DNA from: Herpetosiphonaceae bacterium
GTDB taxonomy: Bacteria > Chloroflexota > Chloroflexia > Chloroflexales > Kallotenuaceae
DNA length: 34,553 bases
Direction of reading: 5' to 3'
Assembly (NCBI GenBank): GCA_036374795.1
Contig: DASUTC010000340.1
Location: 1-34,553 of the forward strand
Shown: one piece after another, positions 1 to 34,553 of the stretch
How positions within the stretch are numbered: the stretch's first letter is position 1
How the letters are laid out: the number at the start of each line of letters is the position of its first letter
The notes under the pieces: generated by a model
What the model was told of the DNA's origin: nothing
Databases searched by the model: none
Seen by the model: the letters and a program-made list of their open reading frames with translations, nothing else
Position numbers and translations under genes: made by a program

Positions 1-1135
1 CAAGCCAGCGGACAAGGGTCGTCTGATGATCGGCGATCCAGCGCGCCAGATTCTCCTTGCGCCGCGCCTGATCGAACCATGTCTGCGCGCCCGTGCTGCC
101 GTAGCGCTGCCACAGCACGACGACGCGGCGGAGCGTCAGGAATTGCCAGACCAGCGGCAGCAGCGCCAGCTCCGCGTGATCGATCGCGCAGCGCGTGCGG
201 TAGCCGTCGAGAAACGCCCGCATATGCCGCACATGAAAGCCCAGGCGGCTGCGCGCGAACGACGGCAGCGCGGTCGCCAGATCGGTCAGCCGCCAGTCCA
301 GACGAGCCAGCTCGAAATCCAGAATCACAATCGGCGCGTTGGGCTTGAAGAACAGGTTGTAGGGGCCGTAATCGCCATGAATGATCAGCCGGGGCAGTGC
401 CGCCGCGCTCAGTTGCCGGTCGAGGCTGAGCAAGCGCTGCTCTAGCCGGTCCGCATCAGCCGCAGCCGGAACCTCGCGCCGACACCGGTCGAGCGTCTCG
501 ATAAACCAGCCGATCTCACGCACGCGCTCGCCCGATCGCGACGTGAAGCCGTGCGGATGCTGGCCGTCGGGCATGAAGTCCTTGAGCGTGCTGTGCAGCG
601 TGCCGAGCGCCGTGCCCGATGCGGTGATATAGCGCTGCTTTTGCGCAGGCAGCAGGCAATACTGGTGATACTGAAAGTAGCCCTCAAGCACATCGAACAC
701 GGCATAGCAGGCTGCTCCCTGCTGAATCAGCGTGGCGCCATTCAGCGCCACGTTGACGCGCGGAGCCGGAACGTCGAGCCGCGCCAGGTGCCGCAAGATC
801 GAATGCTCATGGACGATCGCCGCCGGATCGACGGTGGCCTTGTAGCGCTTGAGCATTTTGGTGCCGCCAGCCGTGGGCACGATCACGCTGTCGCTGCGCC
901 CCGCGCCCGCCGGAGCCTGCGCCGCATCCTGAGATTGCCAGCCGTACGCCGCCAGGATCGTGTCGATCGTCGCCCGATCCAGCGCTGCGGATCGTCGCCG
1001 GGCAATCAGCTGCCGGTACAGCCGGTCGGGGCGTGGCAGGTAGTAGGCCGGGCTGGCCGGGAACACGGGCATCGCGCTGCCGCGTGCGTGCCGCTCATCG
1101 GAGCGAAGGCCGTCGGTTGTGTGCGAGCCGATCAT
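1..1135 (-). CDS. APH-family (aminoglycoside phosphotransferase/choline kinase-like) kinase, 3' end cut by window edge
   Basis: An open frame from an ATG at 1135 runs off the left edge (378 codons visible). Seen: the catalytic loop HGDYGPYN at residues 253-260 (Brenner-type HxDxxxxN) and the metal-binding DFE at 273-275, separated by a short strand as in the protein-kinase-like APH fold. The N-terminal lobe has a weak ATP-binding region (residues about 70-110). APH-fold enzymes phosphorylate small hydroxylated compounds such as sugars, choline or homoserine; the substrate here cannot be read from the sequence. It starts 2 bases after the stop of the kinase-like gene to its right and is therefore the next gene in the same operon, so a role in polysaccharide or sugar-phosphate metabolism is inferred rather than antibiotic resistance. 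No strong ribosome site is visible, suggesting translational coupling. Confidence 0.8.
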   Translation of the reverse strand, partial: MIGSHTTDGLRSDERHARGSAMPVFPASPAYYLPRPDRLYRQLIARRRSAALDRATIDTILAAYGWQSQDAAQAPAGAGRSDSVIVPTAGGTKMLKRYKATVDPAAIVHEHSILRHLARLDVPAPRVNVALNGATLIQQGAACYAVFDVLEGYFQYHQYCLLPAQKQRYITASGTALGTLHSTLKDFMPDGQHPHGFTSRSGERVREIGWFIETLDRCRREVPAAADADRLEQRLLSLDRQLSAAALPRLIIHGDYGPYNLFFKPNAPIVILDFELARLDWRLTDLATALPSFARSRLGFHVRHMRAFLDGYRTRCAIDHAELALLPLVWQFLTLRRVVVLWQRYGSTGAQTWFDQARRKENLARWIADHQTTLVRWL

Positions 1136-1137
1136 CG

Positions 1138-2667
1138 TTATAACAACTTCCACAAGGCCGCCTTGACGCGGAGGATCACCTCGTCGAGCGGCTGCTCGGC
1201 GTCGATGTGCGTGAGATCGCCGTCGGTCTGCGCGATCCGCTCGATCGCCGCACTTTTCGCCTCGATCGCCGCGCGCTGATGCGTCGGTTTGCGCTGTTGG
1301 GAAACGTCGGGGCTGACGTGCAGCGCAAAAAGGTGCTCCGGCGGCAGGATGTTGCGGTAGAGCGCTGCCTCGGCCTGTGCCAGCCCGTGCCCCACCGCGC
1401 CCAGATGTCCGTTGCCGGTGGCGGCGATGCGCGGCCCGTCGACGATCCGGCTGTCGAGCCGCACGGAGTCCAGGGGATAGCGATCGTAGATCACGATCGC
1501 GCCCTGCGCCGCGCTGCGCCGACCGTGCAGATAGCGCCGGTAGCGGTCGCGGCCATCGGCCAGGTAGCGAAGCTGCTCCAAGAACCGGCGCGGCCTGTCC
1601 GCCAGCCGCGTGATGCGGCTCTGCGGGCCGAAGACCCGCCGACAGCCGCCGGAGACGAGCTGCGCCAGACCCGTGAGCTGCTTCAGCGCGCGCGTGCGGC
1701 GCGACGGCTGGTTGCTGCCCATGTAATAGCTGCGAACGACCATCCGCCATGAGAGCCACGTGACGATCTGCTGGACGATCGTCGATTTGCCAGCGCCGTC
1801 CGCGCCGATAAAGGCGATCGTCATGCCGCCCGACGCCGGAGTTTTGCGCTTGTCGGGCACGCGCAGCAGCCGCGCCAGGATGCGATCGAGCGGCCACTGG
1901 CGCGATAGCATGACTCGGTAGTAGATCGCGCGGGCGCGGCGGCGGCTGTAGCGCTGGTAGGGTGCGAGATCGCGCCGGACCCGCGAGCGGAGCCGGTAGA
2001 GCGTCCAGCCCGCTCGCGGCGTGCGCTGGATCGTGTCGAGAAAATGAAAGATCAAATCCGACGAGATAAAGCTGGCATCCTGCTCCAGCCGATGCGCGAT
2101 CTGCGTCGGATTGGTCTGGTGGAGCAGCGACAGGCACTCGCCGAGGATCGCCCTGGGAATGCCGCTGGATCTGCCGAGCCGCAGCATGTCGCGCAGCACG
2201 TCGCGATCGCGGTATTTCAGCAGCGCCCGCAGCACCAGCACGATCAGCTCAAGCTCAGGCACGGGGATCGGTACGCCACGCCGCAGGTAGGTGTGCTCCA
2301 GAAACGGCTGCTCCAGCGGCAGGTAGTAGTTTTTGACGAACTGCTCGCCAAGCACCAGCCGGTAATGGATATGCAGATGGATCAGTCGGCCCGTGCTCGG
2401 ATCGAAGCCCAGATAGTCCTCGATCGCCGGAAACTGCCGATGAGGATGCGAGATAAACCGCTTGAAGTCGTGCCGATGCAGCAGCTCATAGAAGCGCTGG
2501 CTATCCTCGCGATCGACCAGCAGATCCAGATCGGTCTTGCCCGCCAGCGAATCGGCCAATCGGTGCGTGCTTTTCCAATGGCAATAGCGAATCCGCTCCT
2601 CGTTCAGATCATGGAACAAGGCGCTCACGACATGCAGCGCTGTCGAGGATTGGCCGATGGCGTTCAT
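1138..2667 (-). CDS. Two-domain protein: nucleotidyltransferase-like N-terminus plus thymidylate-kinase-like P-loop C-terminus
   Basis: Numbering from the GTG at 2676, residues 25-60 hold a YCHWKS stretch and KTDLDLLV, resembling the first strands and paired acidic residues of nucleotidyltransferase-fold proteins. Residues 286-299 hold a clean Walker A loop (GADGAGKST at 291-299) of the thymidylate kinase type, followed by a DRYPLDS stretch about 115 residues later like the TMK DR(Y/H) motif. True dTMP kinases are about 200 residues, so this about 509-residue protein is a fusion with a different role; the phosphate acceptor is unknown. The start chosen is ATG at 2667, because AAGGAG lies 8 bases upstream; the alternative GTG at 2676 would abut that site. 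The stop of the upstream sulfotransferase overlaps this ribosome site, so the two genes are co-transcribed. Function within the polysaccharide operon is not established. Confidence 0.8.
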   Translation of the reverse strand: MNAIGQSSTALHVVSALFHDLNEERIRYCHWKSTHRLADSLAGKTDLDLLVDREDSQRFYELLHRHDFKRFISHPHRQFPAIEDYLGFDPSTGRLIHLHIHYRLVLGEQFVKNYYLPLEQPFLEHTYLRRGVPIPVPELELIVLVLRALLKYRDRDVLRDMLRLGRSSGIPRAILGECLSLLHQTNPTQIAHRLEQDASFISSDLIFHFLDTIQRTPRAGWTLYRLRSRVRRDLAPYQRYSRRRARAIYYRVMLSRQWPLDRILARLLRVPDKRKTPASGGMTIAFIGADGAGKSTIVQQIVTWLSWRMVVRSYYMGSNQPSRRTRALKQLTGLAQLVSGGCRRVFGPQSRITRLADRPRRFLEQLRYLADGRDRYRRYLHGRRSAAQGAIVIYDRYPLDSVRLDSRIVDGPRIAATGNGHLGAVGHGLAQAEAALYRNILPPEHLFALHVSPDVSQQRKPTHQRAAIEAKSAAIERIAQTDGDLTHIDAEQPLDEVILRVKAALWKLL

Positions 2668-2679
2668 GCGCTTCACTCC

Positions 2680-3657
2680 TTACCGATCGCCTGTGCGCGG
2701 AACTGCCGCAAGCTCATTGACGTAGCCGAATCGCTTGAGATAGGGCCGAAACCAGAACCGAAACCAGGCGTTGCTCCACGGCGCGATATAGTCGCGCCAG
2801 CGATCGGCGGCGTGGGCGTCGAACCCGGCCCGGCCCGCCTCGAAGCCCTGGCTGACGACCACCTGCTGGAGCATAGCCTCCTGAAAATCGACGCCGAGAA
2901 ACTCGCAGACTCGCCTGATCTGCCCCTCCGGGTTGCGCACCAGATCTTCAAACCTGAGCACAAAGTAGCGGCGGGGATAGCGCTGCTGGTAGATCCGGCA
3001 GCGCAGGACGCTCTCGAACCAGACCAGCGTGGTCTGCAAGAGGATGTAGAGCTTGAAGAGCTGCGGCAGGTGCTTCAACTGCCTGTAGGGCGTTGTCACC
3101 GGCGCTTTGCTGCGTCTGCGCAGCTCGGAGACGAAGATCGCGCGCGGATCGCGCAGCATATGAATCACGCGGCCCTCAGGAAACCATTGCAGCAGCGTCG
3201 GCACATAGCGCACATGGGCCGGTGTTTTCTCTCCGGCAATGCGCCTGCCCTTGCGCTCGGCGTAGAGTTGCAGCATCGTCATGAACAGCGCGCGCTCGCT
3301 GCGATCGGATGCCAGGATGCGCTGGAGCAACTCGTCGTGGTCGACATGCTTCAAGATCCAGCGCCACTGCGAGCTAATGCCCCGATACTTTGAGCCCCGG
3401 GCAAAACCGTCGGAGTAGATATAGCCGACCAGCCTGCGAACGTTGTTGTCGTCGGCTAGATCGCCGAATTTGCGAAACTTGTGCCGCGCGCCCTCCGACG
3501 GGATCAGATGCCCAAGAAAATGCGTCTCCCGGCAGATCGCGATCTGATCGGAGGTGTTGAGCGTTACGCGCATCAGGCTGGTTCCGCTACGGCTCACCCC
3601 GACGATGAAGATAAACGGCGTGGTGGCTGCTTCGTCTGGACGACTGTCTTGAGTCAT
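2680..3657 (-). CDS. PAPS-dependent sulfotransferase (1)
   Basis: A 325-residue protein of the sulfotransferase family (P-loop-like fold), predicted cytoplasmic, transferring sulfate from PAPS to a hydroxyl or amine. Seen: the 5'-phosphosulfate loop VGVSRSGTSL at residues 19-28, GEKTP at 142-146, and the 3'-phosphate-binding strand and helix HMLRDPRAIFVSELR at about 166-180. The C-terminal part has the RFEDL stretch common in this family. The ATG at 3657 is preceded 8 bases upstream by GGAGG lying inside the end of the previous gene, so translation is coupled. It is one of four sulfotransferases in the operon that also makes PAPS (ATP sulfurylase and APS kinase at 22.3-25.6 kb). The likely acceptor is the polysaccharide or its lipid-linked repeat unit; this is inferred from context. 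Confidence 0.88.
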   Translation of the reverse strand: MTQDSRPDEAATTPFIFIVGVSRSGTSLMRVTLNTSDQIAICRETHFLGHLIPSEGARHKFRKFGDLADDNNVRRLVGYIYSDGFARGSKYRGISSQWRWILKHVDHDELLQRILASDRSERALFMTMLQLYAERKGRRIAGEKTPAHVRYVPTLLQWFPEGRVIHMLRDPRAIFVSELRRRSKAPVTTPYRQLKHLPQLFKLYILLQTTLVWFESVLRCRIYQQRYPRRYFVLRFEDLVRNPEGQIRRVCEFLGVDFQEAMLQQVVVSQGFEAGRAGFDAHAADRWRDYIAPWSNAWFRFWFRPYLKRFGYVNELAAVPRTGDR

Positions 3658-3658
3658 A

Positions 3659-4609
3659 TCAGCATCCTCCGGGTGGTGTGACCGCCGCTGCCGCTATCTC
3701 GTCGCATGCCTGGTTTACGTCCTCGTCGTCATAGGCATAGCCCGCCAGGAAATCGAACTGCTCGATCTTGCGCCTGACCAGATCGATCGACGCATCGCTC
3801 CACGCGACGCTGTAGCGGCTTTTGGGCACCGCCGCGTACAGGATGCCTGCGCAGACCTGCACGTACTCCTCCGGCGCGTCGATGCCGAGGAAGGCGCAGA
3901 GGGCGCGCAGCGTGTTGCCGGGCTGGACGATCAGGTCTTCTTGCCGGACCGTCAGCAGCTTTGCGCTGTCGAGGCCGCTCCTGATCGCGGCGAGCGCGCT
4001 GCAATTCTGGAAATACTGCGTTATCGCGTTCTCGAACGTGCGACCGCCCCGCAGCATCAGGGTGCTGATGTTGTCGTATGGGTTGCGGATCACATGGATC
4101 AGCTTGACATCGATGCCCGCCATGCAGCGCTCCAGCCGATGCAGCAGCGCCGGATTGCTTGCGAAGCGCTGCGTGGACTTGCCCGCTTTGCTGTCGCCGA
4201 TCACCTTGAGCGTGCTGAAGCGTCCCTGCCACTGGCCGGGAACCGCGTACGAGTAGCGCTTACCGTTGCGGCCTCCCTTGGTGCGGCCTTTCCTGGCCTG
4301 CTTCCGCGACCGTTCCAGCAGCAGGTGGAAGATCTGCTCGCGACGGAAGCCCGCCGCGACATAGCGCAGCGCGTCGACCTCGTCGGGCAGGATAACGTTG
4401 GGATGTGCATCGAGGAGCGCGCCCATGATGCTGTGTCCGCTGCGCGCATGGCCGATGAACATGCAGTAGGTGGCGATCGTCTGGAATGACGCTCGCTCGC
4501 TGCGCGCGCGATAGTACGATGTGACATAATCGCGGGCTATGCGCGCATATTGCGAGATAGTTTCGCCGGAGCCGCGCTGGTCCCTGGTAGGTGCGTGCAT
4601 CGGTTGCAT
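3659..4609 (-). CDS. PAPS-dependent sulfotransferase (2)
   Basis: About 316 residues. Seen: a 5'-phosphosulfate loop variant FIGHARSGHSIMGALL at residues 51-66 (the usual RSGT replaced by RSGH) and the 3'-phosphate-binding stretch IHVIRNPYDNISTL at 171-184. These two motifs in this order and spacing define the sulfotransferase fold. The frame is open up to an ATG at 4684, but the extra 25 residues would be translated from a 7-base repeat tract. The ATG at 4609 has GGAGA just upstream and is taken as the start. The stop TGA lies one base before the ATG of the next sulfotransferase. The Thr-to-His change in the loop is unusual and could alter catalysis or substrate, but the rest of the binding site looks intact. 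Confidence 0.82.
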   Translation of the reverse strand: MQPMHAPTRDQRGSGETISQYARIARDYVTSYYRARSERASFQTIATYCMFIGHARSGHSIMGALLDAHPNVILPDEVDALRYVAAGFRREQIFHLLLERSRKQARKGRTKGGRNGKRYSYAVPGQWQGRFSTLKVIGDSKAGKSTQRFASNPALLHRLERCMAGIDVKLIHVIRNPYDNISTLMLRGGRTFENAITQYFQNCSALAAIRSGLDSAKLLTVRQEDLIVQPGNTLRALCAFLGIDAPEEYVQVCAGILYAAVPKSRYSVAWSDASIDLVRRKIEQFDFLAGYAYDDEDVNQACDEIAAAAVTPPGGC

Positions 4610-4623
4610 CGTCTCTCCGTTCT

Positions 4624-4682
4624 GAGTTTCAAGTTTCGAGCTGCCTGTTCGTCGCACTGTGAGCTGTGAGCTTTGAACGTTC
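4624..4682. repeat. Degenerate 7-base tandem repeats in the gap between HlyD-like and sulfotransferase genes
   Basis: The plus strand reads as successive heptads: agtttca, agtttcg, agctgcc, tgttcgt, cgcactg, tgagctg, tgagctt, tgaacgt. The left part uses TTTCAAG-type units and the right part the complementary GCTTTGAAC-type units, so the tract could fold back on itself. It is AT-richer than the flanking genes. The same design is seen at 10993-11078 and 22209-22276. Confidence 0.65.
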
Positions 4683-5796
4683 ATCGCGTGCCGATAGCCA
4701 CCGTCGCGGTCATATTCCAGCGTACGCGCTCGTCCTGCTGGTCGGGCGTGATGATCACCGTGTAGGCGCTGACGGTCGCGGGCGGATCGTCGGTCGCGAC
4801 GGGCTTAATACGTGCGACTTTGCCCGTGAGTGTGACATTAGGGAGGGCATCGAAGGTAATCGTGGCCGGATCGCCCTCGTGGATCTGCACCACGCTCAGA
4901 TCGGCCAGGCCGCTGGCCTCAATCTGCCAGGCAGAGATATCGGCGACGACGATTGCGAAGCCGTTAGCGCGCGGCACTTCGCCGGCTTTGACGCTGACAT
5001 CGATCACGGTACCGTCGATCGGCGAGCGGAGCGCAGCCAGATCGAGCGCGAGTTGCTCGCGCTTGAGCGTGGCCTCAGCCTGCTGAATCTTGGCCTGGGC
5101 CGTAGCGAGCGTGGCGGCTCTGGCGCTATTGGCTGCCTCGGTGGCGGCGGTGTACTTCTCCTGCCTGGTGTCGGCATTGACCTTGAGCGCGGTGGCAGCC
5201 TGAAGCAGCGTCTGAGCGCTGGATTCGAGCAATGCTGCGGTGGTTGTCCTGCCCTCGGCTCTGGCCTGGGCCGCGTCGGCGCGCAGCTTGCTCGCGTCGG
5301 CCTCCGCGCGCAGCGTGGCCGCTTCCGCTTCAGCCTGGATCGTGGCGATCTCGGCCTCCGCGCGCAGCGTGGCCGTGCTGGCATCGGACTCGATCTGGGT
5401 GTACTCGGCCCGCGCCTGTGCCAGAACAGCCTGCGCGTTCTCAACCCGAAGCTGAAGGTCGCGCGTGTCGAGATGGGCCAGCGCGTCGCCCTGCTTCACG
5501 GTATCGCCTTCGTGGACCAGCACATCCTGTACAAGCACGCCATCGCCGATCCCTCGGTTCGGGAAGCTGAGCTGCACGCTTTGCACCGGCACGACCAGCG
5601 CCTTGGTTTCGATCGCCGCCTCGCTGCTGCTGACGTTTTCGGGTGGGGCATCTTCGCCAGGCTGTGCGGTGCTGGGCGGCGCTACCTGTCCCGTCGATGG
5701 CCGAGCATCCGTCTGTTGCGCGTTCAGCACGATGACTGTCGCCGCTGAAAGGATCAGCACCATGATCCAGCCGACGATGAAGATAAGCTTACGCAT
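4681..5796 (-). CDS. HlyD/RND-type membrane-fusion (adaptor) protein
   Basis: A 371-residue protein with one N-terminal membrane segment (residues 4-25), then a Pro/Ser-rich linker (26-60), a split biotinyl-lipoyl-like domain (about 85-118 and 252-290, with the RSPIDGTV signature at 257-264), a long Ala/Glu-rich coiled-coil hairpin between them (about 113-250) and a C-terminal beta-barrel. The coiled coil contains a short internal repeat of TLRAEAE/TIQAEAE/TLRAEAD/KLRADAA units at 143-176, a sign of recent expansion. Such adaptors couple inner-membrane pumps (ABC, MFS or RND) to further envelope components. No pump or TolC partner lies next to it here; it could serve polymer export with a partner outside the window. 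GAGG 6 bases before the ATG supports the start. Confidence 0.87.
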   Translation of the reverse strand: MRKLIFIVGWIMVLILSAATVIVLNAQQTDARPSTGQVAPPSTAQPGEDAPPENVSSSEAAIETKALVVPVQSVQLSFPNRGIGDGVLVQDVLVHEGDTVKQGDALAHLDTRDLQLRVENAQAVLAQARAEYTQIESDASTATLRAEAEIATIQAEAEAATLRAEADASKLRADAAQARAEGRTTTAALLESSAQTLLQAATALKVNADTRQEKYTAATEAANSARAATLATAQAKIQQAEATLKREQLALDLAALRSPIDGTVIDVSVKAGEVPRANGFAIVVADISAWQIEASGLADLSVVQIHEGDPATITFDALPNVTLTGKVARIKPVATDDPPATVSAYTVIITPDQQDERVRWNMTATVAIGTR

Positions 5797-5878
5797 AGCG
5801 AACCTCGCGCATCGAGCAGCCCCGTCGTATCGATCTGGTGGCGCATGGGTTTACCGATAATCCCAGATTCTTCATAGC

Positions 5879-6691
5879 TCAACTCCCAAATCCATCGACC
5901 TGCATGACCGCAGCAACCTCGGCGAGATCCGCAGGTCTGTGCCGCTCGACGTAGGCCAGCAGCTCGGCTTTGCGCTCGAAGACATGCGGCGCGCAGTAGC
6001 GGCTGGACAGAAACGCAAAGTACGCTTTGGCGTCGATCGGTAGGCTTCGCGCCAGCAGCGCTGTGCTATCGAACGGGCTAAACTCGCGAAAGCATTTCAC
6101 CCGCACATACTCGGACGGAAGAACGGTATAGCCCAGGGTCATCAAGAGCGCCAGCCGGTGGCAGCCATCGGCCAGGAAGTAGCGCCCTGCGACGTGCTTG
6201 CCGGTCGGCGGACCCTGCCTGTCGGTCGTCGGCGGCAGCAGGCGCTCTGCGGTTTTCAGGATGATCGGAAACTGGGGTTGAAAGCCGTGAGCCGTCACGT
6301 CCTCGTAGAGCCGTGCCGCGCGTCGCACGCGGCTGATAAACTCCTGCTCCAGCGCCGCCGCGTCGCCCAGCAAGTGCGGCTTGCAGCGGATCGCCTCCGA
6401 GGTCATGAACCAGCGATAGTACGATCCCTGCCTAACTTCCGCGACAAAGGCATCGAAATCGGCGGCGTACCGGTCGCGCTGCGCCGCATAGAACGTCAGA
6501 AAATCACGGCGGATCAGAACATCGTAGCGCAGCGGGCTGACCAGCGCGGCAATATCGATCCCGCTCGCCAGCTCCGGCGCTGCTATCCAGTACCAGTAGT
6601 TGCCGATGCGCGCCACTCTGCGCACGTTGTTGACGACGCTGCTCATGGTTTTCCGCAGATGCAGCCTGCGCGCGGGTCGGATCGCGCTCAT
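5879..6691 (-). CDS. Uncharacterised protein with a ParB/sulfiredoxin-like motif
   Basis: About 270 residues, no membrane segment or signal peptide. The only recognisable piece is YFLADGCHRLALLMTLGY at residues 171-188, which resembles the DGxHR-hydrophobic-G signature of the ParB/sulfiredoxin-like fold (nucleotide-binding proteins that in some families act as kinases or nucleases). The frame is open far upstream, but the ATG at 6691 overlaps the stop of the polymerase gene by four bases (ATGA), the same arrangement used throughout this operon, so this start is preferred. Tyr/Trp/Arg-rich stretches (residues 27-36 and 89-95) are conserved-looking but unassigned. Its place between a Wzy-like gene and an HlyD-like adaptor suggests a role in polymer assembly or modification; no activity can be claimed. 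Confidence 0.75.
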   Translation of the reverse strand: MSAIRPARRLHLRKTMSSVVNNVRRVARIGNYWYWIAAPELASGIDIAALVSPLRYDVLIRRDFLTFYAAQRDRYAADFDAFVAEVRQGSYYRWFMTSEAIRCKPHLLGDAAALEQEFISRVRRAARLYEDVTAHGFQPQFPIILKTAERLLPPTTDRQGPPTGKHVAGRYFLADGCHRLALLMTLGYTVLPSEYVRVKCFREFSPFDSTALLARSLPIDAKAYFAFLSSRYCAPHVFERKAELLAYVERHRPADLAEVAAVMQVDGFGS

Positions 6692-8265
6692 CGCTTCGGC
6701 CCTTTCGATCGACGCATGTCGTGCGCGTACTCGTGCTGCTCGATCAAACCCGGCGGCGTTGCGCGCTCGACAGCCAGCGCTCGGCGTGGCTGCCGCGTCC
6801 AGCGCGGCGGCCCAATATCGCCTGGCGCGAGATGCGTCGAGATCAGGCTGGCGATCAGCCCCAGCGCCAGCCACCAGATCGTCGTGCCGAACAGGTTGGA
6901 CTGGATCATGTCCATGAAATTGCTCACCGTGAAGTGATCGAGCAGCAGCAGCCACAGCAGCACGAGCAGGTGCCAGCTCAGAAAGCCGTGGCCCGGCAAG
7001 CGATGCCATACTTTGCGGCTGAGAAGCAGCCACCAGACTACTGGGAGCATGTACAAGACGAGACTAACTGCGCCCATCTCGGCGATGAATAGCAGATAGG
7101 TGTTGTGCGAGGTCTGCTCCTCGCGCACCGCCAGATCGGCCACGCGGGTCTTGAACTGCTCGTCGTATAGGTCGTAGGTGTCAAAGCCCCAGCCCAGCCA
7201 CGGCCTGCGCTCGATCATATTGATCGAGGTCGCAGCACCCAGCACCCGGCCTTTCGCCGTATCTTGATCACCCAGTCGCTCGGTCGCCCACGACATCTCC
7301 TGCGCGAGCACAACGCTGATCACCGGCAGCCCGATCAGCGCGACCACGATCGTCCAGCGGCGCATGGTCGCGGGATAGACCAAGAGCAGCCCCAGCCAGA
7401 CCAGCAGAGCGCCGAGCCAGCTTCCGCGCGAGAACGAGAAAAAAACGCCCAGATAGGCCAGCCCAAGCATCGCCAGCGTCAGCACGCGCCGGCCACGCGA
7501 GCGGCTCTGCATTCCGTACTGCAAGAGCAGCAGCGCCAGAAAGAGCAGCGTGCTGGTATAGACCGCCGGATTGCCGAAGGTGCCGACGGTGCGCTCGCCA
7601 ATGCGGTTGAGCCAGTGCTCCGGCAGCGTTTGCGGCACGAACCAGCCGAGCAGCCCGATGATTGCTTCGACGACGATGGTGATCGAGCCAGCCCAGGCCA
7701 GGCGGCTGAGATCGCGCGTGGTCGGCGCGATCAGTCGTACCAGCCAGTACATGCACAGCGGCACGAAAAGCCGATCGTAGAAGCGCACGAGCGTCTGCGC
7801 GGGCCTGGGCGTCAGCAGCATGATGTTGGCGATGGCTAGCAGCACAAAGATCAGCATGAACAGCTCAGCCCGTCCGAAGCGCACCGGCTCGCGCTGACGC
7901 AGGCCCAGCCAATCGCCAAGGATCACGATCGCCAGCGCGCCTGGGATCATCGCGCGGTGCAGCAGCCAGTACATGATCCTGAACGAGGGCGTCGGCGTGA
8001 TCACGAAGTACGGAAAGATCACAATCCAGAGGATCACCGCCACGAACGGATAGCGCAGGAAGAGGATCGCGGCGGGCACGATCGCGCCGAGCGGCACCAG
8101 GAAGATCCACTGTCCGCCGACGATCAGCAGCGCGGCGACGAGGCCGAAGCTCACGCCCAGGAGCGCCGGTAGCCAGTCGGGCAGCGCCGCGCCGGGATGC
8201 AGCGCACTGCGCGGGCCGTGGCCGAAGATCGATCTGCGGATCAGAGATAGGCGTGACGCTACCAC
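6688..8265 (-). CDS. Wzy/O-antigen-ligase-like membrane polymerase
   Basis: About 525 residues with 10-12 predicted membrane segments. The signature loop SHNTYLLFIAEMG (from residue 386) before a hydrophobic helix matches the O-antigen ligase/polymerase (Wzy_C/RfaL-type) family, which joins undecaprenyl-linked repeat units or transfers the polymer to an acceptor on the outer face of the membrane. The frame extends upstream without an ATG, but that part is only the shadow of the sulfotransferase gene. A GTG at 8265 has AAGGAG 6 bases upstream and overlaps the end of that gene by 7 bases, so it is the likely start. The C-terminus has about 50 polar, Arg-rich residues. With the Wzx flippase, Wzz-like protein and sugar transferase it completes a Wzx/Wzy-type pathway. 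Polymerase versus ligase cannot be decided from sequence. Confidence 0.86.
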   Translation of the reverse strand: MVASRLSLIRRSIFGHGPRSALHPGAALPDWLPALLGVSFGLVAALLIVGGQWIFLVPLGAIVPAAILFLRYPFVAVILWIVIFPYFVITPTPSFRIMYWLLHRAMIPGALAIVILGDWLGLRQREPVRFGRAELFMLIFVLLAIANIMLLTPRPAQTLVRFYDRLFVPLCMYWLVRLIAPTTRDLSRLAWAGSITIVVEAIIGLLGWFVPQTLPEHWLNRIGERTVGTFGNPAVYTSTLLFLALLLLQYGMQSRSRGRRVLTLAMLGLAYLGVFFSFSRGSWLGALLVWLGLLLVYPATMRRWTIVVALIGLPVISVVLAQEMSWATERLGDQDTAKGRVLGAATSINMIERRPWLGWGFDTYDLYDEQFKTRVADLAVREEQTSHNTYLLFIAEMGAVSLVLYMLPVVWWLLLSRKVWHRLPGHGFLSWHLLVLLWLLLLDHFTVSNFMDMIQSNLFGTTIWWLALGLIASLISTHLAPGDIGPPRWTRQPRRALAVERATPPGLIEQHEYAHDMRRSKGPKR

Positions 8266-9230
8266 GATTCGCTCCTTGCCTGGTATCCGTACTGCCAGCC
8301 TTGCGTGCCAGCGCCCAGGCGGATCGCGGCGAGTTGATCCTCGCTCAAGACCGCGCGCCATCGCTCGTCGACGCTGATCGCCGTGCGCTGCGTGAGACGC
8401 ATCGCATTGCCGATGATATGGTGGCTCTGCGGCCACAGGTCTGCCGAACGTAGCGCCGGATCGACGCCACAAAACCGATCGAGCCGCGCGAGTGTGTCCG
8501 ACGCATCGCGGCACAGCGCTTCGTAGCGCACCAGCAGCCGTTTGTCGGGCGGCAGACCGGCCAGTGTCCGCTCGATCCGGTCGTGGAGCGTGGCCCACTG
8601 CCGCGCCGCCTCGCGCGTGTCGATCGCCGCGCCGCGTCGCAGCCGCGACGCAACCACGCCCCGCACATCGCGCACCAGATGGATCGCCCGCAGATCGAGC
8701 GCCGAAAACCGCCGCAGCGTCGGCAGCCGCAGCCGATCTTTCGAGGTATCCACAAAGACGCGCCCGCCGGTCACGTCCAGCACCGATTCGACGAATGCCG
8801 CGTTGCGCGCCACCAGCCGCCTGACCCGCTGCCGCTCGCCGGGATAGGCGTCGCAGAGCGCATCGCGCAGCGTGTTGAGCATCGGACGGCGAAAGCGGCG
8901 CTTGCGGAGCCGCTGGATCACAGGTGGGCCGCCCAGCGCAAGCTCGGTATCGAAGTGGGCCGGATCGAACGGAAAGCCGCGCTCGCGCATCGCGTCTGCC
9001 ACTGCCTGCCAGAAGGCGCAGCGCTTGATGCGCTGGCCGCACGAGCAGAGGTAGCTATCGGGATCTTCCCGCGCGATCAGCCCATTCATCTCGCCGATCG
9101 TCACGATCTGTGGATGAGCCGACAGCAACAATGCCAGCAGCGTTGCGCCGGAGAACGCGGTCGTCTCGATCGACACGAAGATCGGTCGATCCTGCGCCGC
9201 GTGCGTTGCGTGTTCGGCTCCGTCGATCAT
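8259..9230 (-). CDS. Sulfotransferase-family protein (3), divergent
   Basis: About 323 residues. Seen: a divergent 5'-phosphosulfate loop, SIETTAFSGATLLALLLSAHP at about 20-40 (SGATL in place of RSGTT), VDTSKD at 160-165, and a clear 3'-phosphate-binding stretch AIHLVRDVRGVVASRLR at 182-198. A cluster of cysteines (CSCGQRIKRC at 62-71) between the first two motifs could bind a metal or form disulfides and is absent from the other three sulfotransferases here. The start is placed at ATG 9230 because GGAGG lies 6 bases upstream; a GTG at 9251 and an ATG at 9236 are less well supported. Gene end overlaps the start of the polymerase gene. Probably PAPS-dependent; the acceptor is unknown. Confidence 0.82.
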   Translation of the reverse strand: MIDGAEHATHAAQDRPIFVSIETTAFSGATLLALLLSAHPQIVTIGEMNGLIAREDPDSYLCSCGQRIKRCAFWQAVADAMRERGFPFDPAHFDTELALGGPPVIQRLRKRRFRRPMLNTLRDALCDAYPGERQRVRRLVARNAAFVESVLDVTGGRVFVDTSKDRLRLPTLRRFSALDLRAIHLVRDVRGVVASRLRRGAAIDTREAARQWATLHDRIERTLAGLPPDKRLLVRYEALCRDASDTLARLDRFCGVDPALRSADLWPQSHHIIGNAMRLTQRTAISVDERWRAVLSEDQLAAIRLGAGTQGWQYGYQARSESW

Positions 9231-9263
9231 GCTCATCCTCCGAATCGTCACCTGGATCTGCGG

Positions 9264-10949
9264 CTACTCGAAGTAGCCCAGCGCCCGCAGCCGGTCCCGG
9301 ATCTGCGCCTCGTCCTCAGCCGACATCTCTTCCTCGCCGAAGGCCAGCGCGTGCTCGCTCGGCCAGTACTCCATCGGCGCGCCCTGCCGCACCGGCTGCG
9401 CCGCGAGGCGTTCTGCGACAAATGCCCCGGCGATCACACGGCCATCCATGTCCGATGGGATCGGCAGGCCCAGCGCATGGAGCGTCGTCGGCGCTACGTC
9501 CTCGATCTGCAAGCCTTGCAGCGGCTCCGCCTGAGCGCGCATGCCCGGCCCGTGCGCGATGAAAATGCCCTGGCTGCGGTGCTTGGCCGGTCCCGACGCG
9601 ACCGGACGCCTGGTGACAACCGAGCTGTAGCTGCTGAGGTAGTAGCTACAGCCGTAGTCGGGATCGAGAATCGCGATCAGGTCGGGGATACTCGCTCCCG
9701 TCGCGCCCTGGTAGTAGTCGCTGCCGCGAAAGACGCGCTGGACGATGCGCTTGCCGGTTTCGGGGTCGGTGATCTCCAGCAGCTCGCCCATGATCGCCTG
9801 GGCAAGCGCGGCCTGCTCAGGCTCCGGCACCCGCAGCCGAATGCCCATGATGTTATAGAAGATCGGCACGCAGTACGCCTGGCTGCGCTCCAGGTCGACC
9901 GCCGTGGTGCGGCGATTGGCCGCTTTCCTGATCAGCGTGCTGTCGGCCAGGCCCGGTATGCGGTGGATCAGCCTGCCGATCTTGTCCCTGGACAGGCCCA
10001 GCCGCTTGAGCCAGTGATCGGGGCTGGCGAGCGTCGTGCCGCTGGCGCGAGCGGCCAGCCAGCCGCGCTGGTGCAGCCAGTTGTTGCAGTGGAAGCGCCT
10101 CGTCTCGACCGGTCCCATGCCGTGGTCGGACATGACTAGCGTTACGGTCTGCTCACCCGCGCGCGCTACCAGCTCCCCGACGATCTCGTCGAGCCGGACA
10201 TACACGTCGCGGACGGCCTGGCACAACTGCTGAACGTCAGGCGGGTCGTCTGGCTGTGGCGAGCGGTGGTAGGGCCAGAGATAATGGCCCATGCGGTCGG
10301 TGCTGGTAAAGACCACCATGAAAAAGTCCCACGGCTCCGACTCCATCAGCTCAAGGCTGACCGTAGCGCGTCGCTCCTCCATCTGCCGAAACTCCTCGAC
10401 CAGCGCCAGGCTCGGCGCGGTCAGCTCCGGCTCGAAGGTATCGACGTGCGGCGTTTTGTCCATGAACCGTTCGAGATCGATCTGATACTCGGCCAGCCGC
10501 GCCGAAAGCTCAGGCGGATGGGTAAAGACCGGCGCGCTGCTCGGCGTCAGCAGGCCGGTGATCATCACGCCGTTGACCGGGCGCGGCGGGTAGGTCAGCG
10601 GAATATTGACCAGCACGACATGCTGATCGTGGTGCGCGATCACGTCCCACAGCGCCGGAGATTTGAGGCTGCGCGCGCTGACCAGCTCCGGCTCGCTCGC
10701 GGTCGGAGCGTCGTCGTCGAAGAGCTTGACGAAGTGATAGACGCCGTGCTTGCCGGGCCGCTTGCCAGTCATGAACGTGCTCCAGGCCGCAGCAGTGATC
10801 GGCGGGATGCTGGAGTGCAGCGCGCCCCAGCTTCCCTGCTGGCGCAGCCGGGCCAGATTCGGCAGCGTCCCATCGCGCATCCAGGGATCGAGCACATCCC
10901 AGGTAGCGCCATCAAGACCAATGATCAAGACTCGGTTTGGGGTCTGCAT
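9264..10949 (-). CDS. Alkaline-phosphatase-superfamily protein (type I phosphodiesterase/nucleotide pyrophosphatase type), copy C
   Basis: About 561 residues. The metal-site residues of the superfamily are visible: D13 in IIGLDGATWD, a candidate nucleophile T52 in IPPITAAAWSTFMTG, D218 and H222 in TDRMGHYLW, D275 and H276 in SDHGMG. There is no C/S-x-P-x-R sulfatase motif, so it is not a formylglycine sulfatase. Family members hydrolyse phosphodiesters, nucleotide pyrophosphates or phosphonates; the substrate here is unknown. The C-terminus ends in an acidic segment plus RDRLRALGYFE (about residues 536-561), the tail also found on the APS kinase of this operon. Start at ATG 10949, with GGAGG 5 bases upstream; the upstream ATG at 11000 lies in a repeat-containing gap. 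No signal peptide is apparent, suggesting a cytoplasmic enzyme. Confidence 0.87.
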   Translation of the reverse strand: MQTPNRVLIIGLDGATWDVLDPWMRDGTLPNLARLRQQGSWGALHSSIPPITAAAWSTFMTGKRPGKHGVYHFVKLFDDDAPTASEPELVSARSLKSPALWDVIAHHDQHVVLVNIPLTYPPRPVNGVMITGLLTPSSAPVFTHPPELSARLAEYQIDLERFMDKTPHVDTFEPELTAPSLALVEEFRQMEERRATVSLELMESEPWDFFMVVFTSTDRMGHYLWPYHRSPQPDDPPDVQQLCQAVRDVYVRLDEIVGELVARAGEQTVTLVMSDHGMGPVETRRFHCNNWLHQRGWLAARASGTTLASPDHWLKRLGLSRDKIGRLIHRIPGLADSTLIRKAANRRTTAVDLERSQAYCVPIFYNIMGIRLRVPEPEQAALAQAIMGELLEITDPETGKRIVQRVFRGSDYYQGATGASIPDLIAILDPDYGCSYYLSSYSSVVTRRPVASGPAKHRSQGIFIAHGPGMRAQAEPLQGLQIEDVAPTTLHALGLPIPSDMDGRVIAGAFVAERLAAQPVRQGAPMEYWPSEHALAFGEEEMSAEDEAQIRDRLRALGYFE

Positions 10950-10992
10950 CGCTTCCTCCTCGCGATCGGCGCAGGATATGAGCCGTCTTTGC

Positions 10993-11078
10993 GAGAACAA
11001 AGAACAACGAAACAGAGAACAAACAGGAAGCCAGTTCTGTGATGCGTTTTGTTCTGTGTTCTGTGTTTAGCTGTTCTC
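10993..11078. repeat. Degenerate 7-base tandem repeats with inverted arms
   Basis: The left arm on the plus strand reads agaacaa, agaacaa, cgaaaca, gagaaca, aacagga; the right arm reads gttctgt, ttgttct, tgtgttc, tgtgttt, agctgtt, ctc. The arms are roughly complementary (GAGAACA at 10993 with TGTTCTC at 11072-11078), so the transcript could form a long imperfect hairpin. It fills most of the 133-base gap between the sulfotransferase stop (11083) and the phosphodiesterase start (10949). Confidence 0.65.
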
Positions 11079-11082
11079 ACGA

Positions 11083-11808
11083 TTAGAGATAGGCTTTCAA
11101 ATGCTTCCAATAGATCGATCTGAAGACGTTAAACACGTCGAACTCTAGCTGATTCCACCAGGGTACCTCAGTCGGCCCCCACTCCGGCGGGAACTGATAG
11201 CCCCACTGCTTCATGAACGGGCCGAAGATGCGCCGGGCGCGCGGGATGATCTCAGGCGTGTAGTACGACCAGAAATCGCCTGCCTTGCCGCTGGTTCGGT
11301 TGACGATCGGCAGCGGACGGATCGGCTGAATGCCGATCAGTTCAAGCGCGCTGGCAAAATCGTCTTGAATGCTCTCGAACCTGAGAATAAAATCGAACTG
11401 TTTATGCGATAGCTGGCTCCAGTTATTGTAGGGAATCTTGTAGAAGGTCTTGAAAAACGTTGGAAAATCAGCGCTTCTCTGCCGTACGAAATGAAATGCC
11501 AGCTTGTCGAAGTAATAGATCGACATGCGTTTCTTACCGACCTTGCGGGGATCAGTAAATTGCTGACGATGATCGGTTTTATATTTGAAGTAGTGACTCA
11601 CCGCGTCGTCAAGCGGATTACGTATCCCGGCGAACACAAGGTACTTCTTTTCTTCAGCGCTGGCGCTCTTTAAAAAGTCGCAGTACGTGGCGTGCTTCGA
11701 CAGGATCGGCTTGCCATCGTAGTGTGCTCGCAGCTCGCGGCTGATCGCCGTGGAGCCGGTGCGCGGCAGCTCGACAAACAGGTAGCGGTATGTGTGGCTG
11801 ATGATCAT
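11083..11808 (-). CDS. PAPS-dependent sulfotransferase (4), short, lower GC
   Basis: A 241-residue sulfotransferase-family protein, probably a compact form. Seen: 5'-phosphosulfate loop FVELPRTGSTAISREL at 11-26, and 3'-phosphate-binding stretch FAGIRNPLDDAVSHYF at 59-74, followed by a RFESI strand. The C-terminal third is rich in Trp, Phe and Tyr. Base composition and codon use look clearly more AT-rich than in the neighbouring genes, suggesting recent acquisition. The ATG at 11808 overlaps the stop of the flippase gene by four bases (ATGA), so translation is coupled. It is followed by a heptad-repeat gap. Acceptor unknown; probably the polysaccharide. Confidence 0.85.
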   Translation of the reverse strand: MIISHTYRYLFVELPRTGSTAISRELRAHYDGKPILSKHATYCDFLKSASAEEKKYLVFAGIRNPLDDAVSHYFKYKTDHRQQFTDPRKVGKKRMSIYYFDKLAFHFVRQRSADFPTFFKTFYKIPYNNWSQLSHKQFDFILRFESIQDDFASALELIGIQPIRPLPIVNRTSGKAGDFWSYYTPEIIPRARRIFGPFMKQWGYQFPPEWGPTEVPWWNQLEFDVFNVFRSIYWKHLKAYL

Positions 11809-13376
11809 CGTGGGCGGGCCTTTCTGCTCAAGCGTCGTCGCAGGTGGGCGAGCACAACCCGATCTTCCGAGGTCAGTCCCAGGCCAAGGATCAGGCCGAT
11901 GTAGATCGCCAGCAGCAGCGCGCTCTGGAACGCCGCGTACAGCAGATCGGCGCTGCCGGGCGACCAGTAGCCGACGATGAGCGCCGCGCCGAGCGCCGCC
12001 CCGCCTGCCGTCAGCGGCTTGATAAAGCTTCGGTCATAGGGCAGCAGCCGGAACAGCCAGAAGACCTGGATCAGCCGCAGCAGGTTCGTCACGCCGACGA
12101 CGATCAGCACCGACAGCCCCGCGCCGACGATGCCCCATGCCGGGATTAGCAGGAAGCTCAGCGCCACCGAGAGCGCCAGCCGCACGATGTTGTTGATCAG
12201 CTTGAGCGTCGTGTGGCCGGTCATATCGAGGATCAGCCCGCACATGCCCGTGCTGACATCGACCATGATCGCGCACGCGATCAGCGTCAGCGTGGTCGCG
12301 CCCGTCACGAAGCTTTTACCGAACAGGCTAAGGATCTGCGTCGGGAACAACACCAGGATCAAAAAGACCGGCAGATTAACCGTCAGGCTCCACTTGGTCG
12401 TCGTCTGGTACATGCGGCCCATCTGCTCGCGCTCGCCCTGGTCGTACAGCTCAGAGATGATCGGTCGCGAGGCGGTGGCAATCGCGCTCTGGAACATACT
12501 GCCGAACATATTCATCTGGTTGGCGACCGCAAAAATACCGACATTCGCGACACTGTTCAGCGCGCCGAGCATCAACGTCTGGATGTTGTCGCGAAAGGTC
12601 ATCATCAGATCTGATAGGAAGACCGGCACCGAGAAGCCGAAGATCTCGCGCGGCTCGTGGCGCGCTGTGCGCGGCGACCGCCGCAGCGGAAACAGGTTGT
12701 TCAAGAAGTAGAGCAGCATCACGCAGCCAACGGCCACGCCGATGCCCATCGTCGCGAGCGCGCGCGCCGGGTTGAGTCCCACCACCACGAGGACGATCAC
12801 CAGCACGAGCCTGATCAGCGGCTGGAAAAAGTCCTGCGCGATGGTCGCGTACCGCATCGTCTTGAAGCCCCTGGTGGCGGATGCGGCCATGTTGCTCAGC
12901 GTCAAGACAGGGACGATCAGGCTGGCGATGCGCAGCAAGGGCGCTAAGCGCGGCTGGTGGAAGATCTCGACAGCGATCGGCTGCGCCAGAGCAAACAGGG
13001 CGGCGCTGAGCGCGAGGCTGAGTAGCGTGGAGAGGCCGAGCCCGATCTGGAGCACGCCCCACAGTCGCGCCTCGTCCCGCCGACGGGCGAAGATCGGAAT
13101 ATAGCGCACCAGTGTCGAGTCCATGCCGAAGGCCGACACAGCGGCGACGACCGAGAGCGCGGTGAGCGCGAGGTTGTAGAGGCCGTACTGCCCGGCACCC
13201 AGCGCGCGCGCCAGCACGAAGGTGATCACCAGACGGCAGCCAAAGGTAAAGAGCTTGCCGACAAAGGTGATCGCGCCGCCCTTCGCGGCGAGGAGTACAT
13301 GCTGCTCCACGATTGGCCCGTTGAGGCCGTTGCCGCGCGCCGCGCTGTCGGATGCCTCGAACACCGAGCTACTCAT
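11805..13376 (-). CDS. Polysaccharide flippase (Wzx-like, MOP superfamily)
   Basis: A 523-residue membrane protein with about 14 predicted membrane segments and a Lys/Arg-rich cytoplasmic C-terminus. The N-terminal region (AAKGGAITFVGKLFTFGCRLVITFVLARALGAGQYGLYNL, about 30-68 read in pieces) shows the RxLGxxxYGLYxL signature of oligosaccharide and polysaccharide flippases of the MOP/MATE-like superfamily. It would move undecaprenyl-linked repeat units across the cytoplasmic membrane. The ATG at 13376 overlaps the end of the Wzz-like gene by 8 bases, with AAAGGG 8 bases upstream. Partner genes in the operon are the Wzy-like polymerase, Wzz-like co-polymerase and the initiating sugar transferase. 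Confidence 0.9.
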   Translation of the reverse strand: MSSSVFEASDSAARGNGLNGPIVEQHVLLAAKGGAITFVGKLFTFGCRLVITFVLARALGAGQYGLYNLALTALSVVAAVSAFGMDSTLVRYIPIFARRRDEARLWGVLQIGLGLSTLLSLALSAALFALAQPIAVEIFHQPRLAPLLRIASLIVPVLTLSNMAASATRGFKTMRYATIAQDFFQPLIRLVLVIVLVVVGLNPARALATMGIGVAVGCVMLLYFLNNLFPLRRSPRTARHEPREIFGFSVPVFLSDLMMTFRDNIQTLMLGALNSVANVGIFAVANQMNMFGSMFQSAIATASRPIISELYDQGEREQMGRMYQTTTKWSLTVNLPVFLILVLFPTQILSLFGKSFVTGATTLTLIACAIMVDVSTGMCGLILDMTGHTTLKLINNIVRLALSVALSFLLIPAWGIVGAGLSVLIVVGVTNLLRLIQVFWLFRLLPYDRSFIKPLTAGGAALGAALIVGYWSPGSADLLYAAFQSALLLAIYIGLILGLGLTSEDRVVLAHLRRRLSRKARPR

Positions 13377-14526
13377 GGTCCGCGCCCTTTGCCATACTGA
13401 GCTGGTACGTCGCCAGGTTGGGCAGCACAGGATACACGGTGCCCCGCGCGGCAGCCTCGGCCTCCTGGAGCGCGCGCCTGGCGATGCCGACCAGCTCCTC
13501 CGGCTTGATGTCGGGATGCCGGTAATCGGCGCAGCCGACGAGCGCCTGGAGATTCAGCGTGGCATCATGGTGCGCCAGCTCAAGCGGCATGGCTGTCAGC
13601 CTGGCCTGGAGCTGGCTCATCGTCTCGATCGCGCGCTCTGCCGGGGTGTCAAGCAGCAGCACGGCGAAGGTCGTATCGTCGAAGCGGGCCAGCACGTCTT
13701 CTTCACGCAGCGCCGCAGCGAGCAGCAGCGCGACGCGCCGTAGGGCTTCGTGCCGGAGCTGCGCAGGCAACCCTGCCAGAGCCTGCTGGCGGTCGATGTT
13801 GATCAAGGCCAGCGTGAGCGGCGCGCTATTGCGTCTGCTGCGCGCGATCTCCTGACGCAGCCGCAGCTCGAAGTAGCGCCGGTTATAGACCTCGGTTTCC
13901 TGATCGAGGATGTTAAACGCGACGATCTGCTGGCCGGGAGCCTGCAAGTAGGCCGAGAGCAGGGCAAAGCCCGCGCCCAGCACAAGGCCCATGATCCCGC
14001 CGAGCGCCAGATTCAGCGGCTTGTTCGGGCTGATCGGCGTGCTCGGCGAGTTGGCCCGATCGAGCGGCTCCAGCTTATAGGTTTCGTAAAGGTCCTGAAC
14101 GTAGGCCACGGTTTTTACGCCGACGGCGTTGGTCATGTTGCGCGCCAGGACTCGATCGTGCGCCTGGGTTGAGATCTTAAGCACATTGGTTCCCGGTATT
14201 AGCTGGCTGGTAATGCTCACATCGCCGCGCTGCGCGCTGGTCAGGCCAAGCTCGCTGGCTGCGAGCTGCTTGATCAGACGGCTATCGGCAACCTGCGTGA
14301 AGGTCGTGCCGATCTCGGTGCGGCGGCTCAAAATATCTACCGCCGCCGCCAGGTCTTTGTCGTTGCGAAATGCAGGACTCAGCTTGACGACAAACGTGGC
14401 GCTGCTTTCGTAGAGCGGAGCCTGCGTAAAGGTAAAGTAGAGCGTTGCGGCGTAGGTGATCGTGAGCGTCAGCAGGACGATCCACCATTTTCGTCGCAGG
14501 ATGCTGAGATAGGCTCTTAATTCCAT
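13369..14526 (-). CDS. Wzz-type chain-length regulator fused to a degenerate GGDEF domain
   Basis: About 385 residues. Residues 1-195 have the chain-length-determinant layout: MELRAYLSILRRKWW at the start, a first membrane helix (15-33), an extracytoplasmic region and a second helix (about 173-194) preceded by a Pro-rich PSTPISPNKP stretch typical of Wzz. Residues 204-370 match a GGDEF domain: a VYNRRYFE start, ALINIDR at 240-246, then RFDDTTF at 281-287 (bases 13666-13686) where RxGGDEF is expected. Losing GG and the catalytic Glu means diguanylate cyclase activity is unlikely; the domain may bind nucleotide or c-di-GMP, or act only in protein contacts. Start at ATG 14526; an upstream ATG at 14625 overlaps the neighbouring gene. 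A fusion of polymer-length control and a GGDEF-like domain implies direct signalling input to export. Confidence 0.85.
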   Translation of the reverse strand: MELRAYLSILRRKWWIVLLTLTITYAATLYFTFTQAPLYESSATFVVKLSPAFRNDKDLAAAVDILSRRTEIGTTFTQVADSRLIKQLAASELGLTSAQRGDVSITSQLIPGTNVLKISTQAHDRVLARNMTNAVGVKTVAYVQDLYETYKLEPLDRANSPSTPISPNKPLNLALGGIMGLVLGAGFALLSAYLQAPGQQIVAFNILDQETEVYNRRYFELRLRQEIARSRRNSAPLTLALINIDRQQALAGLPAQLRHEALRRVALLLAAALREEDVLARFDDTTFAVLLLDTPAERAIETMSQLQARLTAMPLELAHHDATLNLQALVGCADYRHPDIKPEELVGIARRALQEAEAAARGTVYPVLPNLATYQLSMAKGADHE

Positions 14527-14593
14527 GGTGCCTGCCTTTTGCCTGGACGGCGATTGGGAGCCTCTGGACCGGCGGTGGTAGCGTGCGTGCCGA

Positions 14594-15676
14594 TCAGTAT
14601 TCGATCTTAAGCTCAACGCCGCCATTCACCAGCGACCGCTGTGCGGTTTCCAGCGCTTTGATGACCTTAATGCCGTCCTCTCCATCGCTGCGGGGGGTCG
14701 TGCGGGTGCGGATGCAGTGGAGAAAATGCTCACACTCACGCTGGAGCGGCTCGACCCAGGTGAGCGGATAGACCAGCTCCTCGCCGTGGCGATACGAGGC
14801 ATGAAACTCTTCTTCGGTGATCGAGTACGGCGGTATTTCGATGCCTTTGTCGTAGATCACCACTTTGTCGTCGGCAATATCGTCATAGACCAGCATCTTC
14901 TTGCTGCCGACGACCGTCAGCCGCCGACGCTTGACGGGCGATAGCCAGCTCAGCCGCAGGTTGGCGACCACGCCGTTTTCAAAGGTCAGGTTGACGTAGG
15001 CGACCTCGTGCAGGCCGCGCCGGGCGTTGACAAAGGCCGTACCCACCGCGCTGACTTTCACCGGGTCCACGCCGAGAATGAAGCGGATCATCGAGATGTC
15101 GTGCGGCCCCAGGTCCCAGATCACGTTGATGTCGGGCTGGAGCAGGCCCAGGTTGGCGCGGGTCGAGTTGAAGTAATAGACATCGCCTAGCTCGCCCGAC
15201 TGGACGATCTCGCGCACGGCCTCGACCGCAGGGTTATACTCGAATGTGTGGCCGACCATTAGCGTCAGCCCGCGCTCAAGGGCCAGATCGGTCAGCTCGC
15301 GGGCCTGGCTGGACCACGCCGTCAGCGGCTTCTCAACCAGCACGTGCTTTCCGGCGAGCAGCGCGGCCTTTGCCAGGTGGTAGTGCGCTTTGACCGGCGT
15401 GGCGATGATCACGGCGTCAATGCCAGCCGCCAGCAGTTCCTGGTAGTCTCTGGTGACGGCTACCTCCGGGTAGAGCTGCTTGATACTGGCGAGCCGTTGC
15501 TCCTGAAGATCGGCCATCATCGCCAGATGCGAGCCGGGCAGATCTTGAAAGTTGCGGGCCAGCTTCGGCCCCCAGTAGCCGCACCCGATGATCCCGATCC
15601 GCACCTGCTCGACGAACTGCGGCTCAGGCGCAAGGGCGATATGCTGCCGCTGAGCCGTAAGGGTCATGCTCATCAT
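14594..15676 (-). CDS. Gfo/Idh/MocA-family nucleotide-sugar oxidoreductase
   Basis: A 360-residue protein with an N-terminal NAD(P)-binding Rossmann domain (RIGIIGCGYWGPKLARN, glycine motif at 29-36), the family EKPL motif at 115-118 whose Lys takes part in catalysis, and the C-terminal alpha/beta dimerisation domain with DLGPHD at about 188-193. WlbA/WbpB-type relatives oxidise C3 of UDP-GlcNAc-derived sugars to give a 3-keto substrate for an aminotransferase. That fits the DegT aminotransferase and NeuD-type acyltransferase upstream. Two ATGs in tandem (15676 and 15673) follow AAGGAGG; the first overlaps the stop of the sugar-transferase gene (ATGA). The exact sugar is not determined. Confidence 0.88.
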   Translation of the reverse strand: MMSMTLTAQRQHIALAPEPQFVEQVRIGIIGCGYWGPKLARNFQDLPGSHLAMMADLQEQRLASIKQLYPEVAVTRDYQELLAAGIDAVIIATPVKAHYHLAKAALLAGKHVLVEKPLTAWSSQARELTDLALERGLTLMVGHTFEYNPAVEAVREIVQSGELGDVYYFNSTRANLGLLQPDINVIWDLGPHDISMIRFILGVDPVKVSAVGTAFVNARRGLHEVAYVNLTFENGVVANLRLSWLSPVKRRRLTVVGSKKMLVYDDIADDKVVIYDKGIEIPPYSITEEEFHASYRHGEELVYPLTWVEPLQRECEHFLHCIRTRTTPRSDGEDGIKVIKALETAQRSLVNGGVELKIEY

Positions 15677-16368
15677 CCACCTCCTTTTCCAACCAGCATG
15701 ACGAACGGAGTGCGTAGGATGATGTAGAGATCAAGCCACAAGCTCATGGTCTCGATATAGTTGAGGTCGATCCGCACCATGTCGTCGAAGGAAACCTGAT
15801 TGCGGCCTGTCACCTGCCAGAGGCCGGTGATTCCAGGCAGCACGGCGAGGCGCTGCTTGTGCCAGTCATCGTACAGCGCGTATTCATACGGCAGCGGCGG
15901 TCGCGGCCCCACGAGGCTCATCTCGCCGCGCAGCACGTTGATGATCTGCGGCAGCTCGTCCAGACTCAGCGCGCGCAGCATGCGCCCCGGCTTGGTGACG
16001 CGCGGATCGCGCTTTAGTTTGAGCGAGCCCTGCCCCACGTCCTCAGGCCGGAGATTCTCGCGGATCAGCCGCTCGACGTGCGCGCGATGGATCTGGCTGG
16101 GGCTGCCGACATGCATCGAGCGGAATTTGAGCATCGTGAACGGCGTGCCGCCCTTGCCGAGGCGCTGCTGACGGTAGAAGATCGGGCCGGGCGAGTAGAG
16201 CTTGATCGCGACGGCGACCGCAAGCATCAGCGGGCCAAACAGCAGCAGCAGACCGCCCGCCAGGATCAGATCGACGGCGCGCTTCAGCCGCCGGTAGCCG
16301 GAGCCCCGCAGCGCGGATAGGCCGCGCGTCGGTGGTCGTGGTCGGATGCGTGTGTTGAGCTTCTGCAT
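15673..16368 (-). CDS. Undecaprenyl-phosphate sugar-1-phosphate transferase (bacterial sugar transferase family)
   Basis: About 231 residues of the WcaJ/PglC-type monotopic phosphoglycosyl transferase family. Seen: a basic N-terminus, one membrane-embedded hydrophobic helix (residues 32-56), FYRQQRLG at 64-71, KFRSM at 81-85, LDELPQIINVLRGEMSLVGPRP at about 136-157 (broken here by text length; key residues D137, E138, P156) and a C-terminal TGLWQVTGR stretch. These enzymes place the first sugar phosphate on undecaprenyl phosphate and so start repeat-unit assembly. It has the short form without the extra N-terminal four-helix domain of WbaP/WcaJ. ATG 16368 is preferred, with GAGG 8 bases upstream; an in-frame start at 16407 would overlap the aminotransferase gene. 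It is the only glycosyl-type transferase visible in the operon part seen. Confidence 0.92.
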   Translation of the reverse strand: MQKLNTRIRPRPPTRGLSALRGSGYRRLKRAVDLILAGGLLLLFGPLMLAVAVAIKLYSPGPIFYRQQRLGKGGTPFTMLKFRSMHVGSPSQIHRAHVERLIRENLRPEDVGQGSLKLKRDPRVTKPGRMLRALSLDELPQIINVLRGEMSLVGPRPPLPYEYALYDDWHKQRLAVLPGITGLWQVTGRNQVSFDDMVRIDLNYIETMSLWLDLYIILRTPFVMLVGKGGG

Positions 16369-16388
16369 AAGTCCCGCCTCGCCTCCTG

Positions 16389-17657
16389 TTAGCGTGGTGT
16401 CGCCCACGAGCCGCCGACCGGGATAAACGGCACGCTGGAGCGCGGAGCTGGCCCGCGATCGTCGCCGACCGCCCGCGCCTGAGCCGAGCGATCCAGATGT
16501 TTGGTCAGTTGCGCGCAGACGTAGTCGACCTGCTCTTCGGTGAGATGCGGAAACATCGGCAGCGACAGGATGCTCGACGCCGCCGCCTCGGATACGGGGA
16601 AGTCGCCCTGCTGCCAGCCCAGGTCGCGGTAGGCCGCCTGAAGATGCAGCGGAATCGGGTAGTGCAGCCCCAGGCCGATCCCCTGCTCGCTAAGCGCCTG
16701 GTAGGCCGCGTCCCGGTCGGCCAGCCGGATCACAAAGAGATGGTAGACGTGCCGCGATCCCGCAGGCTCGACCGGCAGCACGATGCGCTCGTCGCCCGCC
16801 AGCCGCTCGCGGTACCATGCCGCCGCCTGTCGCCGCCGGGCGTTCCACTCGTCGAGCTTGCGCAGCTTGATGTCGAGGATCGCGCATTGCAGCGCGTCGA
16901 GCCGCCCATTCCAGCCGTCGGGCGACACATGCACGTATTTCTGGCTCTGCCCATGATCGCGCCAGATGCGCATCGCCTGATCCTGCTCCGCGCTCCGGGT
17001 GATCACCGCGCCGCCCTCGCCGATCGCGCCCAAATTTTTGCCGGGGTAGAAGCTAAATCCGGCGGCCTCGCCCAGGGTGCCGACGCGCCGCGCGACGCCG
17101 TCGCTGGTGTAGCTCGCCCCGTGCGCCTGGCAGGCATCTTCGACGACGCAGAGCCGGTAGCGCGACGCAAGCTCCAGAATCGGCTGCATGTCGGCGGGCA
17201 GGCCATACAAGTGTACCGGCATGATCGCCGTCACGGGCCGCCTCGTCGCGCGGTTGATCAGCCGTCCATCCTGATCGACCCGGCAGCCCGTCGCGACAAA
17301 CTCGGCCAGTCTCGCGGGCGATAGCGTGTAGGACTCGCTGTCGACGTCCACGAAGCAGGGATGCGCGCCCAGCATGGTGATCGCCTCGACGCTGGCGATG
17401 AAGGTATTGGGAACGGTGATCACTTCGTCGCCGCGCCGGACGCCGCAGGCCATCAGCGCCAGCTTCAGCGCATCGGTGCCGTTGGCGCACGCGACGGCAT
17501 GGCGCGCGCCGCAGTAGGCGGCAAAGTGCTCCTCGAAGGTCGCCACGGCGTCGCCGCCGATAAACGCTGATTGGTCGATGATCGCATCGATCGCCTGCGC
17601 GATCTCGGCGCGCAGCTCGTCGTGCTGTGCTCGCAGGTCAAGAAACGGAACGTGCAT
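16389..17657 (-). CDS. DegT/DnrJ/EryC1-family PLP-dependent sugar aminotransferase
   Basis: About 422 residues. Seen: VPFLDLRAQH at the N-terminus, ANGTDALKLAL at 58-68, EDACQAHGA at 173-181 (Asp174 pairs with the PLP ring nitrogen) and GFSFYPGKNLGAIGEGG at 200-216, where K207 is the Schiff-base lysine. Such enzymes aminate keto nucleotide-sugars using Glu or Gln. With the Gfo/Idh oxidoreductase downstream and the lipoyl-NeuD acyltransferase just upstream, it completes an oxidise-aminate-acylate path like WbpB-WbpE-WbpD. The frame is open further upstream, but ATG 17657, which starts the conserved N-terminus and lies 5 bases after the preceding stop, is the sensible start. The C-terminal about 30 residues after LTKHLDRS are variable. 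Confidence 0.93.
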   Translation of the reverse strand: MHVPFLDLRAQHDELRAEIAQAIDAIIDQSAFIGGDAVATFEEHFAAYCGARHAVACANGTDALKLALMACGVRRGDEVITVPNTFIASVEAITMLGAHPCFVDVDSESYTLSPARLAEFVATGCRVDQDGRLINRATRRPVTAIMPVHLYGLPADMQPILELASRYRLCVVEDACQAHGASYTSDGVARRVGTLGEAAGFSFYPGKNLGAIGEGGAVITRSAEQDQAMRIWRDHGQSQKYVHVSPDGWNGRLDALQCAILDIKLRKLDEWNARRRQAAAWYRERLAGDERIVLPVEPAGSRHVYHLFVIRLADRDAAYQALSEQGIGLGLHYPIPLHLQAAYRDLGWQQGDFPVSEAAASSILSLPMFPHLTEEQVDYVCAQLTKHLDRSAQARAVGDDRGPAPRSSVPFIPVGGSWATPR

Positions 17658-17662
17658 AGCCC

Positions 17663-18820
17663 TCACCCTTTCGTCTCGACGGCTTCGCGCAGCGGCGTGA
17701 TCTCGACGTTGACGCGCGTTTTGGCCGCGTGCTGCGCCGGTACCGCTTGCGTCAGCACCGCGCCCGACGCGATCAGCGCGCCCTGGCCGATGCTGATATG
17801 TGGCTGAATGAAGATGCCGGTGCCCATTTTGACATCGTCGCCGACCTGCACACAGCCCGACGTAGCGACGCTCGGCCCGGTGGTGATGTGCGAGCCCCAC
17901 AGGTTATGATGATCGATGCTGTTGTAGGCGCTGATGAAGTTGTTGTTGCCAAGCCGCGTCTCGACGCCGAGATGCACAAAGGCGCAGATCACGTTGCCCT
18001 CGCCCAGCAGCACGCCGCGATTGATCCTGGCGCTGGGATCGATCGCGTTGACCAGCGGCATGTTGCAGCGTTTGAGCTGCTCGTACCAGCGGCGGCGTAC
18101 GCGGTTGGATGTCGAAACCGCGATGATCGCGGCGTCGCAGCGACCGGCGCGAAACCATTCTTCCGCCAGAGTGGATGGTCCGAGCACCGGCAGCCCGTAG
18201 ATCGTCTGGCCGTGCAGCGCGGCGTTGTCGTCGAGGTAGCCCATCACCTGCACGCGCGGATCGTGCGCCAGAATATCGACGACCTGCATCGCGCCGAGGC
18301 CCGCGCCCAGCACCAGCGTGCGCTGCACCCGCATCCGCGCATGGTCTACCGGATAGGCGCGCTGGTCGAGCGGCGAGAAGTAGGCGTCCTTGTCGTCGAT
18401 CAGCGGCAGCACGTCGCGCTCGGTGATGATCGATTTGGCCGGAAGCTGGCTCAGCGGAATCCGGTGCGCCTCGATCAGGTGCCGCGCCTTATCGGTGATT
18501 TTGCCGGGAAACGCCGCGAGCGGTGGCTGCTCCGCGCCGTTCGTCTCGGCGGTATGGAGCCGTTGGCGCGCTCCGGCTATCGCCTGCGGGCTGTCGACGA
18601 TCAGGCCGATCGCCACATTAAACGGGATCTCGCTGCCCTCGTCGCTGCCCCAGACCAGCCAGCCGTCGTCGGGAGCCTCGATCGCAAACACGACCTTGGT
18701 CGTCTCGACTTCGCAGATCTCCTGGTGCTGCTGCACGGGAGCGCCATCTGCAACCAGCCAGCGTACCAGCAGCGCCGACTCGCTGTTGACATCTTTTTGC
18801 GGGATCATCAGCGGGATCAT
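17663..18820 (-). CDS. Fusion: E2-type lipoyl domain + peripheral-subunit-binding domain + NeuD/PglD-type sugar acyltransferase
   Basis: About 385 residues. Residues 1-78 are a lipoyl domain: PQKDVNSESALLVRWLVADG, then EVETTKVVFAIEAP with K42 (codon 18695-18697) at the lipoylation position. Residues 104-141 (KITDKARHLIEAHRIPLSQL...IITERDVLPLI, in pieces) look like the E1/E3-binding domain of E2 proteins. From 164 on a PglD_N-like Rossmann unit (RTLVLGAGLGAMQVVDIL, GYLDD) leads into a left-handed beta-helix (about 260-370) with hexapeptide repeats and the SIDHH catalytic-His region (H304, codon 17909-17911). The E2 catalytic domain with HxxxDG is absent. ATG 18820 overlaps the E1-beta stop (ATGA). 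Inference: an acyl group made by E1 from a 2-oxoacid is carried on the lipoyl arm and used to acylate an amino sugar. It could alternatively still use acyl-CoA. Confidence 0.88.
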   Translation of the reverse strand: MIPLMIPQKDVNSESALLVRWLVADGAPVQQHQEICEVETTKVVFAIEAPDDGWLVWGSDEGSEIPFNVAIGLIVDSPQAIAGARQRLHTAETNGAEQPPLAAFPGKITDKARHLIEAHRIPLSQLPAKSIITERDVLPLIDDKDAYFSPLDQRAYPVDHARMRVQRTLVLGAGLGAMQVVDILAHDPRVQVMGYLDDNAALHGQTIYGLPVLGPSTLAEEWFRAGRCDAAIIAVSTSNRVRRRWYEQLKRCNMPLVNAIDPSARINRGVLLGEGNVICAFVHLGVETRLGNNNFISAYNSIDHHNLWGSHITTGPSVATSGCVQVGDDVKMGTGIFIQPHISIGQGALIASGAVLTQAVPAQHAAKTRVNVEITPLREAVETKG

Positions 18821-19863
18821 ATGCCTACTACCTTTGCGCCATGCACCATGCGTGTCGCCGCGCGCACCAGATCGATTTTCTGCGGCAGCGCGGCGTCTTC
18901 CAGTGGCCGCGTGCAGGGAATGATGCCGTCGGCGGCTGCCACGCGCTGGACGGGACCGCGAAGCTGCGTCCAGTAGCGCTCCTGCACCTGCGCCGCGACC
19001 TCCGCGCCCCAGCCGCCGGTGAGCGGCCCTTCTTCGACGACCAGCAAGCGCCCGGAGCGGGCCAGCGCTTCCGCCAGCCCGTGGTCGGGCAGCGGCTTGA
19101 TCTGGCATGGGATCAGCAGCTCGCAGCTTATTTCATGCTCAAGCAATAGTTGCTCGGCGGCCTGCATCGCCAGCGAGGTCATTCCTCCGTAGCACAGGAT
19201 CGTGACATCGCTATACTCGAAGTCGGTCAGCGATAGGTAGAGTGTGTCGAGCGGTGCGCTGCCCAGCCGCCTGCAACTAAAAAGATCGGCGAGTCCATGC
19301 TGGGGCAATGCATGGAACTCGCCATACAGGAGTTTATTCTCCACAAACAGCGTTGGCCCTGTGCCCTGAAGCGTGGCGTAGATCAGCGCCTCTCCCAGGT
19401 CGTGCAGGTGGCTCGGAGCCAGGATCGTCAGATCGTCGACCGACAGGAACAGCCGCTCCATGGTCTGGCTGTGCGTGGGGCCGTAGCCCCGTCGGCCACC
19501 CATCGGCGTGCGAATCACGACGGGGCAGCGGACTTGATCGTCGTACATCTGGCGGAATTTTGCCGCGTAGTTGATGATCTGATCGGCGCACAGCGTCAGG
19601 AAATCGCCAAACATGATCTCGACGATCGGGCGCAGGCCGCGCAGCGCCATGCCGTTGGCAATGCCGACGATCGCCGCCTCGCTGATCGGTGTCGTCAGCA
19701 CCCGCTCCGGCCAGCGCGTGCTCAGGCCGGTCGATACCTTGAACGCGCCGCCGTAAGGATCGAGAATGTCCTCGCCCAGCAGATACACCTCAGGATGCTC
19801 CTCGAAGAGCCGGTGCAGCGCCCGATTCAGAACATGTACACAGCGTTCGGTCCGATGAGTCAT
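18817..19863 (-). CDS. 2-Oxoacid dehydrogenase E1 component, beta subunit
   Basis: A 348-residue protein of the AcoB/PdhB/BkdB family. Seen: LLGEDILDPYGGAFKVSTGL at 28-47, TTPISEAAIVGIANGMALRG at about 57-76 (pyrimidine-binding Glu region of ThDP enzymes), the GDFLT and QIINYAAKFRQMY stretch at about 86-106, RTPMGGRRGYGPTHSQ at about 118-133, and the C-terminal transketolase domain ending in ALPQKIDLV. With E1-alpha it would decarboxylate a 2-oxoacid and reductively acylate a lipoyl arm. AGGA lies 7 bases before ATG 19863, and the stop overlaps the lipoyl-acyltransferase start. No E3 (dihydrolipoamide dehydrogenase) or ordinary E2 is in the window, so E3 would have to come from elsewhere. Substrate choice (pyruvate, branched-chain or other) cannot be read. 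Confidence 0.92.
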   Translation of the reverse strand: MTHRTERCVHVLNRALHRLFEEHPEVYLLGEDILDPYGGAFKVSTGLSTRWPERVLTTPISEAAIVGIANGMALRGLRPIVEIMFGDFLTLCADQIINYAAKFRQMYDDQVRCPVVIRTPMGGRRGYGPTHSQTMERLFLSVDDLTILAPSHLHDLGEALIYATLQGTGPTLFVENKLLYGEFHALPQHGLADLFSCRRLGSAPLDTLYLSLTDFEYSDVTILCYGGMTSLAMQAAEQLLLEHEISCELLIPCQIKPLPDHGLAEALARSGRLLVVEEGPLTGGWGAEVAAQVQERYWTQLRGPVQRVAAADGIIPCTRPLEDAALPQKIDLVRAATRMVHGAKVVGI

Positions 19864-19875
19864 CGTTCGTTCCTA

Positions 19876-20838
19876 CTACGTAATGGCCGGTACTGCCGGA
19901 AAAGCCGCCGCGCGTGCCTGCTCCACTGCCTGCGCGATGCGCGCCCTGACGTGCTGCTCGATGGTGTTGCGGCGATCGGCGTTGAGCTGCTGCGCAAGCC
20001 GCCGCAGCGGATCGCGCGCCTGCCACGCGGCGATCTCCGCACTGTCGCGATGATCGTCGCTCTTGCTGTGCGGGCAGAATCGGTAGGTGTCGAGGATCAG
20101 GCAGAATGGCTTGCGCTCGTGCTCGATATAGGCCCAGGCCTCTCCGGCCAGTCCATGAACATCCTCTACCGAGGCCGGGCGGCACTGCACTGTCTCGATG
20201 CCGAATGCCTGGGGCCGCGCCGCAATCTCGCCGCTGAGCTGGAGCCGCGACGGTGTGCTCTGGGCGTAGAAGTTGTTTTCGACGACGAACAGCATCGGGA
20301 GCGACCATAGCGCCGCGATGTTGAAGGTTTCGTAGATCACGCCTTCGCCGAGCGCGCCGTCGCCGATGAAGACGATGACCTTCGCGCCGGAGTGTTTCTG
20401 CTTTTCCGCCAGCGCGATGCCCGCCGCGCACGGCACGATCCCGCCGAGCACGCCGTTGGTGTAGAAGTTTCCGGCGCAGATATGCTGGCTGCCGCCTTTG
20501 CCGCCGCAGATGCCGCTCTCGCGGCCCATGATCTCCGCCAGCAAGCCGTCGACATCATCGCTGTAGGCCAGATAGTGCCCGTGGCAGCGGTGATTGCTGA
20601 AGACGATGTCGTCGCGCGTGAGATGGCTCAGCAGCCCCACCGCGTTGGCCTCCTGCCCGATGTAGGCGTGAGTGGTGCCGAAGAGCTGGCCCTCGGAGAA
20701 CAGCTCAAGCACGCGCTCCTCGAAGTAGCGGATCAGGAACATGCTGCGGTAAAACTGCTCTAGTCTGGCTGTCGCTAACGTCGATAGACGGCGCTGCTCA
20801 AGAGCAGCGATCGGATCTTGTTTGACATAATCAATCAT
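19876..20838 (-). CDS. 2-Oxoacid dehydrogenase E1 component, alpha subunit
   Basis: A 320-residue protein of the AcoA/PdhA/BkdA family. Seen: YFEERVLELFSEGQLFGTTHAYIGQEA (38-64, in pieces), the active-site region SNHRCHGHYLA at 81-91, GGKGGSQH at 112-119, and the thiamine-diphosphate motif GDGALGEG at 159-166 closing at ENN 187-189. The length and motif order match a complete E1-alpha. It binds ThDP together with E1-beta. ATG 20838 overlaps the stop of the upstream phosphatase-superfamily gene by four bases (ATGA); E1-beta follows after 12 bases. Placement inside a sugar-modification operon rather than with E2 and E3 is unusual and points to a dedicated complex with the lipoyl-NeuD fusion two genes downstream. 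Confidence 0.92.
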   Translation of the reverse strand: MIDYVKQDPIAALEQRRLSTLATARLEQFYRSMFLIRYFEERVLELFSEGQLFGTTHAYIGQEANAVGLLSHLTRDDIVFSNHRCHGHYLAYSDDVDGLLAEIMGRESGICGGKGGSQHICAGNFYTNGVLGGIVPCAAGIALAEKQKHSGAKVIVFIGDGALGEGVIYETFNIAALWSLPMLFVVENNFYAQSTPSRLQLSGEIAARPQAFGIETVQCRPASVEDVHGLAGEAWAYIEHERKPFCLILDTYRFCPHSKSDDHRDSAEIAAWQARDPLRRLAQQLNADRRNTIEQHVRARIAQAVEQARAAAFPAVPAIT

Positions 20839-22196
20839 GCGCTCAGGCTCCGTCCGTCCATGTCGTGCGGCGTCGGCAGATGCAGCAGGTCGAGGATCGT
20901 CGGCGCGACATCGGCGATGTGCGGGCGGCGCTCGATCGCGCGCAAGCCCTGGATGTACAGCAGCGCGTCCGGCGTGGTATGCATCCCGACCAGCGAGTCG
21001 CTTTTGAAGGTCAGGCGCGGCTTGCCGAACGGCCCCTTGGGATCGTAGCCGTCGCGCATCGCTACCACCAGATCGGCGGCGGCGGCGGCGTGCGGGCCGT
21101 GGTACAGCTCCTCGCGGGTGTAGACCCGCTCGACCATCGGCTCGCCTGTTGCCGGATCGACCATATCGACGATTGCCTCGGCGATCTCGCGGCGGATACG
21201 CTCGTACTCCGCGCCGGGCGTGATCTGGCCCTGCGGCTCGCGCCCCCGGACGTTCAGGAAGATACGGCCAGGATCGAGGCTGTAGGCCACGCTCGACGCC
21301 GCCATGTCCTGCAAGCGCTGCGGCTGGTCGCCGGCGTAGCGCAGGTAGCCCGCGTCGTGCAGCCAGGTGTTGAGATAGACCTCTTGCTTGATCGTGCAGA
21401 AGCCGTGGTCCGACAGAATCACCAGCGTAGTATCTTCGTCGAGCCAGCTACGAACCTCGCCGAGCACCTGATCGACGCGCCGGTAGAACTCCAGAAAGGC
21501 GGGAGCGTACGTCGCATGGCCCTGCTCCATCTCCTCCCAGAAGAAGTGATGCAGCCGATCGGTTTCCATAATGTGAACCATGAAGAAATCCCAGGCCTCC
21601 TGGCTCCAGAAGTAGCGCATCGCCGCGATCCGCCGCTCGAAGACCTCGTCGAGATGCGGCAGGAAGCTGGCTTTGTCGGCGCGTGCCCGCAGCGGATCGG
21701 CGTCCACGCAGTAGTTCAGCCGCTTGAGCGCCTGCGCGATCTCGGCGTTCGGCGCGGCCTTCTCGACGCTGGGGCTAAGGAAGCAGCCGACGACGATGCC
21801 GTTGACCTGGCGCGACGGATACGTTACCGGAACATTCATCGCGAAGACGCGCTTGCCTGCCGCGCTCAGCAGCTCCCACAGCGCCGGGCTGCGCATCGTG
21901 CGCGAGGTGGGGATGAAGGTCTTGAGCGATCCGGGCTGTCGATCGACGAAGCCGTAGATGTTGTGCTTGCCTGGATTCTGGCCGGTCATGAACGAGGCCC
22001 ACGCCACCGATGAGACGTTGGGGATGGTCGTATCCATCTGCGCCAGCGTGCCCTCGGCGGCAATCGCGCGAAAGTTCGGCAGCTCGCCCGCCTGGAACAA
22101 CTGCTGAATGTATGTGTAGGGCACGCCGTCGAGGCCGATCGCGACGATCCGCCGCTTGCGTCGTCGGCCACCCCGAAATACATCGCGCAAGTGCAT
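20835..22196 (-). CDS. Alkaline-phosphatase-superfamily protein (phosphodiesterase/nucleotide pyrophosphatase type), copy B
   Basis: A 453-residue protein. Metal-site and nucleophile residues of the superfamily: D23 in AIGLDGVPY, S62 or S63 in IPNVSSVAWASFMTG, TDRLHHFFW in the middle and LSDHGF, then a C-terminal His in VGMHTTPDALLYIQG. There is no sulfatase C/S-x-P-x-R. It is related to copy C (9264-10949) and to the C-terminal half of the ATP-sulfurylase fusion (22905-25586), sharing the order IPxxxxxAWxxFMTGxxPGxH, NVPVTYP-like and CFLSPS-like blocks. It lacks the LRxLGY tail of copy C. GGAGG lies 5 bases upstream of ATG 22196. Its stop overlaps the E1-alpha start. Substrate unknown; the basic N-terminus (residues 8-16) is not a signal peptide. 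Confidence 0.87.
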   Translation of the reverse strand: MHLRDVFRGGRRRKRRIVAIGLDGVPYTYIQQLFQAGELPNFRAIAAEGTLAQMDTTIPNVSSVAWASFMTGQNPGKHNIYGFVDRQPGSLKTFIPTSRTMRSPALWELLSAAGKRVFAMNVPVTYPSRQVNGIVVGCFLSPSVEKAAPNAEIAQALKRLNYCVDADPLRARADKASFLPHLDEVFERRIAAMRYFWSQEAWDFFMVHIMETDRLHHFFWEEMEQGHATYAPAFLEFYRRVDQVLGEVRSWLDEDTTLVILSDHGFCTIKQEVYLNTWLHDAGYLRYAGDQPQRLQDMAASSVAYSLDPGRIFLNVRGREPQGQITPGAEYERIRREIAEAIVDMVDPATGEPMVERVYTREELYHGPHAAAAADLVVAMRDGYDPKGPFGKPRLTFKSDSLVGMHTTPDALLYIQGLRAIERRPHIADVAPTILDLLHLPTPHDMDGRSLSA

Positions 22197-22208
22197 CGTT
22201 TCCTCCGA

Positions 22209-22276
22209 GTTTCAAGTTCCAGGTTTCAAGTTTCAGGTTTCAAGGTGGTCGAACGTTGAACTTGGAACTTTGAACG
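22209..22276. repeat. Degenerate 7-base tandem repeats with inverted arms between cysC and the phosphodiesterase gene
   Basis: The plus strand reads gtttcaa, gttccag, gtttcaa, gtttcag, gtttcaa, then ggtggtc, gaacgtt, gaacttg, gaacttt, gaacg. The two halves are inverted relative to each other (AAGTTCCA pairs with TGGAACTT), so the transcript can form an imperfect hairpin. It is the clearest of three such tracts and fills almost the whole 85-base gap. Confidence 0.75.
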
Positions 22277-22281
22277 GTGCG

Positions 22282-22908
22282 CTAGAGATACCCCAGATCG
22301 CGCAGCCGCTCGGTGACGGCTTCTTCTTCGTCGTCGGTGTAGACCATGTCCAGATCGGGGGCGGCTACCAGCACGAGCCGCTCGACATAGCCCAGATGCT
22401 CTAGCTTGGCGATCACCTTCGCCGCGCTCTGCTCCGGCGTTTCCCGACCGTCGCTGTAGCAGACGACCTCAGGATGGAAGGGCGGCTCGTAGGGGTCCGA
22501 CACGCCGGTGAAATTGCTGATCTCGCCGTTGAGCGCTTTGCGATACAGCCCTTTCACATCGCGGTCGGTCAGCGCCTCGATCGTGCAATCCATGTGGACC
22601 TCGACGAAGCGCCCGATCTGCGCGCGCACCTCGTCGCGGATCGCGCGGTACGGCGAGATCGCCGCGACGATCGACACCACATCGTTGCGCGTGAGCACCT
22701 CGCAGACCCAGCCGATCCGCCGAATGTTGGTGTCGCGATCTTCTTTGGAAAAGCCCAGCCCTTTGCTGAGATGGGTCCGCACGACATCGCCGTCGAGCAC
22801 CTCGACCTTATGCCCTCGGCTGCGCAGGTCCTCGGCGACGATCGCGGAGATCGTCGATTTGCCGGAGCCGGACAGTCCTGTGAACCAGATGGTGAATCCT
22901 GTTGTCAT
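22282..22908 (-). CDS. cysC: Adenylylsulfate (APS) kinase with an extra C-terminal tail
   Basis: A 208-residue protein. Phosphorylates APS at the 3' position to give PAPS, the sulfate donor for the sulfotransferases of this operon. Seen: Walker [10 protein letters not shown] at 11-19, [27 protein letters not shown] at 38-64 (in pieces), [12 protein letters not shown] at 84-95 with the family Ser, and DVKGLYRKA plus [11 protein letters not shown] at 118-143. The normal kinase core ends near residue 176. About 32 further residues form a hydrophobic strand and an acidic tail ending [17 protein letters not shown]; the same type of tail closes the phosphodiesterase at 9264-10949. ATG 22908 overlaps the stop of the ATP sulfurylase fusion (ATGA). 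Confidence 0.95.
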
Positions 22909-25586
22909 ACCGCTACCCCTGCTTGCAAATCGATCGGCCTGCCGCGAATCCCCTCCGGCGCGGGCTGGCCCAGCAGCGCCAGCACCGTCGGCGCGACATC
23001 GTAGATCTTCAGGTCGTCGAGCTGCCTGCCGCCGCCCGGATTGCGCGGATCGTAGAGCATGAAGATACCGTGCTGCGCGTGGTTCGCGTCGTCAGGCCCC
23101 GTGTCGTTCTCAAAGGTCCATACGCTCTCGTGGCCCACGCTGCCAACCGAGCGCCAGCTCAGGTTGCCAAAGTAGATGATCAGATCGGGCGGAATGTTGT
23201 TGAGCTGGGTATAGACCTCTTCCGGCTTGAAGGCGATCGTGCCGATGTTGCGACCGTCGGGATCGGCAATCGCGGCCAGCTTCTCGATCAGCAGCGCCCG
23301 CTCGCGCTCATAGTCCTGCGGCGGGATCACGCCGTTGGGCTCGCGGCCCTGCACGTTCATGAACAGCCGCCCATAGTAGCCGCCCGCGCCCCAGGCTTTG
23401 GTTCGCGTCCAGTCGATCTCGCACTTCTCAAGCGGCACGATCTGCGACGGCTGCTCTTTGAGCACCAGATAGCCCTCGCGGATCAGCCAGTCGTTGAGGC
23501 AGAGGCCGCCGACCATCGCCTTGCCGCCGTGGTCGGAGACGACCAGCACGATCGTGTCGTCGTCGATATACTCCAGCAGCCCCGCGATCTGCCGGTCGAT
23601 AAACACGTAGTAGTCGTGGATCGCCTGCTGGTAGCGGTTGCCCGGCACATGCTTGGGATGGGCGGGGTCCATATACTTCCAGAAGGCATGGTGGATGCGA
23701 TCGACGCCCATGTCGACGGTCATGAAGTAGTCGTACCGCTCGCGCTGGAGCAGGCGTCGGCAGATCGTAAAATGCTGCTCGGCCATGCGGTAGATGTCGC
23801 AGAGGATCTGATCTTTATTCTCCGAGCGAAAGTTGGGCACGTCCACCAGGAACTCGTCGCCGATCCAGCCCGCGATCTCGTGCTTTAGCTCCGCCGGATA
23901 GGTGTACTGGCTCTTCGCGCTCGGCGTCAGGAAACAACTGACCATGTGGCCGTTGACCGGCTGCACCGGGTAGGTCTGCGGCACGCCGATCACGCCGACG
24001 TGCTTGCCAGCATCGCTGAGCAGGTTCCACACGCGCGGATACGTCACCGCTTTGGCGTTGGCGATCGTCATGCGCTCGTAGGAGTAGTCCGCGCGGTTGC
24101 GAAAGCCGTAGAAGCCAAGCTGGCCCGGATCGCGTCCGCTCATCATGCAGGCCCAGGCGGGAACGGTGATCGCCGGAATCGTGCTTTCCAGCCGTCCGTA
24201 CGCGCCGCGCTGCATCAAGCCGCTAAGCGTCGGCAGGTCGGCCCGCCACGCATCGAAGACCAGCTCCGGCGCGGCACAGTCCAGACCGATCACCAGCATC
24301 CGCCGCTGGGCTTGCTCATCGCCGGTACTCGCCGCGACCATACGCGCCTCCTTTGTGCCGGGCTGCTCGGTGGGAGCAGGCGGCAGGTCCGTGTGCCCGA
24401 TCGGCTCTGCGCCGCGCGGCTCCCGCTGATAGGCTTCGATCAAGATCTGCGCAACTTCAGGGCGGCTATACTCAGGCGGTGGCAGCTCGCCACGGGCCAG
24501 CATCTCGCGCACTTTCGTGCCGCTCAAGATCAGGTGGTGCTCCGAGGTATGCGGGCAGGTCTTGTAAGACGCCATCGCATGGCACTTCTGGCAGTAGAAG
24601 GTATGCTCGAAAAAGAGCGGCGTAATGCCCAGCTCGTGCGGCGCGAACTCGTCGAAGATCAGCTGGGCGTCGTAGGTGCCGTAGTAGCTGCCGACACCGG
24701 CATGATCGCGCCCGACGATGAAGTGTGTGCAGCCGTAGTTCTTGCGTGCCAGCGCGTGGAAGATCGCCTCGCGCGGCCCGGCGTAGCGCATCGCCGCCGG
24801 GTACACGCCCAGGATCGTCCGATCGGGCGGGTAGTAGTCGCGCAGCAGGCTTTGGTAGGAGCGCATGCGTACGTCGGCGGGAATATCGTCAGCCTTCGTC
24901 TCGCCTACCAGCGGATGCAGGAACAGCCCATCAACGATCTCCAGCGCGGCCTTCTGGATATACTCGTGGGCGCGGTGGATCGGGTTGCGCGTTTGAAATC
25001 CCACGATCCGCCGCCAGCCGTTTGCGGCAAACATCCGTCGCGCCTGCGCAGGCGTGTGCCGAAACTCCGCAAACGCCGGGCTGGTCGGCGGGCTGATCAC
25101 CCAGATCTCGCCGCCGAGGTATACCTCGCCAGCCGCGTAGAGCCGCGCGACGCCGGGATGCCGCGCATCGGTGGTTTGAAAAACCTGCTGCGCCTCGTGC
25201 TCTTGGTCGGCGGCGTACTTTTCTGCCAGCTCAAGCAGCCCGATCAGCCGCTCGGCGCGATCGTACAGTGCGATCTCTTGCCCAAGCTCCAGCGTCGCCG
25301 CCTGCTCCCGCGTCACCGCCAGCGTGATCGGGATCGTCCAGGGAAGGCCGCTCTGGAGGTACATCTCCTCGACAACGCTCAGGTAGTCGGCCTGGCCCAT
25401 GAAGCCGGTCAGCGGGCTGAATGCTCCGTTGCCAATCAGCTCCAGGTCGGAGAGATTGACGCTGTTCAGCGTCAGCCGGGCCAGGTGAGCGGCGCGCTCA
25501 ATCGCCGCCTCGCGGAGCGTGCCCCGCACGGTGCGATCGATAAGTGTTCCGCCGTGAGGAGGAATCGCCGGAGTAGATCTCGCCAC
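22905..25586 (-). CDS. sat: ATP sulfurylase fused to an alkaline-phosphatase-superfamily domain, copy A
   Basis: An uninterrupted 893-codon frame. Residues 1-390 are a Sat-type ATP sulfurylase (ATP + sulfate to APS + PPi): GFMGQADY at 61-68, [11 protein letters not shown] at 198-208, GRDHAGVG at 292-299, a probable zinc site [15 protein letters not shown] at 332-346, and SGTKVREML at 355-363. A Pro/Glu-rich linker (390-425) leads to a phosphodiesterase-type domain: D436 in [11 protein letters not shown]474 in [29 protein letters not shown] and a late His in HAQHGIF. Translation starts at a GTG (25586) with AAGGAG 6 bases upstream. An internal ATG at 24341 (residue 416) has a near-perfect AAAGGAGG at 24347-24354, so the second domain may also be made alone. 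It is the first gene of the polysaccharide operon. Confidence 0.92.
24339..24354 (-). promoter_or_regulatory. Strong internal ribosome site and ATG inside the sat fusion gene
   Basis: On the minus strand AAAGGAGG (24354-24347), a 5-base spacer and ATG (24341-24339) lie exactly at the linker between the sulfurylase and phosphatase-superfamily domains, in the same frame. This would give a separate 478-residue product, or it is a relic of two formerly separate genes. Confidence 0.6.
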
Positions 25587-25955
25587 CGGATGCTCCTTCG
25601 CTGAATGCCGCCGCCGAGTGGCTCAGCGCCGCTCAGCCCTTGAGGTGTGCCTGTAGCTCTGCCTTATCGGGCGAGCGATTGACTGTCTCTGTAGGCGCGT
25701 GGCGATGATGTTTGAAAATTGGGCGCACGCAGGATCGTCGCGGGAAATGCTCGCGCATGACACAGCGTTGTGGTTGAGGCCGTGGATCAATCGCTCAGGA
25801 TCAGAGGATTCCTGCGAAATGGGGAGCCTTACATCGAAACGGGGATGTAGTGCTACGCTTCACCGCCTGGGTGTCGCCCCAGCGTACGCCCTCAACAGAT
25901 CCGCCACGATAACCTCCGGTTAGATACTGATGAAGTCATGCGCGCTTGTGCCCGT

Positions 25956-25984
25956 TTGCCGAATGCTACGAATGGATGTACAAT
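25956..25984 (+). promoter_or_regulatory. Candidate sigma-70 promoter for a plus-strand small RNA
   Basis: TTGCCG (25956-25961) and TACAAT (25979-25984) are separated by 17 bases: 4/6 and 5/6 matches to the -35 and -10 consensus with ideal spacing. Transcription would start near 25991 and run into a terminator-like hairpin at 26057-26091. Confidence 0.4.
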
Positions 25985-25990
25985 CGTTAA

Positions 25991-26091
25991 GACCTTTAAA
26001 CACGTAGCCAAAGGCCCAAATGCTCGCAGCAAGGGATATGGATCGTGTGGTCGTCGGATGAGGAGTGATTACGGCACTCCTCATCTTCTTT
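25991..26091 (+). ncRNA. Candidate small RNA of about 100 bases
   Basis: The stretch is bounded by a promoter-like pair upstream (25956-25984) and a strong hairpin followed by TTCTTT downstream. It does not match any RNA family I recognise and has no plausible reading frame with a ribosome site. A short CCTTT/AAAGG pairing (about 25993-26014) could form a first stem. It would be antisense to the leader of the sulfation operon if that starts at the promoter near 26546. Existence is inferred from flanking signals only. Confidence 0.33.
26057..26091 (+). terminator. Rho-independent terminator-like hairpin (plus strand)
   Basis: A perfect 11-bp stem, GATGAGGAGTG (26057-26067) with CACTCCTCATC (26075-26085), a 7-base loop, then TTCTTT. 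The T-rich side lies only on the plus strand; on the minus strand the same hairpin has no T-run and could instead be a structure in the operon leader. Confidence 0.55.
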
Positions 26092-26282
26092 GTGGCTGTC
26101 CAGTCATCCATCACGGACGACAGCGAGCAGCGACATAGACCTTAATGTTGCGTATGAAACAGCGAGAGCTTGCCCTCGGATCATGCGTGACTCATGCTCT
26201 ACGCTCCAAAGGTGCCTATCCGCGTCACTATGCTATGAAGTTGTACACAGTATGAGGAAGCGTTGTGATTGGTATCCCCACC

Positions 26283-26299
26283 TCACTGTTGACCAGTGA
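26283..26299. repeat. Short inverted repeat, operator-like
   Basis: TCACTG (26283-26288), a 5-base centre TTGAC, and CAGTGA (26294-26299). Lies in the presumed leader, so it could be an RNA stem or a repressor site. No family recognised. Confidence 0.3.
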
Positions 26300-26445
26300 A
26301 CCTGGGGTTAACTACGCCGTCGCGCCATTCATAACGACATCACATGGATAGAGGAGTAGGCTGCATGGGAGGATGCAAGAGGAATGTGTGCAGCGAGCCA
26401 GGAATTATAGGCGTGATGCCAACGCTATGGGTGGAGTCTGACGGA

Positions 26446-26489
26446 GGTACCTGATACATAACAAAGGGGGCAATTATGTACCTTGTACC
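26446..26489. repeat. Nested inverted repeat
   Basis: GGTAC (26446-26450) with GTACC (26485-26489) encloses TACATAA (26455-26461) with TTATGTA (26474-26480) around a G-rich loop. It lies just downstream (leftward) of the promoter at 26546-26573, where a 5' leader structure or operator would sit. Confidence 0.35.
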
Positions 26490-26545
26490 CATTTTAGATG
26501 TTAACTAAACATTAAAGTCGCGTTAATCACCTATCAATTGTGGCT

Positions 26546-26573
26546 ATTATACATGAACGGCATGCAATGTCAA
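26546..26573 (-). promoter_or_regulatory. Perfect-consensus sigma-70 promoter towards the sulfation/polysaccharide operon
   Basis: On the minus strand TTGACA (26573-26568), a 16-base spacer, and TATAAT (26551-26546): 12 of 12 consensus bases. Transcription would start near 26539 and run left into the ATP sulfurylase fusion, whose start codon is about 950 bases further. It is the best promoter sequence in the window. Confidence 0.65.
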
Positions 26574-26643
26574 TAGGCTTAATGTGCAGGAAACGCCCAA
26601 TCTGCGAGTGATATGTGCATCCAGGGGTGCTCATAACGAGCAG

Positions 26644-26671
26644 CGAGGAGCGGCAACGTTGCCGCTCCTCG
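26644..26671. terminator. Perfect 28-bp palindrome after the lyase gene, probable transcription-end hairpin
   Basis: CGAGGAGCGGCAAC (26644-26657) is followed directly by its complement GTTGCCGCTCCTCG (26658-26671). It lies 39 bases beyond the stop of the secreted lyase gene (26711). There is no T-run on either side, so it may work as a strong stem without a classic U-tract or as an mRNA 3'-end protector. Confidence 0.5.
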
Positions 26672-26710
26672 TTCCGTGTATGCGTGGTCCGTCTCCGGCT
26701 GCCCGATGTG

Positions 26711-28837
26711 CTAAGGAGTGCGTGGATCGGTGCGGTTCAGATATTCCTCTACGTCGGTATAGCCGTCCTGATCGAAGTCACCGCTTGTGCTGGACGACGA
26801 TCCACGCGAGGTCGATCCAAACTGCTGCTGCTCCCAGGTATCGGCCATGCCGTCAAGATCGGCGTCGGCGGCCAGCGGGCCGGAGCCGAGCGTGGGCCAC
26901 ACAACCTGCGCGCCGTTGAGGAACTGGCCGGTTCGCTGTGTGAGGTTGGCGATGATGCGCTGATCCGCGCTGTCGCGCACGGGCCAGGTTGCGCCCGCGC
27001 CCTGCACGATCTGACGATACGCATCCTGAGCGCTCTGCTCGGAGCGCATCGAGTACGGCCCGAAGCGGGTGGCGCTGTACATGCTCTGCGGATCGCCGCG
27101 CACGGTGCTGAAGCCTTCCGTTACTGTGCCTTGCTCAAAGACCGAGCCAGGCCGTGGCGTTGGGTTTTCGGGATTGGTGCGCGACTTCCAGGCCAGTAAG
27201 GTTCTCGTCATCGGCCCGCGAATGAACATGTTGTTGATCAGGTTGAGCGAACGAGGATTGCCATGCGCGGCGGCGGTCCCCCAGTTGTAGATCACGTTGT
27301 TGACGACATCGATCAGCTCACCGCCCATGATCTGCGGCATTCGCTGATCGGAGGTGGTCAGCAAGTTGTGATGCAGTGTGATCCGCTTCGGGTGGGCGCT
27401 GAGATCGAGCTGCGTGATGTTCAGGCCAAGCGAATGACCATTTTGATCGGTTGTGCCCTCGCTGTGGTTGGAAAGATAGAGTCCCTCGCCGAGGATTGAG
27501 TGCTGGATCGTGATGTCATGCGCGTTGGTGAGGATCGCGGCGCCGCCAATATCCGGCCCCCAGACCAGCGAGCTGTGATCGATCACCACGTTGTAGACTT
27601 CGTCTCCTCCGGTCCCGGACATCGATACGGCATCGCGCTCGTTGTTCGAGCTTTGATTGAGCTTGTCGCCGGGGCGTACCTTGAGATGGCGCAGCACAAC
27701 ATCATGGGTGCGAATCTTGAGCATGGCTCCTTTGATCTGCACGCCCTCGCCCGGCGCAGACTGGCCGGCGATCGTCACGAACGGCTGGGTGATCGAAATA
27801 TCGTTGCTCAGCTCGATCGTTCCCGCGACGCGGAAGAGCACCATGCGCGGACCGCTCGCCTCAAGCGCGCTGCGCAGGCTTCCCGGCCCGGAGTCGGCCA
27901 GTGTCGTAACGTAGATGATCCGCCCACCACGACCGCCGGGCGTTGCGCTGCCATGTCCTTCCGCGCCTGGAAAGGCGACCGCTGCCGCCGGAACCTTGGG
28001 AGGCGCCTGAGTCGGCGCAGCGGTAGGCTGCTGGGTTGGCGCAGCGGTGGGCTGCTGGGTTGGCGCTGCCGAGGGCGATGGAACAGCGGTGGGCTGCTGG
28101 GTTGGCGCTGCCGAGGGCGATGGAACAGCGGTAGGCTGCTGGGTTGGCGCAGCGGTGGGCTGCTGGGTCGGCGCTGCCGAGGGCGACGGAGCGGGCGGCA
28201 ACGTCGGCACTACGGTGGGCACGGCTGCTTCAGTCGTCGTGATCAGCAGATGGGGCCGCCGCCCCGCGTTGTTATGATCGCGCGACGCAAAATTGACTCC
28301 ATCATCGCCAGTCTGGCTGATGCCGAAGCTGTACACGCCCGGACCCGCGACGATCGACGTAACATTGACCTCGACCCAGGAATCATCGGCGGCGTGATCG
28401 AAGCCCCCAACGGGCGCGCCGTCGATCGCCGGTCGATTGGTGTATGTAACGCCAGATTCATCCCAGGTGGTATTGGTCATCGACCAGACCGTGCCGCTGG
28501 CGGCGGGCGACGGATTCAGGACATACAGCCGCAGGGTAGCGGACGCGATCGGGCCGGGGATGCCCTCGACGGCGAAGCGGAGAAAGCTTTGTTCTTCGGG
28601 ATTGGCATCGTTCGCCAGACTCCGCTCCAGGCCGAAGTTCTGGTCGGGGAACTCAGCGCTGACGGACGTATCGGCAATCGCAGGAACCGCGATTGGTCCT
28701 GCCGTCTGGGCCGACGCAGACAGCGATGCGTACAGCACCGGGCTGACGGCTGCGACAACTATTGTCAGCAGGAGCAGCCCGGCCAGGAGCAGCCGCTGCT
28801 TATACCAGGCATGATCAGATTTGTAGTTAAAAGCCAT
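26711..28837 (-). CDS. Secreted multidomain pectate-lyase-like protein with DNRLRE domain and C-terminal calcium-binding repeats
   Basis: A 708-residue protein. Signal peptide: basic start with hydrophobic core at 16-36 and a likely cut after ASA near 43. Residues about 50-200 are a DNRLRE-type beta-sandwich (ADTSVSAEF, SFLRFAVEGI, SWVEVNVT), a domain found in carbohydrate-binding surface proteins. Residues 206-283 are a Pro/Thr/Gln/Ser linker with 14-residue repeats. From 287 a parallel beta-helix lyase region starts (AFPGAEGHG, GGRGGRIIYVTTLADSGPGSLR, then VIDHSSLVWG and ITLHHNLL), resembling PL1-type pectate lyases. The last 51 residues hold two calcium loops (DADLDGMADTWE, DFDQDGYTDVEE) like thrombospondin type 3 or dockerin repeats. 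AAGGAGG lies 6 bases before ATG 28837. It stands alone between two operons; it may process the polymer made next door or degrade plant pectin. Confidence 0.88.
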   Translation of the reverse strand: MAFNYKSDHAWYKQRLLLAGLLLLTIVVAAVSPVLYASLSASAQTAGPIAVPAIADTSVSAEFPDQNFGLERSLANDANPEEQSFLRFAVEGIPGPIASATLRLYVLNPSPAASGTVWSMTNTTWDESGVTYTNRPAIDGAPVGGFDHAADDSWVEVNVTSIVAGPGVYSFGISQTGDDGVNFASRDHNNAGRRPHLLITTTEAAVPTVVPTLPPAPSPSAAPTQQPTAAPTQQPTAVPSPSAAPTQQPTAVPSPSAAPTQQPTAAPTQQPTAAPTQAPPKVPAAAVAFPGAEGHGSATPGGRGGRIIYVTTLADSGPGSLRSALEASGPRMVLFRVAGTIELSNDISITQPFVTIAGQSAPGEGVQIKGAMLKIRTHDVVLRHLKVRPGDKLNQSSNNERDAVSMSGTGGDEVYNVVIDHSSLVWGPDIGGAAILTNAHDITIQHSILGEGLYLSNHSEGTTDQNGHSLGLNITQLDLSAHPKRITLHHNLLTTSDQRMPQIMGGELIDVVNNVIYNWGTAAAHGNPRSLNLINNMFIRGPMTRTLLAWKSRTNPENPTPRPGSVFEQGTVTEGFSTVRGDPQSMYSATRFGPYSMRSEQSAQDAYRQIVQGAGATWPVRDSADQRIIANLTQRTGQFLNGAQVVWPTLGSGPLAADADLDGMADTWEQQQFGSTSRGSSSSTSGDFDQDGYTDVEEYLNRTDPRTP
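28009..28202 (-). repeat. In-frame tandem repeats encoding the Pro/Thr/Gln linker
   Basis: Units coding PTQQPTA and PSPSAA alternate; a 42-base unit (14 residues, PTQQPTAVPSPSAA) occurs twice in tandem, flanked by 21-base PTQQPTA units. The DNA copies are nearly identical, indicating recent slippage or recombination, and the linker length is likely to vary among strains. Confidence 0.8.
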
Positions 28838-29102
28838 CGTGGGCCTCCTTGATTTCCGCGCGGATTCACATGGTCCGCGCTGGATATGTTGCTCACCGTG
28901 GAGCGCAATGAACTACACCTCGCCGTTGTAGACAACGAGGGCTAACGATTGTATGGCTTTACAACGATACCTTGGGAGCTATGACGCTGGGGCGGGATCG
29001 AGGCCGAATGCATAGGCCGTGCAAAGCATAAAACCAGATTCAGAGTCGATGCAGCGCTGCATCGGTGATGCTGGCAGTTACCGTGTCGGGCAACCGGTCG
29101 CG

Positions 29103-29136
29103 AAAGTTAACAAATTTTCGAATATTTGTCAACTTT
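29103..29136 (-). promoter_or_regulatory. 34-bp AT-rich near-palindrome overlapping a promoter-like element
   Basis: Arms AAAGTTAACAAATTT (29103-29117) and ATATTTGTCAACTTT (29122-29136) match at 13 of 15 positions around TCGA. On the minus strand it contains TTGACA (29132-29127) and, 17 bases on, TAACTT as a weak -10. This looks like an operator over a promoter driving the lyase gene, 266 bases away. Confidence 0.4.
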
Positions 29137-29358
29137 ACTACATGATGTAATTTTCCTTTCCAGAATCGGTGGGGCATGCCATACTACGCCGCACCAGAGC
29201 TATTAAGTTCTTGATGATAGTCCTTTTTGCCTTTTTGTGAAGTGTCAAGAATGGTACACAGAGGTCGTGTTGATCGAGCCATTTGTGGGAGGGCATGCCT
29301 TTACCAGCTTTTGATGATTGGTGCCGGTACGAGCAGAGCGTCTGATCCCGGCACGCGC

Positions 29359-29394
29359 GCACCCCCTCTCCCAGGGCGATCGGAGAGGGGGTGC
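29359..29394. terminator. GC-rich hairpin downstream of the exporter gene
   Basis: A perfect 13-bp stem: GCACCCCCTCTCC (29359-29371) with GGAGAGGGGGTGC (29382-29394), 10-base loop. It lies about 125 bases after the MFS stop (29519) in the direction of transcription. No T-run follows, so it may be a Rho-independent-like stop without U-tract or a dispersed extragenic palindrome. Confidence 0.45.
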
Positions 29395-29518
29395 AGTGCG
29401 CTCTACGGTGCTCGGTTCCAGGTTGTGAGTTTCGCAGCGAGGCGCTTACCCCGGTCCCAGCGTGTACCGGACCGGCCCCGTGCTCCGGCGGGCTTCCGCC
29501 TTGGTTCTTTCGTCCGCG

Positions 29519-31051
29519 CTACGCAGCCGGGCTGGCCGCAGGCACCGTACCGACAGGCAGCGGCTCGTCGCTCGTATCCGAGGCGGTGGCGTCCTCAGCG
29601 GGCGCAGCGGCGACGGCTTCGGGAGCGGGCGCAGCGGCGACAGCGGCATCAGCTTCGTCGATCGCGGCTTCGGCGGCGGCCTGCGGGGAGGCGGTAGCCG
29701 GAGCGGGCGCGGCTTCGGCGGGCTTCTTGTCGGCAATCGCATCTGGCAAATCCTGCTCGACGCGGCGCAGCGGACGGTAGAGGTAGCCGCCCGCCGCGGT
29801 CAGCATCGCGATCATGCCGATCAGCACAAACAGGAGGCCAACGCCACGGCCCGGCCCGCTGCCGATGATCGCTCCAATGCTTCCGGCCAGCGCGCCGTCG
29901 TTCGCCATCAGCGGCTCAAAGACCTGATCGGAGAGCGGCCCGGCCAGCACATAGGCGAGCGGCGCGCACGACCACGAGATCATCAGGCGTGTAGCGAAAA
30001 CGCGGCCCTGCACTTCCGCTGGGACCTTCATTTGCCAGATCGCCTGGCTACAGCCGTTGATAAACGGGATGCAGAACATGCAGGTGAACGAGGCGATGCC
30101 GATCAGCACGGGCGAGGCTTGCAGCCCGGCCAGGAGCAGACTGAAGCCAAAGAACAGGCCAAGGCCGAGAATCCCATGAATCCGCCGCTTGGGACCGCCC
30201 GTGGTGCTGAGCACCAGGCTGCCGACAAGCAGGCCAGCGCCGCCCAGCGAGCCGATCGTGCCGAGGACTGGCGTGGTAGAAAACTTCAGGATCAGCGGCG
30301 TGAACAACACCTGGGCCATGCCGAAGGCGAAATTGACGATCGCGAAGAAGATCAGCATGCTGAGCAGCCCGGCCCGTCCGGTGATATAGTTCCAGCCATA
30401 GCCCGCCTCGCGCAGCACCGAGCGCTTCTGGGCCGAGCCGGAGCTGGCAGGATTCGGGATCTGCACCAGCAGCAGGCTCGCGATGGCGACCAGAAACGTG
30501 ATGAAATCGATCAGCACGATGCCCTGCAAATCGATCGTCAGGATCAGAAAGCCCGCCAGGAGCGGCGCGACGATCTGCGCGGCGGCGCCGCCAAACTGGA
30601 TCATCCCGTTCGCGCGTGTCAGATGCTCCTTCGGCATCAACATCGTGGTCGAGGCGGTGTAGGCCGGAAGCTGAAAGGCACGCATCACCGAGCGGATCGC
30701 GACCATGATGTAGATGTGCCAGATCATGAGCTGATCGGTCCAGAGCAGCCCGGCCAGCAGCAGCGATAGCACCGCCGCTCCACAGTCGGTTGCAACCAGC
30801 ACTTTGCGGCGATCCCAGCGATCGACGTACACGCCCGCCATCGGCGAGATCAGAATGCTGGGCAGGACACCCGCCAGTGTAATGAGCGCGAACAGCGTCA
30901 CGGAGCCGGTCCGCTGATAGGCCCAGACGCCGAGCGCGAAGTTCGTCAGGGCGTTTCCAAACATGGACACGGCCTGTCCAAACCAGATGATCGAGAAGTC
31001 CCACATCTTCTGGCTGGCCGTTTTTGGTTGAGCAACTGCGCTCTGTGCCAT
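29519..31051 (-). CDS. MFS exporter (EntS/MFS_3-like)
   Basis: About 510 residues with 12 predicted membrane segments between residues 14 and 430. Seen: the MFS loop-2-3 signature PMAGVYVDRWDRRKVLVATD (in the first half) and its weaker counterpart PLSDQVFEPL late in the second half. MFS_3 members such as EntS export siderophores or peptides, and this gene follows an NRPS and an SbnA-like gene on the same strand, so export of the peptide product is inferred. The last about 77 residues are a low-complexity Ala/Pro/Glu tail, predicted cytoplasmic and unusual for the family. ATG 31051 has AGGAGG 6 bases upstream; a longer in-frame start at 31189 would overlap the previous gene and has no ribosome site. 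Confidence 0.9.
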   Translation of the reverse strand: MAQSAVAQPKTASQKMWDFSIIWFGQAVSMFGNALTNFALGVWAYQRTGSVTLFALITLAGVLPSILISPMAGVYVDRWDRRKVLVATDCGAAVLSLLLAGLLWTDQLMIWHIYIMVAIRSVMRAFQLPAYTASTTMLMPKEHLTRANGMIQFGGAAAQIVAPLLAGFLILTIDLQGIVLIDFITFLVAIASLLLVQIPNPASSGSAQKRSVLREAGYGWNYITGRAGLLSMLIFFAIVNFAFGMAQVLFTPLILKFSTTPVLGTIGSLGGAGLLVGSLVLSTTGGPKRRIHGILGLGLFFGFSLLLAGLQASPVLIGIASFTCMFCIPFINGCSQAIWQMKVPAEVQGRVFATRLMISWSCAPLAYVLAGPLSDQVFEPLMANDGALAGSIGAIIGSGPGRGVGLLFVLIGMIAMLTAAGGYLYRPLRRVEQDLPDAIADKKPAEAAPAPATASPQAAAEAAIDEADAAVAAAPAPEAVAAAPAEDATASDTSDEPLPVGTVPAASPAA

Positions 31052-31145
31052 TTCGTTCCTCCTGATAGGATAGAAAGCGTTCTTTGATAGCTGTCGGTTT
31101 CCCAGATATGTATGCTTTGTTCTTTCGGCTTGTGGCCCTGCGGCG

Positions 31146-32117
31146 CTAGCCTGGAAGCGCCAGCGCCTCCGCCTCCGGTAGCTGAGCAACCCACTCGTCG
31201 CTATAGACCAGATCGAGATAGCGCTCGCCGCGATCCGGCAGGATCGTCAGCACGCGGTAGGGACGCGGGAAGCCGGGCGCGAGCTTGAGGATCGCCGCGA
31301 TCGTCGATCCCGACGAGCCGCCCGCCAGGATGCCCTCGGCGTCGACCAGCTCACGGCAGCCGTGCGCGGCCTCCCGATCGCTCACATACACAACCTCGTC
31401 GATCTCAGCGCGGTCGAGCAGCTCCGGCACGATGCTCGACCCGATACCGGGGATCTTGCGCGATCGGGGCGGGCCGCCAAAAATGACCGACCCGACCGCA
31501 TCGACGGCGACGACCCGCAGCGTGGGAAACGCCTGACGGAGGCGACGCGCCACGCCTAAGATCGTACCGGTGGTGCTCACGGCCACCACGAGACAATCGA
31601 TCGGCGCGTCCAGCTCCGCGATGATCTCATTGCCGGTGCCGTCGGCGTGGGCCTGCCAGTTACGCTGGTTGGCATACTGGTTGATCCAGAGCGCGTGCGG
31701 AAGCGTCTGGCAGAGCGTCTGCACCCGCTGCAAACGGGTCTTGAGATAGCCGCCCTGGTCGTCGGCCTGATCGACCATCTCGATCTGCGCGCCCAACTGT
31801 TGCAGCAGGCGCAGGTTGATCGGCGAGATGGTTGGATCGACGACGCAGGTGAGCCTGAGGCGGTACACGCGCGCCACCATCGCCAGCGCGATTCCCAGAT
31901 TGCCGGATGTGCTCTCGATCAGATGCGTGTGCGCGCTGATCGTGCCATCCTGCAAGCCTTGCTCGATAATAAAGCGGGCCGGTCGATCTTTTGAGCTGCC
32001 GCCTGGATTCAACAGCTCCAGCTTGGCAAGCACCTCCAGTCCCGGCTGCGCAAAGAGCCGCCGCAGATAGACAAGAGGTGTTTTGCCGACACAGCTCACC
32101 ACCGATTCGTGGACCAT
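31146..32117 (-). CDS. sbnA: SbnA-like PLP enzyme for 2,3-diaminopropionate synthesis
   Basis: About 323 residues of the cysteine-synthase fold. Seen: GKTPLVYL at 11-18, PGGSSKDRPA at 38-47 with the PLP lysine K43, ESTSGNLGIALAM at 68-80, and the SbnA-type blocks CVVDPTISPINL, GGYLKTR, WINQYANQRNWQAHADGT, STTGTILG, DAVGSVIFGGPP and EGILAGGSSGS. In Staphylococcus SbnA condenses O-phosphoserine with glutamate to N-(2-amino-2-carboxyethyl)-glutamate, which SbnB oxidises to L-2,3-diaminopropionate, a precursor for siderophores and peptides. No SbnB is in the window; it may lie to the right. Start at ATG 32117 (AAGG 7 bases upstream) rather than 32138. It is 32 bases downstream of the NRPS gene. 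An ordinary cysteine synthase is less likely given the SbnA-specific blocks. Confidence 0.87.
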   Translation of the reverse strand: MVHESVVSCVGKTPLVYLRRLFAQPGLEVLAKLELLNPGGSSKDRPARFIIEQGLQDGTISAHTHLIESTSGNLGIALAMVARVYRLRLTCVVDPTISPINLRLLQQLGAQIEMVDQADDQGGYLKTRLQRVQTLCQTLPHALWINQYANQRNWQAHADGTGNEIIAELDAPIDCLVVAVSTTGTILGVARRLRQAFPTLRVVAVDAVGSVIFGGPPRSRKIPGIGSSIVPELLDRAEIDEVVYVSDREAAHGCRELVDAEGILAGGSSGSTIAAILKLAPGFPRPYRVLTILPDRGERYLDLVYSDEWVAQLPEAEALALPG

Positions 32118-32149
32118 CGAGTCACCTTCTTCCTGCATGGGCCGAGAAA

Positions 32150-34553
32150 CTATTGCAGCACCGGCTGCGCCAGATCGAGACAGGCGCGCAGCCGCTCCGC
32201 AATAGCTTTGACATGATCGCTGTCCTGCATCATGCTCAGATGATCGCCGGGAACTTTGGTCAGGGCCAGTCCGCCCTGAGCCAGCGCCGTCCAGCCAAGG
32301 TCGAGCGTCTCATCCTCAGGATGGTCGACGGCGCGGAACAGCACGGCGCGAGCCGCGCAGGGCAGCGGATCGTAGGCGCGCTCGGCCTGGAGCATCGCGC
32401 GGTAGATCTTGAGCATAATTCGGATCTGATCCAGGCCCAGATCGAGCGCGATGCGCTCCTGCTCTCTGGCCTGCTCGATCACTGCCAGGAAGCGCGTGTC
32501 GGGATCGAGATGCTCCAGCGTGGCGGCGATCTCGGCAAAGGCGGGCACTCGATGCAGCAGAATATCGATCTCGTTGCCCAGCTCCAGCCCATCGGGGATC
32601 TCGTAGCGCGAGGCCGGATCGAAGAGCGCCAGCAGCGCGATCTCCTGCCCTTGCGCGATAAGCTGCCGCGCCATCTCAAAGGCGATGCGACCACCTGTGC
32701 ACCAGCCGCCCAGGAGGTACGGGCCTTCCGGCTGCTCGCGCCGGATCTCCTCGATATAGCGCGTCGCCATCGCCTCGAAGCGCGTGAGCGGCTCGTGCAG
32801 CCCGTCCAGCCCGACCGCCTGCAAGCCGTAGAAGGGCTGATCCTCGCCTAGGTACTGCGAAAGGCGCTGGTAGCTGAGCACATTGCCGCCACCGGGATGG
32901 ACGCAGAAGAACGGGCGGCGCGTCCCATTGGTCTGGATCGGCACCAGCGGCGACCAGTCGGGCTGCTGCGGGCGGCGCAGCTCGTCGGCGAGCTGCCGGA
33001 TCGTCGCGCCTCGGAACAGCGTCGCCAGCGGCAGATGCTCGCCAAAGACGCGCTGCACCTGCGACATCATGCGCACCGCGAGGATCGAGTGCCCGCCGAT
33101 CTCGAAGAAGTCATCCGTGACGCTGATTGGCCTGACATCGAGCAGATTCTCCCAGATGCCGACCAGCTCCTGCTCGATTTCGTCGCGCGGGCCGGCGAAC
33201 GTGCCCGACAGCGCGGCGCTGGCGATCTGCGGCGCTGGCAGCGCGCGGCGATCGAGCTTGCCGTTGGGCGTGAGCGGCAGCTTATCCAGCAGCACGAACG
33301 CGCTCGGCACCATGTACTCCGGCAGCGTTTCCTTGAGAAACGCCCGTAGCTGGGGAACGACCTCTTCCAGAAACAGCGCATGGAGCGGGTTGTTGGCATA
33401 GGCACTCCACGGCTTGCGCTGCACGACGCGCTCCGGCAGCAGCGGTGCCGCGCTGGCGCTCTCCGCCGATGCAACCCGCTTGAAGACGACCTCGTAGCAG
33501 CCGCCGACGCCGGAGTCGGTCCAGGTGATCGCGGCCTGATACGGCAGCTCCTCGCACAGCGCCCACAGGTCTTCGGGATCGACGCCGACCGCCTGGGCGC
33601 TCGCGCGAGCGGCGGTGCGCAGCTCGCCGACCAGCTCAGGGCCTTCGTCGGCGGTGAGCCAGTCGCGGGCGGTGACATCGGCCCAGATCCGGGCGTTGGG
33701 CACGCGCGTAAAGCCGATCATCTCCGGCTGCGTGGTGGCGAGCATCTCGCGCACCTGCACCACGGTCAGCGACTCTTTTTGCCAGTCGAGCCACTGATAC
33801 CCGGCGCTGGGAGCCGCAGCACCACCGACATACAGCAGCACATCGTAGCGGAAGCGCGTAAACTCGTTGTGGTAGCGGCCACGCTTGAGCTGAATCTCGA
33901 CATGGCTGATCTGTGGAAGATGCTGCTTGAGCGCGAAGAAAAAGGCCGGATCGATCAGCATATCCTTTTCCCGCGTCAGCCGCCGCTGAACAACCTGCTC
34001 CAGCGCCTGCCGCGTCAGCAGCGGATCGGCCCGATCCATCTGCACCGAGACATGAAACGTCTCAAGCAGCGGCAGGCTGCGCACGTCGCCGATAAAGACC
34101 ACGCCGCCCGCCGCGACGTTGACCGCGCCTTCGATCACCTGCACCAGATAGTCCATGCTCGGAAAGAGCTGGACCACCGAGTTCAGCACCACCGCGTCGA
34201 ACGAGCCGGGCACGAAGCCGCTGAAGTCGCTGGCCTCTTGCTGCCGCAGCGTGATCGGCGGGAGCGGCGCGGTGTGCGCGCTGATCTGGCGCTCGATATG
34301 CCGCAGCGCGGAGGGCGCGATGTCGGTGCCGTGGTAGGTGGTGCAGTGCGGCGCGATGCGGAACAGGAGCAGCCCGGTGCCACAGCCGATCTCAAGCACG
34401 CGCCGGGGCCTGGACGCCAGCACGCGCTCGACGGTGCGGTTGACATACTCGCGCATCTCGTCTTCGGGAAACGGCTGGCCGGTGTAGCTGCTGTCCCAAC
34501 TGTTGGTATTGAAGGTCGGGTCGGCGGTGGTCTGCTCGCGGCTATAGGCGTCG
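32150..34553 (-). CDS. Nonribosomal peptide synthetase, C-terminal part: methyltransferase, adenylation end, carrier domain, thioesterase
   Basis: 800 codons visible, open at the right edge (5' part missing). Order: a SAM-dependent methyltransferase inserted in an adenylation domain (FNTNSWDSSYTG, then VLEIGCGTGLLLF near 34400, NSVVQLFPS near 34170); the last adenylation subdomain with YMVPSAFVLLDKLPLTPNGK (near 33310-33250; A10 lysine); a peptidyl carrier domain with DDFFEIGGHS (phosphopantetheine Ser codon near 33088); and a type I thioesterase with HPGGGN and GGWCTGG, whose nucleophile is Cys (codon 32699-32701) instead of Ser, followed by LFDP and GDHLSMM for the Asp and His. The product is an N-methylated peptide ending here by release or cyclisation. 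With the SbnA-like gene it probably contains diaminopropionate. Substrate code of the adenylation domain is outside the window. Confidence 0.95.
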   Translation of the reverse strand, partial: DAYSREQTTADPTFNTNSWDSSYTGQPFPEDEMREYVNRTVERVLASRPRRVLEIGCGTGLLLFRIAPHCTTYHGTDIAPSALRHIERQISAHTAPLPPITLRQQEASDFSGFVPGSFDAVVLNSVVQLFPSMDYLVQVIEGAVNVAAGGVVFIGDVRSLPLLETFHVSVQMDRADPLLTRQALEQVVQRRLTREKDMLIDPAFFFALKQHLPQISHVEIQLKRGRYHNEFTRFRYDVLLYVGGAAAPSAGYQWLDWQKESLTVVQVREMLATTQPEMIGFTRVPNARIWADVTARDWLTADEGPELVGELRTAARASAQAVGVDPEDLWALCEELPYQAAITWTDSGVGGCYEVVFKRVASAESASAAPLLPERVVQRKPWSAYANNPLHALFLEEVVPQLRAFLKETLPEYMVPSAFVLLDKLPLTPNGKLDRRALPAPQIASAALSGTFAGPRDEIEQELVGIWENLLDVRPISVTDDFFEIGGHSILAVRMMSQVQRVFGEHLPLATLFRGATIRQLADELRRPQQPDWSPLVPIQTNGTRRPFFCVHPGGGNVLSYQRLSQYLGEDQPFYGLQAVGLDGLHEPLTRFEAMATRYIEEIRREQPEGPYLLGGWCTGGRIAFEMARQLIAQGQEIALLALFDPASRYEIPDGLELGNEIDILLHRVPAFAEIAATLEHLDPDTRFLAVIEQAREQERIALDLGLDQIRIMLKIYRAMLQAERAYDPLPCAARAVLFRAVDHPEDETLDLGWTALAQGGLALTKVPGDHLSMMQDSDHVKAIAERLRACLDLAQPVLQ

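Follow-up and report, generated by a model that had tools for sequence, protein, structure and literature searches.

A lipoyl–NeuD fusion encoded with an E1 pair suggests a 2-oxoacid-derived route for acylating cell-surface sugars

Three adjacent genes in the window, the whole stretch of 34,553 nucleotides analysed from a Herpetosiphonaceae bacterium, probably encode a complex resembling the 2-oxoacid dehydrogenases, in which the E2 core has been swapped for a nucleotide-sugar acyltransferase and a lipoyl arm loaded by E1, ordinarily the initiating enzyme of the pyruvate dehydrogenase reaction, feeds an amino sugar. This reading draws on sequence comparison and a predicted structure. The three-gene set suggests an undescribed route by which cell-surface sugars could be decorated with acyl groups derived from 2-oxoacids, and a search of open-licence papers found no description of a lipoyl-fed sugar acyltransferase. 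On balance, the evidence leans towards an acylation system extending across phyla, in which the acyl group would be made and selected by E1, held on lipoyl and passed without CoA straight to nucleotide-activated amino sugars or, in a sub-branch of the WcaF type, probably to hydroxyl groups. Direct, CoA-free transfer and the identity of the acyl group are points that we infer.

In the proposed mechanism, E1 would decarboxylate a 2-oxoacid and reductively acylate the lipoyl arm at K42, and the arm would then bring the acyl group to the inter-subunit cleft of the beta-helix, which in free NeuD enzymes is the site of the CoA pantetheine. H304 would activate the acyl acceptor, a nucleotide-bound amino sugar, at its amino group; this sugar would be the product of the DegT aminotransferase and, in the window, of the Gfo/Idh oxidoreductase too. 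E3 would reoxidise the dihydrolipoyl group, and the initiating transferase (PHPT) would load the acylated sugar onto a lipid carrier for polysaccharide or glycan synthesis. If this is correct, lipoate would have a biosynthetic role beyond central metabolism, as a tethered donor that E1 charges with acyl groups for transfer to sugars. Acylation of surface glycans would be uncoupled from the CoA pool and linked to the NAD+ state and to 2-oxoacids that derive from amino acids, which would explain how bacteria could install acyl groups lacking CoA-ester counterparts, and the function of many unannotated glycan loci in Chloroflexota, Myxococcota and Actinomycetota would become testable.

The initial annotation had described a complete E1 pair coupled to a fusion gene, and the coordinates and Pfam matches agree with that description (Table 1). 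The E1-alpha and E1-beta genes are separated by 12 bases (19864–19875), the E1-beta gene and the fusion gene overlap by ATGA (18817–18820), and the fusion stop lies 5 bases from the DegT start. Because of this last spacing, and because an upstream phosphodiesterase gene also overlaps the E1-alpha gene by ATGA, the three-gene set was placed within one long co-directional run.

Table 1. Features of the locus, in window coordinates
Feature	Position	Strand	Size and evidence
E1-alpha, ThDP-dependent 2-oxoacid dehydrogenase type	19876..20838	-	320 aa; Pfam E1_dh 3.2e-55
E1-beta	18817..19863	-	348 aa; Transket_pyr 2.2e-30, Transketolase_C 4e-23; PDB 1ik6 2.4e-47
Lipoyl-PSBD-PglD_N-LbH fusion	17663..18820	-	385 aa; Pfam, NCBIfam, AlphaFold2, Foldseek/VIA
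Lipoyl domain, fusion aa 1-77	18590..18820	-	Biotin_lipoyl 1.5e-8 (aa 14-55); Foldseek 2dnc TMt 0.70
K42 codon, predicted lipoyl-lysine	18695..18697	-	75/75 fusions; model hairpin turn 40-43
Peripheral subunit-binding-like domain (PSBD), aa 104-146, shortened loop	18383..18511	-	hhalign; model helices 110-118 and 134-144
PglD_N nucleotide-sugar-binding domain, aa 166-251, predicted UDP-binding pair D197/D198	18068..18325	-	PglD_N 2.2e-7 (aa 169-249)
Left-handed beta-helix acyltransferase domain, aa 257-362	17735..18052	-	Hexapep 3e-8 (aa 324-357); structure matches
Predicted catalytic H304 codon	17909..17911	-	Conserved 112/112; aligned to PerB His141
DegT-family aminotransferase	16389..17657	-	DegT_DnrJ_EryC1 5e-108
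Initiating polyprenyl-phosphate sugar-1-phosphate transferase (PHPT)	15673..16407	-	Bac_transf 1.1e-63
Gfo/Idh/MocA oxidoreductase	14594..15676	-	GFO_IDH_MocA 6.7e-24; closest NCBIfam model UDP-GlcNAc 3-dehydrogenase NF040723, 186 bits against a cut-off of 450

The closest solved structure to E1-alpha was human PDH E1-alpha (4.7e-38), and the best-matching models for both subunits were of the PDH type. The equivalents of the ThDP-binding and catalytic residues D167, H263, H63 and R90 were invariant, and that of N196 was mostly N or D. A two-subunit transketolase was ruled out by the relative strength of the domain matches (E1_dh 3e-55 against Transketolase_N 0.0012), and an ordinary PDH or BCKDH operon with its E2 by the absence of a 2-oxoacid_dh domain. 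By sequence, the E1 pair belongs to a distinct clade of its own.

A structure prediction of fusion residues 1–385 alone, which had been proposed as a check, yielded a confident AlphaFold2 monomer model (mean pLDDT 90.6) with K42 in the lipoyl hairpin turn. The lipoyl domain and K42 assigned earlier to the N terminus were upheld by the Pfam match and by retention of this lysine in 75/75 fusions. The preceding residue was T or S in 73 of these; the two D-K exceptions, L034 and L038, are accompanied by an E1 from another lineage. Segment 104–141, annotated initially as E1/E3-binding-like, scored under the threshold of Pfam E3_binding, but a profile built from 46 members of the family matched the PSBDs of the E2 proteins of the same genome (hhalign E 1.4e-6, probability 81%; best probability among 100 shuffled controls, 0.26%), and the assignment was kept. 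The 2-oxoacid_dh catalytic core (PF00198) was absent from both the fusion and the window by Pfam search, the matches in this genome being ordinary E2s on other contigs. The module contains no E3 gene; an E3 is encoded elsewhere in the genome (568 bits), together with two copies of the lipoyl synthase LipA, both over the cut-off.

The NeuD model TIGR03570 matched fusion residues 168–364 (1.6e-40) with a score of 138.8 bits, under the 160.8 cut-off that the relatives L035 (187.8) and L038 (162.4) exceed, and for the window protein the term 'NeuD-type' is therefore a statement about fold and motifs. The earlier proposal that a PglD/NeuD-type beta-helix replaces the E2 core held for the fold, the motifs and the missing core. 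The VIA comparison, which covers mainly the beta-helix region and in which missing lipoyl or PSBD rows carry no weight, gave PerB 4eaa (Z 30.5), PglB (29.8), VioB (29.7) and PglD (26.9) as structural matches. H304, the first histidine of SIDHH, aligned with PerB His141, and this residue was present in 112/112 fused and free domains, including 72/72 fused ones. In the same alignment the Asp pair, which has a UDP-binding role (PMC8040287), was nearly always kept and the oxyanion Gly was kept. Domain databases name each half of the fusion, lipoyl and NeuD, separately.

The fusion thus has the PglD_N domain and left-handed beta-helix of the PglD/NeuD/PerB/VioB N-acetyltransferases (TIGR03570; PDB 3bsy, 4ea7, 7txp, 4m98, 7l7y), with their catalytic His, UDP-binding Asp pair, oxyanion Gly and PglC/PglE-like amino-sugar gene context, but adds an N-terminal lipoyl and subunit-binding domain and a linkage to E1 genes. 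With the E2 of 2-oxoacid dehydrogenase complexes it shares a lipoyl domain with a modifiable lysine, a flexible linker, a PSBD and a gene position after E1-alpha and E1-beta; in place of the 2-oxoacid_dh core, however, there is a sugar acyltransferase, and the expected acceptor is therefore a sugar amine rather than CoA. LpxA and LpxD (Z about 19–21) are likewise beta-helix acyltransferases fed by a carrier-protein arm and not by free CoA, but their carrier is a separate ACP with phosphopantetheine, whereas here it would be a fused lipoyl domain predicted to be charged by E1. The lipoate-binding proteins LbpA of the sHdr sulfur-oxidation pathway provide a precedent for lipoyl domains outside the classical complexes (PMC6067878), although the chemistry, partners and genes all differ.

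Public genomes were scanned with patterns built from fusion-linked E1-beta, so that the scan favours that clade. The best 80 loci span at least eight phyla; E1-alpha was present in 80/80 and the lipoyl–NeuD fusion in 67/80, and those without the fusion were mostly contig ends or carried a lipoyl–PSBD protein with another beta-helix acyltransferase. Among 400 Chloroflexota genomes, 8 further full-length fusions were found, with E1 adjoining in 7, and the clade E1-beta (>550 bits) occurred in exactly 7 genomes, all 7 with the fusion. One bacterium that carries the set, Lujinxingia vulgaris TMQ2 (L082), is in culture. The three-gene set therefore recurs in many genomes, and the possibility that it was unique to this one, under which the initial annotation would have failed, is contradicted. 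The E1/lipoyl/PSBD platform carries a NeuD domain, a beta-helix of the WcaF/maltose-acetyltransferase type or a true E2 core, and these three variants are interspersed in the E1-beta tree, where L038 forms a separate lineage. Since the E2 core is replaced by unrelated acyltransferases, the platform appears modular, which could be of use in enzyme engineering. The NeuD tree groups the fused domains (SH-aLRT 92, with free NeuDs sampled from Chloroflexota only); several independent fusions were unsupported on this tree. The fused domains may share one origin, and correlated residue changes would therefore represent few independent events.

In the free NeuD enzymes, of which PglD, PerB and Pcryo_0637 take acetyl-CoA, the binding of CoA is tied to the C-terminal GxPA (cis-)proline (PMC8040287). 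This proline was found in 36/40 free domains but 3/72 fused ones, and the window fusion lacks it, as do most fusions. It could be that the acyl group passes from lipoyl to CoA locally, through a housekeeping E2 or the beta-helix itself, before the NeuD domain acylates the sugar; the donor used by the free enzymes, the GxPA motif kept in L034, L038 and L076 and the ordinary E2s of the genome would fit such a channel. It is nevertheless considered unlikely, as no 2-oxoacid_dh domain is present in the fusion or window, 69/72 fused domains are without the proline, and a lipoyl–NeuD tether would be pointless were the product to go via another E2. Loss of the proline was not retained as proof of CoA independence, because those three fusions keep the motif and two nested, unfused relatives without a lipoyl domain (L161 and L165) have lost it too. 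These two relatives indicate that the lipoyl domain can be shed, which would suit an ordinary acyl-CoA-dependent NeuD whose lipoyl–PSBD part merely recruits E1 and E3 or senses redox, the lipoyl-bound acyl group going unused. However, their genomes lack the clade E1-beta as well, K42 was lost in no fusion, and the catalytic ThDP and His residues of E1 are retained in nearly all members, making this explanation highly improbable.

The E1-alpha pocket also bears on the chemistry, with F61→T and Y89→H in 86/86 family members and the PDH residues absent. A histidine at the second position is the state found in acetoin dehydrogenases, and the lipoyl half scored highest against an acetoin-dehydrogenase E2 model; the clade E1 might thus cleave acyloins instead of decarboxylating 2-oxoacids, with the lipoyl arm and NeuD domain acting as proposed above. 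There is only a very slim chance of this, given the PDH-type best models for both subunits, a threonine at the first position that to our knowledge is no acetoin-dehydrogenase feature, and the absence of acetoin genes seen nearby. The acyl group is not readable from sequence, and the pocket changes mean only that the enzyme is not a plain PDH. The chance that the fusion is a functionless accident or an assembly artefact is negligible, and this explanation was excluded because the architecture recurs in dozens of assemblies that are independent of one another, in different phyla and gene orders, with its active-site residues conserved. As for E1-fed acyl transfer to sugars, the parts of the initial proposal that sequence can address, namely the domains, K42, the co-occurrence of E1 and fusion, the UDP site and His, the near-lost proline and the cassettes, all came out in its favour.

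The neighbouring genes form recurrent amino-sugar cassettes. Within the 6 kb examined, many main-clade loci had no recognised amino-sugar gene; in 17 loci the gene immediately upstream of E1-alpha encoded PHPT, and in 8 the gene immediately downstream of the fusion encoded DegT. Gfo/Idh, DegT and a beta-helix acyltransferase also occur together in the GnnA/GnnB, WbpB/WbpE/WbpD and WlbA/B/C 3-amino-sugar pathways, whose acyltransferases, in contrast to the fusion, take acetyl-CoA or acyl-ACP as donor and lack both a lipoyl domain and E1 genes. The amino-sugar context originally read from the adjacent DegT and Gfo/Idh genes was borne out by recurrence of the Gfo/Idh, DegT and sugar-transferase set: the whole gene set of the window is present in L038 in a different order, and Gfo/Idh and the fusion were also found together in L122.

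The three genes were found on the minus strand where the initial annotation had placed them, with both the 12-base gap and the ATGA overlap present, and the E1-alpha, E1-beta, lipoyl, PglD_N and Hexapep domains all scored above the Pfam cut-offs. The reading of the second half of the fusion as NeuD-type stood in so far as the NCBI NeuD model was matched over its full length, but the score of 138.8 bits lay under the cut-off of 160.8. The proposed subunit-binding segment (PSBD) fell below the Pfam threshold, but its family profile did match the PSBDs of E2 proteins from the same genome (E 1.4e-6; at most 0.26% probability for 100 shuffles); some of the usual G(S/T)GxGGR residues have been lost from it. 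Neither an E2 catalytic domain nor an E3 was found among the window proteins scanned. An AlphaFold2 model of the fusion (mean pLDDT 90.6; input alignment of 46 fusions) bore out the lipoyl barrel at residues 2-75, with K42 at the hairpin turn, followed by a long helix, PSBD-like helices at 110-118 and 134-144, a low-confidence linker at 145-160, and then the PglD_N domain and left-handed beta-helix. The top matches for residues 164-370 were PerB, VioB, PglB and PglD (Z 27-30.5; Foldseek, VIA-align), and a human lipoyl domain was among the Foldseek matches for the N terminus.

The arrangement is not peculiar to this genome, as a neighbourhood search for the three-gene set established. Querying 400 Chloroflexota genomes with the fusion gave eight further full-length fusions (L034-L041), seven of them adjoined by E1-alpha and E1-beta. 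Seven E1-betas linked to fusions were then aligned and used to scan the genome collection, and the best 80 of at least 548 loci were analysed. E1-alpha lay beside or near E1-beta in all 80 of these best loci and a lipoyl-NeuD fusion was present in 67; of the other 13, five run off the contig, two have split or short fusions, in five the lipoyl-PSBD part is joined to a different beta-helix acyltransferase, and the last carries a genuine E2 core. Among the named hosts are Thermoleophilia, Opitutia, Planctomycetota, Nitrospiria, Syntrophaceae, Rhodospirillaceae, Polyangia/Myxococcales and Lujinxingia vulgaris. Where all three parts were present (74 loci), the order E1-alpha, E1-beta, fusion on one strand was seen in 62, and eight more have the E1 subunits as a single chain. 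Single-chain members were noted at L061, L070, L085, L093, L104, L109, L110, L117, L120 and L178.

K42 is kept in 75/75 fusions, and is preceded by T or S in 73 and by D in those of L034 and L038, two loci whose E1 is of another lineage (that of L034 lies on a different contig of the same genome, L181). This co-variation fits a true fusion-E1 partnership, because residues flanking the lipoyl lysine steer E1 recognition of lipoyl domains. The E1-alpha equivalents of PDH F61 and Y89, two positions of the substrate pocket, are T and H in 86/86 members, and the PDH-like E1-alpha of the window's own genome (L167) retains F and Y; the change suggests a non-pyruvate substrate or a different pocket. 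In the NeuD-type domains, fused and free, the catalytic His is present in 112/112, and conservation extends to the Asp pair and oxyanion Gly; the roles of all these residues are known from the Pcryo_0637 structures (PMC8040287). A conserved proline that switches from trans to cis upon CoA binding in that enzyme (PMC8040287) is P in 36/40 free domains versus 3/72 fused ones. Its loss fits a changed acyl donor but is not proof of one, because two unfused relatives (L161 and L165) lack it too.

Searched against the same 400 Chloroflexota whole genomes, the E1-beta alignment scored 571-602 bits in exactly seven, all with a fusion; no other genome exceeded 370 bits. Of the three E1-betas at 328-370 bits, two (L178, L179) adjoin lipoyl-PSBD-E2 genes. 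Related E1s beside such genes at L178, L179 and L070 share the short PSBD and S/T-K lipoyl motif, and their arrangement is likely to represent either the CoA-acylating ancestor or a reversion. The acyltransferase on the E1/lipoyl/PSBD platform has probably been exchanged more than once, since NeuD, WcaF-type and E2 partners are intermixed in the E1-beta tree. The clearest case is a Thermoleophilia/Actinomycetes group (support 99) of six members, of which three have NeuD partners and the other three WcaF-type ones. The unfused NeuDs at L161 and L165 are nested in the main fused clade in genomes without a clade E1-beta; these predicted NeuD-type proteins have probably lost the lipoyl domain and E1 partner. 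At L047, L048, L051, L053 and L056, directly after the same E1 pair, lies a lipoyl-PSBD segment joined to a WcaF/maltose-acetyltransferase-type beta-helix, possibly an O-acylating sister system. All but L053 carry an extra C-terminal domain with a motif like DSVREFCRKRGI, which gave no Pfam match in those of the proteins that were scanned.

The window locus is of sulfated-polysaccharide type, with ATP sulfurylase, APS kinase, three sulfotransferases, Wzx/Wzy-type genes, an initiating sugar-1-phosphate transferase (PHPT), DegT and Gfo/Idh. In many Chloroflexota the module reads PHPT, E1-alpha, E1-beta, fusion, DegT (PHPT directly upstream in 17 loci, DegT directly downstream in 8), which resembles the pglC/D/E bacillosamine cassette but with E1 genes inserted. 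The window fusion belongs to a clade distinct from the main one (L046, L057, L090, L122, L116, L099, L067, L106), in which Gfo/Idh or PHPT recurs (L122, L116); L038 has PHPT, Gfo/Idh, fusion, E1-alpha, E1-beta and DegT in an order differing from the window. The nearest model for the window Gfo/Idh is UDP-GlcNAc 3-dehydrogenase, at a score under the cut-off. The sugar in window-type loci is likely a 3-amino sugar nucleotide of GnnA/GnnB or WbpB/WbpE type.

Sequences and models show the module's parts, the E1-fusion partnership, the conservation and the gene context. Lipoyl synthase and E3 are both encoded in the genome, so the cell can both build the lipoyl arm and recycle it. In the mechanism we infer, E1 would charge the putatively lipoylated arm with an acyl group set by its predicted substrate, and the beta-helix would take this group directly from the arm, in the way that LpxA and LpxD draw on ACP for theirs; the acceptor would be a nucleotide amino sugar. 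Each half is of a known kind; the combination, with sugar acyltransferases replacing the E2 core, is not, and no description of a lipoyl-fed sugar acyltransferase system was found in the searched literature. Were transfer CoA-free, the system would count as categorically new.

Coordinates of the module and of accompanying genes
Locus	Position	Strand	Feature
Window	19876-20838	-	E1-alpha
Window	18817-19863	-	E1-beta
Window	17663-18820	-	Lipoyl-PSBD-NeuD fusion
Window	13369-14625	-	Wzz/GNVR chain-length-determinant region and GGDEF diguanylate-cyclase domain, single ORF
Window	22905-25586	-	Fusion of ATP sulfurylase with a type I phosphodiesterase/nucleotide pyrophosphatase domain
Window	20835-22196		Further type I phosphodiesterase
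Window	9264-11000		Further type I phosphodiesterase
Window	32150-34456	-	Methyltransferase, phosphopantetheine carrier and thioesterase domains, single ORF
L072	9482-10486		UbiA prenyltransferase (Pfam UbiA)
L091	5605-6609		Gene with a start near-identical to that of the L072 UbiA gene

The UbiA gene of L072 directly follows the five-gene PHPT to DegT set, and its counterpart in L091 comes after the same set. Within the window, the phosphodiesterases accompany the APS kinase and three sulfotransferases, and the Wzz/GNVR-GGDEF ORF could possibly link c-di-GMP directly to polysaccharide chain length. The methyltransferase-carrier-thioesterase ORF adjoins a PALP-type PLP enzyme and an MFS transporter, with which it forms a small NRPS-like locus.
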